Positions 1 through 64,000 of a stretch of 64,000 bases of DNA are shown piece after piece (position 1 is the stretch's first letter; the number at the start of each line of letters is the position of its first letter). The stretch lies in assembly GCA_913064775.1 (NCBI GenBank), contig CAJYAD010000014.1, positions 1-64,000 on the forward strand. Reading direction: 5' to 3'. Below the pieces are notes generated by a model. The model did no database searches. It worked only from the letters and a program-made list of their open reading frames with translations, and was not told the origin of the DNA. Source of the DNA: an uncultured Albidovulum sp. (GTDB lineage: Bacteria > Pseudomonadota > Alphaproteobacteria > Rhodobacterales > Rhodobacteraceae). Made by a program: the position numbers and the translations under genes.

Positions 1-105
1 AAGATCCTCGCCCACCTCCGAGCCATAATCACCGCGATTTTGGCCGCCGTCCTGGCCGCGCTCAGCGCCGGAAACCACCGTCATCACACCGACTTCGTCG
101 CCTGA
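1..105 (+). pseudogene. 3' end of an IS5-type transposase gene (cut by window edge)
   Basis: Frame 1 reads KILAHLRAIITAI and ends in a stop at 103-105. This resembles the C-terminus typical of one IS5-family transposase group, and the same motif (HNIRKIFAHLRAIV) occurs in the remnant at 9106-9574. The two stretches are related but clearly diverged at DNA level, so they are different elements rather than copies of one recent insertion. Whether the gene is intact to the left cannot be seen. Confidence 0.6.
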
Positions 106-248
106 TGCCGTTGTTCAGAGCGGACTAGCTAGCCTTGCTGCGATCCGCGCATCGTCCCCCTCCGGTCCGTCCAGAACGGTGCACCATGTTCCCACATCGC
201 CGTCCCGACCGGGGTTTCGGGCAGCCTGTTCGGGGCGCGCGGCCCGGC

Positions 249-1202
249 TTAGCGCCGGCCGCGCAGCAGATCGAGCGGGTTGTAGAGGGTCAGTATGTAG
301 CAAAACGCCATCGTGTAGATGATCGCGTTGCCGAACATCTGGCCGCCCGAGGTCGAGACGCCCAGCGGATAGGGCCCGCCCCAGGTTTCTGCCGTGCTCC
401 AGATCACCAGCGACAGCACGAAGCCGACCGGCGCCAGAATTCGCAATCCGCGCCCACTGATCAAGGACAGCGCCACCGCCGATTCCGTCAACGCCACCAG
501 CACCGGCACCAGATGCGGACCGATCGCATTGGTCAGGATCACGAACAGATGGTCGTAACCGGCACCCCAGGTCCCTTTCATTGTGGTTTCCGCCGAGGTC
601 AGAAAATCGACGAAATGGTTCATGAAATAGGGATGGAACTTCATCATCGCATCATAAGCCCAGAGCAGGCCAAAAACCGTCCGCGCCAATGTCATATAGG
701 GGTTTTTCGAAAGGTCCTGATTCGTGCGGTGCTGATCGCCTGCAATCAGGAAAAGAAACATCACCACATAGGCCATCGAGACCCCGGGGTCGGTCCCATC
801 CTGGCCGAAATCGCCGCCATGTTGGAATATCACCCATATATAAAGAGAATGCAGAATGCCGATCCAGCTCATCGGGGTGACGCCGCGGTTGAACAGCACT
901 GACATCGCAACGGCCAGCTGCACGAAAACCAGCACGATCACCAGCAAATGCAGGACCGGACTGGAGGTTGGCAGACCCAGCGCCTGGGCGGCGGCGGTCT
1001 TGTGCTGCCAACTCAGTGAGGTCCAGGTATTGTACAGCAGCGCAAGGCCGAAAACCACGCGAATCCAATTGAATGCGGTTTGACCCACGGCAGAGGTATG
1101 GGCCGGATTCTCGCCCCGGATGCCAAGCGCGGCGAACCCGCGCGCAAGGCGGCCCCGGTGTCCGGGGGCGTCAATCAGCACCTCGGGCGTTGCACTATCC
1201 AT
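249..1202 (-). CDS. Integral membrane protein, possibly DoxX/DoxD-like
   Basis: This 317-aa protein has several hydrophobic segments, for example around LHLLVIVLVFVQLAVAMSVL, MAYVVMFLFLIAG, LVPVLVALTESAVALSLI and a final one before the PLDLLRGRR tail. The pattern, with conserved Trp/His/Gly loops such as WGGPYPLG and GGQMFGNAIIY, resembles the DoxX/DoxD (thiosulfate:quinone oxidoreductase small-subunit-like) membrane family. That assignment is tentative and no catalytic function is shown. I chose the internal ATG at 1202 because AGGAGAAAG lies just upstream; the ORF track starts 11 codons earlier without such a site. The gene stands alone, flanked by IS debris on both sides. The family's link to sulfur or redox chemistry is general knowledge, not visible here. 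Confidence 0.6.
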   Translation of the reverse strand: MDSATPEVLIDAPGHRGRLARGFAALGIRGENPAHTSAVGQTAFNWIRVVFGLALLYNTWTSLSWQHKTAAAQALGLPTSSPVLHLLVIVLVFVQLAVAMSVLFNRGVTPMSWIGILHSLYIWVIFQHGGDFGQDGTDPGVSMAYVVMFLFLIAGDQHRTNQDLSKNPYMTLARTVFGLLWAYDAMMKFHPYFMNHFVDFLTSAETTMKGTWGAGYDHLFVILTNAIGPHLVPVLVALTESAVALSLISGRGLRILAPVGFVLSLVIWSTAETWGGPYPLGVSTSGGQMFGNAIIYTMAFCYILTLYNPLDLLRGRR

Positions 1203-1224
1203 CGCGCTTTCTCCTTCCAAACAC

Positions 1225-1240
1225 GGGGGAATCATCCCCC
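1225..1240 (-). promoter_or_regulatory. 5'-UTR hairpin upstream of the DoxX-like gene
   Basis: GGGGGA and TCCCCC arms separated by 4 nt form a GC-rich hairpin about 10 nt upstream of the ribosome-binding site of the gene starting at 1202. It could modulate translation or mRNA stability, or be incidental. Confidence 0.3.
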
Positions 1241-1545
1241 TGCGACATTGCGTTTTCGGGCGCGGCGCGAAAGGGCGCCTTTTTCGACGTCAGGTCTGCA
1301 ACTACACCGCTATATCGAGATAGAAATTCTCTGTCTCAAAATAAACCCAGACACCACAAAACCCCACGCGTTTAACGCCAAGCACGCGCATATGTGATAA
1401 AACCAGCCAAAAGCGAGAGGAGTGTATTCGCTATTTTCCACGAAACAAAGCGCCGCTTGCGGCGGGCGTTGAGGGTGCAACCGCTCCCCCCAGACGGCAT
1501 CCAAGTGCCAAGGTGGGATCGCAACAATCCAACTTGGGGGGCGGT

Positions 1546-1620
1546 CATGTCGAAGATTACCTCGATCGGGCTGGATCTGGCAAAGTACCTGTTTCAAGTT
1601 CTCAGAGCTGGTGCTGATGG
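1546..1620 (+). pseudogene. Remnant of an IS110-family transposase N-terminus
   Basis: ATG at 1546 opens MSKITSIGLDLAKYLFQV, which matches the usual IS110 start (first RuvC-like Asp in GLDLAK). Similarity stops after about 20 codons and the frame ends shortly afterwards. The stretch 1621-2046 contains no further recognisable protein in any frame. The upstream 1394-1545 may be old left-end DNA of the same element. I see nothing else in 1241-1545. Confidence 0.5.
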
Positions 1621-2046
1621 AAGCTCGTCCCGACGACGAATTCTGCACCATGCATAGCCGCCCCCACAGGAGGGTTTGTGAAGCAATTTCGCGCGGTATC
1701 GGGCGCTGACATGTATCCGGCCTCACGATGCGGCCATTGTCATGCCGCGGGCCCGTCTGGTGTTCGCGGATTGGCTCCGAATCAACGCCGCAAGCTCGAA
1801 GGCAGGTTGCTGCACAGTGGTTTTGCGGGCCCCGTCGCACGACCATCGCGCCAGACGGCTCGTCGCCCTGGCGCGCAGAATCTCGTTGCGGGGCGCGGGC
1901 TTGTCCGCCATTGGTCCGAGGACAATGCCGGGCACTGCCGGACGGGCCTGCTTCCATGCGCGCCCGTTTTGGTATCTCGTGAGCCTTAGATCAACGCTTG
2001 CGATGCCGCGCGCAGGCCCTTCGGGCGACTTGAGGAACCAGAAGTA

Positions 2047-2781
2047 ATGGCCAAGATCCCAACCTCCCGCGTCGACAGGCTCCTGTCCTCCATGGGCTAT
2101 GGCTCGCGCAGCGAAATGGCGCGACTGGCCAAGGCTGGCGGTATCACTCTCGACGCTGCCGATCTTTTGGACGTCAGCAAACGCATCCCAGTCACGCCAG
2201 ATTTACCGACCCGCATGGAGATCGACGGCGAGGCGCTCGATCCGGTCGCGGGCATGGTTATCCTTCTGAACAAGCCCTTGGGCATGACCTGTTCGCACAA
2301 GGAAGGAGGAGCACTCGTCTATGATATCCTGCCCGCGCGCTGGAGGCGGCGCGATCCGGCGATCTCCACCATCGGCCGTTTGGACAAGCAGACAACCGGT
2401 CTTCTGTTGCTGACCGATGATGGCGACCTGCTGCACCGTGTCATCAGCCCCAAGCGCCACGTCAAGAAGACCTATCGCGCCAAGCTGGCCCGCCCGCTCG
2501 ATGGCACCGAAGGCGATCTGTTTGCCTTGGGTGATCTGCGGCTGGAGGGTGAGACCAAGCCGCTGGCTCCTGCCGAACTGGAAGTGGTCTCGGAAACCGA
2601 AGCCCTGCTTAGCGTTACCGAGGGCCGATACCATCAGGTGCGCCGCATGTTTGCCGCTACCGGCAACCACGTCGAGGAACTGCATCGCGAACGTCTGGGC
2701 GGCCTGTCACTGCCTGAGGGCATGGCGCCCGGTCAGTGGAAGCTGCTGAGTGACGAAGAGATCGCCTTGATCTTTCAGTAG
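2047..2781 (+). CDS. rsuA: 16S rRNA pseudouridine synthase, RsuA/RluB/E/F family
   Basis: This 244-aa protein begins with an S4-like RNA-binding segment (SRVDRLLSSMGYGSRSEMARL). The pseudouridine synthase core follows, with the catalytic-Asp motif IGRLDKQTTGLLLLTDDGD near residue 113 and the late motif GRYHQVRRMFAATGNHVEEL. This architecture is that of RsuA, which isomerises U516 of 16S rRNA; related RluE/RluF-type 23S enzymes share the motifs, so the exact target is inferred. ATG at 2047 is preceded by GAGGAACC. The gene is monocistronic and convergent with the RpiR-type regulator. It is the only obvious housekeeping gene in this scarred region. Confidence 0.88.
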   Translation: MAKIPTSRVDRLLSSMGYGSRSEMARLAKAGGITLDAADLLDVSKRIPVTPDLPTRMEIDGEALDPVAGMVILLNKPLGMTCSHKEGGALVYDILPARWRRRDPAISTIGRLDKQTTGLLLLTDDGDLLHRVISPKRHVKKTYRAKLARPLDGTEGDLFALGDLRLEGETKPLAPAELEVVSETEALLSVTEGRYHQVRRMFAATGNHVEELHRERLGGLSLPEGMAPGQWKLLSDEEIALIFQ

Positions 2782-2837
2782 CCGATGGCGGGGTGAGGCG
2801 CCCGCGGGAGCTTGGCGTTGCTGCTGTTGCTTCCAGT

Positions 2838-2880
2838 TTGCTTCCACGGGATTTTGGACATGCAAAAGCCTCGCGTGCGA
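2838..2880. repeat. Imperfect dispersed repeat, copy 1
   Basis: TTGCTTCCACGGGATTTTGG and the following CGCGTG-containing bases match 8140-8182 at roughly four of five positions by eye. The copy lies in the 270-bp space between rsuA and the RpiR gene (2782-3051), where I see nothing else. Confidence 0.45.
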
Positions 2881-3051
2881 ATGGGATGCAAAGTACTGTA
2901 ATCATTGTTATAATTTTGCCGTGAGGACATGCAACCATCGAAGCCTACCCGCCCTCAGTTGCTTCGCCTGAAGTGCTTAAGGCGGCGGCGGGATCTCTCG
3001 CTTTGATAGCTTTCCTAGGCCGACGGTCGGCGCGGGGGGCGGCAGCTCGCT

Positions 3052-3906
3052 TCAGGATCGCCGGAAGATCTCTGTTGCGCCGATCATCTCCTCGATTTGG
3101 CGGATGCGATTGGCGCTTTCCTGCGGTGCCTGATTTTGAATGGCAGCCACCAGAGTTTCGACAAGGAAGGCTAACGCGACCGTCGAATCCCAGCTCGAGG
3201 GAGCTTCGCCCGTAGCCCTGAAGCAATAATCGGCGATTTTCTCGATCGGTGAGCCCCATTGATCGGTAAATAGGAGGATCTTGGCGCCCTGCGCGGCCGA
3301 AATCTCCGCAAGCCGCTCCATCATTCTCTCGTATCTCGTGATGTCGAAGACTACGAGGATCGACTTTTCGTCCATGTCCAGAATTGTCTGGGGCCAGGCG
3401 CTTTGTGAACTGTTCAGAAGATTGACGCCAAAGCGTGCCATCCCGAGATGGTTCGCGAAATGATAGGCTACCGGCCAGGTGATGCGGCCGCCGATCAGGT
3501 GGATGCTGTTTTCCGAGTTCCCCAGCAAGGCTGCCACTTCGTCAAAAGCGTTGAAGTCGAGTTGCGCGAGCGTCTGGTTGACGTTCTGCACCAGCATGTG
3601 CGCGGCGATGTTGACGATATGGTCGTCCTGCCCTTTCGGCGCACGGGCCTCAAGCTTGGCCAGAGGCTGCTTGATCCGTTCCGCGAGCTCGGCACGTATA
3701 GCGCTCTGCAGGCTTGGGAAACCGTCGAACCCCAATTTGCGTGCCAGTCGGATCACGGTCGGGGTCGAGACTTGCGCGGCTTCCGCCAGCTTCGTGATCG
3801 ACTGCAGTTCGATTGCCAGTGAATCATCCCTCAGAAAGGGAACCAGGCGGCGCTCGGCGGCGGTGAGTTCAGCCTTGTGATTCTCCAACAGATCCCGAAC
3901 GAGCAT
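3052..3906 (-). CDS. MurR/RpiR-family transcriptional regulator
   Basis: This 284-aa protein has an N-terminal RpiR-type helix-turn-helix of about 80 residues (ITKLAEAAQVSTPTVIRLARKLGF). A C-terminal SIS-like sugar-isomerase fold follows (IHLIGGRITWPVAYHFANHL, and ILVVFDITRYERMMERLAEI). RpiR regulators usually sense a phosphorylated sugar or related metabolite through the SIS domain. The gene is divergent from the amidohydrolase / glutamine-synthetase-like / aldehyde dehydrogenase operon and shares a 131-bp control region with it, so that operon is its likely target (inference). The ATG at 3906 gives the canonical start MLVRDLLENHKAELTAAER. The ligand is unknown. Confidence 0.85.
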   Translation of the reverse strand: MLVRDLLENHKAELTAAERRLVPFLRDDSLAIELQSITKLAEAAQVSTPTVIRLARKLGFDGFPSLQSAIRAELAERIKQPLAKLEARAPKGQDDHIVNIAAHMLVQNVNQTLAQLDFNAFDEVAALLGNSENSIHLIGGRITWPVAYHFANHLGMARFGVNLLNSSQSAWPQTILDMDEKSILVVFDITRYERMMERLAEISAAQGAKILLFTDQWGSPIEKIADYCFRATGEAPSSWDSTVALAFLVETLVAAIQNQAPQESANRIRQIEEMIGATEIFRRS

Positions 3907-3951
3907 GAGAGACCGCCCCCAACCTTTCCTATTTTTCCAGTCTACTTCATG

Positions 3952-4015
3952 GCTGTAGGTAAAAGTATAAAAGAAATTTGACAGAAATTGAAGCGCTGTA
4001 GTTAAATCTACAAGC
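3952..4015 (+). promoter_or_regulatory. Promoter and candidate RpiR operators for the amidohydrolase operon
   Basis: TTGACA (3978-3983) is followed, after 17-18 nt, by GTTAAAT as a weak -10. The -10 lies inside a perfect inverted repeat, TGTAG-TTAAAT-CTACA (3998-4013). The half-site GCTGTAGNTAAA recurs at 3952-3963 and 3995-4006. An operator overlapping the -10, between a regulator and a divergent operon, suggests repression by the RpiR protein, which is inference. Confidence 0.5.
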
Positions 4016-4037
4016 GACGGAAGAGAGGGAGCGTTTC

Positions 4038-4817
4038 ATGGGCGGAGCCTGGGCACCCGCGCAGTTTCACAACACCGATGGTAGGGCGGCGATCGTGCTG
4101 GTATGCGAACATGCCGCACGGCTGATCCCCGGGGACTTCGACGACCTTGGCCTCGCGGAGGCGGCCCTGCACTCCCATGCCGCCTGGGATATCGGCGCGC
4201 TCGACGTCGCGCGCGGCCTGTCGGAGGCGCTGGACGCGCCGCTGGTATCCGCCGGCGTTTCCCGACTTCTCTACGATTGCAACCGCCCGCCCTCGGCGCC
4301 CGACTGCATCCCGGAAAAGAGCGAGGTGTTCGCGATCCCGGGCAACCGGGACCTAAGCGACGTGCAGCGAGATACGCGGCGGCGGCTGATACACGATCCG
4401 TTCCACAACGCCGTGGATGGCCTGATCGGGTCGCAGATCGCGAAGACGGGGCGCCCGGTCATTGTGATCACGGCCCACAGCTTTACGCCAGTCTTCCACG
4501 GCAGGCGCCGGGCGGTCGAAATCGGATTTCTCCATCATGCGAATGCGCGCCTGAGCGAGGCCGCGCAGCGTCTAGAAGCGCGGCGCGGGCGCTACCGAGT
4601 CGAATTGAACGCGCCCTACTCTGCGGCGGACGGAGTGACCTACAGCCTGCGCCGGCACGCCGATGCGCGGCAGTTGCACTCCACGATGATCGAGATCCGC
4701 AACGACCTGATCGACAGCAAGGAAACCGCACAAGCGGTTGCGGCGCACTTGGCTGTGACACTGCGCGACGCGATCGACCTGGTCACCCAAAAGACCTGCG
4801 CATTGGAGAAAACATGA
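4038..4817 (+). CDS. N-formylglutamate amidohydrolase family protein
   Basis: This 259-aa protein carries the family hallmarks VLVCEHAARLIP, HAAWDIGALD, RLLYDCNRPPSAPD, ITAHSFTPV and a late MIEIRNDLI. The named activity releases glutamate and formate from N-formylglutamate in histidine breakdown, but no hut genes are present. It is instead the first gene of an operon with a glutamine-synthetase-like ligase and an aldehyde dehydrogenase. In this context it could hydrolyse a gamma-glutamyl or N-acyl-glutamate intermediate (inference). The ATG at 4038 has GAGAGGGAG upstream and matches the family N-terminus. A 98-bp gap separates it from the next gene. Confidence 0.82.
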   Translation: MGGAWAPAQFHNTDGRAAIVLVCEHAARLIPGDFDDLGLAEAALHSHAAWDIGALDVARGLSEALDAPLVSAGVSRLLYDCNRPPSAPDCIPEKSEVFAIPGNRDLSDVQRDTRRRLIHDPFHNAVDGLIGSQIAKTGRPVIVITAHSFTPVFHGRRRAVEIGFLHHANARLSEAAQRLEARRGRYRVELNAPYSAADGVTYSLRRHADARQLHSTMIEIRNDLIDSKETAQAVAAHLAVTLRDAIDLVTQKTCALEKT

Positions 4818-4915
4818 CGGGTCAGCCAGCGCTTCGACCCAATAGGAACTGCAACGGATTGCCCAGAAGGTCCGGGTCCGGCCTCGGTGCGGCTTGAACA
4901 GACAGGTGGTACGCC

Positions 4916-6265
4916 ATGACATTCGAAGACCTGAGAACTGCAATCGAGAAGGGTGAAATCGATACGGTCCTGACCTGCATCGTCGACATGCAGGGGCGCT
5001 TGATGGGCAAGCGTCTTCATGCCGAGGCCTTTCTTGAGATGGCACGCGGTGAAACCCATTGCTGCAATTACCTGCTTGCGACGGATCTGGCGATGGCTAC
5101 GCCGGATGGCTATGCCTCGACGAGTTGGGAGGCGGGTTACGGCGACTACGTGATGCAGCCCGACCTGACGACACTGCGGCCGGTGCCCTGGCTGGACGGG
5201 ACCGCGATGTGCCTGTGCGATCTACTCGACCACGAGGATCACGCGCCGGTCCCATTCTCGCCCCGCCAGATGCTCAAGACGCAGATCGCGGAGGCGTCGG
5301 CCATGGGCTTGAACCCGATGACTGCGACGGAACTCGAATTCTTCCTCTTCCGCGGCACACATGACGAGATCGCCCGGGGCGGCTTCAAGCTCGAGCCGAT
5401 TTCGAACTACAACGAAGATTATCACATCTTCCAGACCTCGAAGGAGGAATATGTGATGCGGCCGATCCGCAATCACCTGCGGAAGATGGGGCTTCCGGTC
5501 GAGGGCTCGAAGGGCGAGGCGGAGGCCGGCCAGGAAGAGCTCAATATGAAGTACGCGGATGCGCTTTCCTCCGCAGACCACCACACCCTGGCCAAGCACG
5601 GGATCAAGGAGATCGCCCATCTGAACGGTTGCGCGGCCAGTTTCTTGCCAAAATGGCATCACTCCCGCGTCGGCAGTTCGAGCCACGTCCACCAGTCGCT
5701 CTGGCGCGGGGGCGAGAATGCGTTCTTCGATCCCGAAAGGCCGCTCGGCAAGTCGCGGCTGATGGACCACTACATCGCCGGCCTGATGAAATACGCCGTC
5801 GACTACACCTATTTCATCGCGCCTTACATCAACAGCTACAAGCGGTTCGCGAAAGGCACCTTCGCGCCGACACAGATCGTCTGGTCGGTGGACAACCGGA
5901 CCGCGGCCTTCCGGCTGTGCGGTGCGAACACCAAGGCGATCCGGATCGAATGCCGCCTGCCCGGCGCCGACATGAACCCCTACCTCGCCAGCGCGGCGAT
6001 GCTGGCGGCCGGGCTGAAGGGGATCGCCGAAGAGCTTCCCCTGCCCGACCCGTTCACCGGCGACGCCTATGCCGACGACGCGCGGCGTCACATCCCACGC
6101 ACGTTGCGCGACGCCCACGAGGCGCTGTCGCGCTCGGAGATGCTCAAGGAGGCGTTCGGAGAGGAAACCGTCGCCCATTATGCCCGCGCGGCGGAATGGG
6201 AAATCGAAGAGTTCAACCGCGTGGTCACGGACTACGAAATCGCGAGAGGATTGGAAAACGCATGA
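4916..6265 (+). CDS. Glutamine synthetase family protein (gamma-glutamyl-amine ligase-like)
   Basis: This 449-aa protein has GS-family motifs in order: an N-terminal beta-grasp part, TATELEFFLFR (metal site), SSHVHQSLW, NRTAAFRLCG and RIECRLPGADMNPYL. Length and neighbours suit the PuuA/GlnT-like ligases that join glutamate to an amine at ATP cost, rather than the housekeeping GlnA. The amine substrate is not visible. The operon partners, an aldehyde dehydrogenase and a broken iron alcohol dehydrogenase, suggest oxidation of a glutamylated amino alcohol or amine. Its stop overlaps the next start (ATGA), indicating translational coupling. AGGTGG precedes the ATG. Confidence 0.82.
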   Translation: MTFEDLRTAIEKGEIDTVLTCIVDMQGRLMGKRLHAEAFLEMARGETHCCNYLLATDLAMATPDGYASTSWEAGYGDYVMQPDLTTLRPVPWLDGTAMCLCDLLDHEDHAPVPFSPRQMLKTQIAEASAMGLNPMTATELEFFLFRGTHDEIARGGFKLEPISNYNEDYHIFQTSKEEYVMRPIRNHLRKMGLPVEGSKGEAEAGQEELNMKYADALSSADHHTLAKHGIKEIAHLNGCAASFLPKWHHSRVGSSSHVHQSLWRGGENAFFDPERPLGKSRLMDHYIAGLMKYAVDYTYFIAPYINSYKRFAKGTFAPTQIVWSVDNRTAAFRLCGANTKAIRIECRLPGADMNPYLASAAMLAAGLKGIAEELPLPDPFTGDAYADDARRHIPRTLRDAHEALSRSEMLKEAFGEETVAHYARAAEWEIEEFNRVVTDYEIARGLENA

Positions 6266-7641
6266 GCCAGTTGCGCTGTATTTCTCCTATCGATGGCTCG
6301 GTCTACGCCACGCGCGAGACGGTAGGCATCAACGCCGCGAAGGCCGCGGTCGCAGCGGCGCGCGCGGCCCAGAAGGACTGGGCGGCTCGGCCCCTGGCCG
6401 AGCGGATCTCGCTGATCCTGGCCGGGGTCGCCGCGGTCGGCGCGCGCAATGACGAGATCGTCGAAGAGCTTGCCCACATGATGGGCCGCCCCGTCCGCTA
6501 CGGCGGCGAATTCCGCGGCTTCGAGGAGCGCGCTATCGGGATGGCCGAGCGCGCGGAGGCGGGACTTGCCCCGATCGAGGTCGGCGAGGACGCCACCTTC
6601 AAGCGCTACATTAAGCGCGTTCCCCATGGCGTCGTTCTGGTCGTCGCGCCGTGGAACTACCCCTACATGACCGCGATCAACACCGTCGCGCCTGCCCTGA
6701 TCGCGGGCAACGCGGTGGTGCTGAAACATTCGACGCAGACGCTGCTGGTCGGCGAGCGCATGGCCGAGGCATTCCATTCCGCCGGCATCCCGCCGGAGGT
6801 GTTCCAGAACATCTACCTCGAGCATCAGACGACCGCCGACCTGATCGCCGAGAACGCCTTCGACTTCGTCAACTTCACCGGCTCGGTCGGGGGCGGCATC
6901 GCGATGGAGCGGGCCGCTGCGGGAACCTTCACTGGCGTCGGCACCGAACTGGGCGGCAAGGATCCGGGCTATGTGATGGAAGACGCCGATCTCGACGCGG
7001 CGGTCGAGACCCTGATCGACGGGGCGATGTTCAACTCGGGCCAGTGCTGCTGCGGGATCGAACGCATCTATGTCCACGAAAGTCTGTTCGACGCCTTCGT
7101 TGGGAAAGCCGTCGAGATCGTGAAGGGCTACAAGCTCGGCAATCCGCTGGACCCCGAAACGACGATCGGGCCAATGGCGCATGAGCGGTTCGCGCGCGAG
7201 GTCCGGGCTCAGATCGACGAGGCGCTCGCCGCGGGGGCGACGGCCCATATCGACACCTTTGCCGAGGATGACGGCGGGGCCTACCTGAGCCCCCAGATCC
7301 TCACCAACGTAACCCACGACATGCGTGTCATGCGCGAGGAAAGCTTCGGTCCCGTGGTTGGCATCATGCCGGTGAAGGACGATGCCGAGGCCATCGCCCT
7401 GATGAACGACAGCGATTTCGGCCTGACCGCGAGCCTCTGGACGAAGGATCTCGCGCGGGCCGTAGCGGTCGGCGACCAGATCGAAACCGGCACGGTCTTC
7501 CTGAACCGCGCCGACTACCTCGACCCAGGCCTTTGCTGGACCGGCTGCAAGAACACCGGGCGCGGCGGCGGCCTGTCGATCATCGGCTACCACAATCTCA
7601 CGCGCCCGAAGTCCTATCACTTGAAGAAGGTGACAGCATGA
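6262..7641 (+). CDS. NAD(P)-dependent aldehyde dehydrogenase
   Basis: This 459-aa protein has the ALDH nucleotide-binding stretch APWNYPYMTAINTVAPALIAG, the general-base Glu in VGTELGGKDPGYV, and the catalytic Cys in FNSGQCCCGIERIYV. It likely oxidises an aldehyde to the acid in the amine pathway proposed for this operon. The ORF track extends upstream to 5629 through the glutamine-synthetase gene, but the real start is the ATG at 6262, which overlaps the previous stop by 4 bp and begins MSQLRCISPIDGSVYATRE. Its own stop overlaps the start of the broken alcohol dehydrogenase. Confidence 0.88.
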   Translation: MSQLRCISPIDGSVYATRETVGINAAKAAVAAARAAQKDWAARPLAERISLILAGVAAVGARNDEIVEELAHMMGRPVRYGGEFRGFEERAIGMAERAEAGLAPIEVGEDATFKRYIKRVPHGVVLVVAPWNYPYMTAINTVAPALIAGNAVVLKHSTQTLLVGERMAEAFHSAGIPPEVFQNIYLEHQTTADLIAENAFDFVNFTGSVGGGIAMERAAAGTFTGVGTELGGKDPGYVMEDADLDAAVETLIDGAMFNSGQCCCGIERIYVHESLFDAFVGKAVEIVKGYKLGNPLDPETTIGPMAHERFAREVRAQIDEALAAGATAHIDTFAEDDGGAYLSPQILTNVTHDMRVMREESFGPVVGIMPVKDDAEAIALMNDSDFGLTASLWTKDLARAVAVGDQIETGTVFLNRADYLDPGLCWTGCKNTGRGGGLSIIGYHNLTRPKSYHLKKVTA

Positions 7642-7765
7642 CCCTCACCGGAAACTGATCCTATCCGACCACCATCAAGTTTGGCGCCGGCAGGATCTCC
7701 GAACTGGCTGCGGCCTGCGCACAGGCCGGCATCAAGACACCGCTCCTCGTCACCGACCGCGGGCT
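7638..7765 (+). pseudogene. Iron-containing alcohol dehydrogenase, nonsense-mutated and truncated
   Basis: ATG at 7638 overlaps the aldehyde dehydrogenase stop. The frame reads MTLTGN, then TGA, then SYPTTIKFGAGRISEL and IKTPLLVTDRGL. This is the usual N-terminus of group III iron alcohol dehydrogenases, where the stop position is normally Trp (TGG to TGA). After about 42 codons homology ends abruptly at 7765, where a galE fragment begins. More than 300 residues are missing, including all metal-binding His residues, so no enzyme can be made. It was evidently the fourth gene of the operon. Confidence 0.8.
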
Positions 7766-7955
7766 GCATCGCCAGCGGGATGAGGTGGGTCTTGGGGGTC
7801 GTAGCGTTCGCCGATGCGGCCCGCAGGATCGGCCCCGGGTGGCGTTGAAATAGCGCAGGCTGACATGACGCAGCCCGTGCGCGGCGCCGTGGTCGCGCAG
7901 CATTTCCTCGCTGATCAGCTTGGTGCGGCCGTAGGGGTTGATCGGGCGCTGCGGC
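7766..7955 (-). pseudogene. Displaced internal fragment of galE
   Basis: About 190 bp match the intact galE at 13572-13759 at roughly 95% identity by hand count, in the same orientation. The translated part PQRPINPYGRTKLISEEM and the following LRHVSLRYFNA is identical in style to GalE around its YxxxK active site. Two 1-bp insertions break the frame. The fragment abuts the truncated alcohol dehydrogenase directly, so it marks a recombination or gene-conversion scar. The stretch 7956-8655 has no gene that I can support, only the repeat at 8140 and the tandem array at 8441. Confidence 0.8.
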
Positions 7956-8139
7956 ATACCGATCCAGAGGGTCGGATGGTTGCTCATGCACAATCTTATC
8001 TTCCTGTCCACAAAACCGGCAGCAGCTCAGGTCGAGCATTGGCAGTCGGGCCTAGAGAGTAGCTGGCTTTTTGCATGCGATCCGACGGCGTCACGGCCGG
8101 GGGCGCCGCTTTGCTGCCACACCATTCAATCGCGTTCTG

Positions 8140-8182
8140 TTGCTTCCATGGGATTATTGATATGCGAAGCCCCGCGTGTGAG
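8140..8182. repeat. Imperfect dispersed repeat, copy 2
   Basis: TTGCTTCCATGGGATTATTG and the following bases match the repeat at 2838-2880 in the same orientation. Both copies lie in gene-free DNA beside scarred regions and both are followed by a short AT-rich tract. Confidence 0.45.
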
Positions 8183-8440
8183 CATGGCGTAATGCATTAT
8201 TATTATTAATGGTTTCCTGGACTGGATTTGCACACAAATTGCCTATCCACCGGGCGCAGCGGCTTGTCTTTCCGGAAGCCGCATAACCTCACCCCGGTCC
8301 GTACTCGCGATCTTTTCGCCGGGTGCGCGACCGCCCTGTGCACCTCAGGATCCGCCGCTTTGATAGCGCTGCCGTGGCGAGATCACCATCGCCAGCCGTC
8401 TGGCTGTGGGAAGAACCTTTTGCTTTACCCTGCCTGCGGC

Positions 8441-8475
8441 ATCAGGGATCAGGGATCAGGGATCAGGGATCAGGC
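8441..8475. repeat. Tandem heptanucleotide repeat (ATCAGGG)n
   Basis: Almost five head-to-tail copies of ATCAGGG occupy 35 bp of gene-free DNA. There are no spacers, so it is a simple microsatellite rather than a CRISPR array. Confidence 0.85.
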
Positions 8476-8655
8476 CCCGGATCGCTGGGCTTAACCGATG
8501 GCAAGGGCCTGCCGTACCGGCCGCAAAACAGTAAACCAGAACGTAGTTTCGCTACCCAGCTGTGAGGTAAATCCTGCCATAGCTTCAGGTTTTTACACCC
8601 AGACCGGCCGATCCGGCCGACGGCCCTCGGCGGATAGTTACCCTGCGCCTTCACC

Positions 8656-8772
8656 CTATTCGGCCACGCCCGGCGCCTCGAAGGCGTTGAGGCAGGCATA
8701 CTCAGAGTCCAGCGCGCGGGCGATCTCGGGCGGAGCGAGCCGGGCGAGCACCAGCACTAGGCGGTGCGGCAT
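8656..8772 (-). pseudogene. Probable N-terminal fragment of a D-2-hydroxyacid dehydrogenase
   Basis: A 38-codon frame, MPHRLVLVLARLAPPEIARA followed by LDSEYACLNAFEAPGVAE, resembles the opening of D-2-hydroxyacid dehydrogenases and then stops. It lies about 60 bp downstream of the cyclase fragment on the same strand, as the next gene of an operon would. The assignment rests on a short stretch and is uncertain. Confidence 0.35.
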
Positions 8773-8834
8773 GCCGGCCGCGGGACGGTTTTCGGTCAGA
8801 CTTTGCGTCGTGAAGGGTCCTTTCGCGCGTCGGC

Positions 8835-9105
8835 TCAGATGATGGCGAAGGGGGCGCCGGGCGAGCCGGTGGCCCCAACGATCGGCAGAGACCCGAAGAC
8901 ATAGGCGAATTCGCTGCGGCCGGTCGCGGCGATGTCGTCCAGCGCCAGCCCCTCGTGCAGATAGATCCCGTGCTTCATGATCAAGTGCTGGTGGACGGGG
9001 TGGAAGACCTCCAGATCTACCGGCGGTACCACATCGACAGCGAAATTGTCGGCGCCGACCACCGAGGGCTGGAACGGCGCCAGCCATTCTGCCGCCGGAA
9101 GCCCC
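8835..9105 (-). pseudogene. C-terminal fragment of a cyclase-family (kynurenine formamidase-like) protein
   Basis: The frame reads VVGADNFAVDVVPP, FHPVHQHLIMKHGIYLHEGL and FGSLPIVGATGSPGAPFAII, then stop. These match the C-terminal third of the metal-dependent cyclase/hydrolase family, with the conserved GADN and the GATGSP ending. The upstream part is missing: at about 9105 the sequence passes directly into an IS5-type transposase fragment on the opposite strand, so the gene was cut by an insertion or deletion. Confidence 0.65.
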
Positions 9106-9574
9106 AGCATCGCCACCACCATCGACGAGGGCTTCGTCGTCGGCATGCGCGCGCTGCAGGGCACCCCCTATGACGGCCACACGCTGGCCGAAGCGCTCGA
9201 ACAGGTCGAGATCCTGACCGGGCAGAAGCCGTCCCTGGCGGTTGTCGACCGCGCCTACCGCGTCGAGACCACGAGAGTGCTGATCAGCGGCACCCGGAAG
9301 GGCATCACGCCTGCATTGGCGAAACGGCTCCGACGCCGCGGCGCCATCGAGCCCGAAATTGGCCATATGAAGTCCGACGGTCGCCTCGCCCGCTGCCCGC
9401 TGCCCGCTGAAAGGAACGATCGGCGACGCGATCTTCGCCGTCCTCTGCGGCTGCGGTCACAACATCCGCAAGATCTTCGCCCACCTAAGGGCAATAGTCA
9501 CCGCAATGTTGGCCACCCTGATTGACGCGCTCAACGTCAAAAACCGGCGCCCTTACGCTGGAATCGGCACCTGA
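9106..9574 (+). pseudogene. IS5-type transposase, C-terminal remnant with frameshift
   Basis: The first frame reads SIATTIDEGFVVGMRALQG, YDGHTLAEALEQVEILTG and IEPEIGHMKSDGRLARCPL. It then shifts, and the tail continues as KGTIGDAIFAVLCGCGHNIR and FAHLRAIVTAM, ending in a stop at 9572-9574. The shift comes from a third copy of the heptamer GCCCGCT (9388-9408) where two would keep frame. The N-terminal half is absent. The element is dead. Confidence 0.75.
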
Positions 9575-9680
9575 ACCCTTTGTTCATGAACGGCTCAAGA
9601 GGCGCATAATGAGGCGTGGCCCGACCATCCGCCAAACGCCGGCGGGTCCCCCGCCTGGCTTGCCGCCACCCGAGCGGGCG

Positions 9681-9977
9681 TCAGCGGCCGGTGCAGGTCG
9701 ACATCTGCCCGAACCCGGCTGGCGAGCAGGCCCAGCTGCCGTCGCCCCAGAGGATTCCGCTGTCGCGCGTGTCATATTCGACGGGGACGACGCGGTCGGG
9801 CTGCGGCACGTTCTTGTTCGCGAACCAGTCGAAGCCCTGGTACAGGCCCATCGATGCGGTGCGCTGGAACGTTGCCGCGCGGGCCGCGACCTCACTCGAC
9901 GTGGCCACCGCGGGGGTCGCGGCGAGCGTCGCCACGAAACCCAAGGCACAAACCTTGAGAAGGCTCTTGCTGCCCAT
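9681..9977 (-). CDS. Small secreted hypothetical protein
   Basis: This 98-aa protein starts with MGSKSLLKVCALGFVATLAA and an Ala-x-Ala type end, a clear Sec signal peptide. A mature part of about 70 residues is rich in aromatic and charged residues (LYQGFDWFANKNVPQPDR) and has two cysteines near the end (WACSPAGFGQMSTCTGR). I do not recognise the family. I chose the ATG at 9977 because GGAGAGGCAG lies directly upstream; the ORF track starts 18 codons earlier without a site. It lies on the same strand downstream of the GH26-like gene, 373 bp away and beyond a hairpin, so it is probably a separate transcript. Confidence 0.6.
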   Translation of the reverse strand: MGSKSLLKVCALGFVATLAATPAVATSSEVAARAATFQRTASMGLYQGFDWFANKNVPQPDRVVPVEYDTRDSGILWGDGSWACSPAGFGQMSTCTGR

Positions 9978-10282
9978 TCTGCCTCTCCATTCTTTCCGGC
10001 TCACCCGGTCGGACGCAGGCGCAGGCAGCATTGCCCGCGCGCGCGGCGAGGCTGCGGGGTGTAGGGCACAGCGTCACCCCGACAGGATAGTCAGCCAAAT
10101 CTGACCAATTGGAGAACGCGATCGCGGCAGGATCATGCCCTCGGGGAGTATTTGGAAACAATTCGGCTCAAATGCAGGATTGTGCAGCTGGCGCCAACGC
10201 CGCAATTTCCGGGATCGGACCGCAGGTCTTCGGTCGTTTCCTGGCGCGGGGCGGGGCGAGCGTCGCGCGCCCCGAAATGCGA

Positions 10283-10306
10283 CAGGGCGGACCGAAGCCC
10301 GCCCTG
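10283..10306 (-). terminator. GC-rich hairpin downstream of the GH26-like gene
   Basis: Perfect 8-bp arms CAGGGCGG and CCGCCCTG flank an 8-nt loop about 45 bp after the stop of the minus-strand operon. No T-tract follows, so it is a weak intrinsic terminator candidate or an mRNA 3'-end stabiliser. The rest of 9978-10350 appears empty. Confidence 0.45.
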
Positions 10307-10350
10307 CCGTCATCCTGCCATACCGGACCCCGCGATGGGGCGAGGGGCGC

Positions 10351-11337
10351 CTAGCTGTTCGGCAGCTTGATCACCCGGTGATGGATGCGCCAGTCCGGTT
10401 TGCCGTAGCCATGCGGCCAGGGATAAAGCTCGGGGTAGTTGAAGTAGACGAGGCCCACGAGCTGCGGATACCGGTTGCCGATGTTGCGGATCTCGTCCGT
10501 CCACTTGTCGACATAGGCCTGATCCCCGGAATAGCCCAGCTCCGCCACGACGACCGGCTTGCCGAACTGCGCCGCCCGGGCATAGCGCGGCCCCATGATC
10601 TCGTAGAAATCCCGGTCGTGGCCGTAGATGCCCCGGTCATAGGGCTGGTAGCCGAAGACCGAGATGCCGACGATGTCGACGTAATTGTCGCCGGGATAGT
10701 ATTTTGCCATGTCCTCGTTGCCCAACGGCGACCACATGTAGCGAATGCTCGGGGCGACCGCGCGGCAGATGTCGATCATCCGGCGGTAGGCGGCGATGTA
10801 GGTCGCGGGCTTCCAGCCGGCCCAGATGAACCGGTGCTTGTTGTCCATCTCCTGCGCCCAGCGGACGGTGACGGGGCTGCGCAGCGATCCCAGCTCGCTG
10901 CAGATCGTCGACATGTTCTTGTCGTAGCTGCCGTCGAAGATGCCGCGGATCAGGGCAGCGGGGGTGTTTCGTTCGGACTTCGACCAGGTCCAGGGCTCGA
11001 TCGTAACGAGAAGCGCGCGGTGGCGGGCCAGCGCATAGGCGTCCGCCCGCTGCAGCGAGGTCAGCGACACGTCTTCCCAGGGCATGAAGATATGCTCGAT
11101 CTGGACATAGGGATCGTTGCTGAAATCCCCGCCCGGATCGTAGACGCCGTAGGGCACGGTGCTGTGCGGCCCCATGGTGTCCGGCGCCGCGCCCGTCTGG
11201 GCGCCGATCACGGCATTCGTCCCGCTGCCCGTCGCGGCCACGGAGGCAGTCGACGCGATCACCGCGACGGCGCAGGCTGCAAGCCCCGAGGCCACCAGCC
11301 GCCGCCAGGCCGTGATCCGCTCCATTGCAACCTTCAT
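10351..11337 (-). CDS. Secreted glycoside hydrolase, GH26-like
   Basis: This 328-aa protein has an N-terminal signal or anchor segment (RRLVASGLAACAVAVIASTA) and a TIM-barrel hydrolase body. VTVRWAQEMDNKHRFIWAG matches the acid/base Glu region of GH26, and KPVVVAELGYSGD matches the nucleophile Glu region. GH26 members are mostly beta-mannanases or mixed-linkage beta-glucanases. The start at 11337 is chosen for GGGAGAGTGAG; the ORF track adds 16 codons. It follows the GT2 synthase by 38 bp, a placement common for hydrolases that trim or release a polymer during export. The polymer itself is not identifiable from sequence. Confidence 0.72.
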   Translation of the reverse strand: MKVAMERITAWRRLVASGLAACAVAVIASTASVAATGSGTNAVIGAQTGAAPDTMGPHSTVPYGVYDPGGDFSNDPYVQIEHIFMPWEDVSLTSLQRADAYALARHRALLVTIEPWTWSKSERNTPAALIRGIFDGSYDKNMSTICSELGSLRSPVTVRWAQEMDNKHRFIWAGWKPATYIAAYRRMIDICRAVAPSIRYMWSPLGNEDMAKYYPGDNYVDIVGISVFGYQPYDRGIYGHDRDFYEIMGPRYARAAQFGKPVVVAELGYSGDQAYVDKWTDEIRNIGNRYPQLVGLVYFNYPELYPWPHGYGKPDWRIHHRVIKLPNS

Positions 11338-11375
11338 CTCACTCTCCCGATCATGATGCCGGCACGGGCCATCGT

Positions 11376-13175
11376 TCAATTCCAACCCGGGTCAAACCGG
11401 TAGCTGATACGTCTCTGGTCGCCGCTTCCTGCGCCCGAAACCGCGAATTCCCGCTGCATGAGGTGGAACGGCGCCATCCCCGAGGTCAGCGCGCCGAAGC
11501 CCTCGTTGCCCCGCTCCATGAACCCGCCGATCATGACCACGAAGAGGCCCGCGACGGCGGAGATCTGCAGAAAGGCGTTGCCCAGCCGCGCGCCGCGCAA
11601 GAAGCCGTTCGTGCGCAGATGCTGGAAGACGATCACCGCGACCAGCACGCTGTAGGCAAGGCCGTTGAGCAGGACGAGTAGGTAGAAGCCCGCAGCGTCG
11701 GTCGAGCCGCCGAGGATCAGGACCGGCAAGAGGCAGCCGAGCGCCAGCCCGATATAGACGAGCAACACCCGCCACGGCAGGCTCCGGACCGCATTCTCGC
11801 CCTTGGGGGTGATGCGGAAATCGACGAACCCCCCGCGCAGACGGTCGACGATCGCCATGGTTATCCCCCACAGGACCCAGGGCCATTGCAGCAGCAAAAA
11901 CAGCGCCTTCTCCCACGAGATGACCGGCGCGTCGTAGGGCCGAAGCAGCCCGTCGCGACGGATGCGGTAGACGAAGACCGTTATCACCAGCATGGTCGGC
12001 AGCGCATGGCCGACGAAGGCTGGATAGGAGACGTTCGCGAAGGACCGGTCGAGGCCGAGCGCGATCAGCGGCAGCACGTACATCAGCGCCGTCGTCAGGG
12101 CGAAGATCAGATACCAGAGCTGGCAGAAGACGAACAGGAAGCGCAGCCTGAACGGCATCCCGGACAGGTAGCGCGAGGTGTGCCACAAAAGCAGGCTCAG
12201 CAGGCTTCGCGACCACTGGAATTCCTGGGTCGCAAGATCGGACACCGTCGCCGGCCCGTCGCCATAAGCAATCGCGTCGATCGCGTGGACGCCCTTCCAG
12301 CCCGTCGAATTCATCAGCATCGTGGTCGAATGATCCTCGGCCAATTCCGGCCCGAGCCCGCCGGACGTCCGCAGCGCGAAGGTGCGCACCGCGTAATGCG
12401 ATCCGATGCACATCGGGGCCAGGACGCCGGTATAGCCGGTCTGCAGGGCGCCGTGGAATGCCGACTCGACATAGAGGCGGGTGCGCGCAGCCCAGCTTTC
12501 GCGGGCGTTCGCGGAACAGATGCTCGGGGCCGAGACATAGCCCACACCGTAATCGTCGAACGGGCGCAGCATCTCGATCAGATAGCCCGGCTGCGGGACG
12601 TGATCGGAATCGAGCTGCGAGACGATATCGTAGTCGCGATAACCCCAGTGATCGTAGAAGAAGGCGAGGTTGCCTTCCTTGCAGCGCGTGCGGCGCGGCC
12701 AGACCGGACGGTGGTAATCGGCCCGGCCCTTCCGTGTCGAGACATTGACGCCGTGGGCCGCGCACCAGGCGAGCGTGTCCTCGGACGGGTCCTCATCGGC
12801 AAGCCAGGTGTCGTGCGGATAATCCTGCGCGAGCATCGCCTCGAGCGTGCGGCGCACGATCGCGAACGGCTCCGACGGGGTCTTGGTCGTGATCATCGCG
12901 ACGCGGTAGCGGCCCAGCTGGGGCGCGGGCGATGCCGGAACCCGCGCGCCGAGCATCACCCACATGAAATACGCCTGCAGCAGATAGATCCAGACCAGCG
13001 GCACCGTCGCCATGGTGAAGAGGATGACGCTCGTGATGTTTCCGGGCTGCAGCCACCAGATCCAGAAATAGGCCGTCGCGGCCAGCCAGATGACCGCGAA
13101 ACCCCGGTAGGCCCAGGCTTTGCGGCCCGTCAGCAGGGGCCGCAGATAGCGGTGTCTACGCTTTTTCGCAAACAC
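11376..13175 (-). CDS. Membrane glycosyltransferase, family 2 (cellulose synthase-like)
   Basis: This 599-aa protein has two N-terminal membrane segments and a cytosolic GT2 domain. The processive-synthase motifs are in order: DEDPSED (about 127), LDSDH (about 188, metal-binding DxD), ED in LAEDHSTT (280-281) and QEFQWSRS (about 317, the Q..RW-like motif). Four or more C-terminal membrane segments follow. This is the layout of beta-glycan synthases. No PilZ domain follows, unlike BcsA, so c-di-GMP control through this chain is not evident. Translation starts at GTG 13175 with AGGAGGGA upstream, overlapping galE by 20 bp. Sugar nucleotides from the two upstream SDR enzymes may feed it. Confidence 0.82.
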   Translation of the reverse strand: MFAKKRRHRYLRPLLTGRKAWAYRGFAVIWLAATAYFWIWWLQPGNITSVILFTMATVPLVWIYLLQAYFMWVMLGARVPASPAPQLGRYRVAMITTKTPSEPFAIVRRTLEAMLAQDYPHDTWLADEDPSEDTLAWCAAHGVNVSTRKGRADYHRPVWPRRTRCKEGNLAFFYDHWGYRDYDIVSQLDSDHVPQPGYLIEMLRPFDDYGVGYVSAPSICSANARESWAARTRLYVESAFHGALQTGYTGVLAPMCIGSHYAVRTFALRTSGGLGPELAEDHSTTMLMNSTGWKGVHAIDAIAYGDGPATVSDLATQEFQWSRSLLSLLLWHTSRYLSGMPFRLRFLFVFCQLWYLIFALTTALMYVLPLIALGLDRSFANVSYPAFVGHALPTMLVITVFVYRIRRDGLLRPYDAPVISWEKALFLLLQWPWVLWGITMAIVDRLRGGFVDFRITPKGENAVRSLPWRVLLVYIGLALGCLLPVLILGGSTDAAGFYLLVLLNGLAYSVLVAVIVFQHLRTNGFLRGARLGNAFLQISAVAGLFVVMIGGFMERGNEGFGALTSGMAPFHLMQREFAVSGAGSGDQRRISYRFDPGWN

Positions 13176-14166
13176 CTGCGGTCCCTCCTGCCAGCCCGAA
13201 CCACGGCGCGGCGTCCGCGACGATCGACGCGATGTCCGACCGTTCCGCCCGGAACCCCCAAAGCCGCGCGGCGCGGCGCGGATCGGCGACGAGTTCCGGC
13301 GGATCGCCCGCGCGGCGCGGCGCCTCGATCACCGGCACCGTCCGGCCGGTCCAGGCGGCGATCGCATCGACGATCTCGCGCACCGAAAGCCCCCGCCCGG
13401 TGCCGAGATTGACCGCCTCGCTGTCGCCGCCGGCGATCAGGTGCTCGACCGCGCGGACATGGGCGCGGGCCAGATCCGTGACATGGATATAGTCGCGCAC
13501 GCAGGTGCCGTCGGGCGTGTCGTAATCGGTGCCGAAGATCTTCAGCGCGGGCCCCTGCCCCGACGCCGCCCGCATCGCCAGCGGGATGAGGTGGGTCTCG
13601 GGGTCGTGGCGTTCGCCGATGCGGCCCGCGGGATCGGCCCCGGCGGCGTTGAAATAGCGCAGGCTGACATGACGCAGCCCATGCGCGGCGCCGTGGTCGC
13701 GCAGCATCTCCTCGCTGATCAGCTTGGTACGGCCGTAGGGGTTGATCGGGCGCTGCGGCGTGTCCTCGGTGATCGGCAGCCTCTCGGGCTGGCCGTAGGT
13801 CGCGCAGCTCGACGAAAAGACGATCCGCGCGACGCCCGCGTCGCGGCACCCGGCGAGAAGGCCGATCATGCCGCCCACGTTGTTGTCGTAATACTTTCCG
13901 GGATCCTGCATCGACTCGCCGACATAGGCGCTGGCCGCGAAATGGATCGCGCAGGCCACCTCATGGGCCCGAAGTGCCTGCGCCAGCGCGCGCCGGTCAC
14001 GCACGTCGCCGCGCACCAGCGGGCCCCATTGCACCGCATCCACATGGCCGGTCGAGAGGTTGTCATAGGCCACCGGCACCGCGCCGGCCGCCGCAAGCGC
14101 GGCGCAGGCGTGCGAGCCGATATAGCCCGCGCCGCCGGTGACCAGAATGCGCATCCCCGTCAGCAT
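13156..14166 (-). CDS. galE: UDP-glucose 4-epimerase
   Basis: This 336-aa short-chain dehydrogenase has the NAD-binding MRILVTGGAGYIGSHAC, the active-site YxxxK in NPYGRTKLISEEM, and the GalE-typical TYGQPERLPITED and LRYFNAAGADP. It interconverts UDP-glucose and UDP-galactose. I chose the ATG at 14166, which forms TGATG with the preceding stop and has GAGGCAGG upstream. The family-like start MRILVTGG at 14154 is the alternative, and the ORF track runs 34 codons too far. A 190-bp internal piece is duplicated at 7766-7955. Confidence 0.85.
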   Translation of the reverse strand: MLTGMRILVTGGAGYIGSHACAALAAAGAVPVAYDNLSTGHVDAVQWGPLVRGDVRDRRALAQALRAHEVACAIHFAASAYVGESMQDPGKYYDNNVGGMIGLLAGCRDAGVARIVFSSSCATYGQPERLPITEDTPQRPINPYGRTKLISEEMLRDHGAAHGLRHVSLRYFNAAGADPAGRIGERHDPETHLIPLAMRAASGQGPALKIFGTDYDTPDGTCVRDYIHVTDLARAHVRAVEHLIAGGDSEAVNLGTGRGLSVREIVDAIAAWTGRTVPVIEAPRRAGDPPELVADPRRAARLWGFRAERSDIASIVADAAPWFGLAGGTAGVCEKA

Positions 14167-15137
14167 CACGCCTGCCTCAGCCGCGCAAGCTCGCCCAGCC
14201 CGAGCTCGTTGCGGAAATAGGCGATCGTCCGGTCCAGCCCCTCGCTCAGCGCGACCTTCGGCTCCCATCCCAGCAGGGCTTTCGCCAAGGTGATGTCGGG
14301 CCGGCGCTGGCGCGGGTCGTCGACCGGCAGATCGCGAAAGCAGAGCCTGGAACTGGTCCCGGTCTTGGCAAGTACCAGATCGGCCAGTTCGAGCATCGTG
14401 AATTCGCCTGGGTTGCCGATATTGACCGGCGCCCTGGTGCCGGGCGGGGCGGCCATCAGGCGCATCAGCCCCTCGATCAGATCGTCGACATAGCAGAAAG
14501 ACCGGGTCTGCTGGCCCGTGCCGTTGACGGTCAGATCCTCGCCCAGAAGCGCCTGGGTGATGAAGTTCGACACGACCCGCCCGTCATCGGGCGCCATCCG
14601 CGGCCCGTAGGTGTTGAAGATCCGCACGATCCGCGTCTCGACGTCGCGGCGGGTGCCATATTCGAAGAACAGCGTCTCGGCGGCGCGCTTGCCCTCGTCA
14701 TAGCAGGCACGCGGGCCGCAGGCGTTGACCTGGCCGCGGTAGCTTTCCGGCTGGGGCGAGATTTCCGGGTCGCCATAGACCTCGGAGGTTGAGGCCTGCA
14801 GGATCCGCGCGCGCTTCTGCATCGCGAGGTTCAGCAGGTTCTTCGCGCCATAGATCGAGGTCTCGAACGTGTGGAACGGATCGGCCTGGTATTTGTTGGG
14901 CGAGGCCGCACAGGCGAGGTTGTAGATCTCGCTCACCGGCCCGTCGATTTCCAGCGGGTCGATGATGTCGTGCCGGATGAACTGGAACAGCCTGTTGTTG
15001 AAATAGGGCGCGATATTCGCAAGACGTCCCGTCAGAAGGTTGTCGACACAGATCACACGCGCGTTCCCGGCCAGAAGACGCTCGATCAGCGTCGATCCGA
15101 GAAAGCCGGCACCGCCTGCGACTACGATCGTACTCAT
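14166..15137 (-). CDS. NAD-dependent SDR, UDP-glucuronate decarboxylase-like (UXS)
   Basis: This 323-aa protein starts with [18 protein letters not shown] (Rossmann GxxGxxG). It then has [23 protein letters not shown] and the UXS-like active site [16 protein letters not shown], followed by NTYGPRM and FCYVDDL. These are the signatures of UDP-glucuronic acid decarboxylase, which makes UDP-xylose; closely related SDRs cannot be fully excluded. It is the second gene of the presumed exopolysaccharide operon, and its stop overlaps the galE start. A 238-bp gap with no recognisable feature (15138-15375) separates it from the Sel1 gene. Confidence 0.78.
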
Positions 15138-15375
15138 TATTCGCGCCCTTCAAAGCCGGACATCCGGCACCTGTTCCTTGGGGGTCGGCGGAGTGTCGGC
15201 GCCCCTGCGTCCTGCTGGCGATCACCGCGCCAAGCGACCGGTTTCCGAACCTGCCGGACCACCTTGTCGGGCCTTCACGGCGGTGGGGTCAGACCCTGCC
15301 CCGCAACCGATCAGACCCATCGCTCGCCTCCGTAATCACGTCACTTTTCATGCCCTTGAGAGGTTCGGCGGTCGT

Positions 15376-16740
15376 CTAGTCGGAGGTCATCTCGACCGGA
15401 CGGATCATCATCGGCGCCATCACGTTCGGCACGATGACGCCGTTTCGGCAGATGTCGGTATTGAGGAAGTTGCGGCAGGCCATAGTCATCGCCAACAGCG
15501 TCGGGCGCGTGGCGTGGCCGTTCAGGGTGTGGCCATAGACGCCCTGGGCGCGCAGTTTCGCCTGGACGATGTAGACCGCGAGGTTCTCGTTCGCCGCCAC
15601 CAGCTGCTTGCCGAACCAGTCGGTACGCCAGCTGCGATGGTTCTCGAAGATCTCGTTGAACTTCTCGTAGGCCGCGACCGACCGGGCGTGCGACGCCTCG
15701 ATCGTCATGCTTAGCTGCGCAAAGGTCTCGGGGCCGAGCAGCAACCTGTAGGCGTGAAGAAACCTGGTCGCGTCGGCCGTCGATCTGGCGATGTTGTAGT
15801 GGTTCCCGTCGCGGCGAAGCCCGATCAGGTAGATCGCTGCGGTCCGGTTGCCGTCGTTCGCCGCCTGTTCGAGCAGGGCGAGCGCCTTGCGCCCGTTGCG
15901 AGGCACCCCGACGCCCCACATCTGGCGCTGCGCCTCCAGCACGGCGATCCGCGGCACGTGGTTGGCGCGGGCCTGCTCCGCATATTGCTCAAACGCCGCG
16001 TTCGACCGCTTGCCCAGATAGCCGTACATCTCGCCCTCGGCGAGCGTGGCCCAGGCCGACATCTGGCCCAGCTTCACCGCGCGAAGGAGGTAGGCCTTGG
16101 CCGCCTCGGGGTTGTCGCGGGTCCACATCAGGTCGGTTCCGTAGCTTTCCAGCCCGGCGCCGTTGCCGGCCCTGGCCGCCTTCTCGAACAGCGCAAGCGC
16201 CTTCGGCTTGTCCTGCGGCATCGCCCAGCCGCCGAGATAGAAGTTGCCAAGCTCGACCATCGCGCGATCGTCCCCGGCCGCGACCGCCTGCTGCATCAGC
16301 GCGACCCCGGCGCCGGTCTCGCGCGGCAGGCTCCAGCCCGAAATGAGCTGCGAGCCGAGGATGCGCTCGGCGTCGTGGTCGCCCGCGTCGACGGCCTTCT
16401 GCAAAAGCACGCGGCCCATCACCGGATCCGCGGGAACGTAATAGCCATCGAGAAGGATCTTCCCGAGACGGGTTTGCGCCGTCACGTCGCCCGCGGCGGC
16501 CGCCTTTTGCAACAGCGCGACCGCGCGCGCATTCGAACCGGAGCTGGTGCCGTCAAGCAGCGCGTCGGCCTCTTTTCGCAGGGTGGCGGCGTCGACCGCG
16601 CCGGACTTCTGCGATGCGGTGACGGGCTGCGATGCCGTCACCGGTACAGCCTGCTCGGCCCAGCCGAACGATGCACAGCAACTCAGCGCCGCTGCCCCTG
16701 CCACCAAGCGTGTGTATTTCCAGTTCATTGCCATCGCCAT
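15376..16740 (-). CDS. Secreted Sel1-repeat protein
   Basis: This 454-aa protein has a signal peptide (YTRLVAGAAALSCCASFGWA) and then serial 36-residue Sel1-like units, for example AGDVTAQTRLGKILLDGYYV, AGDHDAERILGSQLISGW and AGDDRAMVELGNFYLGGW, to about residue 320. A non-repeat C-terminal domain follows. Sel1 solenoids are protein-protein adaptors; periplasmic ones such as AlgK serve polysaccharide export, and ExoR tunes polysaccharide production. The start at 16740 is chosen for AGGAG 5 nt upstream. As the first gene before the SDR-galE-GT2-GH26 block it may scaffold export or control synthesis (inference). Confidence 0.75.
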   Translation of the reverse strand: MAMAMNWKYTRLVAGAAALSCCASFGWAEQAVPVTASQPVTASQKSGAVDAATLRKEADALLDGTSSGSNARAVALLQKAAAAGDVTAQTRLGKILLDGYYVPADPVMGRVLLQKAVDAGDHDAERILGSQLISGWSLPRETGAGVALMQQAVAAGDDRAMVELGNFYLGGWAMPQDKPKALALFEKAARAGNGAGLESYGTDLMWTRDNPEAAKAYLLRAVKLGQMSAWATLAEGEMYGYLGKRSNAAFEQYAEQARANHVPRIAVLEAQRQMWGVGVPRNGRKALALLEQAANDGNRTAAIYLIGLRRDGNHYNIARSTADATRFLHAYRLLLGPETFAQLSMTIEASHARSVAAYEKFNEIFENHRSWRTDWFGKQLVAANENLAVYIVQAKLRAQGVYGHTLNGHATRPTLLAMTMACRNFLNTDICRNGVIVPNVMAPMMIRPVEMTSD

Positions 16741-17317
16741 CGTCACTCCTGCACCCATTCTTCACCGTCCCGAGGGCCCAGTCTGGTGCCCGCCGCCTGC
16801 GCGTCCGGGCCTTGCTCGGGGCGCCGCGCCATGCCTGTCATTTCGCAATACGCCTCCGCCCCGCGCCGAAACGCAGGTCGTCGGGAAGAATTGCCGGGGT
16901 TTATCGCTTTGGCCCCACCCTCGCCGGGACACGCAGCCACAGACACCGCACACATCAAGGCCCCGCCCCGGGGCCAACGTCACATCTTTGTCGCCTCAGC
17001 TTGGAAAAGGTCGCCCTTCATCAGGAACTCAGGTAATTTCGTCAGCCCGTTGGTCCGGTCTCACGCACCGGGTTCCCCCGCCTCAGAGCGCGCCCCGTCT
17101 CGGCGGGCACGCGTTCCGGGTAACAGTCGAACGATCGAAGACAACCAAGCTCGTCGCAGTTCCACTCACCCCTTATCTGCGAGGGCCGTCCGATGATTGG
17201 GGGTGTGTTAAACACGCGACGCGATCAATCGACCGGCTTGCACCTTACCGAAGTACAGAGACCACTTGGCCGTATTTTCGTCAAGATTTCATCCCGGTTA
17301 TGACCAAATTTAGCCAC

Positions 17318-17337
17318 ATTTCACCAAGGTGTGAAAT
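17318..17337. promoter_or_regulatory. Inverted repeat in the AT-rich region upstream of the Sel1 operon
   Basis: ATTTCAC and GTGAAAT form perfect 7-bp arms around a 6-nt spacer in an AT-rich patch about 580 bp upstream of the Sel1 start. It looks like an operator half-site pair. Apart from this and the hairpin at 17399, the stretch 16741-17697 holds nothing I can support. Confidence 0.35.
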
Positions 17338-17398
17338 TTCTGTTGGATGTTTCGATCCAATATATTTGTTTGGCAGGCATTGTCGCGGGTTTGTGAGC

Positions 17399-17424
17399 GC
17401 GCTCTCGAAGACGCGAGCGCTTTT
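17399..17424 (+). terminator. Hairpin followed by TTTT
   Basis: GCGCTC and GAGCGC arms, with two further inner pairs and an AAGA loop, are followed by TTTT on the plus strand. The shape fits a short intrinsic terminator, yet no plus-strand gene lies upstream, so its role is unclear. Confidence 0.3.
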
Positions 17425-17697
17425 CGCCCCGGACCGTCACCTTTCGCGAGACGATGCCGGCAGACGCCCCCTCCTCAAGCCGGTCTGAGTCGTCTTCAAG
17501 GCAAGAACAATCGCCCGGAACTGTTCAGTGCCCCGCGGAGCCGAAGGGCTGGCCGGACGCTCAGCTCCCGCGCGACGCCCGGCGCTATCCGCCGCCCTTC
17601 CCGTTTGGACCTCCGCGTCGCCGCGCTCAGCGCCAGCCTGTTGGCGTGTAGTTGTTCCATCCCGGATGATCACCTAAGCCCTCGGCGAGCCGCACTC

Positions 17698-18714
17698 TTC
17701 ATGGCAAGATCGGTTCTGAGGGAAGTTCGGAACCGGGGCGCGACCATACTGATCCATCTTCATAGTCAAGCGACGACGACGCCGAAGGTCCGGGCCGCGA
17801 TACAGGCGAGCACGGAGACTGCGCCGGTGCTGGCCGAGCGTTTCGGGGTCACGGAGCAGACCGTTTACAAGTGGCGGCACCGCGACAGCGTCGAGGATCT
17901 CAGCCACACGCCGCACCGTCTCCAGACGACGTTGAGACCGCGCAGGAGGCGGTGGGGTGGCATTGCGTCGGGTGCTGCTTGTCTCGCTCGATGACCTGTT
18001 GGCTGTGGTGCGCGAGTTCCTGAACTCGAATGCCTCGCGGTCTGGCCTGGACCGCTGCCAGCGTCAGCACGGAGTGGGAAACCTGCGCGATCTGAAGGCC
18101 AGAGCACCCCAGCCGAAGCACAGTGGCTTCAAGGCATATGAGCCCGGCTACATCCACATCGATGTGAAATACCTGCCGCAAATGGCCGATGAGAGTTCCC
18201 GCCGCTATCTCTTCGTGGCAATCGACCGCGCGACACGCTGGGTCTTCATCCGCGTCTTCAAAACCAAGACGGCGGCCAACGCCCGGCGCTTCCTACGTGA
18301 CCTGGAACGCGCTTGCCCACTGCGCATCCGCACCGTTTTGACCGATAACGGCAAGGAATTCACCGATCGGCTCTTCGGTCTGCGCAAGCGCGCCGCGACC
18401 GGCCAACATGAGTTCGACACGCTGTGCGCAGCCTTCGAGATCGACCATCGGTTGACGCCGCCGAAGTTGCCTCAGACCAACGGCATGGTCGAGCGCTTCA
18501 ATGGCCGGATCGAAGAAGTCCTGCAAAGCCATCATTTCCGATCAGGCGAAGAATTAGAGACGACGCTGCACCACTACGTCTGGCTCTACAATCAGCAGCT
18601 TCCTCAATCAGCCTTGGACAGCAAGACGCCCTTGCTGGCGATGAAGGACTGGCACAAACTCAAGCCGGAGCTGTTCAAAAACAGCCATACTGCCTGCCGG
18701 GATGTGACAGCTAA
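17698..18714 (+). pseudogene. IS481-family transposase, broken by several frameshifts
   Basis: The N-terminal part (LHSQATTTPKVRAAIQ, FGVTEQTVYKWRHRDSVEDL) is in one frame. The catalytic core (YIHIDVKYLPQMADE, VLTDNGKEFTDRLFG, QTNGMVERFNGRIEE) is in another, after indels near 17935-17960. The family-type ending PYCLPGCDS is in a third, after a shift at an A5 run near 18685. The DDE residues survive but no single protein can be made. The usual length is about 350 aa. The stretch 18715-19263 has no recognisable gene. Confidence 0.8.
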
Positions 18715-19263
18715 CGGACGGCGAGGCGGCCCTCGATCAGGGAGATATCCGGGGCGGGTGCGACGCCGTTGGAATGCGGGCCGAAATTGGGCCTGTGAGG
18801 GTCAAACACATTGTGGAACAGGTGGAGTGCACAGCATCGGAGTAGTACAGGCGCGTAAACGGCGCAGTAACTCGCCCATCGTCGGTCCAAGACGGTGACG
18901 AGCGGTCGAAGACAGAAACAATTGAGTTAGGCTCCAGACTTCGGTAACGGGGCCGTCCCAGTCAAGTGGTTAAGCGCATGCGAGGCCCGCCGCCGTGGTG
19001 CGGTTTTGAACATCTGGTCTTTCGAGGCCGTCCTTCTGACACTGCCGCCTTCGTCTGAGATCACCCGGGTGCATGCTTCGGTCCGTGGTCGGCGCGATGG
19101 CCGCCAACATGATGCTGGTTCAAATGCAATTCCGATGTGCCCATCTCATTGGCGTGCTCGATGTGGATCGGCAACAGTCCGGACCACGGCATCATCGGAA
19201 CTGCGTCCCTGGGGGACCTCGAAGGCCTGCAGTCAGGCAGGCAACGGTTCGAAACTCAGCTTA

Positions 19264-20295
19264 TCAGGCCGCACGGAGCACTGCGATTTCAGGTCGGAAG
19301 TCGGTGTCATCGACCCACATCCGGTGAAGGATCACCGCGATGCGTCGTGCCAGAGCGACCATGGCACGCTTTGCGCCACGGCGGCGAGCGACCTGCGCGG
19401 CCCATGTTCTCAGCCATGTCGATCGCCCGCGGTGCATCATGACGGTCGCGGCCTGGCACAGCGCACGGCGCAGGTTGACGTCGCCAGCCTTCGTGATGCC
19501 GCCCGAGACGTCGCGTTCACCTGATTGGTTCCGCGATGGAGTGAGGCCGACCCATGGTCCTACCCTTTTTGATGAGATGAAGCGGGCGGGGTCATCAACA
19601 GCGGACCGGTAGGTCAGCGCGACAACCGCGCCGATTCCGGGCATCGACATCAGCCGACCGCACACCGGATCATCCTGGGCCAGTTGGCGGACACGGCGCT
19701 CCAAGCCCGCCAGTTCCTTTCGCAGGGAGGCCCGAGCCCGGAGCATCGGCTCTGTCGCAGTTTCAAGCATCGGATTGCCTGCCGCCAGTTCGCGGATGCG
19801 GTATTCGAACCTGCCGCGCGATATGGAACCGACTTTGAGCCCGAAGTTCCGCAAAAGCCCGCGCAAGGACATTTCCAGAGCGATGAAGCCCTGCTGCACA
19901 GCCTGGCGAGCGCCGAGAACAGCCCGGACCTCCTGGGCTGAGACAGACTTGCAATGGACCGGCCGGAACCAGCCGAGGTGAAGCAGGCGCGCGATGCCCT
20001 CGGCGTCCCGCCGATCCGTCTTGATAGGCATGGCCTTCAGGGCCCCTTTCACCTGTCGGGTTTCCATCAGGACGACGTCTAGGCCGGCCTCACTCAGCCC
20101 GCGATGCAACCATTGCGACAAGGGACCGGCCTCGAGTCCGATGGCGGCAATGATGCCCTCTTGTTCGCCAATCCAACGCACCAATTCTTCCGGTTCGCTG
20201 GCGACCTGCGCCTCTTTCATGATCTTCCCATGCTCGCTGATCACGCAGATCGCGGTCTTCGCCAGCGACACATCCAATCCGACAAACAGTCTCAT
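19264..20295 (-). CDS. IS110-family transposase
   Basis: This 343-aa protein is full length for the family. The N-terminal RuvC-like DEDD domain shows GLDVSLAKT (first Asp), GLEAGP (Glu) and KTDRRDAEGIARL (paired Asp). The C-terminal Transposase_20 part shows MPGIGAVVALTYRSAVDD and the motif GLTPSRNQSGERD. IS110 enzymes are recombinases guided by a bridge RNA encoded in the element's non-coding end. For this subgroup that end would lie 5' of the gene, where only about 90 bp remain before the IS5 boundary. The reading frame looks intact; whether the whole element is functional is unclear. Confidence 0.85.
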   Translation of the reverse strand: MRLFVGLDVSLAKTAICVISEHGKIMKEAQVASEPEELVRWIGEQEGIIAAIGLEAGPLSQWLHRGLSEAGLDVVLMETRQVKGALKAMPIKTDRRDAEGIARLLHLGWFRPVHCKSVSAQEVRAVLGARQAVQQGFIALEMSLRGLLRNFGLKVGSISRGRFEYRIRELAAGNPMLETATEPMLRARASLRKELAGLERRVRQLAQDDPVCGRLMSMPGIGAVVALTYRSAVDDPARFISSKRVGPWVGLTPSRNQSGERDVSGGITKAGDVNLRRALCQAATVMMHRGRSTWLRTWAAQVARRRGAKRAMVALARRIAVILHRMWVDDTDFRPEIAVLRAA

Positions 20296-20384
20296 CCCGC
20301 AGTCCTCCTCTTCCAGGATCCGACACGGGAACAGCGACAGCTTGGCCCTGATCTTGCAAGCGGCAACGGGCAGCGAGTGACGCA

Positions 20385-21272
20385 GGCCCCGTTACAGCAT
20401 CTCGTTAATTTTCAGAGCCAGAAGATGACAGTTGCGGCGAGGGCGACGGCGGACAGGAAGTCCTTCGGACATCTATCGTAGCGGGTCGCTACGCGGTGCC
20501 AGTCCTTGAGCCTACCGAACATGATCCCGATACGGTTGCGCCGCTTGTAGCGACGTTTGTCGTATTTGACGGTCTTGCCTCGGGACTTCCGGCCCGGGAT
20601 GCAGGGGGTGATGCCCTTGTCTTGCAAGGCTTCACGATACCAGTCGGCGTCATAGCCCCGATCGGCCAATAGCCAATCGGCCTCGGGCAGGCTGCTCAGC
20701 AAGGCCGCCGCACCTGTGTAGCCGCCCACCTGGCCGGCGCTCATGGAGAACTTGATCGGGCGGCCGTTCGCGTCCGTGACGGCATGCATCTTGGTGTTCA
20801 TGCCACCCTTGGTTCGGCCGATCAGCCTGCCACGCCCCCTTTTTTCAACCGCAGGCTCGAAGCCGTGCGGTGTGCCTTGAGATACTTGCGCAGGCTCACT
20901 CGAACGCATGGCGTTCGGCTGCTCACTTCGACCATGATCGTCGTCGGCTCCGCCGCCTCCGCAGCAAGTCCTTCAAAGATCCTGGCGAATACCCCCATGT
21001 CGCTCCAGCGCTTCCATCGGTTGTAGAGGGTCTTCGGCGGGCGATACTCCGGGGGCGCATCTGACCAACGCAAGCCATTGCGATTGATGAAGATTATCCC
21101 GCTCAAGACGCGTCGGTCATCGACCCTCGGTTTGCCATGGCTCTTTGGAAAGAACGGCTGCAGCCGCGCCATCTGCGCGTCGAGCAGCCAGAAAAGACTG
21201 CTCATCATACCCCCATCGGTTCAGGAGCGTGAATCATGCGGGCAAGGTGATCTCAAGCCGACTAATGGGTCC
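20385..21272 (-). mobile_element. IS5-family (IS427-like) element
   Basis: Imperfect terminal inverted repeats are visible: GGCCCCGTTA at 20385-20394 and TAATGGGTCC at 21263-21272. They bracket the two-frame transposase gene, giving about 890 bp, the usual size for this group. I could not see a clear target duplication. The element sits immediately 5' of the IS110 transposase. Confidence 0.55.
20412..21208 (-). pseudogene. IS5-family two-frame transposase lacking its first catalytic Asp
   Basis: Frame A (20822-21208) reads MARLQPFFPKSHGKPRVDDR and IIFINRNGLRWSDAPPEY. Frame B (20412-20909) carries GRTKGGMNTKMHAVTDANGR, LLADRGYDADWYREAL and RRYKRRNRIGIMFGRLKDW. They are joined at an AAAAAAG-G5 slippery run typical of programmed -1 frameshifting in this group. 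Where related enzymes read roughly IMIDATYLKAHRT, this copy reads IMVEVSSRTP, then about 13 extra residues, then KYLKAHRT. The insertion contains a 7-bp palindrome flanked by AGTGAGC repeats and removes the Asp, so the enzyme is probably inactive. Confidence 0.7.
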
Positions 21273-21531
21273 AGAGCCTAAGCCGGCAGCGGCGCCCGCG
21301 GGGGCAGCTTGCCACGTCGCCCGTCACTGCCCATATCCCCGGCGTATGAAGTCACTGTTGCGGCCTCCCCGCCGCAGACTTAGAATACCCCCCTGCAGAC
21401 CAAGCGCCCCAAGCGCCCATATCTGCTGCCCCACAGGACTCATCGCCCCGGCCTCTGCCGGGCAACCCTGATCTCCCAAGGCACCGGCCCTGGCGGCATT
21501 CCGCCCCCGGGGATCACGCTGGAGATACCCC

Positions 21532-21663
21532 ATGTCCAAGGAAAAGAGTCGCGGCAACCGCGAAACCAAGAAGCCGAAGAAGGAAAAACCGAAGGTGCTT
21601 GCCACCGCGAACGCCAATGCGGGCAAGTCGGATACCGTCATCGCCGGCAAGAAGGTGAAATAG
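21532..21663 (+). CDS. Small basic conserved-type protein (43 aa)
   Basis: ATG at 21532 has GGAG upstream. It encodes MSKEKSRGNRETKKPKKEKP followed by a short Ala/Lys-rich tail ending GKKVK. Short proteins with this SKEKxRGNRExKKPK opening occur in many proteobacteria; their function is unknown to me. It is strongly basic, with no membrane or signal segment. The gene is too short for the ORF track. It lies between IS elements with a gene-free 259-bp stretch on its left that may belong to an IS110 end. Confidence 0.65.
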   Translation: MSKEKSRGNRETKKPKKEKPKVLATANANAGKSDTVIAGKKVK

Positions 21664-21791
21664 TCGCGAAAGCATCCGCGCAAGTGGTCTAGCTTCACCG
21701 GCCCGTCCGGTGGCATTCGGGTGGCCCTCGGGGTGTTTGGTCGAGGTCGCGTTTGGCGACTTCAACCACTAACCACCCGGAGCCCCCGATG

Positions 21792-22004
21792 ATCAGGAAT
21801 GGCTTGGACCTGCCGAAGCTTTCGCAAAAGCACGATCGGGCAGGTTTCCTGCGCCGCATCGCCGAAGCTGTCCATCAGCCGATCCTCAAGGCCAATGTCT
21901 CAGGCCCGATCTGCGCGGGCCGGCATGAACCCGACCGCGATCGCGCGACCTGACGCAACGGGTATCGAGAGTATGCTCTCGATACCCGTCTGGCTTTGCC
22001 GCCC
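21792..22004 (+). pseudogene. IS256 (mutator)-family transposase, N-terminal remnant
   Basis: The frame reads LPKLSQKHDRAGFLRRIAEA and GPICAGRHEPDRDRAT, then TGA, then RNGYRE and LDTRLA. This matches the IS256 N-terminus (…RTTYRNGYRDRTLDTRLG), with the stop in place of Tyr. Similarity ends at about 22004 and the catalytic domain is absent. A perfect 13-bp inverted repeat with a TATG loop lies inside it at 21959-21988. Confidence 0.6.
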
Positions 22005-22164
22005 CTTCGAATGATCGCAACAACAAGGCGCCGAGGGTGCCCCCTTGGCATGGGCCAGCCGCGGCATGTTGTTCTGCCCGGCCCTTGCTTGAACAACCCG
22101 GCGGCCCCGACCCCGCCGACCGCTGGCGATGCCAGCCACAGACCCCGCATCGGTTCGTGGCGCG

Positions 22165-23976
22165 CTATGACTTTCCCAGACCCAGATCGTCCCGGCGGCG
22201 GCGTTCCAGTTCCTGGGTGTAGCGCTTGAGGCTATAGGCTTCGGACAGATAGCCCAGGATCTGAGGATTGGTGGCCGAGGTCACCACGGGCAGGGTTTCT
22301 GCCTGGGCCTCGGCAAACTTGTCCAGCACCGTCTGAATGTCGTCTTGCGGCAGGAAGAACCGGCCCCGGAAGGTGGCCAGATCCTCTGCCACGAGATGGG
22401 GCGCGAGTTCGGTGATCTCGGGGTCATGTGCGGCAGAGACGTCGATCACGCCGGCATATCCGCCATCGGTTCGCACCACGAACAGGGATTTGCTGCTGCC
22501 CAGAGGCACCGTGGCGCGCAACTCGGAAAGCGGCATCGTCAGGGGCACCGTGCGCGCGTCGGTGCGCATCATGCGGCCGGCGGTCAACCCGGTCGTCCAG
22601 CCGATGTCGAATCCGCCGCGCACGGGCAGGCCGCGCAGATGGAAGCGCCAGGTCGAGAACGAGTAGCCGAAGGTCAGCCGCACCGTCGTCGAGGCGATCA
22701 GCACCCCCATGAGGGTGGCCAGGGTGATCGCGAAATCGCCGGTCGATTCCAGCACCAGAAAGACCATCGTGAAGGGCGCGCCGATAATCGCCGCTCCGGC
22801 CGCGCCCATGCCGACCAGCATGAAGGCGGTCCGGTCCGACAGGACAGCCGGATCGATCAGGCCAACTGCATCGACGAAAACCGCGCCCAGCAGCAGCCCG
22901 ATGAAAAGCGAGGACGAGAACAGGCCGCCGCGAAAGCTGGCGCCCAGCGAGATCGCCGAGCCCAGGACCTTGCCGATGAGCAGCAGAAAGATGGGCACCA
23001 AGGCCCATTGCGTCTTCAGGTGGAAATCGATCGCGCCATGGCCCGAGCCAAGGATCTGCGGCGAGCCAAAGGCCAGAAGGCCGACCGCCACCCCTCCGAT
23101 CGCCGGGCGCGCCCAGCCGGGCAGCTTCATCGCCTTCAGCAGCCCTTCGACGGCGGTGGCAAGCCGCATGGTGACGATGCCGACCCCCGCCGCCGCGAAT
23201 CCGAGTAGCGCGAACAGCAGGTAATACATGTGCGGCACGGCGAAACCGCCGAACACGACGAACAGCGGCGCGTCAGAGCGCAACCCTCGGGCCACCAACA
23301 CCGACGACAGGCAGGCGGCCAGCACCGGCGCCAGCAGCTTCGTGGTGTAGCGCGAGTGGATCAACTCGAACCCGTAGAAGGCGCCGGCCAGAGGCGCGTT
23401 GAAGGCCGCCGCGATCGCCGCCGCGGCGCCGGCCGATACCATGGTGCGCTGGTCCTCTCGGCGCAGGTGGAAATATTTGCCGACCGAGGCGAAGATCCCG
23501 GCCCCGAACTGGCTGTATCCCGCTTCCATGCCCACCGAGGCGCCGCAGGCGTTGGAGACGACGGTAAGGCCGGTCAAGCGCGCCGAATCGCGAAAACCGA
23601 GTTGGCCGCCATACAGGGCATTCGCCTCGATAGGGTCGATGATCTCGGTGGGGCGAAGCTTCTGCAAGGCCAGCGTCACAAGGCCAAGGAACAACCCGCC
23701 AATCGCGGGAACCAGCGCCAGCCGCCAGTGATTAACGGCGGTCTGCTCCGAAAGATGCTCGCCGAAAACCAGACCGAAGTTGAGCGACTGCAGCGCCAGG
23801 ACAAGGTCGCGCAGCCCGATCGTTACAAGGCCGACGAAACTGCCCACCACCGCCGCCAGGACGATCTGCGCGAACTCTCGGTTGCGCACCATGCGCCGCA
23901 GTTCTGCCTGACCCAGCCGCGTCGCACGAAGGACGCGGTGCAATCGGCCGGATCGGGGAAGCTGGGACTGCGTCAT
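22165..23976 (-). CDS. ClC-family chloride channel/transporter with C-terminal CBS region
   Basis: This 603-aa protein has a ClC core of about ten or more membrane helices. It carries the filter-type motifs ANALYGGQLGFRDSARL, GASVGMEAGYSQFGAG (gating-Glu position retained in GMEAG) and GASFRGGLFSSSLFIG. A soluble CBS-like regulatory tail spans about 445-603 (FVVRTDGGYAGVIDVSAAHD, LPVVTSATNPQILGYLSEAY). It could exchange chloride for protons or conduct chloride. No strong ribosome-binding site marks the start. I chose the ATG at 23976, since the ORF track uses a TTG at 24090, and 24033 is another ATG. Nothing is seen in 24091-24276. Confidence 0.85.
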   Translation of the reverse strand: MTQSQLPRSGRLHRVLRATRLGQAELRRMVRNREFAQIVLAAVVGSFVGLVTIGLRDLVLALQSLNFGLVFGEHLSEQTAVNHWRLALVPAIGGLFLGLVTLALQKLRPTEIIDPIEANALYGGQLGFRDSARLTGLTVVSNACGASVGMEAGYSQFGAGIFASVGKYFHLRREDQRTMVSAGAAAAIAAAFNAPLAGAFYGFELIHSRYTTKLLAPVLAACLSSVLVARGLRSDAPLFVVFGGFAVPHMYYLLFALLGFAAAGVGIVTMRLATAVEGLLKAMKLPGWARPAIGGVAVGLLAFGSPQILGSGHGAIDFHLKTQWALVPIFLLLIGKVLGSAISLGASFRGGLFSSSLFIGLLLGAVFVDAVGLIDPAVLSDRTAFMLVGMGAAGAAIIGAPFTMVFLVLESTGDFAITLATLMGVLIASTTVRLTFGYSFSTWRFHLRGLPVRGGFDIGWTTGLTAGRMMRTDARTVPLTMPLSELRATVPLGSSKSLFVVRTDGGYAGVIDVSAAHDPEITELAPHLVAEDLATFRGRFFLPQDDIQTVLDKFAEAQAETLPVVTSATNPQILGYLSEAYSLKRYTQELERRRRDDLGLGKS

Positions 23977-24276
23977 AATTGCTTGACCGGGGAAAAGAAA
24001 ATCCGTTTGCCCCGCCCCCCTGCGGCCCCTCATGGGTGGCAGAGCGCCTGCGGATTTCGGATAGGTAGTTGAGCAGTTCAAGTTGGGCAAGCGCGCCGCG
24101 TGCGATGCACCAAATTGGGATGTTGCCGGCCGGACCGCCTAGGCGGTGGCGGGGAACAAGGCGGCTTGCGGCGCGTGCTTGATGTAGTGGCGGGTCAGTC
24201 GTCTTACCGGGGCGATATTAAGACCTGCACAGCTCGGTCCTATCCCGGGCTGCCCCCGATTGGCAAAGCGCGCGCG

Positions 24277-25770
24277 TCAGGCCCCGCGCAGCGCTTTCAG
24301 CGCCGGATAGAGCGCCCGGTAGCGGCCGTATATCTCTTCATAAAGCGCTGTCTCGCGCGGGCGTGGCTCAATCACCCGGCCCGGCTTGACCATCGCCACG
24401 ATGCCTTCGTCGATCGTGCTGAAATACCCCGCGCCCATCGCCGCCAGCACCGCCGCCCCGATCGAGGGCGCATCGCGTGAGGCCGGCACCGCGACCGGCA
24501 GCCCGGCGGTATCGGCGTGGATCTGCAACCACAGATCCGAGGCCGTCGCGCCGCCCCCGATGGTGATCTCTTCACTGCGGCACCCCGCCTCGGCCATCGA
24601 ATCCAGGATCAGGCGGGTGCCAAAGCCGATCCCCTCCATGATCGCGCGAAAGATGTGCTGCGGCTCATGCGCCAGCGTCAGCCCGACGATCGCGCCGCGC
24701 GACAGCGGATCGGTATAGGGCGTCCGGTTGCCCTGAAAATGATCCTGCACGATCAGCCCGTCGGCGCCCGGCTCCAACTCGGCCGCGCGGCGGTTGAGCG
24801 CGTCGAGATCCATCGTGCCATTCATCAGCCGCCCGAGCCAGGCGATGATCGACCCGGTCGATGTCTGGCCGCCTTCGACCATGTAGCGCCCCGGGGCGGG
24901 CAGATCGGAATAGCTGCCCCAGATCCCGGGCGCGTGGATCGCCCGGTCGGTGACGCCGTATTGCAGATGCGACGACCCGGTGATCAACGCCAGTTGCCCG
25001 GGCCGCGCGACCCCCAGCCCGATCATGCCGACGAAGGCATCGACCCCGCCCTGCACCACCTTCACAGAGGGCGACAGATCCAGCGCCTCGGCCGCGCGCG
25101 CCGTCAGCGTGCCGATCACCGCCCCGGTCGCGACCACCTGCGTGGGCCATTTGTCCTTCAGCGCGCCAAGGCCCAGCGCCTCGATCAGCGACAGCGGCCA
25201 GCCGCCATGCGCGGCCGAGTAATGCCAGCGCAACGAGACGTTGTTGAAACTTGCCGCGCGCTCTCCGGTCAGCCGCAGGGTCATGAAATCCTGATATTCA
25301 CAGATCGTCCGGGCGCGGTCGAAGATCCCGGGCTCATGGCGCTTGAGCCATAGCGCCTTGGGGATCATCCACTCGGCCGAGACCGGGCCCTGGCCCGCGC
25401 CGTTCACCCGTAGGGCGGCATCGGCGGTGGCAAGGACGGCCTCGGCCTCCTGCCCCGCACGCACGTCCATCCAGATGATCGCCGGTCGCAGGGCGTCGCC
25501 GTTCTCGTCCAGCGCGACCACCGAGCAGGAGGTCGTCGCCAGGCTGATCGCCTCGATCGCGCGGCGGTAGATCCCGGCCTCGGCGATCGCCTTGCCGGCG
25601 GCGGTGACGAAGGCGCGCCACCAATCCTCGGGGTCCTGCTCGGCCCGCGCGCCGGCGCTGAACCGGGTTTCATACGGAATCGCCGCGCTGCCAAGGCAGG
25701 CGCCGGACAGATCATAGACCCGCGCCCGCAGGCTTTCGGTGCCGCCATCCGCCGTCAGGAAATAGGCCAT
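24277..25770 (-). CDS. FGGY-family carbohydrate kinase
   Basis: This 497-aa protein has both FGGY domains. The N-terminal part is FLTADGGTESLRARVYDLSG with the family Trp segment PAIIWMDVRAGQEAE. The catalytic Asp region is VVQGGVDAFVGMIGLG, and the C-terminal part has ITGSSHLQYG and the late ITIGGGATASDLWLQI. FGGY kinases phosphorylate sugars or polyols at a terminal hydroxyl; LsrK and XylB belong here. GGGGGAGAC precedes the ATG. It is the last gene of an operon with an acetoin-dehydrogenase-type complex, 66 bp after the E2 gene, opposite an Lsr-like importer. The substrate is probably an imported deoxy or dicarbonyl sugar (inference). Confidence 0.85.
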   Translation of the reverse strand: MAYFLTADGGTESLRARVYDLSGACLGSAAIPYETRFSAGARAEQDPEDWWRAFVTAAGKAIAEAGIYRRAIEAISLATTSCSVVALDENGDALRPAIIWMDVRAGQEAEAVLATADAALRVNGAGQGPVSAEWMIPKALWLKRHEPGIFDRARTICEYQDFMTLRLTGERAASFNNVSLRWHYSAAHGGWPLSLIEALGLGALKDKWPTQVVATGAVIGTLTARAAEALDLSPSVKVVQGGVDAFVGMIGLGVARPGQLALITGSSHLQYGVTDRAIHAPGIWGSYSDLPAPGRYMVEGGQTSTGSIIAWLGRLMNGTMDLDALNRRAAELEPGADGLIVQDHFQGNRTPYTDPLSRGAIVGLTLAHEPQHIFRAIMEGIGFGTRLILDSMAEAGCRSEEITIGGGATASDLWLQIHADTAGLPVAVPASRDAPSIGAAVLAAMGAGYFSTIDEGIVAMVKPGRVIEPRPRETALYEEIYGRYRALYPALKALRGA

Positions 25771-25836
25771 GTCTCCCCCCTCATGTCTCCTCCCTCATCT
25801 TCTGTCAGGCGCGGCGTTCGGCGTCGCCCGGGGCGC

Positions 25837-27153
25837 TCATCCGGTGCCGTCCCCAAGCCAGCGCCCCAGAAGCGCCGCGACCTCGCGCGGCCGGTCCCAA
25901 TGCGGCATATGCCCCGAGGCGGCGATCAGATGGATCGCGACGGCTGGCGGCAGGGCCGTGACCTGCTGCCAGGGAATGATACGGTCCTCGAGACCGAACA
26001 CCACCCGCACCGGCATTCTTTGCGTGAATTCCCCCAGCGCGGGCAGAAGATCCACGCGCTGTCCGCCCGGACCCAGGATGTGCCCGGTCAGCGCCTTCAG
26101 CCGGCCACGGCCCGCCTCGGCGGCGAAGCGGTCCAGGGCGGCGACCGAAAGCGCCTGCTCGCGCAGCGCGACGCGGCGCAGAAGATGCGCCACCTCGCCC
26201 GGCGAACTGGCCGCCGCCATGCCGCGCAGGAAGGTGCTGTCGATCTCGAGCCCCAGCCCGACGGGCGCCAGCAGCGTGAGGCTGGCAATCCGGCCCGGCA
26301 TCGCCCGGGCAAGCGCGACGGCGGCGGTGGCCCCAAGGGAATGGGCCACGACATCGATCCGCCCTCCGATCCCCAGCGCGCTCAGAAAATCCGCAAGCGG
26401 CGCACCAAGATCAGCGGGCGTGGCGGCCTCGATCCCGGTCGCGCCGTGGCCGGGCAGATCCGGCACAAGGACGCGGTGACCGGCGCGGGCAAGGCCGGTG
26501 GCGGTTGCCGCCCAGGTCGTGTGATCCCCGGCGAAGCCATGAAGCAAAAGCACCACGGGGCCGTCGGCGGGGCCAAGGGTGGCAAAGGCCATCCGGCCCT
26601 GCGGTAAATCGGCAAAGGACGGCGGCGGCGCCGTATCGGCAACCGCCCCCGCCCCGTCAGCGGCACCAGCGGTGGTGGCGGTGGCGGCGGCAAGCACATC
26701 TTCCTTCTCGATCCGCCCGCGCGGCCCCCGCCCGGCAAGCGCGCCAAGATCCACCCCGTGCTGACGCGCCAGCCTGCGTGCCAGCGGCGTGGCGCGCAGC
26801 GGTCCGCCCTCGGGCCGCGCCGGGGCTGGCGGCGCGGAGGGCGCGGCAGGCGCGGCCGAGGGCCGGTCGCCCCCCTGCCCCGGGGCCGGCCGCGATCTGT
26901 CCGCGTCCGTCGAGTCGACCTCGATCCGCGCGATCGGTTCGCCCACCGCGACCATCTCGCCTTCTTCGCAAAGGATCTCGACCAATCGCCCCGCCTGAAG
27001 GGCCGGAAATTCGGCGACGGTCTTGTCGGTCTCGATCTCGAGGATCGCCTCGCCGCGCGCGAATTCCTCGCCCGGGCGCTTCAGCCAGCCGGCGATGCGG
27101 CCCTCGTCCATGGTCTCTCCCAGACGGGGCATGTTCAGCATGCGGGTCACCAT
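25837..27153 (-). CDS. AcoC-type E2: lipoyl domain fused to alpha/beta hydrolase
   Basis: This 438-aa protein has three parts. A lipoyl domain (1-80) has the lipoyl Lys at about 44 in EIETDKTVAEF. A linker holds an E3-binding-like segment (ATPLARRLARQHGVDLGALA, about 115-150). The alpha/beta hydrolase fold follows, with nucleophile Ser in VAHSLGATAA, Asp in FGLEDRIIPW and His in ASGHMPHWDRP. This combination is characteristic of the acetoin dehydrogenase acetyltransferase AcoC rather than of pyruvate-dehydrogenase E2. It passes the acyl group from E1 to CoA. The ATG at 27153 overlaps the E1-beta stop (ATGGTGA); ATG 27141 is an alternative. No E3 gene is in the window. Confidence 0.83.
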   Translation of the reverse strand: MVTRMLNMPRLGETMDEGRIAGWLKRPGEEFARGEAILEIETDKTVAEFPALQAGRLVEILCEEGEMVAVGEPIARIEVDSTDADRSRPAPGQGGDRPSAAPAAPSAPPAPARPEGGPLRATPLARRLARQHGVDLGALAGRGPRGRIEKEDVLAAATATTAGAADGAGAVADTAPPPSFADLPQGRMAFATLGPADGPVVLLLHGFAGDHTTWAATATGLARAGHRVLVPDLPGHGATGIEAATPADLGAPLADFLSALGIGGRIDVVAHSLGATAAVALARAMPGRIASLTLLAPVGLGLEIDSTFLRGMAAASSPGEVAHLLRRVALREQALSVAALDRFAAEAGRGRLKALTGHILGPGGQRVDLLPALGEFTQRMPVRVVFGLEDRIIPWQQVTALPPAVAIHLIAASGHMPHWDRPREVAALLGRWLGDGTG

Positions 27154-28124
27154 CTGACCAGCCGCTCTGCGGTCTGGACGATGAGATCGACGCCGGGAAC
27201 GCTGGCGCCCTCCAATGCCGGCGACACCGCGATCGGCACGTCCTCTCCGGCAAGCCGCACGACCGGCTGTTCGAGAAAGTCGAAACATTCCTCGGAGATC
27301 CGGCTGGACAGTTCGGCCGCGACGCCCGCAGTCAGCGCGCCCTCGCTGACCACCATCGCCTTGCCGACGCGCTCGACCTCGGCGCGCAGGGTGTCGATAT
27401 CCAGCGGGTTGAGCGTGCGCAGGTCGATCACCGTCGCCTCGATGCCGGTTTCGGCCAGCCGCGCGGCGGCCTCCAGCGCGAAATGGAGCTGACGCGAATA
27501 GGTGACGATCACCAGATCATCCCCTATTCGCCGCACCGCCGCCTTGCCCCAGGGCGGCACCGGCGCGGTCAGATCGACCGCTTCCTTGCGCGCGTAAAGC
27601 GCCTTGTGCTCGATGAACACCACCGGATCGGGCAGCGTCAGGCTGTGGCGCAGCAGGTGGTAGGCATCGGCCACGGTCGCGGGCATCGCCAGCCGCAGCC
27701 CCGGCGTGTGCATCACCCAGGCTTCAAGGCTTTGCGAATGCTGCGCCCCGGCCGAGCGGCCGGTCCCGCCCTGAGTGCGCAGCACCATCGGCACGCCGAT
27801 CTGACCGCCGAACATGTAGCGGATCTTGGCGGCCTGGTTCGCCAGCTGATCCATCGACATGCCGAGAAAGTCGATATACATCAGCTCGGCCACCGGCCTG
27901 AGCCCGGTCATCGCCGCCCCCACCGCGACCCCGACGATCGCGGGTTCGGAAATCGGCGTGTCGATCATTCGGTCCGGCCCGAAGGTCTGGATCAGGTCCT
28001 TGGTCACGCCGTAAGCGCCGCCATAGCGGCCGACCTCTTCGCCGATGACGACGATATCGGCATCTTCGGTCATCGCCTCTGCCAGCGCGCGGCGCAGGGC
28101 ATCCCGATAGGTCAGGGTCTCCAT
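27147..28124 (-). CDS. Thiamine-dependent dehydrogenase E1 beta subunit (AcoB-like)
   Basis: This 325-aa protein is typical of E1 beta: METLTYRDALRRALAEAM, DADIVVIGEEVGRYGGAYGV, FGPDRMIDTPISEPAIVGVA, RSAGAQHSQSLEAWVMHTPG and a C-terminal transketolase domain from about 200. It pairs with E1 alpha to form the decarboxylating or acyloin-cleaving enzyme. The start at 28124 has GGAGGTGAG upstream, 4 bp after the E1-alpha stop; the ORF track runs 46 codons too far. The AcoC-type E2 next door favours acetoin-like substrates over 2-oxo acids, which is inference. Confidence 0.85.
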   Translation of the reverse strand: METLTYRDALRRALAEAMTEDADIVVIGEEVGRYGGAYGVTKDLIQTFGPDRMIDTPISEPAIVGVAVGAAMTGLRPVAELMYIDFLGMSMDQLANQAAKIRYMFGGQIGVPMVLRTQGGTGRSAGAQHSQSLEAWVMHTPGLRLAMPATVADAYHLLRHSLTLPDPVVFIEHKALYARKEAVDLTAPVPPWGKAAVRRIGDDLVIVTYSRQLHFALEAAARLAETGIEATVIDLRTLNPLDIDTLRAEVERVGKAMVVSEGALTAGVAAELSSRISEECFDFLEQPVVRLAGEDVPIAVSPALEGASVPGVDLIVQTAERLVRW

Positions 28125-28128
28125 CCGC

Positions 28129-29193
28129 TCACCTCCGCGCCAGAACACGGTCAAGGCGGGTGCGCAGCGGCTCTGGCTCGGGTTCGCCCGCCGCGAAGAC
28201 ATCGCGGAACATCGCGGCTTGCTCGGGCGCCTCGGCGGCGATGGCGAATTCAATGCTCGCATCCATCTCGCGACCGATCTCGGCGTCTAGCTGGTCCAGC
28301 GTGGCCGCGTCGGCAAGCGCCTCGGCAATCAGCCGGTCGCGGGCGAAGGCCACCGGGTCCTTCTTGCGGCCCTCGGCCTCTTCCGAGGCGTCGCGATAGG
28401 GGCTTTTGTCCATCCGCGCATGGCCGAAAAACCGGTAGCAGGAGACCGTCAGAAACCCCGGCCGTCCGGCCCGCGCGGCATCGATCATCTCGCCGGCGAC
28501 CTGCCGCACGGCCTCGACATCCAGCCCGTCGACCGCCCGCCCATCCAGCCCGAAGGCCTGGGCGCGTTTCTCGAAATCGGTGGCCCGGGTCGCCTGATCG
28601 ACCCGGGTGCCCATGCCGTATTGGTTGTTGATGCAGACGAACAGCACCGGCAGATCCCAAAGCGCCGCCATGTTCATGCTCTCGTACAGGATGCCCTGCT
28701 GCATCGCGCCGTCGCCGAAGAAGGCGACCGAGACCGATCCGAGGCGCTTGCGCTTGCTGCTCAGGCCGGCGCCGACGACCGCGGGAATGCCGCCGCCAAC
28801 GATCGCATTCGCCCCCAGATGCCCCAGCCCCATGTCGGCGATATGCATCGAGCCGCCCTTGCCATGGCAATAGCCGTCACGCTTGCCGGCGATCTCGGCC
28901 ATCATGCGCTGGGGTTCGGCACCGCGCGCAAGAAAGATGCCGTGGCCGCGATGATGGGTGGTGAAGCTGTCCTGAGGCCGCATCCCGGCGCAGATCCCGG
29001 CGGCGGCGGCCTCCTCACCGATCGACAGATGCAGCATCGAACCCGCGCTTTCGCCGCGCAGGAACAACTCGCCGACCCGCTCCTCGAAGCTGCGGATACG
29101 GCGCATGGTCCGGTAGAGATCGGCAAGCGCCCGATTGTGGCCCGCGTCGCCCGTCGCCCCCCCCGAGTCCTGCCCCGCCTCTGCGCTCTGCAT
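28129..29193 (-). CDS. Thiamine-dependent dehydrogenase E1 alpha subunit (AcoA-like)
   Basis: This 354-aa protein has LYRTMRRIRSFEERVGELFL, FTTHHRGHGIFLARG and the thiamine-diphosphate motif starting GDGAMQQG and closing INNQYGMGTR about 25 residues later. RFFGHARMDKSPYRD follows, close to the phosphorylation-loop position of the family. It carries the cofactor site of the E1 heterotetramer. It is the first gene of the leftward operon. The ATG at 29193 is preceded by only a weak purine-rich site. The first 20 residues (AEAGQDSGGATGDAG) are low in complexity. Confidence 0.85.
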   Translation of the reverse strand: MQSAEAGQDSGGATGDAGHNRALADLYRTMRRIRSFEERVGELFLRGESAGSMLHLSIGEEAAAAGICAGMRPQDSFTTHHRGHGIFLARGAEPQRMMAEIAGKRDGYCHGKGGSMHIADMGLGHLGANAIVGGGIPAVVGAGLSSKRKRLGSVSVAFFGDGAMQQGILYESMNMAALWDLPVLFVCINNQYGMGTRVDQATRATDFEKRAQAFGLDGRAVDGLDVEAVRQVAGEMIDAARAGRPGFLTVSCYRFFGHARMDKSPYRDASEEAEGRKKDPVAFARDRLIAEALADAATLDQLDAEIGREMDASIEFAIAAEAPEQAAMFRDVFAAGEPEPEPLRTRLDRVLARR

Positions 29194-29266
29194 GTCCTGG
29201 TACCCGTCCTTTCACCTCGGACAGCCCGGCCTCTTTCATCTGCGCCGCCGCCAAGTGATATGTGTG

Positions 29267-29333
29267 CATCTGTACGACTGATGTACAAAAAATCAAGCCT
29301 AAATTTTCTTTTGCTCATCCCGTGTACAGATGT
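29267..29333. promoter_or_regulatory. Divergent control region with repeated TGTACAGATG-like sites
   Basis: Between the E1-alpha start and the regulator start lie GCATCTGTACGACTGATGTAC (29267-29287) and TGTACAGATG (29324-29333). These give three half-sites of the form TGTACANNTG in alternating orientation, with AT-rich DNA between them. Position and symmetry suggest operators for the adjacent SorC-family regulator. Confidence 0.5.
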
Positions 29334-29363
29334 TATTCAAGCCACAAAGCCGGGGCGACATGG

Positions 29364-30383
29364 ATGAGTGACCGAGAGCAATCCGAACATGACATGATGG
29401 TCCGCGCGGCCTGGCTCTATTATGCCGCCGAGCAGACGCAGAGCATGATCGCGACAACCCTTGGCGTGTCGCGGGTCAAGGTGGCGCGGCTGATTGCAGA
29501 TGCGAAGGCCAACGGCATCGTCACCATCAACATCGACCATCGCCTGTCGACGATGTGCGAGTTGGAAGAGAAGATCCGCCGCCACTACGGGCTTCGGTTT
29601 TGCTACATCACCCCCGCCCTGGCGACCGACAGCAACCCGCGCGGGCTTAGCGATACCGACCGCGACGCCCTGGCCCGGCGCAGCGTCGGGATGACGGCCG
29701 CGCGGGTGCTGCGCAACAAGCTGGCCCAGAACCAATTCGACGGCACGGTCATCGGCCTGGCCTGGGGCCGTACGATCAGCGCCATGGCGGATGCCTTTCA
29801 GCCGATCAACGCGCCTGCCACGCAATTCGTCTCGCTGCTTGGCTCGCTCACCCGCTCGGCCTCGGCCAACCCGTTCGACGTGGTGCAGAAATTCGCCTCC
29901 AAGACCGGGGGCGAGGCGAAATACCTGCCGGTTCCCTTCATCGCCGACAGCGTGGAGGATCGCGACGTCTTCCTTCAGCAGCGTGTGGTGCAGGACGTGA
30001 TCCGCACCGCGAACCGGGCAACGGCCTGCTTCATCAGCGTGGGCGAATGCGATTCCGGCTCTTTCCTGTCGCAATATGGCTATCTGTCGGGGGATGACCT
30101 GACGCGCCTGCAAAAACGCGGCGCGGTCGGCGACACGCTGGGGCTTTTCTTCAACAGCGAAGGCCAATTCATCGACTCCGAGCTTTGCCGGAGGGCATTG
30201 GCGATTGACCTGTCGACCTTGCGCGAAAGCGAGATCGTGCTGCTTTCGGCAGGGCTTGCGAAACTGAAAGCCACCCAGGCGATCCTAAAGGCCGGCTTCA
30301 TCACCGGGCTGGTGATCGACGGTGACAGCGCGACGCGTCTGGGCGCGGCCGCAGACGAGGAAAGCGAGAAAATGCGCGCCTAG
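29364..30383 (+). CDS. SorC/DeoR-family sugar-binding transcriptional regulator (LsrR-like)
   Basis: This 339-aa protein has an N-terminal helix-turn-helix (AAEQTQSMIATTLGVSRVKV) and the SorC sugar-binding domain (FDGTVIGLAWGRTISAMADA, FISVGECDSGSFLSQYGYLS, ILKAGFITGLVIDGDSA). LsrR, which binds phospho-AI-2, has this architecture; such proteins repress until the phosphorylated sugar binds. The start at 29364 gives MSDREQSEHDMMVRAAWLYY; the ORF track adds 34 codons crossing the operator sites. It sits between the E1/E2/kinase operon and the importer operon, like LsrR between lsrK and lsrACDB, so it probably controls both. Confidence 0.82.
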   Translation: MSDREQSEHDMMVRAAWLYYAAEQTQSMIATTLGVSRVKVARLIADAKANGIVTINIDHRLSTMCELEEKIRRHYGLRFCYITPALATDSNPRGLSDTDRDALARRSVGMTAARVLRNKLAQNQFDGTVIGLAWGRTISAMADAFQPINAPATQFVSLLGSLTRSASANPFDVVQKFASKTGGEAKYLPVPFIADSVEDRDVFLQQRVVQDVIRTANRATACFISVGECDSGSFLSQYGYLSGDDLTRLQKRGAVGDTLGLFFNSEGQFIDSELCRRALAIDLSTLRESEIVLLSAGLAKLKATQAILKAGFITGLVIDGDSATRLGAAADEESEKMRA

Positions 30384-30428
30384 CTACGCTAGCGCCGCGA
30401 CATCGGGAATCGCACGAAGGGGGAAATT

Positions 30429-31301
30429 ATGGAAATCGGATTCATCGGCCTCGGGATCATGGGACAGGGCATGGTGCGCAACCTGCTGAAGGCGGGGCAT
30501 TCCGTCACCGCCTGGAACCGCACCCCCCGCCCCCTGCCCGACGATCTGGGCGCGGCACGGATCGCCGGATCACTGGCCGAGGCCGTGGCCGACAAGCCGC
30601 TTGTCATGGTCTGCCTGACCGGACCCGAGGCACAGCAGGCCTGCCTTCCGGGGCCCGAGGGCGCCTTTGCCAACGCGGCGGCCGGCACGCTGATCGCCGA
30701 CGCGACAACGACCGATCCCGCCGTTTCGCTGGAACTGGCCAAAGCCGCGGGCGCGCGGGGGCTGCGTTACCTCGACACGCCGGTCTTCGGCTCGCGCAAC
30801 GAGGCATGGGAGGGGCGGCTCGATTTCGTTTGCGGCGGGGCGCGCGGCGATTACGACGAATTGTCCCCGGTCTTGGCGCCGCTTGCCGCGACCACCCATT
30901 ACCTTGGCGGCAATTCCAAGGGCGCCTGCGCCAAGCTGGTGGGCAACCTGCTTGTGGCGGCGCAGATGGCCTCGCTGGGCGAAGCGCTTGCCCTGGCGCG
31001 CCGCGCCGGCCTCGACCCCGAGGCCCTGATGGGTTTCCTCGACGTGACCGATTTTTCCTCGGCCCTGATCCGCGGCGTCGGTCGCGATACGCTGGCCGGC
31101 AATTACGCGCCGAATTTCTACCTCAGACACATGCTGAAGGACGCCCGCCTGATCGGGCGCTTCGCCGGCGACAATGGTGTGCCGGTGCCGCTGGCCGCGC
31201 AGATCGCCGAGCAATACCAGGGCGCGGTGAACCGGGGCCTCGGCGATCTCAACGCCTCGGCCCTGCACAAGCTCGCGTTTGAGATGTCCGGGCTCGACTA
31301 A
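30429..31301 (+). CDS. NAD(P)-dependent beta-hydroxyacid dehydrogenase family protein
   Basis: This 290-aa protein begins MEIGFIGLGIMGQGMVRNLL with a Rossmann GxGxxG. It then shows TTTDPAVSLELAKAAGARGL, YLDTPVFGSRNEAWEGRL (substrate loop) and the catalytic-Lys stretch GNSKGACAKLVGNLL. These are the markers of the 3-hydroxyisobutyrate / tartronate-semialdehyde / glyoxylate-succinic-semialdehyde reductase family. It may reduce a semialdehyde released by the neighbouring E1 complex, or oxidise the substrate before cleavage; the sequence does not decide. It lies 45 bp after the regulator. The following 578 bp (31302-31879) hold no gene. Confidence 0.82.
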   Translation: MEIGFIGLGIMGQGMVRNLLKAGHSVTAWNRTPRPLPDDLGAARIAGSLAEAVADKPLVMVCLTGPEAQQACLPGPEGAFANAAAGTLIADATTTDPAVSLELAKAAGARGLRYLDTPVFGSRNEAWEGRLDFVCGGARGDYDELSPVLAPLAATTHYLGGNSKGACAKLVGNLLVAAQMASLGEALALARRAGLDPEALMGFLDVTDFSSALIRGVGRDTLAGNYAPNFYLRHMLKDARLIGRFAGDNGVPVPLAAQIAEQYQGAVNRGLGDLNASALHKLAFEMSGLD

Positions 31302-31693
31302 CCGCAGGCCCGGCCAAACTGCACCAGGGGAGGGGTGCGCGATGAGGAAGGCACTGACTGAACTGCACCGCGATGTGACGATCGGGGCGACGACCGGTGT
31401 GAGGCGCCAGTTGCCGCGCGTTCCGGACAGTGCCGCCAGACCGGCGACCGCGCCGAGGCAATCGCCCCGCCCCCCGCGCCGATGTCGAGCGGATGTCTGG
31501 CAAGGGAGGGCATGCGAATAGAACATCCAGGATGTCTGAATATATCAGATTGACAGCGGGATCAAATCAGAAATCGAAATCCGTATCGCAAATTGCATCC
31601 GGAATATATGGAATTTTCAATTTCGAATTTACCTCCAAAGATATTTTAATAACTCATGCATACTTTATAAGCTTTACGCGGCCACCAATTGTA

Positions 31694-31724
31694 TTGACGC
31701 ATATCTTGATCGGTGAAATTATTT
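31694..31724 (+). promoter_or_regulatory. Candidate promoter for the ABC importer operon
   Basis: In the AT-rich part of the 578-bp gap, TTGACG (31694-31699) is followed after 17-19 nt by AAATTATT as a weak -10, about 155 bp upstream of the binding-protein gene. The AT-rich tract 31530-31740 contrasts strongly with its surroundings. Confidence 0.35.
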
Positions 31725-31879
31725 TCCTCAATTCGCCCAAAGACATCCGGTTTCAGCCCCGGCCACTTCGAGCCCGAGGCATCTTTGAAGGCAAAAAGAC
31801 GAGGCGCGGAGGCGTAATTCGCGTTGGAGGACAGGGTAAAGGGTTGAAGCCTTAGACAATCTTTAACGGGAGGAAAGTC

Positions 31880-32908
31880 ATGAAAAAGAACGTGAAACTG
31901 GGCGCCTTGGGCGTCTGCATGCTGACCGCGGGATTCGTGGTGAACAGCGCCCCGGCCGCTTCGGCCAAGCAGGTCGATCCGCACGACATGCGGTTCGTGA
32001 ACGTCATCAAGGTCACGGCCAATGCCTGGTTCCAGAACATGGAGCACGGCGTGAAAGCATTCGCCAAGGACACCGGCGTCAAGGCAACCCAGACCGGCCC
32101 CGCGCAGGCGACATCCGAGGGTCAGGTGTCGATCATCCAGAACCTGATTCCGCAAAAGCCCACGGCGATCGGCGTCGATCCGAACTCGCAGCAGGCGCTT
32201 GAGGGGGTGCTGGCCAAGGCGCAGAAGGCCGGCATCTTCGTGTTCTCGCAAGAAGCGCCGCAGCTCAAGCACACCAACCTTGATCTAGAGGCCTTCAGCA
32301 ACGCCGAATACGGCAGGCAGATGATGGATGCGCTGGCGTCCTGCATGGGCGGCAAGGGCGAATATGTCACCTTCGTCGGCCATCTGACCGCCGCCAGCCA
32401 CATGGCCTGGGCCCAGGCCGAACTGAACGAGGCGAAGGCCAAGTTTCCCGGCATCAAGCGCGTGACCGGGCCGGTCGTGGCGAACGAGAATTCCGAGGTC
32501 GCCTATCAGAAGACCAAGGAGCTTCTGGCCAAGTACCCGCATATCAAGGGCTTTCTTGGCAGCGCCTCGACCGATATCCCCGGCATCGCCCGGGCGGTCA
32601 CCGAAGTCGGCCTAAGCGGGAAGGTCTGCATCGCCGGCACCAGCGTGCCGTCGCTGACCCGCAACTACGTCAACGCGGGCACCATCCAGGATGTCTTCTT
32701 GTGGGATTCCGCGCTGACCGCCCATGCCGTCATGAACGGCGCGTTGATGATGCTTCAGGGCAAGAAGGTCGGCGTCGGCACCGATCTGGGCGTGCCGGGC
32801 TATACCAACCTCAAGAAATGCGAAGGCTCGGACGTCAGCGCGCATTGCTTCCAAGGCAACGCGATCCTGAAACTGACCAAGGCCAACATCGGAAAATACA
32901 ACTTCTGA
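31880..32908 (+). CDS. Periplasmic sugar-binding protein, LsrB-like
   Basis: This 342-aa protein has a Sec signal peptide (VKLGALGVCMLTAGFVVNSA) and a type-1 periplasmic binding fold. It shows WFQNMEHGVKAFAKDTGV, SEGQVSIIQNLIPQKPTAIG, GTIQDVFLWDSALTAHAVMN and the ending TKANIGKYNF. The SEGQV..I..LI, GTI..xFLWD and NIGKYxF elements parallel LsrB, the AI-2 receptor, though the ligand pocket cannot be judged by eye. GGGAGGAAAG precedes the ATG. It delivers its ligand to the double ATPase and two permeases that follow. Confidence 0.83.
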   Translation: MKKNVKLGALGVCMLTAGFVVNSAPAASAKQVDPHDMRFVNVIKVTANAWFQNMEHGVKAFAKDTGVKATQTGPAQATSEGQVSIIQNLIPQKPTAIGVDPNSQQALEGVLAKAQKAGIFVFSQEAPQLKHTNLDLEAFSNAEYGRQMMDALASCMGGKGEYVTFVGHLTAASHMAWAQAELNEAKAKFPGIKRVTGPVVANENSEVAYQKTKELLAKYPHIKGFLGSASTDIPGIARAVTEVGLSGKVCIAGTSVPSLTRNYVNAGTIQDVFLWDSALTAHAVMNGALMMLQGKKVGVGTDLGVPGYTNLKKCEGSDVSAHCFQGNAILKLTKANIGKYNF

Positions 32909-33006
32909 TCTGACCCAGGGCCTCGCCCGTCCAGGGCGGGGCCCGCCAATGCGGTCCGGTGGGCGCGTGCCCCCGACGCCGCACCAAAGGGGGGGGCGAA
33001 AGGCAC

Positions 33007-34500
33007 ATGGCGGATGAGGCAATTCTCTCGGTCAAGGGCATCGAGAAGCGGTTCGCGGGCGTGCGCGCCCTCGATGGCGTGTCGCTTTCGCTTTATCCGG
33101 GCAAGGTCCATTGTCTGGCGGGCGAGAACGGCTCGGGCAAGTCGACCCTGATCAAGACGATCAGCGGCGTCGAGGTGCCCGATGCCGGCACCATCACGCT
33201 GGGCGGGCATACCTATCAGTCGCTGACGCCGCGCATCGGCATCAAGGGCGGCATTCAGGTGATCTATCAGGACCTGTCGCTGTTCGCCAATCTCAGCATC
33301 GCGGAAAACATCGCCATCGCGCCGATCATCGCCCGGGGCGGGATGCGGTTCAGCCCGGGCGAGGCGCGCGCCATCGCCGAAAAGGTCGCCGCGCGCATCC
33401 ATGTCGACCTGCCGTTTTCGGCGCTGGCCGCCGGTGTCTCAATCGCCCAGCGCCAGCTGACCGCGATCTGCCGGGCGCTGGCGCAGGACGCGCGGGTGCT
33501 GATCATGGATGAACCCACCACCGCCCTGACCCTGCGCGAGGTCGACAGCCTTTTCGCCACCGTGAAGCTTTTGCGCGCACAGGGCGTCTCGGTCGCTTTC
33601 GTCAGCCACAAGTTCGAAGAGATCCTGGGCATCTCGGATGAGATCACCGTCATCCGCAACGGCCGCGTCGTCGCCGATGGCCCCGCGTCCGGCTTCGACC
33701 ATGCGTCGCTGAGCGAGGCGATGACCGGGCAGAAGGTCAACGCGCTGGGACGGCGCGGCCCGGATGAAACCGCCACCCGGGTGGCGCTGCGCGCCGACAG
33801 GATCGGGGTCGAGGGATTGCTTCAGGATGTATCGCTGAGCCTGAACCATGGAGAGATCCTTGGGGTGACCGGGCTGCTGGGATCCGGGCGCGAAGCCGTC
33901 GCCGAGGCGCTTTTCGGCATTCATCCCATCACCTCGGGCCAGATCAGCATCGACGACCAGCCCTGCGCGATCCGGCAGGTGTCGGATGCGATCGCCCACG
34001 GCATCGGCTATGTGCCCGGCGACCGGCTGAGCGAGGGGCTGTTTCTGAACCACAGCGTCGCGCAGAATGTCATCGCCGCCAGCACCGACAAGATCCCCCT
34101 GACCATGGGGCTGGTGCTGAAACGCTCGGTCTCGGCCATCGCCCGGCGGATGATCAAGGCCTTCGGCATCAAGACGCCGTCGGATTCGGTCGCGGTGCGC
34201 ACCCTGTCGGGCGGCAACCAGCAGCGCGTGGTGCTGGCGAAATGGTTCGTCGACAAGCCGCGCATCCTGATCCTGAACGGCCCCACGGTCGGCGTCGACA
34301 TCGGCTCCAAACGCGAAATCACCTCGCTGCTGCGCGACCTGAGCGCCGATGGCACCGCGATCATCGTCATTTCCGACGACGTGCCGGAACTGGCCGAAAT
34401 CTCGGACCGCATCATCGTGATGCGCAACGGCGCGGTAGCGTCCGAGTTGCAGGGCGCCGACATCTCCGAGGGCCGCATCCTGCAGGAGCTGGCCGCATGA
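33007..34500 (+). CDS. Sugar ABC transporter ATP-binding protein (two NBDs)
   Basis: This 497-aa protein has two ABC domains. The first has Walker A GENGSGKST, Walker B VLIMDEPTTAL and a modified signature (VSIAQRQLTAICRAL). The second has a degenerate Walker A (GLLGSGREAV) and a strong signature LSGGNQQRVVLAKW. This asymmetry is typical of the CUT2 family (RbsA, LsrA, XylG). I chose the ATG at 33007 (MADEAILSVKGIEKRF) with GAAAGG upstream; the ORF track starts 16 codons earlier. It energises the importer formed with the next two permeases. Confidence 0.88.
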   Translation: MADEAILSVKGIEKRFAGVRALDGVSLSLYPGKVHCLAGENGSGKSTLIKTISGVEVPDAGTITLGGHTYQSLTPRIGIKGGIQVIYQDLSLFANLSIAENIAIAPIIARGGMRFSPGEARAIAEKVAARIHVDLPFSALAAGVSIAQRQLTAICRALAQDARVLIMDEPTTALTLREVDSLFATVKLLRAQGVSVAFVSHKFEEILGISDEITVIRNGRVVADGPASGFDHASLSEAMTGQKVNALGRRGPDETATRVALRADRIGVEGLLQDVSLSLNHGEILGVTGLLGSGREAVAEALFGIHPITSGQISIDDQPCAIRQVSDAIAHGIGYVPGDRLSEGLFLNHSVAQNVIAASTDKIPLTMGLVLKRSVSAIARRMIKAFGIKTPSDSVAVRTLSGGNQQRVVLAKWFVDKPRILILNGPTVGVDIGSKREITSLLRDLSADGTAIIVISDDVPELAEISDRIIVMRNGAVASELQGADISEGRILQELAA

Positions 34501-34557
34501 CCGCGCGGCTCCCCCCTTCCCGCACCTCACTTTCCCTCGTCTCGCTGGCGGTATCTC

Positions 34558-35598
34558 ATGACAGCATCTGATTTCCTGGCGCGGCTGCGCGGCCGCCACA
34601 ACGAAGGCGTCGTCGCCCTGACGATCATCCTTCTGGCGCTGATTGTCGGCGCCATGAACCCCGGCTTTCTTGGCCTTGCGACGGTGTTCAACGTGCTGCG
34701 CAATTCCTATGAGCCGCTTCTCTTTGCCCTGGGCGTGATGCTGGTGCTGCTGATGGGCGGGATCGACGTCTCTTTCGACGCCGTGGGGATCTTCGCGGCC
34801 TATACCACCTCGGTGTTGACGGCGAATGCGCTGCTGCCCGGCCATCTTTGGCTGATGTTCGTGATCTCGACGCTGATCGGCGCGGGGCTGGGTGCCATCA
34901 ACGCCCTGATCGTGTCGCTGGGCCGGCTGTCGATCCTGATCGTCACGCTGGGCACGCGGGGCATTTTCGTCGGGGTGATGCTGACCTTCATCGGCTCATC
35001 CTTCATCAGCAACCTGCCGATGTCGCTGCAATCCTTCAACGTCGATTACCTCTACCGGACCCATACCGACACCGGCCAGCTGGCAGGGCTGCAGATGCTG
35101 GTGGTGCCGATCGCCATCGTCTGCCTGCTGATCGACTTCGGCCTGCGCTTCACCGTCATCGGGCGCGGCATCTACGCGGTCGGCGGCAGTGAAGAGGCCG
35201 CACGGCGGGCCGGCTTTTCGGTCGGCATGATCAAGACGGTCGTCTTTTGCTGCGCCGGCGCCCTGGCCGGTGCCGCCGGTATGGTCCATGTCAGCCTGAT
35301 CGGCTACGCCAACCCGCAAGACATCGTCGGCAACGAATTGATCGTCATCGCCGCCGTGGTGCTGGGCGGCGTGTCGATCTTCGGCGGCCGGGGCAGCGTG
35401 CTGGGCACGGTTCTGGGCGTGCTGCTGCTGGAGCTGATCCAATACAGCCTGATCATCCTCGGGGTGCAAAGCTCCTGGGACCATGTCGCGATCGGCGGCA
35501 TGATCTTCGTGGGCGTCGCCCTTCAGGTCCGACGGTCCCCCGGGGCCAGGGCCAACCTGTTCGCAAAACGCCCGAAACCGAGCCGGAGCCCGTCATGA
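34558..35598 (+). CDS. Sugar ABC transporter permease 1 (LsrC/RbsC family)
   Basis: This 346-aa protein has about 8-10 membrane segments and the CUT2 permease motifs LLMGGIDVSFDAVGIFAAY, YAVGGSEEAARRAGFSVGMI and VVLGGVSIFGGRGSVLGTVL. It forms one half of the translocation pore. The start ATG lies 57 bp after the ATPase stop. Its stop overlaps the next permease start by ATGA, so the two are made together. Separate permease genes, as in LsrC/LsrD, differ from the single RbsC type. Confidence 0.86.
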   Translation: MTASDFLARLRGRHNEGVVALTIILLALIVGAMNPGFLGLATVFNVLRNSYEPLLFALGVMLVLLMGGIDVSFDAVGIFAAYTTSVLTANALLPGHLWLMFVISTLIGAGLGAINALIVSLGRLSILIVTLGTRGIFVGVMLTFIGSSFISNLPMSLQSFNVDYLYRTHTDTGQLAGLQMLVVPIAIVCLLIDFGLRFTVIGRGIYAVGGSEEAARRAGFSVGMIKTVVFCCAGALAGAAGMVHVSLIGYANPQDIVGNELIVIAAVVLGGVSIFGGRGSVLGTVLGVLLLELIQYSLIILGVQSSWDHVAIGGMIFVGVALQVRRSPGARANLFAKRPKPSRSPS

Positions 35599-36641
35599 CC
35601 CAGAACGCCTCGCTCGTCCAATCCCTCGCCCGCGCGACCGCGTCGCTGCGGCAAGAGCACAGCCCGCTGCCGATCCTTGGCGTGACGGTGCTGATCTTCG
35701 CGATCTTCGCGGTGCTCGCGCCCGGCAGTTTTCCGACCTTCGCGAACATGTCCTCGATCGGCTTTCAGGTGCCCGAGACGGCGCTGCTGGGGCTGGGGGT
35801 CATGCTTTCGATGGTGCTTGGCGGGATCGACCTTTCGGTGGTGGCCGTCGCCGACCTGTCGGGCGTGGCGATGGTGCAATACTTCACCTATGTCGGCGCG
35901 ACGCAACCCGGGCACGGCGGGCCGCTGGTGATCGCCACGGGCATCGGTATCGCGCTGCTGGTCGGGGCGGTCTGCGGGGCAATCAACGGGCTGATCATCG
36001 GCCGGCTAGGGGTTCTGGCGATCCTTGCAACCCTGGCGACGATGGAGGTCTTCGGCGGGCTGGCGATCGCCTGGACCGGGGGGAACACGCTTCCCGACGT
36101 GCCCACCCCCATTCTGGATATCGCCAACCTCAGCCCCGCCGGCATCCCGTTTCCGGCGATCATCCTGCTGGTCTGCGCGCTGTTCACCGCGCTGTTGCTG
36201 AACGGCAGCCGGTTCGGCATTCGCGCCACCCTGGTCGGGGCGAACCCGCGCGCGGCGAACCTGTCGGGCATCCGCGACAAGGGGGTGCAACTGGGCATCT
36301 ATACCGCAAGCGGGCTGCTGGCCTCGGTGGCCGGGATCATCTTCGTGGCCCGCACCGCCGGGGCCACGCCGAATTACGGAGAGGGCTCTTATGTGCTGCT
36401 CGCCGTCGTCATCGCGGTTCTGGCGGGGGTCGATCCGCTTGGCGGGTTCGGCACCGTGCTGGGGGTGTTGCTGGCGGGATTCGCGCTGGACATGATCCGG
36501 GCGGGCTTCGTCGCGCTGGAACTGAACCAGTTCCTTTACGAGGCGGCGCAGGGCGGGATCCTGATCTTCGTGCTGGCCGCGGGCTCGCTCATGCGGGGAG
36601 ACATGCACTGGCTTGCGCGGCTGAGGAAGACGCCAAAATAG
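35595..36641 (+). CDS. Sugar ABC transporter permease 2 (LsrD/RbsC family)
   Basis: This 348-aa protein has repeated membrane segments with MLSMVLGGIDLSVVAVADLS, IRATLVGANPRAANLSGIRD and VLAGVDPLGGFGTVLGVLLA, again CUT2 permease signatures. It partners the preceding permease. The ORF track begins at 35247 inside the upstream gene, but the true start is the ATG at 35595, overlapping the previous stop. It is the last gene of the importer operon; 86 bp of empty DNA separate it from the cobalamin cluster. Confidence 0.86.
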   Translation: MTQNASLVQSLARATASLRQEHSPLPILGVTVLIFAIFAVLAPGSFPTFANMSSIGFQVPETALLGLGVMLSMVLGGIDLSVVAVADLSGVAMVQYFTYVGATQPGHGGPLVIATGIGIALLVGAVCGAINGLIIGRLGVLAILATLATMEVFGGLAIAWTGGNTLPDVPTPILDIANLSPAGIPFPAIILLVCALFTALLLNGSRFGIRATLVGANPRAANLSGIRDKGVQLGIYTASGLLASVAGIIFVARTAGATPNYGEGSYVLLAVVIAVLAGVDPLGGFGTVLGVLLAGFALDMIRAGFVALELNQFLYEAAQGGILIFVLAAGSLMRGDMHWLARLRKTPK

Positions 36642-36727
36642 CACCCCTGCCCCCGGCCCCCGGTGGCGGCGCGCAAGCTGGGGTTCCTGCTGCCCTTGGG
36701 CCGCCCGACCCGTCGTCGGTGCCAAGG

Positions 36728-37489
36728 CTACGCGGATGCCAGCACCAGCCAGACGCACAGCTCGGCGATCACCTGCGCGGCGCCCAGCACATCACCAGTG
36801 AAACCCCCGATCTGGCGCCGGGCAATCTGGGCGATCAGCGCGGCGGCGAATGCGGCCGCCAATACCGGCCCAACCAGGAACGGCAGTGTCGCAATCGCAA
36901 TCACCAAGGCCACCCCGACACCAGCCCAGACCTGCCCCACCCCGATCCGATCCGCCGCCGATTGGCCCAGCCCGGCGCTGCGCGCAGAGGGCATCAACCG
37001 CATGATCACCGGCAGTGGCGCCCGGCTCAGCGCCGCGACACCTGCCATCAATGCGACCGGATGCGCCCCGGGCAGGACCTCGGACAGCAGCACCACACGC
37101 AAAAGCAGCGCCAGCCCCAGTGCGATCGCGCCATAGCTACCCAGCCGGCTGTCGCGCATGATCTCCAGCTTGCGGGCCCGGTCGGCGCCGCCGCCAAAGC
37201 CGTCCGCGAGATCGGCCAGCCCGTCCTCATGCATGGCGCCGGTCGCCAGCGCCCCCGCCGCCACCGCAAGGATCGCCGCAGGCAAAGCCGTCAGCCCCAC
37301 GCTCTGCGCCGCCCAGAAGACCAGCCCCGCGATCACCCCCACCACGGCGCCGGCCAGCGGATAGGCCCAGACCGCGGCGGACAGCGGCGGCGCCGGATCC
37401 AGTCGCCCGGCCGGCAGCCGCGTCAGCAATATCAGCGCCAGCCGCAGCTCTGCCCAGCGCTGCCTTGCCCAGGGGGACCCGCCGGTCAT
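36728..37489 (-). CDS. cobS: Adenosylcobinamide-GDP ribazoletransferase (cobalamin synthase)
   Basis: This 253-aa membrane protein has a hydrophobic body and the CobS/CobV signature GAMHEDGLADLADGFGGGAD, followed by RDSRLGSYGAIAL. It joins adenosylcobinamide-GDP to alpha-ribazole to complete the nucleotide loop. It is called CobV in P. denitrificans nomenclature. It is the last gene of cobU-cobT-cobS, with its ATG overlapping the cobT stop (ATGA). Confidence 0.92.
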   Translation of the reverse strand: MTGGSPWARQRWAELRLALILLTRLPAGRLDPAPPLSAAVWAYPLAGAVVGVIAGLVFWAAQSVGLTALPAAILAVAAGALATGAMHEDGLADLADGFGGGADRARKLEIMRDSRLGSYGAIALGLALLLRVVLLSEVLPGAHPVALMAGVAALSRAPLPVIMRLMPSARSAGLGQSAADRIGVGQVWAGVGVALVIAIATLPFLVGPVLAAAFAAALIAQIARRQIGGFTGDVLGAAQVIAELCVWLVLASA

Positions 37490-38532
37490 GCGCCCGAAAT
37501 CCCGGCCTCGGCAAAGGTCGCCATGCCGTTATGCGCCTCAAGCGCCGCGCGCAGCACGCCCAAAGCCACCGCCGCGCCCGAGCCCTCGCCCAGCCGCATC
37601 CCCAGATCCAGAAGCGCCCGCTTCTCGATCGCCGACAGCAGCCGCCGGTGCCCCGGTTCGGCGCTGGCGTGGCCGACAAGGCAATGATCGAGCGCCCCCA
37701 CCCCCAGCGGATGCAGCACCGCCGCCGAGGCCGTGCAGATGAAACCGTCCAGGATCACCGGCACCTTTCGCGACCGCGCCGCAAGCAGCGCCCCGCAAAT
37801 CGCCGCCTGCTCGCGCCCGCCGAAAGCCGCAAGCAGAGCCAGCGGATTGCCCAGCGCCCCGGCGTGCCGCACCATCCCGGCCTCGATCGCATCGACCTTC
37901 CGGGCAATCCCGTCCGGATCCGACCCGGTTCCCGGCCCGACCCATTCCCAGCCGTCGCCGCCGAAGCTTGCCCGCGCCAGCGCCGCCGCGACGGTCGAAT
38001 TGCCGATCCCCATCTCGCCCAGCAGCACCACATCCGCCCGCGGATCCAGCGCCGCCGCCCCGCGTGCCATCGCGTCCAGCACCTCGGCCTCGGTCATCGC
38101 CGGGCCTTGGGTGAAATCCCCGGTCGGCCGGTCGAGATCCAGCGCGACGACGGACAATTCCGCCCCGTTTGCCCGGCACAGCTGGTTGATCGCCGCGCCG
38201 CCGGACTGGAAATTCGCGACCATCTGCGCCGTGACCTCCTGCGGGAAGGGGTTCACGCGCTGCGCGCAGATGCCATGATTGCCGGCGAAGACGAGCGCCT
38301 GCGCGTGGTTGATCACGGGCCGCGCATTGCCCTGCCACCCGGCCATGAAGACCGCGAGATCCTCAAGCCGGCCAAGCGACCCCGGCGGTTTTGTCAACGC
38401 GTCCTGATGGCGGCGGGCGGCGGCGGCGGAAGGCTCGCTCGCCTCGGGCAGGCGCGCCAGCCGGCCACGCAATTGCGCGAAGGAGGAGACCGGGAAGATC
38501 GTGTCGCTCATGTCGTTTCGCCTTTGCGTCAT
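37486..38532 (-). CDS. cobT: Nicotinate-nucleotide:dimethylbenzimidazole phosphoribosyltransferase
   Basis: This 348-aa protein (CobU in P. denitrificans naming) has LTKPPGSLGRLEDLAVFMAG, VFAGNHGICAQRVNPFPQEV, LLGEMGIGNSTVAAAL and the catalytic-Glu ending DLGMRLGEGSGAAVALGVL. It makes alpha-ribazole phosphate from dimethylbenzimidazole, which bluB in this cluster supplies. The ATG at 38532 overlaps the cobU stop and has AAGGTG close by; ATG 38511 (MSDTIFPV) with AAAGGCG is a credible alternative start. Confidence 0.93.
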   Translation of the reverse strand: MTQRRNDMSDTIFPVSSFAQLRGRLARLPEASEPSAAAARRHQDALTKPPGSLGRLEDLAVFMAGWQGNARPVINHAQALVFAGNHGICAQRVNPFPQEVTAQMVANFQSGGAAINQLCRANGAELSVVALDLDRPTGDFTQGPAMTEAEVLDAMARGAAALDPRADVVLLGEMGIGNSTVAAALARASFGGDGWEWVGPGTGSDPDGIARKVDAIEAGMVRHAGALGNPLALLAAFGGREQAAICGALLAARSRKVPVILDGFICTASAAVLHPLGVGALDHCLVGHASAEPGHRRLLSAIEKRALLDLGMRLGEGSGAAVALGVLRAALEAHNGMATFAEAGISGA

Positions 38533-39029
38533 TTCACCTTCAGGGGAAGTCCGGAGACAAGGAATTGCACCTCGTCGGCGGCTTCGGCGATGGTCTGGTT
38601 CAGCCAGCCGGCGGCGTCGCGATAGGCCCGCGCCAACGCGTTGTCCGGCACGATCCCCATCCCCACCTCATTGGTCACCAGGATCACCGGACTTTGCTGC
38701 CTGCCCAGCGCCTCTGCCAGCGCCCGGCCATCGGATCGCCAGTCGCGCCCGGCCTCCATCAGGTTGGCCAGCCACAGCGTCAGGCAATCGACCAGCCGGG
38801 GCCCGGCCCCGTCGGTCTGCGCCAATGCCGCGACCAGCTCAAGCGGCACTTCGTGATCCTGCCATTCGGCCCCGCGCCGGGCGCGGTGTGCGGCGATTCG
38901 CGCCGACATCTCGGCGTCGCGCGCCTCTGCCGTTGCGATATACTGGGGGACCCCCGGCAATGCGAGCGTGCGCGCCTCGGCATAGCTGCTCTTGCCCGAG
39001 CGTGCGCCGCCTGTAATGAGTAGCGCCAT
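38529..39029 (-). CDS. cobU: Adenosylcobinamide kinase / adenosylcobinamide-phosphate guanylyltransferase
   Basis: This 166-aa protein begins MALLITGGARSGKSSYAEAR (Walker A). It also has YIATAEARDAEMSARIAAHR, the guanylylated-His region (EWQDHEVPLEL) and LVDCLTLWLANL. It phosphorylates adenosylcobinamide and then transfers GMP. It is CobP in P. denitrificans naming. I chose the ATG at 39029 because GAGGAGG precedes it; the ORF track adds 8 codons. It is divergent from the phosphatase gene with about 50 bp between, so a promoter pair should lie there. Confidence 0.92.
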   Translation of the reverse strand: MALLITGGARSGKSSYAEARTLALPGVPQYIATAEARDAEMSARIAAHRARRGAEWQDHEVPLELVAALAQTDGAGPRLVDCLTLWLANLMEAGRDWRSDGRALAEALGRQQSPVILVTNEVGMGIVPDNALARAYRDAAGWLNQTIAEAADEVQFLVSGLPLKVK

Positions 39030-39082
39030 GTTGCCTCCTCGTTTCAGCGGCAATAAGCATCATTCGCGCAGCGTGAAAAGGG

Positions 39083-39685
39083 GTGAGGCCGACCGTGCAA
39101 GGCCCGGAACCGACGGAATTGCTTCTGATCCGCCACGCTCCGGTGGCGCAACCGGGCCTGCTGGCCGGGCGCAGCGACCTGCCCGCACGCCTGCCCGGGG
39201 CGGCGGAAATCGCGGCGGCGCGGCGCGTTCTGGCGGCGCTCGGGGCCGATCCGGCGCGGCTGATCGTCAGCCCGGCCCGGCGCTGCCGCGAAACCGCCAC
39301 GGCACTGTTTCCAGAGGCCGAGCCGCTCATCGACCCGCGCCTGTGGGAGCAGGACTTCGGCGCCTGGGACGGGCGGCCGATGGCCGAGATGCCCGACCTC
39401 GGCCCACAGGCCCGCGTGGCGCTGGCGGCGATGTGCCCACCGGGGGGCGAAAGCTTCCTGCAGGCCGCCGCCCGCATCCTCCCGGCGATCGAGGCCGCCA
39501 CCACCGCCCCCGGCATCGTCACGATCATCGCCCATGCGGGTACGATTCGCGCGGCGCTCGGCCAGGCGCTTGCCGCCCCCGAAGCCGGGCTTGCCTTCGA
39601 GATCGCGCCGCTCTCCGCCACCCGGATCCGCGTCTTCCCCGACGGCAGCCGAGGCATCGCCTTCGTGAACCGGAGCCTGACGTGA
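39083..39685 (+). CDS. Histidine phosphatase family protein, alpha-ribazole phosphatase-like
   Basis: This 200-aa protein has the phosphohistidine RHG-type motif TELLLIRHAPVAQPG, SPARRCRETATALF, WEQDFGAWDGRPM and a second catalytic His in VTIIAHAGTIRAALG. In this cluster it most likely dephosphorylates alpha-ribazole phosphate (CobC of Salmonella naming). The start is GTG 39083 as in the track; GTG 39095 is equally possible. Its stop overlaps the GTG start of the next gene (GTGA). Confidence 0.8.
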   Translation: MRPTVQGPEPTELLLIRHAPVAQPGLLAGRSDLPARLPGAAEIAAARRVLAALGADPARLIVSPARRCRETATALFPEAEPLIDPRLWEQDFGAWDGRPMAEMPDLGPQARVALAAMCPPGGESFLQAAARILPAIEAATTAPGIVTIIAHAGTIRAALGQALAAPEAGLAFEIAPLSATRIRVFPDGSRGIAFVNRSLT

Positions 39686-40548
39686 GCGCAGTCGGCCCGC
39701 AGCGCCGCCCTGCTGGCCCCGTGGCTGGCCCAGTCGGTGGCTCCACTGGCGGCCCCATCGCGGTCGCGGCGCATTTCGGCGAGTTCCTTCAGGGGCGGCT
39801 CGGGCCCGAGGGCCCGATCGCGCTGATCACCCTGCCCTGCCCGGCCCTTCAAGCCCATGCCATTTGCCGCCCCGGCGCGTTTGCCCTGCACCAGCCCGGT
39901 CCCCGCGTCCTGACCCACGCGGCTGCCGCGCATTTCCTTGCCCTCCTCTGCCTGCCGCGCCGGGGCCGCTTCGTGCTGCGTCTCGACATGCCGCCCGGCG
40001 GCGGCGCCGGGGCCTCGACCGCCGCACGCGTGGCGCTGGCCCGCGCCGCCGGAGAGCATGACCCCGAAGTGATCGCCCGCGCCTGCCTTGCGAGCGAAGG
40101 CGCGCTCGATCCGCTGATGTTTCCGACCCCCGCGCGGCGCCTTTGGGCCTCGCGGGAGGCACGGACGCTGGCCATCCTGCCCCCGGCGCCACGGTTCGAG
40201 GTGCTGGGTGGCTTCTTCGGCCCGATGCGACGCACCGACCCGCAAGACCGCACCTTCCCCGACATCGCCGACCTAGCCGCCGCCTGGCCCGCCGCCTGCG
40301 CCGACCCGGCCTGCGCCGCAGCACTGGCCAGCGCTTCGGCCCGCCGCACCCTTGCACTGCGCCACCCCGGCGGCGACCCGACCGAGGCACTCGCCCTCCG
40401 CTTCGGCGCGCTTGGCTTCGCGATCGGCCATACCGGCGCGGCACGCGCACTGCTTTTCGCGCCGGGAACGGCCCCCCAAGCGGCGGTATCCGCCATGCGC
40501 GCGGCCGGATACCGCCACATTGTCCGCTTCCGCACCGGAGGACATTGA
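39682..40548 (+). CDS. GHMP-family kinase, PduX/L-threonine kinase-like
   Basis: This 288-aa protein starts at GTG 39682, overlapping the previous stop; the ORF track runs far upstream. After a Gly/Pro-rich leader it shows AVAAHFGEFLQGRLG and the GHMP ATP-binding stretch DMPPGGGAGASTAARVALAR, then LGFAIGHTGAARALL near the end. PduX phosphorylates L-threonine to supply threonine phosphate for the aminopropanol arm of cobalamin. The downstream CobD and CobC genes use that product, which supports the role. The protein may correspond to BluE of Rhodobacter; that link is from memory. Confidence 0.72.
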   Translation: MSAVGPQRRPAGPVAGPVGGSTGGPIAVAAHFGEFLQGRLGPEGPIALITLPCPALQAHAICRPGAFALHQPGPRVLTHAAAAHFLALLCLPRRGRFVLRLDMPPGGGAGASTAARVALARAAGEHDPEVIARACLASEGALDPLMFPTPARRLWASREARTLAILPPAPRFEVLGGFFGPMRRTDPQDRTFPDIADLAAAWPAACADPACAAALASASARRTLALRHPGGDPTEALALRFGALGFAIGHTGAARALLFAPGTAPQAAVSAMRAAGYRHIVRFRTGGH

Positions 40549-41489
40549 TGCTCTACGCCCTGCCCATGCTGATCGCACTGGCGCTCGACGCGGGCCTTGG
40601 CTGGCCCGATCCACTGTATCGCCGGCTGCGCCATCCGGTGGTCTGGATCGGGGCGTTGATCGGCTGGCTGGACCGGCACTGGAACCACGACGGAACATCC
40701 CCCGCCCGCCGCCGCGCCGCTGGAATCGCCGCAGCCCTTCTGACCATCGCCGTGACCTGCGGGCTGGCCGGAACCCTGCAGGCGTTGCTGCCTTCGGGCT
40801 GGCCCGGCCTGGTGCTGACCGGCGTGCTGGCCTGGCCGCTGATCGCCGCGCGGTCGCTCAACGATCACGTCGCCCGGGTCGCCCGACCGCTGGCGGCCGG
40901 CGATCTGCAGGGCGCGCGCGCGGCGGTTTCGATGATCGTGGGCCGTGATCCCGCGCATCTCGACGCCCCCGCCACCGCCCGCGCCGCGATCGAAAGCCTG
41001 GCCGAGAACGCCTCGGACGGGGTCGTGGCGCCGCTGTTCTGGGGGATGCTCTTCGGCCTGCCGGGAATCGCCGGCTACAAGGCCGTGAATACGCTTGATT
41101 CGATGATCGGCCATCGCTCGCCCCGGCATGAGGCTTTCGGCTGGGCCGCCGCCCGGATCGACGACGTGGCGAACCTGATCCCGGCGCGGCTGACCGCACT
41201 TTGCTTTGCGCTGGCCGGTCCGGCCCCGCGCGCGGCCCTTGCCACCATCCGGCGCGACGCCGGCCACCACCGCTCGCCCAACGCGGGCTGGCCCGAGGCG
41301 GCGATGGCCGGCTCTCTGGGCTTTCGGTTGTCAGGCCCCCGGGTCTACGGCGACCGACGCACCGACGAGCCCTGGGTCAATGCCACGGGCGGCGATCCAG
41401 ATTCGGCTGGCGTCGGGCGCGCGCTTGGGCTTTATCGTCGGGCCCTGTTCGGGCTGGCGGTATTGCTGGCACTGCTCGCGGCAATCTGA
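40548..41489 (+). CDS. cobD: Adenosylcobinamide-phosphate synthase (CbiB/CobD)
   Basis: This 313-aa membrane protein has ALDAGLGWPDPLYRRLRHPV, VSMIVGRDPAHLDAPATARA, SLAENASDGVVAPLFWGMLF and NTLDSMIGHRSPRHEAFGWA, all standard CbiB/CobD marks. It attaches the aminopropanol phosphate arm to adenosylcobyric acid. The ATG at 40548 forms TGATG with the preceding stop; the ORF track adds about 135 spurious codons upstream. It acts with the decarboxylase in the next gene. Confidence 0.92.
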   Translation: MLYALPMLIALALDAGLGWPDPLYRRLRHPVVWIGALIGWLDRHWNHDGTSPARRRAAGIAAALLTIAVTCGLAGTLQALLPSGWPGLVLTGVLAWPLIAARSLNDHVARVARPLAAGDLQGARAAVSMIVGRDPAHLDAPATARAAIESLAENASDGVVAPLFWGMLFGLPGIAGYKAVNTLDSMIGHRSPRHEAFGWAAARIDDVANLIPARLTALCFALAGPAPRAALATIRRDAGHHRSPNAGWPEAAMAGSLGFRLSGPRVYGDRRTDEPWVNATGGDPDSAGVGRALGLYRRALFGLAVLLALLAAI

Positions 41490-41496
41490 GGGCGTC

Positions 41497-42486
41497 ATGC
41501 GTGATCACGGCGGCAATCTTGACCAGGCCATCGCCCGCTTCGGCGGTGCGAAGACCGACTGGATCGACCTGTCCACCGGGATCAACCGGCGCCCCTATCC
41601 GGTGCCGCCACTGCCGCCCGAGGTCTGGAATGCCCTGCCCCGGCAGGATGCCCGGCAGGCGCTGATCGCCGCCGCCGCCCATGCCTACCGCACAGATGCC
41701 GCGATTCTGCCGCTGGCCGGGGCGCAGGCGGCGATTCAGCTGATCCCCCGCCTCGCCCCGCCGGGAAGGGCGCGCGTGCTTTCCCCCACCTATAACGAAC
41801 ACGCCGCCGCCCTGCGCGCCGCGGGCTGGACGGTCGATGAGGTCACCGCGCCCGGCGATCTTGTCGGCGCCGATCTGGCGGTCCTGGTCAATCCCAACAA
41901 CCCCGATGGGCGCGCGATCACAGCCGCCGATCTGCGGGCACTGGCGGGTAAGGTCGGGCGGCTGGTGGTCGACGAAAGCTTTGCGGACATCGCGCCGGAC
42001 CTGTCCATCGCGCCCGATTGCGCGGAGATTCCGGGGCTTCTGGTGCTACGCTCTTTCGGCAAATTCTACGGGCTGGCCGGGTTGCGGTTGGGCTTTGCGA
42101 TCGGCGCGAAGGCCGTGGTCGCGCAGCTTGCGGCCATGGCCGGGCCCTGGGCGGTGTCCGGCCCGGCGCTGGAAATCGGCGCCCGGGCGCTGCGCGACGA
42201 CAACTGGGCCGCCGCGACCCGCAGCCGGCTGGCCGCCGAAAGCCCGCGCATCGACGCGCTGGCGCAAGCCGCGGGCTGGCGGCCGATCGGCGGCACCGGG
42301 CTGTTTCGGCTCTACGACATGCCGGAGGCGGCCGAGGCGCAGGCGCGGCTTGCCCATCACCGGATCTGGTCGCGCATCTTCCCGCGCCGCCCGGGCTGGC
42401 TGCGCCTCGGCCTGCCGGGGGACGAGGACGAATGGACCCGGCTTTCCGGGGCAATGGAAAAGGTTGGCAATGCAATTCACCCGTGA
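41497..42486 (+). CDS. cobC: Threonine-phosphate decarboxylase (PLP-dependent)
   Basis: This 329-aa class-II aminotransferase-fold protein has DWIDLSTGINRRPYPVPPLP, VLVNPNNPDGRAITAADL and the PLP-Lys region LRSFGKFYGLAGLRLGFAIG. It converts threonine phosphate to aminopropanol phosphate (CobC in P. denitrificans; CobD in Salmonella). I chose the ATG at 41497 (MRDHGGNLDQAIARFGG), 7 bp after the cobD stop, rather than the longer ORF. Its 3' end overlaps bluB by 17 bp. Confidence 0.9.
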   Translation: MRDHGGNLDQAIARFGGAKTDWIDLSTGINRRPYPVPPLPPEVWNALPRQDARQALIAAAAHAYRTDAAILPLAGAQAAIQLIPRLAPPGRARVLSPTYNEHAAALRAAGWTVDEVTAPGDLVGADLAVLVNPNNPDGRAITAADLRALAGKVGRLVVDESFADIAPDLSIAPDCAEIPGLLVLRSFGKFYGLAGLRLGFAIGAKAVVAQLAAMAGPWAVSGPALEIGARALRDDNWAAATRSRLAAESPRIDALAQAAGWRPIGGTGLFRLYDMPEAAEAQARLAHHRIWSRIFPRRPGWLRLGLPGDEDEWTRLSGAMEKVGNAIHP

Positions 42487-43093
42487 CGAGGCCGACACGC
42501 TGGACCGCATCCTGCATTGGCGCCGCGACGTGCGCCATTTCCGCCGCGATCCCATCCCCGAGGCGGTGATGCGCCGGCTGCGACGCGCGCTGGACACCGC
42601 GCCCTCGGTCGGCAATGCCCGGCCGTGGCGGCTGATCCGGGTCGAGGATCCGGGGTTGCGCGCCGGGGTGAAGGTCGAATTCGCGCGCTGCAACGTCGAA
42701 GCGAAGAAGATCTACGAAAGCGACCGCGCCCGTGCCTATGGGCGGCTGAAGCTGGCCGGGATCGACGCGGCGCCGGTGCAATTCGCGGTCTTCACCGCCA
42801 CCGACCCGAAGGAAGGCCACCGCCTCGGCCGCCTGACCATGCCCGAAACCCTGCGCCAATCCACCGCGATGGCGATCTACACCCTGTGGCTTGCGGCGCG
42901 GGCCGAGAACCTGGGGCTGGGGATGGTCTCGATCCTTGACCCCGGGCGGATGGAGCAGCTCTTCGAGGTGCCCGAGGGCTGGGTCTTCACCGCCTATATC
43001 TGCCTCGGCTGGCCCGAGTTCACCGATGACACGCCCCTGCTGCACCGCGAGGAATGGCAGCAGAACGTCGCGACCGGCTGGGAGACGCGGTAG
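42470..43093 (+). CDS. bluB: 5,6-dimethylbenzimidazole synthase
   Basis: This 207-aa nitroreductase-fold protein has ILHWRRDVRHFRRDPIPE, LDTAPSVGNARPWRLIRVE, TLRQSTAMAIYTLWLAARAE and GLGMVSILDPGRM. BluB uses reduced FMN and oxygen to cut flavin into dimethylbenzimidazole, the lower base that CobT activates, so the cell can make complete B12 aerobically. The ATG at 42470 with AAAAGG upstream lies within the end of cobC. The ORF track begins far upstream in the cobC reading space. It is convergent with cobQ, 4 bp away. Confidence 0.93.
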   Translation: MQFTRDEADTLDRILHWRRDVRHFRRDPIPEAVMRRLRRALDTAPSVGNARPWRLIRVEDPGLRAGVKVEFARCNVEAKKIYESDRARAYGRLKLAGIDAAPVQFAVFTATDPKEGHRLGRLTMPETLRQSTAMAIYTLWLAARAENLGLGMVSILDPGRMEQLFEVPEGWVFTAYICLGWPEFTDDTPLLHREEWQQNVATGWETR

Positions 43094-43097
43094 CCCC

Positions 43098-44549
43098 CTA
43101 CCGCGCCAGCGCCAACAGGCCCGGCACGTCGAGATGGGCCTCCATATGCGCGGCAAGCTGGTCCAGCGTGGCCTCTACCCCGGCGCGGTAGCCGGTGGCC
43201 ACCCCGGCGCCGCCAAGCCCCGCAAGGAAGGCCGCGCGAAAGCCGTCATCGGCGAACATGCCGTGGACATAGCTTCCCATCACCCGTCCGTCGGCCGAAA
43301 CCGCGCCCTCGGGCGCCCCGTCGAGCCGCGCGAAGGGGCGGGCGCAATCGGGGCCCTCGGTGCGGCCGATGTGGATCTCATAGCCATCGAACCGCGCGCC
43401 CGAGGCGGCATGTTCCGCCGTCACCCGTGTCAGGCGCTTGTCGTCCGACATCACCGTGGTCACATCGAGAAGCCCCAGCCCCGCACTGTCGCCCGCCGGC
43501 CCCTCGATCCCCTCAGGGTCGGCTATGCTGCGGCCCAGCATCTGATAGCCGCCGCAGATCCCCAGCACCGCGCCGCCGCGCCGTTGGTGGGCGACAAGGT
43601 CGATGTCCCAGCCCTGCGCGCGCAGGAACGCCAGATCGCCGCGCGTCGACTTGCTGCCCGGCACGATCACCAGATCCAGATCGCCCGGGATCGCCGCGCC
43701 GGGGCCGATCATGCGGATGCTGACCCCCGGCTCTGCCGCCAGCGGGTCGAGATCGTCGAAATTGGCAATCCGCGACAGCGCGAGGCAGCCGATTTTCACT
43801 CCGCCCGGGCCGCCCACCGCCTTTTCGTGGACATCAAGCGCATCCTCGGCCGGAAGCCGCGACGCCTGCGCAAAGAACGGCAGCACGCCGAAGCCGGGCC
43901 AGCCGGTCTTTGCGGCGATATAATCATAGCCCTTGTCGAACAGCCGCGGGTCGCCGCGGAACTTGTTGATCACGAAGCCTGCGACCATCGCCGCATCCTC
44001 GGGGTCGATCACCGCCTGGGTGCCGACGATTTGCGCGATCACCCCGCCCCGGTCGATGTCCCCCGCCAGCACCACCGGCACCCCGGCGGCGCGGGCAAAT
44101 CCCATGTTGGCGATGTCGCCCGCGCGCAGGTTCACCTCGGCCGGGCTGCCCGCGCCCTCGACGATCACCAGATCGTATCGCGCACGCAGCCGATTGAAAG
44201 AGTCGAGCACCGGCGACATCAGCGACGGCTTCATCCCCCAGTAGTCGCGCGCCTTCATGGTGCCGACCCGTCGCCCCTGCACGATGACCTGCGATCCCAC
44301 ATCGGTTTCGGGCTTCAGCAGCACCGGATTCATGTCGACGACCGGCTCCAGCCCCGCCGCCAGCGCCTGCAGCGCCTGAGCGCGACCGATCTCGCCCCCG
44401 TCCGCGGTCACGGCGGCATTGTTCGACATGTTCTGCGGCTTGAACGGCGCCACCGACAGCCCCCGCGCCCGCGCCGCACGGCAAAGCCCCGCCACCAACA
44501 ACGATTTGCCGACGTTCGAGCCGCAGCCCTGAATCATCAGCGCGGGCAT
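43098..44549 (-). CDS. cobQ: Cobyric acid synthase
   Basis: This 483-aa protein has an N-terminal ATP-binding domain ([40 protein letters not shown]) and a C-terminal class-I glutamine amidotransferase domain with the Cys in [14 protein letters not shown]. It amidates four carboxylates of adenosylcobyrinic diamide. Its ATG overlaps the cobO stop (TGATG), so the two are coupled. The order cobO-cobQ follows the order of the reactions. Confidence 0.94.
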
Positions 44550-45202
44550 CAGAATTCGATCCCCGCCTGCGCCTTGATGCCCGACCGGAACGGATGCTTC
44601 ACCAGCGTCATCTCGGTCACCAGATCCGCGAATTCGATCAGCGCCTCGGCGGCGTTGCGACCGGTCAGCACCACATGGGTCATCTCGGGCTTCTCGTCGC
44701 GCAGGAAGGCCACGACCTCCTCGACATCCAGATATTCATAGCGCAGCGCGATGTTGATCTCATCGAGAAGAACCATCCGGATCTGGGGATCGCGGATCAG
44801 TTCCTTGGCCTTCTCCCAGCCGGCGCGGGCGGCGGCGATGTCGCGCGCCCGGTCTTGGGTTTCCCAGGTGAACCCCTCGCCCATCGCATGAAACTGGCAC
44901 AGATCGCCAAAATTCTCGGTCAGCAGACGGCGCTCGCCGGTGTCCCAGGCGCCCTTGATGAACTGCACCACGGCGCAGGGCATGCCATGGGCGATGCCGC
45001 GTAGAATCATTCCGAAGCCCGAGGACGACTTGCCCTTGCCGGCCCCGGTATGGACAATCACCAGCCCCTTTTCGCCGGTCTTCTTCGCCATGATCTTGTC
45101 GCGCGCAGCCTTCTTCTTCGCCATCTTCGCGGCATGTTCTTCGTCGGTGCGTTCGTGGGTGACGTGTTTCCCGGCCATTCGGTCGCTTCCCTTGCTTGAC
45201 AT
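44549..45202 (-). CDS. cobO: Cob(I)yrinic acid a,c-diamide adenosyltransferase
   Basis: This 217-aa CobA/CobO/BtuR-type protein has a basic N-terminus ([20 protein letters not shown]), the P-loop [20 protein letters not shown] and [15 protein letters not shown]. It adenosylates the reduced corrin cobalt. I chose the ATG at 45202, which has GGAGGGGGCAGG directly upstream, over the ORF-track start at 45247. The upstream minus-strand promoter must lie in the region that forms the riboswitch on the plus strand. Confidence 0.92.
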
Positions 45203-45233
45203 CCTGCCCCCTCCTGCCACAGATGAGCGCACG

Positions 45234-45418
45234 TTGGTGTCTGCCATACGACAGGCTAAGAGGGAATGCGACGGGGCCTTATTTGCCCCGGAAACAGCCG
45301 CCCCCGCGACCGTGACCGGAGAGGTCGCCCGATGCCACTGGCCCGATCAGGCCGGGAAGGTGGGCGACCGCAGGGCCAATGGCCCCGACTCCGCAAGCCG
45401 GGAAACCTGCCAGCGAAT
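45234..45418 (+). promoter_or_regulatory. Cobalamin riboswitch upstream of the DUF1636-cobW-cobN operon
   Basis: TTGGTGTCTGCC at 45234 opens a structured leader. It contains GGAATGCGAC, the conserved internal part GAAACAGCCGCCCCCGCGAC, GGGAAGGTGGGCGA and the B12 box AAGCCGGGAAACCTGCC (45395-45411). The order and spacing fit the AdoCbl aptamer consensus. About 110 nt of GC-rich expression platform separate it from the ATG at 45527, probably masking the ribosome-binding site when B12 is bound. Confidence 0.85.
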
Positions 45419-45526
45419 AGTAGTACCGGCGGACGGGGTGTTCCGCGGCAGGCTGTGTAGCGGTCCCCCGGGCCGACTCCGCAATCTGGCGACATCCCCC
45501 CCCTGCCAAGAACGGGCTGAGGAAGA

Positions 45527-45889
45527 ATGGTCGCCACACTGCATGTCTGCATCACCTGCAAGGCCGGTCAGCCGATCGCCGAGGGCGAAACCTGCCCCGG
45601 TGCCCGGCTGCACGCCGCGCTGACCGCCGAGGCCTGCCCCGAGGGCGTCCGGATCGTGCCGGTCGAATGCCTGTCGGCCTGCAACAGCGGCGCCGCGGTC
45701 GCGCTGTCGCGCCCCGGGTCGTGGTCCTATGTCTATGGGCGGCTCGACCCGGATCATGCCAGCGACATCCTCGCCGGCGCCGCCGCCTATGCCCGCACCG
45801 ATGACGGCCTCGTGCCCTGGCGCGAACGCCCGGTGGTGTTTCGCAAGCAATCCCTCGCCCGCATCCCCCCTCAGAAGGCCACGCCATGA
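45527..45889 (+). CDS. DUF1636-family protein, first gene after the B12 riboswitch
   Basis: This 120-aa protein has cysteines in CITCKAGQPIAEGETCPG and in VPVECLSACNSGAAVALSRP, spaced as in thioredoxin-like [2Fe-2S] ferredoxins, and matches the DUF1636 family style. A metal- or cluster-binding role is likely but not proven. It starts at ATG 45527 with GAGGAAG upstream and overlaps cobW by ATGA. Riboswitch control and coupling to cobW argue for a job in cobalt handling or corrin redox chemistry (inference). Confidence 0.75.
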   Translation: MVATLHVCITCKAGQPIAEGETCPGARLHAALTAEACPEGVRIVPVECLSACNSGAAVALSRPGSWSYVYGRLDPDHASDILAGAAAYARTDDGLVPWRERPVVFRKQSLARIPPQKATP

Positions 45890-46920
45890 CCGATCTCGCC
45901 AAAATCCCCGTCACCATCGTCACCGGCTTCCTTGGCTCGGGCAAGACCACGCTGATCCGGCACCTGATGCAGAACGCGGGCGGTCGGCGCCTTGCCGTGC
46001 TGGTCAATGAATTCGGCACGATGGGCGTCGACGGCGACATCCTGCGCGGCTGCGCCGACGAGAATTGCCCCGCCGAGAATGTCGTGGAACTTGCCAATGG
46101 CTGCATCTGCTGCACCGTCGCGGATGAGTTCATCCCGACGATGGAAGCGCTTCTGGCCCTGCCCCAGCGCCCCGATCACATCCTGATCGAGACCTCGGGC
46201 CTTGCCCTGCCCAAGCCGCTGCTGAAGGCCTTCGACTGGCCGGCGATCCGGTCGCGCATCACCGTCGACGGGGTGATCGCGCTAGCCGATGCCGAGGCCG
46301 TGGCGGCGGGCCGCTTCGCCCCCGATCCGGCGGCGGTGGATGCCCAGCGCGCGGCCGACGAGAGCCTCGACCACGAAACCCCGCTGTCCGAGGTCTTCGA
46401 GGACCAGATCGCCTGTGCCGACATCATCCTGCTGACCAAGGCCGATCTGGCGGGCGAAGCGGGCCTGGCCGCTGCCCGCGCCGCGATCGCGGCCGAGGCG
46501 CCGCGCCCGCTGCCGATGGTGGCGGTGACGAACGGGGCGGTGGACGCCTCGGTGATCCTCGGCCTCAACGCGGCGGCCGAGGACGATCTGGCCGCACGCC
46601 CCTCGCATCACGACGGGTTCGACGACCATGAGCATGACGATTTCGACACGATCGTCGTGGACCTGCCCGAGCAGGACGACCGCGAAGGGTTGATCGCCGC
46701 GCTGGAGCAATTGGCAACAGAGCGCAACATCCTGCGCGTCAAGGGCCATGTCGCGCTGGCGGGCAAGCCGATGCGGCTGCTGGTGCAGGCCGTCGGCGCC
46801 CGGGTGCGCTGTCAGTTCGACCGGCCATGGGGGGCGGCGCCGCGGCGCTCTCAGCTTGTGGTGATCGCCGAAAAGGGTGATATCGACGCGCCCGCGATCC
46901 GGGCCGCCTTGGGGGCCTGA
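45886..46920 (+). CDS. cobW: CobW-family GTPase (cobalt metallochaperone)
   Basis: This 344-aa G3E GTPase has Walker A TGFLGSGKTTLIRHL, the metal-binding CxCC in NGCICCTVADEF, and ILLTKADL as the guanine motif. A His/Asp-rich loop (HHDGFDDHEHDD) precedes the C-terminal CobW_C domain. It is thought to deliver cobalt for insertion into the corrin by the CobN complex, whose gene follows 6 bp later. Start and end overlap or abut the neighbours, indicating one transcript. Confidence 0.93.
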   Translation: MTDLAKIPVTIVTGFLGSGKTTLIRHLMQNAGGRRLAVLVNEFGTMGVDGDILRGCADENCPAENVVELANGCICCTVADEFIPTMEALLALPQRPDHILIETSGLALPKPLLKAFDWPAIRSRITVDGVIALADAEAVAAGRFAPDPAAVDAQRAADESLDHETPLSEVFEDQIACADIILLTKADLAGEAGLAAARAAIAAEAPRPLPMVAVTNGAVDASVILGLNAAAEDDLAARPSHHDGFDDHEHDDFDTIVVDLPEQDDREGLIAALEQLATERNILRVKGHVALAGKPMRLLVQAVGARVRCQFDRPWGAAPRRSQLVVIAEKGDIDAPAIRAALGA

Positions 46921-46926
46921 TCCGCG

Positions 46927-49900
46927 ATGCATGTCGTTTTCCGCGAAAGCCATGGCCTGGACGAGACCGAGACGCCCTTTGACCCCGGACAGGACCCGGC
47001 GGATCTGGTGGTGCTGTCGTTCTCGGACAGCGATCTCGGCGCTTTCGCGGCCGGTTGGCACCGGGCGCGGGAAAGCGACGCATCGCTGCCCTCGCTGCGG
47101 CTATGCAACGTCGTGGCGCTGCGCCATCCGCTTTCGGTCGACGCCTATGTCGAACGCACCCTGTCCGGCGCGAAGGCCATCCTCGTCCGGCTGATCGGGG
47201 GCGAGGCCTATTGGCCCTATGGTCTTTCCTCGCTGCGCGACCTCGCCCAGCGGCGCGGCATCGCCCTTGCCGTCCTGCCCGGTGACGGACGCGAGGACCC
47301 GACGCTCGACACCTACTCGACCGTGCCGGTCTCGACCCTCAGACAGCTTTCCACGCTATGCGAGGCGGGCGGGGCGGTCGCCGCACAGGCGGCGCTGGCC
47401 CAGCTTTCATTGGCGGCAGGGCTTTATATGGGTCCAGTGCCCGGCACCAAGAGCCTGCCCGAGGCCGGGATTTACCTGCCCGGCAAGGGCGTGATCGCGG
47501 CCCTGCCCGACAGCGCGGCCCCCATGATCGCCGTCACCTTCTACCGCGCCTACCTTGCCGCCGCCGATACCGAGCCGGTGGACACGTTGATCGCCGAACT
47601 GACAAAAGCAGGCTTCACCGCCTATGGCCTGTTCGCCACGTCGCTGAAATCCGAGGGCCCGGCGCGCTGGCTGACCGAGCATTTCACCGCCCATCCCCCC
47701 GCCGCGATCGTCAACGCAACCGCATTTTCAGCCCAGGGCGCGGACGGGGTGTCGCCGCTTGACGCCGCTGGCGTGCCGGTTTTCCAGGTCGCGCTGTCAA
47801 CCGCCCGGAAACGCGACTGGGCGGCGTCCGAACGCGGCCTTTCGCCCGCCGACCTGGCGATGCATGTGGTGCTGCCGGAGGTCGACGGCCGCCTCTTTGC
47901 TGGCGCCATCAGCTTCAAGACCCCCGGTCGTCACGATCCCGATCTGCAATTTGCCCGCTTCGCCCACCGGACCGATCCGGGGCTGGTCGCCCAGGTTGTC
48001 GCCCGGATCCGCGGCTGGTACCGGCTTGCCGCGACCCCGGCGGCGCTGCGCGATCTGGCGGTGATCCTGTCCACCTATCCCGGCCGCGCCGATCAGATGG
48101 CCCATGCCGTTGGCCTTGACACCCTCGCCTCGACCGAGGCGCTGCTGGACGACCTTCAGGCCGATGGATACCAGACCACCGCCGTTCCGGCCCTGGCCAA
48201 ACGCCTGCGCGATGACGCCCTCTCCTGGCCGCTCGACGCCTACCGTGCGGCCTTGGCCAGCCTTCCGCAAGAGCTGCAGCAGGCCCTTCACGCCGCCTGG
48301 GGCGCCCCCGAGGACGACCCCGCCGTGAAGAACGGCGCCTTCCACTTCGCCGCGGTTCAGGCCGGCCGCACCCTGATCGCCCTGCAGCCTGAGCGCGGCC
48401 GTCGCAAGGCCCGCGATGCCGCCTATCACGACCTCTCCGCCACGCCGCGCCACGGCTATGTCGCCTTCTACCTCTGGCTTCAGGCCCGCGCGCCGCATGC
48501 GCTGATCCACATGGGCGCGCATGGCACGCTGGAATGGCTGCCGGGCAAATCGGTGGCGCTGTCGCCCGCCTGCTGGCCCGCGCGGCTGACCGGGGCGCTG
48601 CCGGTGATCTATCCCTTCATCGTCAACGATCCGGGCGAGGCCGCCCAGGCAAAACGCCGGATCGGAGCGGTGACGCTGGGCCACCTGCCGCCACCCCTGG
48701 CCGTCTCGGCGCTGCCCGAGGATCTGGCCCCGCTGGAGCGCCTGCTTGACGAATATTCCACCGCCGACGGGCTCGATCCGGCGCGCCGCACCCGATTGAT
48801 CGCGGCGATCCGCGACGAAGCCCGCGCGCGCGGGGTGGACGCAGATCTGGGCCTGCCCCCCGACGCCACCCCGGCCGAGGCGATCACCCGCATCGACCGC
48901 TTCGTCTGCGATCTGAAGGAAAGCCGCTTCGGCGAAGGGCTGCACGTCTTCGGGCGCGGTGAATGCGGCGCGGAAGAGCGCGCGGGGCTGATGCAGGCGC
49001 TCGACGGGCGCCGCGTCGCGCCGGGCCCTGCCGGGTCGCCGGGGCGGGGGCGCTCGGACGTTCGCCCCACCGGGCGCAACCTCTTCGCCGTCGATCCCCG
49101 CGCGGTGCCGACCCGCGCCGCCCATGCCCAGGGCGTGAAGCTGGCCGAAGAGCTGATCCGCCGCCACCTGCAGGACCATGGCGACTGGCCCCGGGGGCTG
49201 GTGGTCGATCTCTGGGGCTCGGCCACCATGCGCACGGCGGGCGAGGAATTCGCGATGGCCCTGCATCTTGCGGGTCTTAGCCCGCGCTGGGACGCGGGCA
49301 CCGGCCGGGTCAGCGGGTTCGAGGTGATCCCGCCCGCGCTGCTCGACCGGCCCCGGATCGACGTGACGCTGCGGGTCTCGGGCCTTTTTCGCGACATCTT
49401 CCCGGGCCTTGCCCAGCTCTTCGAGGCCGGCTGCGCCGCGCTGGCAGACCGCGACGAGGCCCCGGACGAGAATCCCTATGCCAATGCCGCGCCCCGGGTC
49501 TTCGGCCCAAAGCCCGGGCAATACGGCCTTGGGCTGGGCGCCGACATCGCCGACCTCAGCCCAGAGGCCCGTACCCGCGCGGGCGAGGCCTGGCTGTCGG
49601 CGTCAAGCTGGGCGATCGGCGCCGATGGCCAGTCGCGCGAGGCCCGGGCCGCGCTGGAGGCCCGCCTTGCCGGAACCGACGCCTTCGTCCACCCTCAGGA
49701 TCTGCCGGAAAGCGACCTGCTGATGGCCGAGGATTACGCCGCCCACGAGGCCGGTTTTGCCGCCGCCCTTGCGCGCCTCGGCCACGCCCCGGCCGCGCTG
49801 TACCACCTTGACGCGACCGATCCCGACCGCCCCCGCGCACGCGCCCTGACCGAAGAGATCGCCCGCACCGTCCGCGCCCGCGCCGCCAATCCGGCCTGGG

Positions 49901-50181
49901 CCGACGGGATGATGGCGCATGGCTTCCGGGGCGGCGCGGAACTGGCCGCCACGCTCGACCATATGGCCGCCTTCGCGCATCTGGCGGACGCCGTACCGGG
50001 GCATCTTTTCGACCTCTACCACGCCGCGACGCTGGACCGCGACGAGGTCGTGGCCTTCCTCGAACGCGACAACCCCGAAGCGCTGGAGCGTCTGCGCGCC
50101 ACCTTCCGCGCGCTGATCGAGGCCGGGCTCTGGATCAGCCGCCGCAACTCCACCGCGCTGACGCTGGAGGCCGGATCATGA
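46927..50181 (+). CDS. cobN: Cobaltochelatase large subunit
   Basis: This 1084-aa protein has the CobN/magnesium-chelatase H body: LSGAKAILVRLIGGEAYWPY, GMHVVLPEVD-type centre (ADLAMHVVLPEVDGRLFAGA), IHMGAHGTLEWLPGKSVALS and FSRDIFPGL-like LRVSGLFRDIFPGLAQLFEA. It inserts cobalt into hydrogenobyrinic acid diamide together with ATPase subunits (CobS/CobT of P. denitrificans) that are not in this window. It is somewhat shorter than the roughly 1,275 aa of the P. denitrificans protein. The stop overlaps cobG (ATGA). Confidence 0.93.
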   Translation: MHVVFRESHGLDETETPFDPGQDPADLVVLSFSDSDLGAFAAGWHRARESDASLPSLRLCNVVALRHPLSVDAYVERTLSGAKAILVRLIGGEAYWPYGLSSLRDLAQRRGIALAVLPGDGREDPTLDTYSTVPVSTLRQLSTLCEAGGAVAAQAALAQLSLAAGLYMGPVPGTKSLPEAGIYLPGKGVIAALPDSAAPMIAVTFYRAYLAAADTEPVDTLIAELTKAGFTAYGLFATSLKSEGPARWLTEHFTAHPPAAIVNATAFSAQGADGVSPLDAAGVPVFQVALSTARKRDWAASERGLSPADLAMHVVLPEVDGRLFAGAISFKTPGRHDPDLQFARFAHRTDPGLVAQVVARIRGWYRLAATPAALRDLAVILSTYPGRADQMAHAVGLDTLASTEALLDDLQADGYQTTAVPALAKRLRDDALSWPLDAYRAALASLPQELQQALHAAWGAPEDDPAVKNGAFHFAAVQAGRTLIALQPERGRRKARDAAYHDLSATPRHGYVAFYLWLQARAPHALIHMGAHGTLEWLPGKSVALSPACWPARLTGALPVIYPFIVNDPGEAAQAKRRIGAVTLGHLPPPLAVSALPEDLAPLERLLDEYSTADGLDPARRTRLIAAIRDEARARGVDADLGLPPDATPAEAITRIDRFVCDLKESRFGEGLHVFGRGECGAEERAGLMQALDGRRVAPGPAGSPGRGRSDVRPTGRNLFAVDPRAVPTRAAHAQGVKLAEELIRRHLQDHGDWPRGLVVDLWGSATMRTAGEEFAMALHLAGLSPRWDAGTGRVSGFEVIPPALLDRPRIDVTLRVSGLFRDIFPGLAQLFEAGCAALADRDEAPDENPYANAAPRVFGPKPGQYGLGLGADIADLSPEARTRAGEAWLSASSWAIGADGQSREARAALEARLAGTDAFVHPQDLPESDLLMAEDYAAHEAGFAAALARLGHAPAALYHLDATDPDRPRARALTEEIARTVRARAANPAWADGMMAHGFRGGAELAATLDHMAAFAHLADAVPGHLFDLYHAATLDRDEVVAFLERDNPEALERLRATFRALIEAGLWISRRNSTALTLEAGS

Positions 50182-51341
50182 GCGGGTTCAAGATCTACGG
50201 GCACTGCCCCGGCGCGCTTCGCCCGATGGGCTCCGGCGACGGGCTGGTGGTGCGCATCCGCCCGCCGCTGGGCCGGCTGACCCCGGCGCAGGCGCGCGGA
50301 CTGGCCGAGGCCGCCGCGCAGTTCGGCACCGGCAATCTGGAACTGACCTCGCGCGCCAATCTGCAGATCCGCGGCATCCCCGAGGCGGCGCATCCGGCGC
50401 TGATTGGCGCGCTCTCGGCGCTGGGGCTGGTGGACCCGGACCCTGCGGCAGAGCGCGCCCGAAACCTGATCGTCACGCCGTTTCACCGGGCGGGGGACGG
50501 CACGATGGAACTGGCCGGGGCGCTGACCGAAACGCTTCTGACCGCACCGCCCCTGCCGGCGAAATTCGGCCTCGCCCTCGATTGCGGGCGCGCGCCGGTG
50601 TTGCGCGACACCGCCGCCGACATCCGGATAGAGCGCGACGCCGGTGGTCGGCTATTGATCCGTCCCGACGGGCTGAGCGAGGGGCAGTTGACCACCGCAT
50701 CCGAGGCGCCGGGCGCCGTGTTGAGCCTGCTTCGCTGGTTCGCCGATCATGGCGTCGGCGCCGATGGGCGCGGCCGGATGCGCGATGCCGCCGCCCGGCT
50801 GACAAGCTTTCGCGCGCAGGCTATCCCGGCGCCTGCTGCGACCACTCCGCCCGCCGGGCCGGCCGAGGGCGGGTTGCTTGTCGCCGCGCCCTTCGGCCTG
50901 CTGCCAGCAAAGGCACTCGCGGCGCTGGCCGAGCATGCAAGCGAACTCTGCCTCACCCCCTGGCGCGCGCTCTTCCTGCCCGGCGCCACCGCCCTGCCCG
51001 ACGTGCCCGGCCTGATCACCGATCCCGGCGATCCGCTGTTGCGCGTCTCGGCCTGCACCGGCGCGCCCGGCTGCCCGCAGGCGCTGGCCGCGACGCGCCC
51101 GCTTGCACGCTCCCTTGCCGCGCATCTGCCGCCGGGGCAGCGCCTGCATGTCTCGGGCTGCGCCAAGGGCTGCGCCCATCCCGACCCCGCCGAGATCACC
51201 CTGACCGCCACGCCCGAGGGCTTCTCGCTTGCGCATCACGCCCGCGCCGCCGATCCACCCGAACGCCGCGGCCTGAGCCCGCAAACGCTTCTGGCTTCCC
51301 CTTCCCTCCTGACCCGGACCGATGATGCCCCATCTCTATGA
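50178..51341 (+). CDS. cobG: Precorrin-3B synthase
   Basis: This 387-aa nitrite/sulfite-reductase-fold protein has two ferredoxin-like halves (FGTGNLELTSRANLQIRGIP) and the four cysteines for the [4Fe-4S]-siroheme-type centre: VSACTGAPGCPQALA and HVSGCAKGCAHPDPA. It uses oxygen to hydroxylate precorrin-3A, marking this as the aerobic pathway. It is shorter than the P. denitrificans enzyme (about 460 aa) but keeps all cluster ligands. It ends 20 bp inside cobH. Confidence 0.9.
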   Translation: MSGFKIYGHCPGALRPMGSGDGLVVRIRPPLGRLTPAQARGLAEAAAQFGTGNLELTSRANLQIRGIPEAAHPALIGALSALGLVDPDPAAERARNLIVTPFHRAGDGTMELAGALTETLLTAPPLPAKFGLALDCGRAPVLRDTAADIRIERDAGGRLLIRPDGLSEGQLTTASEAPGAVLSLLRWFADHGVGADGRGRMRDAAARLTSFRAQAIPAPAATTPPAGPAEGGLLVAAPFGLLPAKALAALAEHASELCLTPWRALFLPGATALPDVPGLITDPGDPLLRVSACTGAPGCPQALAATRPLARSLAAHLPPGQRLHVSGCAKGCAHPDPAEITLTATPEGFSLAHHARAADPPERRGLSPQTLLASPSLLTRTDDAPSL

Positions 51342-51954
51342 AACCGACGGCGCGGCGATCTACCGCCAGTCCTTCGCCACGATCCGGGCCGAGGCCGACC
51401 TTGCCCGCTTCACCCCTGAGGAAGAGGTCGTCGTCGTGCGCATGATCCACGCCGTCGGCTTCGTCGGGCTGGAGGCGCAGGTCGCCTTCACCCCCCGCAT
51501 GGCCATCGCTGCCCGCGCGGCGCTGGAGGCCGGCGCACCGATTCTGTGCGACGCGCGCATGGTCAGCGAGGGGATCACCCGCACCCGCCTGCCCGCCGAA
51601 AACGCAGTGATCTGCACCCTGCATGATCCCGAAACCCCCACCCTCGCCAAGCGGCTGAACACCACCCGCAGCGCCGCCGCGCTGGAGCTGTGGCGCCCGC
51701 ATCTGGATGACGCCGTGGTCGCGATCGGCAATGCGCCCACCGCGCTGTTCCATCTGCTGAACATGCTCGAAGATCCCGCCTGCCCGCGCCCGGCGGCGAT
51801 CATCGGCTGTCCGGTCGGCTTTGTTGGCGCGGCGGAATCGAAAGACGCGCTGATGGCCGCGCCGCCCGCGCCGTCGCTGATCGTGCGCGGGCGTCTGGGC
51901 GGATCGGCCGTCACCGTGGCGGCGATCAACGCGCTCGCCAGCAGGAAGGAATGA
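51322..51954 (+). CDS. cobH: Precorrin-8X methylmutase
   Basis: This 210-aa protein has the catalytic His in VVVRMIHAVGFVGLEAQVAF, then ILCDARMVSEGITRTRLPAE, VAIGNAPTALFHLLNMLED and IGCPVGFVGAAESKDAL, all CobH/CbiC marks. It shifts a methyl from C-11 to C-12 to form hydrogenobyrinic acid. It overlaps cobG by 20 bp at the start and cobI by 4 bp at the end. Confidence 0.93.
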   Translation: MMPHLYETDGAAIYRQSFATIRAEADLARFTPEEEVVVVRMIHAVGFVGLEAQVAFTPRMAIAARAALEAGAPILCDARMVSEGITRTRLPAENAVICTLHDPETPTLAKRLNTTRSAAALELWRPHLDDAVVAIGNAPTALFHLLNMLEDPACPRPAAIIGCPVGFVGAAESKDALMAAPPAPSLIVRGRLGGSAVTVAAINALASRKE

Positions 51955-52703
51955 CCATGGGCCGCATCATCTGCACCGGGCTCGGCCCGGGCGACCCCGA
52001 TCTGATGAGCCTGCGCGCGGATCGGCTGATCCGCGGCGCCCGTCATGTCGCCCATTTTCGCAAGGCCGGGCGCGCCGGTCAGGCACGCAGCATCGTCGAG
52101 GGGATGCTGCACCCCGACTGCGCCGAATACCCGATGGAATACCCGGTCACGACCGAGCTTGCCTTCGACAGCCCCGAATACAACGCCTGCCTCGCGCAGT
52201 TCTATGACGATTGGGCAGACCGCCTTGCGAAGCTGGCGCAGACCGAAGACGTGCTGGTGCTGTGCGAGGGCGACCCGTTCTTCTACGGCTCCTTCATGCA
52301 TCTCCACATCCGCCTCAAGGGCCGCGCCGAGGTCGAGATCGTGCCCGGCATCACCGGCATGTCGGGCTGCTGGACGGCGACGGGCCAGCCGATGACCTGG
52401 GGCGACGACGTGATGACCGTTCTCGCCGGCACCTTGCCAGAGGCGGATCTGACCCGCCACATGCAGGCCGCCGACGCGCTGGTGGTGATGAAGACCGGGC
52501 GCAACCTGCCCAAGATCCGCCGTGCGCTGGCCGCCGCCGGACGGCTAGAGGCCGCCTGGCTGGTCGAACGCGGGACCATGCCGCAGGAACGCATCCTGCG
52601 CCTTGCGGACATGCCCGAAGGCGACTGCCCCTATTTCGCGCTGGTCCTCGTCCACGGCACCGGCCGCCGCCCGGTGGCCGCAGCAGGGACGGCCGCGCAA
52701 TGA
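51951..52703 (+). CDS. cobI: Precorrin-2 C20-methyltransferase
   Basis: This 250-aa tetrapyrrole methylase has IICTGLGPGDPDLMSLRADR, VLCEGDPFFYGSFMHLHIRL, IVPGITGMSGCWTATGQPMT and VVMKTGRNLPKIRRAL. These fit CobI/CbiL, which adds the C-20 methyl that is later lost with ring contraction. The ATG overlaps the cobH stop and the stop overlaps the cobJ start (ATGA at both ends). Confidence 0.92.
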   Translation: MTMGRIICTGLGPGDPDLMSLRADRLIRGARHVAHFRKAGRAGQARSIVEGMLHPDCAEYPMEYPVTTELAFDSPEYNACLAQFYDDWADRLAKLAQTEDVLVLCEGDPFFYGSFMHLHIRLKGRAEVEIVPGITGMSGCWTATGQPMTWGDDVMTVLAGTLPEADLTRHMQAADALVVMKTGRNLPKIRRALAAAGRLEAAWLVERGTMPQERILRLADMPEGDCPYFALVLVHGTGRRPVAAAGTAAQ

Positions 52704-53449
52704 GCGGCTGGCTGACCATCGCGGGGCTTGGCCCGGGGAACGCGGCGCAGGTCACCCCCGAGGTTCAGGCGGCGCTTGACGCCGCGACCGACGTGATCGG
52801 CTACATCCCCTACGTCGCCCGCGTGGCGCCCCGGCGCGGGCTGACCTTGCATCCTTCCGACAACCGGGTCGAGATGGACCGCGCCCGCCATGCGCTGGAC
52901 CTTGCCGCGAACGGCGCCCGGGTCGTCGTCGTCTCGTCGGGCGATCCCGGCGTCTTCGCCATGGCTGCCGCCGTGTTCGAGGCTTTGGAAGATGCGCCGC
53001 GGTGGCAGGCGCTCGACATCCGGGTGCTACCCGGGATCACCGCGATGCTGGCCGCCGCCGCCCGCGCCGGCGCGCCGCTGGGGCATGATTTCTGCGCGAT
53101 CAACCTTTCGGACAACCTCAAGCCCTGGGATCTGATCGAGCGCCGCCTGCGGCTGGCGGCCGAGGCCGATTTTGCCATGGCGTTTTACAATCCATGTTCC
53201 AGATCCCGCCCCGAAGGCTTCCAGCGCGCCCTGGAGATCCTGCGCGACGCCTGCGGGCCAGAGCGGCTGATCACCTTCGCCCGCGCGGTGTCCACCCCCG
53301 AAGAGCGGCTGACCACCGTGACCCTGGCCGAGGCCACCCCCGAAATGGCCGACATGCGCACAGTCGTGCTGGTCGGCAATTCCACCACCCGCCGCGTCGG
53401 GCGCTTCGTCTATTCGCCGCGACGTGTGGAAGCGGGGGGCGCGGGATGA
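52700..53449 (+). CDS. cobJ: Precorrin-3B C17-methyltransferase
   Basis: This 249-aa tetrapyrrole methylase has ITIAG-like start LTIAGLGPGNAAQVTPEVQA, VIGYIPYVARVAPRRGLTLH, VVSSGDPGVFAMAAAVFEAL and FAMAFYNPCSRSRPEGFQRA. It methylates C-17 with ring contraction of precorrin-3B, the product of CobG. I use the ATG at 52700 that overlaps cobI; the ORF track starts far upstream. Its 3' end overlaps the opposite-strand cobK by 40 bp. Confidence 0.92.
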   Translation: MSGWLTIAGLGPGNAAQVTPEVQAALDAATDVIGYIPYVARVAPRRGLTLHPSDNRVEMDRARHALDLAANGARVVVVSSGDPGVFAMAAAVFEALEDAPRWQALDIRVLPGITAMLAAAARAGAPLGHDFCAINLSDNLKPWDLIERRLRLAAEADFAMAFYNPCSRSRPEGFQRALEILRDACGPERLITFARAVSTPEERLTTVTLAEATPEMADMRTVVLVGNSTTRRVGRFVYSPRRVEAGGAG

Positions 53450-54174
53450 CCCAGCCAGCCCATCACCTCGGCAACACTGCCCACCACCTGCCGGGCGGGC
53501 AGCGCGGGCCGGTCGATCATCACCACCGGCAGCCCCAGCGCGCGGGCCGCATCCAGCTTGGCCCGCGCCCCCGTGCCGCCGGCGTTCTTGGCGACGATCA
53601 GGTCGATCCGGTGATCGCGCAGCAGCGCCGTATCCCCGGCCAGATCGAACGGGCCGCGCGCGATCACGACATCGGTGCGCGGCAGGGGCAGCGGCGCCTC
53701 GGGCGGATCGACAAGACGCAGAAGGTAAAGATGATCGGGCCGCGCGGCGAAGGGCGCAAGCGTCTGCCGACCGATCGCAAGGAACACCCGCGCCGGCGCC
53801 TCGGGCAGCGCGGCAACCGCGGCTTCGGTATCTGCCGCGGCGGCCCAGCGATCGCCCGGCCCGGCCTGCCAGGCGGGGCGTTCCAGCGCGATCAGAGGCA
53901 GACCCGTGGCGCGGGCCGCCTCGACGGCATTGCCACTCATCTGCGCGGCGAAGGGGTGGGTCGCGTCGACCAGATGGCTGATGCCCTCGGCCCGCAGCCA
54001 ATCGGCCAGCCCCGCGGGCCCGCCGAAACCGCCAACGCGGGTGGGCACCGGCTGGGCGCCCGGCGCGCGGGTGCGCCCGGCATAGGAAAGAACCGCATCC
54101 ACCCCCGCCTCGGCAAGGGCGCGGGCCAAGGCGCTTGCCTCGGTCGTGCCGCCCAGAACCAGAACCCGTGCCAT
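53410..54174 (-). CDS. cobK: Precorrin-6A reductase
   Basis: This 254-aa protein has MARVLVLGGTTEASALARAL, the substrate-site ISHLVDATHPFAAQMSGNAV, FLAIGRQTLAPFAARP and LIVAKNAGGTGARAKLDAA, all CobK/CbiJ features. It reduces the macrocycle with NADPH. I chose the ATG at 54174, preceded by GGAAGGGG; the ORF track adds 82 spurious codons. It is the only gene on the minus strand within this run and is convergent with cobJ and divergent from cobL, so it needs its own promoter in the 76-bp gap. Confidence 0.9.
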   Translation of the reverse strand: MARVLVLGGTTEASALARALAEAGVDAVLSYAGRTRAPGAQPVPTRVGGFGGPAGLADWLRAEGISHLVDATHPFAAQMSGNAVEAARATGLPLIALERPAWQAGPGDRWAAAADTEAAVAALPEAPARVFLAIGRQTLAPFAARPDHLYLLRLVDPPEAPLPLPRTDVVIARGPFDLAGDTALLRDHRIDLIVAKNAGGTGARAKLDAARALGLPVVMIDRPALPARQVVGSVAEVMGWLGHPAPPASTRRGE

Positions 54175-54250
54175 CCGCGACCCCTTCCGTCCGTTGCCCG
54201 CCCCGAGCAATGCCGCGACCGCGCCGCCACCGCAAGCCGGGAGGCACAGG

Positions 54251-55444
54251 ATGCCTGATCCCTGGCTCTCCATCATCGGGCTTGGCGAGGACGGTCTGGC
54301 GGGCCTTGGCGCCCCGGCGCGCGCGGCGCTGGACGGGGCCGAGGCCATCTTTGGCGGCCCGCGCCATCTGGAGCTGGCCGGAGCGGGCGGGCGCGGGCGG
54401 GCCTGGCCCTTGCCCTTCACGGCGGCGCCGGTGCTGGCGCTGAAGGGGCGGCCTGTCGCGGTGCTGGCCTCGGGCGATCCGTTCTGGCACGGCGCCGGCG
54501 GCAGCCTCGCCGCGCAGCTTGCCCCCGGTGACTGGCGCGCCTTCCCCGGCCCCTCGACCTTCTCGCTTGCCGCGGCCCGGCTTGGCTGGCGGCTGGAAGA
54601 GGCCGCCTGCCTCGGCCTGCACGCCGCGCCTTTCGCCCGCGCGCTTGATCATCTGGCGCCCGGCGCGCGGCTGATCTGCCTGATGCGCGACGCCGCCGCC
54701 CTGCCCGCCTTTGCCGACTGGCTGGTGGCGCAGGGTTTCGGCGCCTCGCGCCTGTGGCGGCTGCAGGCGCTTGGCGGGCCGCGCGAAGAGATCACGCAGA
54801 CCACCGCCGCCGCGCTGGCGGGCAGCGCGCCAATCGGGATCGCCCCCGTCGCGCTGGCGATCGAGGCCGCCGGAGCGCCGGGCCTGCCCCGCACCCCGGG
54901 CCTGGCGGATGAAATGTTCGACCACGACGGCCAGATCACCAAGCGCCCGGTGCGCGCGCTGACCCTTGCCGCCCTTGCCCCCCGGTCGGGCGAGATGCTG
55001 TGGGACATCGGCGCTGGCTCTGGCTCGATCGCAATCGAATGGCTGCGCGCCGCCCCCCGCAGCCGCGCCGCCGGTGTCGAGGCCGACCCGGCCCGCGCCG
55101 CCCGCGCCCGCGCCAATGCCGAACGTTTCGGACTGGGCGACCGCTTCAGCGTGACCGAGGCGCGCGCCCCCGAGGGGCTGGAAGGCCTGCCCCGCCCCGA
55201 TGCCGTCTTCATCGGCGGCGGCGCGAGCGAGGCGCTGCTGGCCCGGCTTTGGGACATCCTGCCGCCGGGCACCCGCCTTGTCGCCAATGCCGTCACGCTG
55301 GAGACCGAGGCGCTGCTGACGCGCTGGTCCGGCAACAAGGGCGGCGGCCTCTTGCGGATCGAACTGGCCGAGGCGCGGCCGCTCGGCACAAGGCGCGGCT
55401 GGCAGCCCGCGCGCCCGCTGGTGCAATGGAGCGTGACGCGATGA
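54251..55444 (+). CDS. cobL: Precorrin-6Y C5,15-methyltransferase (decarboxylating)
   Basis: This 397-aa protein is a CbiE-CbiT fusion. The first half (1-200) is a tetrapyrrole methylase (WLSIIGLGEDGLAGLGAPAR, VLASGDPFWHGAGGSLAAQL). The second half is a Rossmann methyltransferase with LWDIGAGSGSIAIEWLRAAP and VFIGGGASEALLARLWDIL. It methylates C-5 and C-15 and removes the acetate carboxyl. I chose the ATG at 54251 with GGGAGG upstream. Its stop overlaps cobE. Confidence 0.92.
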   Translation: MPDPWLSIIGLGEDGLAGLGAPARAALDGAEAIFGGPRHLELAGAGGRGRAWPLPFTAAPVLALKGRPVAVLASGDPFWHGAGGSLAAQLAPGDWRAFPGPSTFSLAAARLGWRLEEAACLGLHAAPFARALDHLAPGARLICLMRDAAALPAFADWLVAQGFGASRLWRLQALGGPREEITQTTAAALAGSAPIGIAPVALAIEAAGAPGLPRTPGLADEMFDHDGQITKRPVRALTLAALAPRSGEMLWDIGAGSGSIAIEWLRAAPRSRAAGVEADPARAARARANAERFGLGDRFSVTEARAPEGLEGLPRPDAVFIGGGASEALLARLWDILPPGTRLVANAVTLETEALLTRWSGNKGGGLLRIELAEARPLGTRRGWQPARPLVQWSVTR

Positions 55445-55806
55445 GGGTGGCCGGTTTCGGATTTCGCGCGAATGCGCCGCTTGCCGCGTTGAAGGATGCG
55501 CTGGCGCGGGCAGGCGGCGGGCCGCTTGACGCGCTGGCAACCGCAGCCGCGAAGGCCGAGGCCCCGGTCCTCCGCGCCCTCGCGGCAGAGCTGGGCCTGC
55601 CGGTCCTCCCCCAGCCGCCCGAGGCGCTGCAGGCCCAGACCACACCGACCCGATCGCCGCGCATCGCCACCCGTTTCGGCACCGGCAGCCTGGCCGAGGC
55701 CGCAGCCCTTGCGGGCGCCGGGCCGGGGGCGCGGCTGATCGGCCCGCGCGCGATTTCCACCGACCGCACCGCCACCGCCGCCATCGCGGAAAGGACCCCG
55801 ACATGA
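55441..55806 (+). CDS. cobE: CobE (CbiG C-terminal domain-like)
   Basis: This 121-aa protein reads [40 protein letters not shown] and [20 protein letters not shown], matching CobE and the C-terminal domain of CbiG. Its precise step in the aerobic pathway is not settled. The ATG at 55441 overlaps the cobL stop and its own stop overlaps cobM, so the much longer ORF-track frame is not used. Confidence 0.85.
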
Positions 55807-56585
55807 CCGTCCACTTCATCGGCGCAGGCCCCGGCGCGCCTGACCTACTGACCCTGCGCGGGCGCGACCTGATCGCCGCCGCGCCGGTCTGCCTTTATGC
55901 TGGCTCGCTGGTGCCGCCCGGGGTGCTGGACCATTGCCCGCCGGGCGCGCGGATCGTGAACACCGCGCCGCTTTCGCTGGATGAGATCATCGCCGAGATC
56001 GCCACCGCCCATGACGCGGGTCAGGATGTCGCGCGGCTGCATTCGGGCGATCTGTCGGTCTGGTCCGCGATGGGCGAACAACTGCGCCGCCTGCGCGCGC
56101 TTGGCATTCCCTATGACGTCACCCCGGGCGTGCCCGCCTTCGCCGCCGCCGCCGCCGCGCTGGAGGCCGAGCTGACGCTGCCTGGCCTTGCCCAATCGGT
56201 CGTGCTTACCCGCACCTCGGGGCGCGCCTCACAGATGCCGCCCGGCGAGACGCTGGCGAATTTCGCCGCCACCGGGGCGACGCTGGCCATTCACCTCTCG
56301 ATCCATGTGCTGCCGCGCGTGGTCGAGGAGCTGACCCCGCATTATGGCGCCGACTGCCCGGTCGCGGTGGTCTGGCGCGCCTCCTGGCCGGACGAACGGG
56401 TGCTGCGCGGCACGCTCAAGACCATCGAGGCGGCGATGGAGGCCGAAATCTCACGCACCGCGCTGATCCTCGTGGGGCCGGCGCTGGCGGGCGAAGGCTT
56501 TGACGAAAGCCGCCTCTATGCCGGCGATTACGACCGCCGCTACCGCCCGGTCGGCCCCGCGCCGCGTTTTCCGGAGGCGCAATGA
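55803..56585 (+). CDS. cobM: Precorrin-4 C11-methyltransferase
   Basis: This 260-aa tetrapyrrole methylase has [60 protein letters not shown] and [20 protein letters not shown]. These are typical of CobM/CbiF, which methylates C-11. ATGA overlaps bind it to cobE upstream and cobB downstream. Confidence 0.93.
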
Positions 56586-57904
56586 CCGAAAGCGCCCTTC
56601 CCCCCGGCCTGCTGATCTCGGCCCCCGCCTCGGGGACCGGCAAGACCACGCTGACGCTGGGGCTTGCCCGCGCCTTTCGCAACCGGGGGCTGGCGGTGCA
56701 GCCGTTCAAATCCGGCCCCGACTACATCGACCCGGCCTTCCACACCGCCGCATCGGGGCGGGTGTCGGTGAACCTTGACAGCTGGTCGATGCCGCTGGGG
56801 CAGATCGGCGCGGAACTGGGCCGGGCGGAAGGCGCCGACCTGATCCTTGCCGAAGGTTCGATGGGGCTTTTCGACGGGGTCGCCACGCCGGGCGAGACCG
56901 GGACCGGCGCCAGCGCCGATATCGCAGCGCTGATGGGCTGGCCGGTGGTCCTGGTGCTGGACGTCAGCGGACAGGCGCAAAGCGCCGCCGCCACCGCGAA
57001 GGGCTTTGCCAGCTTCCGGCCCGGCGTCGCGCTGGCCGGGGTGGTGCTGAACCGCGTCGCCAGCCCCCGGCACGAAGCGCTCTTACGCGCCGGAATGGCC
57101 GAGGCCGGGATCACCGTCTTCGGCGCCCTGCCCCGCGCCGCCGATATCGACATGCCCGCGCGCCATCTGGGGCTGGTGCAGGCCGAGGAACATCCACGCC
57201 TTGACCCGCTTCTCGACGCCGCCGCCCGGCTGATCGAAGCGCATTGCGATCTGGACGCAATCCTCGCCGCCGCCGCCGCCGGCCCGCGCCCCAAGGTGCT
57301 GCCGGCCCTGCCGCACCCGCCGGGGCAACGGATTGCGCTGGCCCGGGACGCCGCCTTCTCCTTCGCCTATCCGCATCTGGTCGACGGCTGGCGCGCGGCG
57401 GGGGCCGAAATTCTGCCGTTCTCGCCGCTGGCCGACGAGCCGCCCGACCCGGGCGCCGATGCCTGCTGGCTGCCCGGCGGCTACCCCGAGCTTCACGCCG
57501 GGCGCCTTGCCGCCGCGACCCGCTTCCGCGCCGGTCTGCGCCGCTTCGCCGAGACCCGCGCGGTTCATGGCGAGTGCGGCGGCTACATGGCGCTTGGCGC
57601 CGGGCTGATCGACGCGGACGGCACGCGGCACGAAATGGCGGGCCTTCTGGGCCTTGTCACCAGTTTCGCCAAGCGCAAGATGCACCTTGGCTACCGCCGC
57701 GCCCGGCTGGCGGTGCCGCTTTTCGATCTGCCGCCGGGGACCGGGCTGGCGGGACACGAATTCCACTATGCGACGCTGCTGGACCAACCGGACGCGCCGC
57801 TGGCCGAAGTCACCGACGCCGAAGGCCGCCCGGTGCCTGAAACCGGCTCACATCGCGGGCGGGTCTCGGGCACGTTCTTCCACCTGATCTCGGTACCCGC
57901 ATGA
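56582..57904 (+). CDS. cobB: Hydrogenobyrinic (cobyrinic) acid a,c-diamide synthase
   Basis: This 440-aa protein has the ATP-binding [39 protein letters not shown] and [21 protein letters not shown] class-I glutamine amidotransferase domain follows with Cys in [14 protein letters not shown]. It amidates side chains a and c before cobalt insertion, as expected in the aerobic route. It is coupled to cobM and cobA by ATGA overlaps. Confidence 0.93.
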
Positions 57905-58650
57905 GCGGCTTTGTCTCCTTCGTCTCCTCCGGTCCGGGCGATCCGGAACTGCTGACCCTCAAGGCCGTGCGCCGCCTGGCCGAGGCCGATGCGGTGCTGT
58001 TCGACGACCTCTCGGCCGGGGCGATCCTTTCGCATGCCAGGCCGGGGGCCGATCTGGTGGGGGTGGGCAAACGCGCCGGGCGGGCCTCGCCCAAGCAAGA
58101 TCAGGTCAGCCGATTGCTTGTGGATTATGCCAAGGGCGGCGCCCGGGTGGTGCGGCTGAAATCCGGCGACGCGGGCATCTTCGGACGGCTGGAGGAGGAA
58201 ATCGATGCGCTGGCCGAGGCCGGCATCAGCTTTGAGATCGTGCCCGGCGTACCTTCGGCCTGTGCCGCCGCCGCCGCCGCGGGGATACCGCTGACCCGGC
58301 GGATCTCGGCCCGCAGAGTGCAGTTCATCACCGGCCATGACGTGACCGGCGGGCTGCCCGAGGGGCTGAACATGGCGGCACTGGCCGACGCGCAGGCGAC
58401 CACCGTGGTCTATATGGGCAAGCGCACCTTCCCGGCGCTGGCGCGGGCGCTGTTTGCGGCGGGGCTGCCAAGCGACACCCCGGCCCTTTTGGCCGAAGCG
58501 ATCGGCCATCCGGAACAAAGCCTGACACGCGGCACCGTCGGCACGCTGGCCGAAGCGCTGGCGCAAGAGATCGGCGCGGCGCCGGCGCTGATCCTCTATG
58601 GTCCGTTGGCCGGGGACCATCGCGACACCGACAAGGAGAGCGCAGCATGA
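57901..58650 (+). CDS. cobA: Uroporphyrinogen-III C-methyltransferase
   Basis: This 249-aa SUMT has FVSSGPGDPELLTLKAVRRL, VLFDDLSAGAILSHARPGAD, VVRLKSGDAGIFGRLEEEID and FITGHDVTGGLPEGLNM. It makes precorrin-2, the entry point to cobalamin (and siroheme). No CysG oxidase or ferrochelatase domain is attached, consistent with a dedicated B12 enzyme. ATGA overlaps occur at both ends. Confidence 0.92.
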   Translation: MSGFVSFVSSGPGDPELLTLKAVRRLAEADAVLFDDLSAGAILSHARPGADLVGVGKRAGRASPKQDQVSRLLVDYAKGGARVVRLKSGDAGIFGRLEEEIDALAEAGISFEIVPGVPSACAAAAAAGIPLTRRISARRVQFITGHDVTGGLPEGLNMAALADAQATTVVYMGKRTFPALARALFAAGLPSDTPALLAEAIGHPEQSLTRGTVGTLAEALAQEIGAAPALILYGPLAGDHRDTDKESAA

Positions 58651-59426
58651 CGACCCTCTCGTTGATCGGCATCGGCACCGGAAACCCCGAACATCTGACG
58701 CTTCAGGCGATCCGCGCGCTGAACGCCGCGGATCTGATCCTGATCCCGCGCAAGGGTGAGGCCAAGGCGGATCTGGCCGAACTGCGCCGTCAGATCTGCG
58801 ACGAGGTCCTGACCGCGCCCGCCCCCCGGATCACCGAATTCGACCTGCCCCGCCGCGATGCCGCCAATCCCGATTACCGCGCCGGCGTCGAGGCCTGGCA
58901 CGACGCCATCGCCCGGGCCTGGACCGGGGTGATCGCGGCGCAATCCCCGGCGCCCGGGCGGGTCGCGCTGCTGGTCTGGGGCGACCCGTCGCTTTACGAT
59001 TCCACCCTGCGCATCGCCGCGCGGCTGGGCCATCCGGTTGAGGTGATCCCCGGCATCACCGCGATCCAGGCGCTGACAGCGGCGCATGCGATCCCGCTGA
59101 ACCGCATCGGCGCGCCGGTCACCATCACCACCGGCCGCCGCTTGCGCGATCACGGCTGGCCCACCGGGGTCGACAGCCTGGTGGTGATGCTTGATGGCGA
59201 TTGCGCATTCCAGACGCTCGACCCTGCGGGCCTGAGCATCTGGTGGGGTGCCTATCTGGGCATGGCCGAGGAGATCACCGAGGCCGGACCTCTGGCCGAG
59301 GCGGCGCCCCGCATCATCGCCACCCGCGCCGCCGCCCGCGCCCGTCACGGCTGGATCATGGATGTCTACATCCTGCGCCGCGACAGCGATCTGAGCGAAG
59401 AACAGGAGGTGCCGACACAGCGATAA
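58647..59426 (+). CDS. cobF: Precorrin-6A synthase (deacetylating)
   Basis: This 259-aa tetrapyrrole methylase has LIGIGTGNPEHLTLQAIRAL, LILIPRKGEAKADLAELRR, LLVWGDPSLYDSTLRIAARL and IPGITAIQALTAAHAIPLN. CobF methylates C-1 and expels the acetyl group, and is specific to the aerobic pathway. It is the last gene of the cobL-to-cobF run. The second cobalamin riboswitch begins within about 10 nt of its stop. Confidence 0.92.
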   Translation: MTTLSLIGIGTGNPEHLTLQAIRALNAADLILIPRKGEAKADLAELRRQICDEVLTAPAPRITEFDLPRRDAANPDYRAGVEAWHDAIARAWTGVIAAQSPAPGRVALLVWGDPSLYDSTLRIAARLGHPVEVIPGITAIQALTAAHAIPLNRIGAPVTITTGRRLRDHGWPTGVDSLVVMLDGDCAFQTLDPAGLSIWWGAYLGMAEEITEAGPLAEAAPRIIATRAAARARHGWIMDVYILRRDSDLSEEQEVPTQR

Positions 59427-59432
59427 GTCATC

Positions 59433-59613
59433 GACAGGTTCCGCCTCGGCCAAGCCGGGCGGATGAAAAGGGAACACGGGAGGGCGGACCAAATGAGGGC
59501 CCGATCCGTGGCTGCCCCCGCAACTGTAGCGGCGACCGACGCCCGATTGGCCACTGGCATATGCCGGGAAGGCCGGGCGCACGGCGAGACCCGCGAGCCA
59601 GGAGACCTGCCTG
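59433..59613 (+). promoter_or_regulatory. Cobalamin riboswitch upstream of the NiCoT permease
   Basis: GACAGGTTCCGCC at 59433, GAAAAGGGAACACGGG, the core GCTGCCCCCGCAACTGTAGC, GCCGGGAAGGCCGGGC and a canonical B12 box AGCCAGGAGACCTGCC (59596-59611) appear in the right order. A TGGCC/GGCCA hairpin (59629-59644) follows in the expression platform. It should reduce cobalt uptake when cobalamin is plentiful. Confidence 0.92.
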
Positions 59614-59685
59614 TCCGAACCGATCCATTGGCCCCCCGGGGCCAGACAACCACAGCGGCACGGAGGGTGCCGCGAAGGAGAGTTC

Positions 59686-60735
59686 ATGTTCGACACGATC
59701 TCGGCCGCGCCGCCGACAGGCGCTGCGGCCAATGGCAGTCTCAGACGCAGGATCACGGCGATGAGCATCGCCCTGGTCTCCATCAACCTTGCGCTCTGGG
59801 CACTCGCGCTCGGCAGTTTCGGGGACGATCCCGTGCTTCTGGGCACCGCGCTTCTGGCCTATAGCTTCGGGTTGCGTCACGCGGTCGACGCCGACCATAT
59901 CGCGGCGATCGACAACCTGACCCGCAAGTTCATGCAGCAAGGCCGCAGGCCCGTCTCGGTCGGGCTTTGGTTCTCGCTCGGGCATTCCAGCGTTGTCCTT
60001 ATCCTGTCGGCGGTGGTCGCCGGCACCGCCTCGGTCCTTCAGGCGCCGGAATTCGCCGAGTTGCGCACCATCGGCGGGGTGGTCAGCACGCTGGTGTCGG
60101 CCAGCTTCCTGATGGCGATCGCCGCGGTGAACCTGATGTTGATGCGTGGCACATGGCAAAACCTGCGCGCGCTGAAACGCGGCGCCACGCCGCGCGACGG
60201 CGATCTGGACCTGATCTTCGCGGGCGGCGGGATCATGACGCGGGCGTTCCGGCGGCTGTTTCGGATGGTGGACCGCAACTGGCAGATCTATCTTCTGGGA
60301 TTCCTGTTCGGTTTCGGTTTCGACACCGCGACCGAAATCGGCGTGCTCGGCATCTCGGCCACCAGCGGCGCGCACGGGTTGCACCCGTGGCAGATCATGC
60401 TGTTTCCCCTGCTGTTCTCGGCGGCAATGGCGTTGGTCGACACCGCCGACGGGATGCTCATGCTTGGCGCCTATCAATGGGCCTATGTCGAGCCGCGCCG
60501 CAAGTTGGTCTACAACCTCGTCATCACCGGGCTCTCGGTTGCCGTCGCGCTGCTGATCGGGTTGGTCGAGACACTTGGGCTGATCGGCGACAAGCTGTCG
60601 CTCTCAGGTAGCTTCTGGCGAACAATGGTCTCGGCAACCGAGAGCTTCGGCACCATCGGCTATGCCATTGTCGCGCTGTTCCTGCTGGGTTGGATGGGGT
60701 CTTGGCTGCTGGTCCGCCTCGGGGCGAAATCCTAG
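59686..60735 (+). CDS. NiCoT-family nickel/cobalt permease (HoxN/NixA type)
   Basis: This 349-aa protein has about eight membrane segments and the family signature FGLRHAVDADHIAAIDNLTR (HX4DH in helix II). It also has SLGHSSVVLIL, FGFGFDTATEIGVL and FSAAMALVDTADGMLMLGAY. The cobalamin riboswitch directly upstream and the cob operon favour cobalt as the physiological cargo. AAGGAG precedes the ATG at 59686. It is monocistronic and convergent with carB. Confidence 0.9.
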   Translation: MFDTISAAPPTGAAANGSLRRRITAMSIALVSINLALWALALGSFGDDPVLLGTALLAYSFGLRHAVDADHIAAIDNLTRKFMQQGRRPVSVGLWFSLGHSSVVLILSAVVAGTASVLQAPEFAELRTIGGVVSTLVSASFLMAIAAVNLMLMRGTWQNLRALKRGATPRDGDLDLIFAGGGIMTRAFRRLFRMVDRNWQIYLLGFLFGFGFDTATEIGVLGISATSGAHGLHPWQIMLFPLLFSAAMALVDTADGMLMLGAYQWAYVEPRRKLVYNLVITGLSVAVALLIGLVETLGLIGDKLSLSGSFWRTMVSATESFGTIGYAIVALFLLGWMGSWLLVRLGAKS

Positions 60736-60796
60736 GCTCTGGCACCAAAGTGTCGGGCGGTTGTCGCGTTTCAGGCCCTGCAAGGGGATTATATTC

Positions 60797-60895
60797 GTGA
60801 CCAACCTGCTGTGGCTGATCAAGGGGCGGATGGCACGCCTTCGCCCCTTCTTTCGCCAGTGCCATGGCCGTCCGCGCGGTGATGACAGAGATGTT
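60797..60895 (+). pseudogene. Tiny N-terminal remnant of an IS5-family transposase
   Basis: The frame reads TNLLWLIKGRMARLRPFF followed by HGRPRGDDR. It parallels the start of the IS5 transposase at 20822-21208 (SSLFWLLDAQMARLQPFF, HGKPRVDDR) before similarity ends. About 30 codons survive, in the gap between the permease and carB. Confidence 0.55.
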
Positions 60896-60956
60896 CCGCG
60901 CGGCCCCGACAGGCAAGCGCCCCAGACAGACAAGGACCCAGACAAGGCGGCTACAC

Positions 60957-60971
60957 AGGCCGCAGCGGCCT
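60957..60971 (-). terminator. Short hairpin after carB
   Basis: AGGCC and GGCCT arms around a 5-nt loop lie 5 bp beyond the carB stop on the minus strand. Without a T-tract this is a weak terminator candidate. Confidence 0.25.
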
Positions 60972-60975
60972 TGCG

Positions 60976-64000
<3,025 letters not shown>

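Follow-up and report, generated by a model that had tools for sequence, protein, structure and literature searches.

Ten genes between positions 24277 and 36641 of the analysed DNA (a stretch of 64,000 nucleotides from an uncultured Albidovulum sp., hereafter the window) encode a sugar importer, a kinase, a regulator and a thiamine/lipoyl enzyme complex, and gene context together with a shared operator pattern supports their belonging to one co-regulated system. On balance we favor a catabolic operon, controlled by SorC, whose substrate is a methyl-ketone sugar and would be a 1-deoxyketose or a precursor of one. A more specific and more tentative proposal is that a dedicated thiamine/lipoyl complex cleaves the phosphorylated 1-deoxyketose to acetyl-CoA and an aldose phosphate, in effect the oxidative reverse of DXP synthase, and that this pathway extends across the alphaproteobacteria, with a single SorC operator governing importers and entry enzymes that can be exchanged.

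All ten genes are intact, with ATG starts and no internal stops, and a preliminary description of this DNA was right about their number, order and families. On the reverse strand are an FGGY carbohydrate kinase that is pentulokinase-like and 497 aa long (24277–25770; PF00370/PF02782), an AcoC-type E2 (25837–27153; NF011457, PF00364, PF02817, PF00561), the thiamine-dependent E1 beta subunit (27147–28124; NF006667, 346 bits and above cut-off, with tree placement), and the E1 alpha subunit (28129–29193; PF00676, tree and clade-specific positions). On the forward strand these are faced by a SorC/DeoR-type sugar-binding transcriptional regulator (29364–30383; PF04198, NF053881), a beta-hydroxyacid dehydrogenase of the HIBADH/tartronate-semialdehyde-reductase type (30429–31301; PF03446/PF14833), a periplasmic sugar-binding protein of the LsrB/RhaS-like subfamily of Peripla_BP_4 (31880–32908; PF13407), a CUT2-type double ABC ATPase (33007–34500; PF00005 twice), and two CUT2 permeases of the BPD_transp_2 family (34558–35598 and 35595–36641; PF02653 in both). 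Starts were refined to 28124 for E1 beta, 27153 for E2, 29364 for the regulator and 33007 for the ATPase; an alternative in-frame GTG upstream of the last, at 32959, is possible. The top model for the ATPase was AraG (422 bits, under its cut-off), and those for the beta-hydroxyacid dehydrogenase scored 142–150 bits, all under their cut-offs.

The grouping of these genes is far beyond what chance would produce, given that Allgaiera indica has the whole set with unchanged gene order at 74–93 per cent identity and that a core of SorC regulator, E1 alpha, E1 beta, AcoC-type E2 and FGGY kinase spans three alphaproteobacterial orders. This core was intact in all 23 complete clusters found, five of which were located by the kinase alone, and the hosts include Rhodobacteraceae, rhizobia, Azospirillum and relatives. 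The preliminary description had joined importer, kinase, regulator and complex into a single system and proposed a search for the same neighborhood in other genomes; both the full set in Allgaiera and the recurrent core bear this out. The enzymes are constant, while two unrelated importer types are interchanged among clusters, about half of which carry an importer that is not LsrB-like. Accessory genes vary by lineage: two SDR dehydrogenases and an AhpD-like protein in what we term type A clusters, and DhaKL, an aldo-keto reductase or a ketose 3-epimerase elsewhere. The ketose 3-epimerase-like gene adjoins E1 in several clusters, and in type A clusters the CMD/AhpD-like protein adjoins E2.

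Co-regulation is supported by the gap ahead of the regulator, where comparison of the gaps between clusters revealed a conserved paired pattern, (ACAAATGT) N11 (ACATTTGT), with a half-site spacing of 19 bp. In the window the putative operator half-sites occupy 29266–29333 (a feature with no assigned strand), namely GCATCTGT-N11-ACAAAAAA at 29266–29292 and a further half-site, ACAGATGT, at 29326–29333; CATCTGTAC and GTACAGATG form a 9-bp inverted pair. These half-sites are conserved between the window and Allgaiera, and across the regulator gaps 23 were observed against 0.17 expected from shuffles, a density ∼450-fold above that elsewhere. Pairs at exactly 19 bp were found in three of six hold-out loci and the motif was missing from the other three. 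Promoter and terminator scans of the divergent gap returned no site, and an automatic inverted-repeat search there returned no pair.

The E2 passes the NCBIfam acetoin-E2 model NF011457 (334 bits against a cut-off of 307) and consists of a lipoyl domain (ETDK), an E3-binding domain and an alpha/beta-hydrolase acyltransferase domain with its serine elbow (AHSLG), aspartate and histidine present, so that its description as AcoC-type was well founded; the pairing of a lipoyl domain with an alpha/beta-hydrolase acyltransferase domain is also found in the E2 of the AcoABC system of Paracoccus pantotrophus. From this E2 we infer an acetyl, two-carbon product. The label of an acetoin-dehydrogenase-type complex does not extend to the E1 subunits, however, which in trees form a separate clade (support 100/99) distinct from true acetoin E1; loci L081, L084, L070 and L071 and, in the E1 beta tree, L074 fall outside it. 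AcoABC systems (P. pantotrophus, Acinetobacter; L081, L084) share E1 alpha, E1 beta and E2 with the window, yet their E1 proteins are 41–45 per cent identical to the window type, and the lid loop is acidic or neutral in AcoABC and basic here. This loop in E1 alpha (GHARMDK) carries the clade-specific residues Arg260 and Lys263, which are invariant in 21 of 21 clade members and replaced in acetoin E1 by E/N and A/P/V, respectively; a second clade of E1 proteins from sugar contexts has K/R at the equivalent positions. Further clade-specific residues are His80, His125 and Arg197 of E1 alpha and Arg123 of E1 beta, the last near the active-site His128 (motif AQHSQ), all placed relative to the active site by alignment to human PDH rather than on a structure of this E1. 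An invariant basic lid would suit a phosphorylated substrate.

The kinase retains its catalytic aspartate (GGVD) in alignment with XylB and LsrK, and it scores 287.6 bits with the xylulokinase model TIGR01312, below the equivalog threshold of 380. Kinase relatives at 45–50 per cent identity in Skermanella and Rubrobacter occupy neighborhoods without E1/E2 and pointed to no substrate. From the gene set, its conservation, its co-regulation and the E1 clade with its residues, we infer the substrate and all reactions as follows. Sugar would enter through the CUT2 ABC transporter and be phosphorylated at its far end by the FGGY kinase, after which E1 alpha/beta with thiamine diphosphate would break the bond that joins the ketone carbon to the carbon after it, retaining the two-carbon unit. 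That unit would be oxidized onto the lipoyl arm of E2, from which the alpha/beta-hydrolase-type domain would transfer it to CoA to form acetyl-CoA, and a housekeeping E3 would reoxidize the lipoyl group. The remaining fragment would be an aldose phosphate, and glyceraldehyde 3-phosphate if the substrate is a 1-deoxypentulose such as 1-deoxy-D-xylulose; within the 1-deoxyketose class a pentulose is our best guess. In other lineages the SDR dehydrogenases might turn a 1-deoxyalditol into the 1-deoxyketose, and the ketose 3-epimerase might fix its configuration.

The most economical candidate for the substrate is a sugar of the acyloin type, for example a 1-deoxyketose, and there is precedent for such chemistry. 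Purified PDH converts pyruvate and glyceraldehyde to 1-deoxy-D-xylulose, XylB phosphorylates this product, and aceE mutants make DXP (PMC3424233); 1-deoxyketoses are formed by PDH and acetoin dehydrogenase according to a 1986 paper as cited there. Because such complexes make 1-deoxyketoses and xylulokinase phosphorylates one of them, the acyloin or 1-deoxyketose substrate first suggested for this locus stands as the best available reading, without the AI-2-like alternative offered beside it. This precedent, and with it the DXS reaction, concerns the same bond and the same two-carbon thiamine intermediate in the opposite direction, as biosynthesis or a side reaction, whereas a catabolic, CoA-acetylating cleavage by E1/E2 is proposed here.

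Co-inheritance of the core in 23 of 23 clusters, the 19-bp operator and the acetoin-type E2 all favor the 1-deoxyketose reading, as do Arg260/Lys263, the epimerase-like neighbors and the parallels with acetoin metabolism. With regard to the last, a true acetoin operon, which has AcoX, acetoin reductase and 2,3-butanediol dehydrogenase, likewise carries a CMD/AhpD-like gene, and its acetoin reductase shares 39–40 per cent identity with the type A SDRs. The importer counts on the same side: relatives of the window binding protein at ∼39–40 per cent identity lie in 2-deoxyribose clusters (deoC, ribokinase; L090, L092), and an LsrB-like protein of Sinorhizobium meliloti binds L-rhamnose (PMC3454389). 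The 2-deoxyribose clusters likewise combine a CUT2 importer with a deoxysugar, but cleave by aldolase to acetaldehyde where thiamine/lipoyl cleavage is proposed for the window. Against the 1-deoxyketose reading count the position of E1 outside the acetoin clade, the ribose-like type A binding proteins, the operator missing from half of the hold-outs, the presence of DhaK/DhaL in many clusters though the kinase would already phosphorylate the sugar (DhaK relatives sit in varied neighborhoods that were no help toward a substrate), and the lack of a clear step for the beta-hydroxyacid dehydrogenase of the window, whose relatives on plasmids amounted to a single weak match.

The main rival, though unlikely, has as its substrate a ketose of the ordinary or branched kind (xylulose, ribulose, apulose) or else the corresponding polyol, with the complex yielding glycolyl-CoA or carrying out a transketolase-like transfer instead of producing acetyl-CoA. 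The top scores of the kinase are to xylulokinase and ribulokinase, and type A clusters pair SDRs with binding proteins nearer ribose-type than deoxysugar proteins. The apiose pathway, moreover, joins an FGGY apulose kinase to a two-subunit transketolase, as the window joins its kinase to a two-subunit thiamine enzyme, although that pathway has no lipoyl E2 and transfers a group where CoA acylation is proposed here. An intact lipoyl E2 with an acetoin-type acyltransferase is kept throughout and would be unnecessary for transketolase chemistry; glycolyl-CoA is a poor metabolite, and the relatives of the window binding protein sit in deoxysugar clusters.

Less likely again is oxidative decarboxylation by E1/E2 of a pathway 2-oxo acid, for example one derived from a sugar acid with the help of the beta-hydroxyacid dehydrogenase, such that kinase and complex act on different intermediates. 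Pyruvate and branched-chain enzymes are among the E1 relatives and the window does hold a HIBADH-type gene, but among the clusters that gene occurs only in the window and Allgaiera, the acyltransferase domain of E2 is of the acetoin and not the 2-oxoacid type, and CUT2 importers with an FGGY kinase indicate neutral sugars.

The preliminary description had derived the system from lsr, with the complex in place of LsrFG, and this part of it fails. As a variant AI-2 system, the locus would import and phosphorylate AI-2 and have the diketone cleaved by the complex. The combination of SorC regulator, FGGY kinase and CUT2 importer is indeed shared by the window and E. coli lsrRKACDBFG, with distant similarity to LsrB, LsrA, LsrK and LsrR, but it is common in many sugar operons. 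The LsrK model gives 175 bits (528 needed) against 288 for xylulokinase, and LsrR 122 bits (486 needed) against 179 for the DeoR model NF053881, itself below cut-off. The best PDB match of the binding protein is the Ochrobactrum protein 5bra, and LsrB is distant, so that "LsrB-like" is apt at the family level only. Of the LsrB ligand residues, which we take to be K35, D116, D166, Q167, P220 and A222, the lysine is retained and the others are altered (K/E/S/H/S/S in the aligned window protein). Neither LsrF nor LsrG lies within the window cluster, and genome-wide LsrF has no close homologue (best match 29 per cent over 160 aa, outside the cluster). In addition, about half of the clusters have a non-LsrB-like importer together with SDR dehydrogenases for which AI-2 would have no use, and thiamine-dependent cleavage of a diketone would yield an acid rather than triose phosphate. 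With most ligand residues lost, kinase and regulator nearer other families, and LsrF absent, we rejected the autoinducer-2 reading as very improbable.

The least probable account makes the locus an operon for acetoin or 2,3-butanediol to which the neighboring sugar genes bear no relation. The E2 model match and the CMD and SDR parallels recommend it, but we rejected it on the distinct E1 clade, on gene context (no AcoX, AcoR or butanediol dehydrogenase in the annotated clusters or the window, neither the AcoX nor the sigma-54 activator of AcoABC, and a kinase always present, tied to an ABC sugar importer), and on a genome (G065) that holds this cluster (L024) plus a separate AcoC-type cluster (L071).

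A search of open-access literature found no description of this gene combination, which is a weak sign of novelty. If the 1-deoxyketose reading is true, sugar breakdown would include an acetoin-dehydrogenase-like complex acting on a sugar phosphate and delivering acetyl-CoA directly, bypassing pyruvate, a prediction whose test calls for no more than a handful of purified proteins and compounds already known. It would also give a function to a recurring gene set currently annotated as pyruvate dehydrogenase and xylulokinase, put right the "autoinducer-2" labels that related binding proteins have received from automatic annotation, and mark 1-deoxyketoses or their alditols as carbon sources that bacteria in soil and the sea really use.

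Ten genes, all intact, occupy positions 24277–36641, and family profile matches bear out the families and layout given in the preliminary description. E1 alpha, E1 beta, E2 and an FGGY kinase lie on the minus strand, and a SorC-family regulator, a beta-hydroxyacid dehydrogenase, a periplasmic binding protein, a double ABC ATPase and two permeases on the plus strand. The E2 carries lipoyl, E3-binding and alpha/beta-hydrolase domains, the last with a serine elbow, and exceeds the curated acetoin-E2 cut-off in a profile search; an E3 gene is absent from 24277–36641. Other E1 alpha copies in the same genome are 41 and 36 per cent identical and adjoin pyruvate- and branched-chain-type partners. To the left, a ClcB-like chloride channel (22165–24090) separates the cluster from an IS110-family transposase and from a pair of overlapping ORFs that look like an IS5-type transposase (19264–21208). 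The importer is followed by a cobalamin late-biosynthesis cluster (36728–43093; cobS, cobT, cobU/P, ribazole phosphatase, an unassigned GHMP-kinase-like gene, cbiB, a cobD-type decarboxylase and bluB), whose GHMP-kinase-like gene (39682–40548) matched 0 NCBIfam families.

The Lsr-like reading of the importer, kinase and regulator, with its link to AI-2, was rejected. Among six positions that we take to be LsrB contacts, including Lys35 and Asp116, alignment shows only Lys35 kept in the window protein, Asp116 being replaced by Glu and the other four by S, H, S and S. Kinase and regulator score higher with families other than the Lsr ones (the regulator best with Bacillus DeoR, though below cut-off), and LsrF finds no closer match anywhere in the genome than one of 29 per cent identity over part of the protein.

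A search for the gene neighbourhood in other genomes recovered the whole set in Allgaiera indica (order unchanged, 74–93 per cent identical), whose genus, judging by matching identities, appears to be shared with the window, while more distant relatives retain the core and vary in the remaining genes. E1 alpha, E1 beta, E2, kinase and SorC regulator are present in 23 of 23 complete clusters, five of them retrieved with the kinase as sole query; three further clusters truncated by contig ends (L026, L028, L077) fall outside this count. The module is rare (8/199 genomes of the family, 2/385 of the class, 2/399 of the phylum). In rhizobia, Azospirillum, Nitratireductor, Tritonibacter and others (type A) the order is SorC, importer, E1 alpha, E1 beta, E2, a CMD/AhpD-like protein, kinase and one or two SDR dehydrogenases, and the importer, unlike that of the window, comprises a binding protein, an ATPase and a single permease. 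Type B, mostly in Rhodobacteraceae, joins E1 alpha, E1 beta, E2 and kinase to a window-like importer, often with DhaK-DhaL and an aldo-keto reductase and sometimes with a D-psicose-3-epimerase-like gene; the window belongs here, but a beta-hydroxyacid dehydrogenase replaces DhaKL and the aldo-keto reductase. In Sinorhizobium meliloti Ak57 (L030) the annotation divides the E2 between two ORFs, one called a short hypothetical protein and the other a hydrolase, so the E2 may be frameshifted; that record, labelled pSymB, is 3.7 Mb and looks like the chromosome. In two other loci (L088, L091), genes annotated as SorC regulator-DhaK fusions adjoin a relative of the window's importer and two DhaL genes.

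In the E1 alpha and E1 beta trees, the sequences from every cluster group in a single clade (support 100/99) apart from true acetoin E1, such as that of Paracoccus pantotrophus, whose operon holds AcoX, acetoin reductase, 2,3-butanediol dehydrogenase and a sigma-54 regulator. One genome (G065) carries both this cluster and a distinct AcoC-type cluster. Among the residues that are invariant and specific to the clade are Arg260 and Lys263, in the E1 alpha lid loop that follows the conserved active-site histidine, whereas acetoin enzymes have E/N and A/P/V there; E1 beta Arg123 lies five residues ahead of the active-site histidine. These histidines were assigned by alignment to human PDH together with general background on the enzymes. 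The basic residues are predicted to form a pocket that accepts a fragment both phosphorylated and hydroxylated. A second E1 clade, found among sugar genes, has Lys/Arg at the Arg260/Lys263 positions. Its distinct E1/E2 pairs, with lid loops likewise basic (L080, L082, L083, L072, L073), neighbour a SorC regulator, PTS glucitol genes, a PfkB kinase, fba and a 440-aa NAD(P)H-dependent oxidoreductase, and are possibly another undescribed sugar-cleaving complex.

The regulator-adjacent gaps hold repeated half-sites, ACA(A/G)ATGT or its complement: 23 in 19 clusters against 0.17 expected from shuffling, counts that are not all independent because some of the clusters are closely related, and 7.1 per kb against 0.016 per kb elsewhere in the loci. 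Since the motif was defined from these same gaps, it was checked on six loci outside the definition set. Three (L076, L108, L111) have two gap half-sites at exactly 19 bp spacing, as do L016, L030, L031, L035, L036 and L037; no such pair is present in the gap of the remaining three, each of which carries the epimerase-like gene. The window operator is a degenerate form, GCATCTGT N11 ACAAAAAA, which aligns with its Allgaiera counterpart, and an additional half-site, ACAGATGT, lies at 29326. Given this common motif, a single type of regulator appears to control clusters whose importers differ, an argument in favour of one pathway. Between the beta-hydroxyacid dehydrogenase and the binding protein is an AT-richer gap of 578 bases (31302–31879), poorly conserved with Allgaiera, in which no SorC half-site was found; it may carry a promoter of its own, with a weak match to a sigma-70-like site at 31694.

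A type A cluster looks like an acetoin operon adapted to sugar use: its CMD protein (38 per cent identical, CxxC retained) and SDRs (39–40 per cent) have counterparts there, and by analogy a step from 1-deoxyalditol to 1-deoxyketose would parallel that from 2,3-butanediol to acetoin. The window binding protein falls in the LsrB/RhaS group, and its relatives at about 39–40 per cent identity sit in clusters with deoC, ribokinase, RbsD/FucU or aldehyde dehydrogenase, surroundings typical of 2-deoxyribose use. Two binding proteins within such clusters (L090, L092) are annotated as autoinducer-2 binding, which looks wrong. In S. meliloti, L-rhamnose is bound by an LsrB-like protein (PMC3454389). 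Published work supplies the chemistry (PMC3424233): given pyruvate and glyceraldehyde, PDH yields 1-deoxy-D-xylulose, XylB phosphorylates this sugar, and DXP is produced in vivo by PDH mutants; a 1986 paper that the article cites names in its title the formation of 1-deoxyketoses by PDH and acetoin dehydrogenase. Kinase and E1/E2 alone would convert 1-deoxy-D-xylulose to acetyl-CoA and glyceraldehyde 3-phosphate, a scheme that fits the window's short gene list. DhaKL would be redundant in it if the FGGY kinase phosphorylates the sugar; it may instead act on a fragment without phosphate or on another substrate. Nor does the beta-hydroxyacid dehydrogenase fit, as it has no assigned step. The component families are already known; the open-access literature searched yielded no description of the gene combination or of the reaction that it implies. 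Sequence does not separate individual 1-deoxyketoses, nor acetyl from glycolyl release, and, with the AI-2 half of the original interpretation set aside, its other half, an acyloin sugar, stands as the best hypothesis for the substrate.
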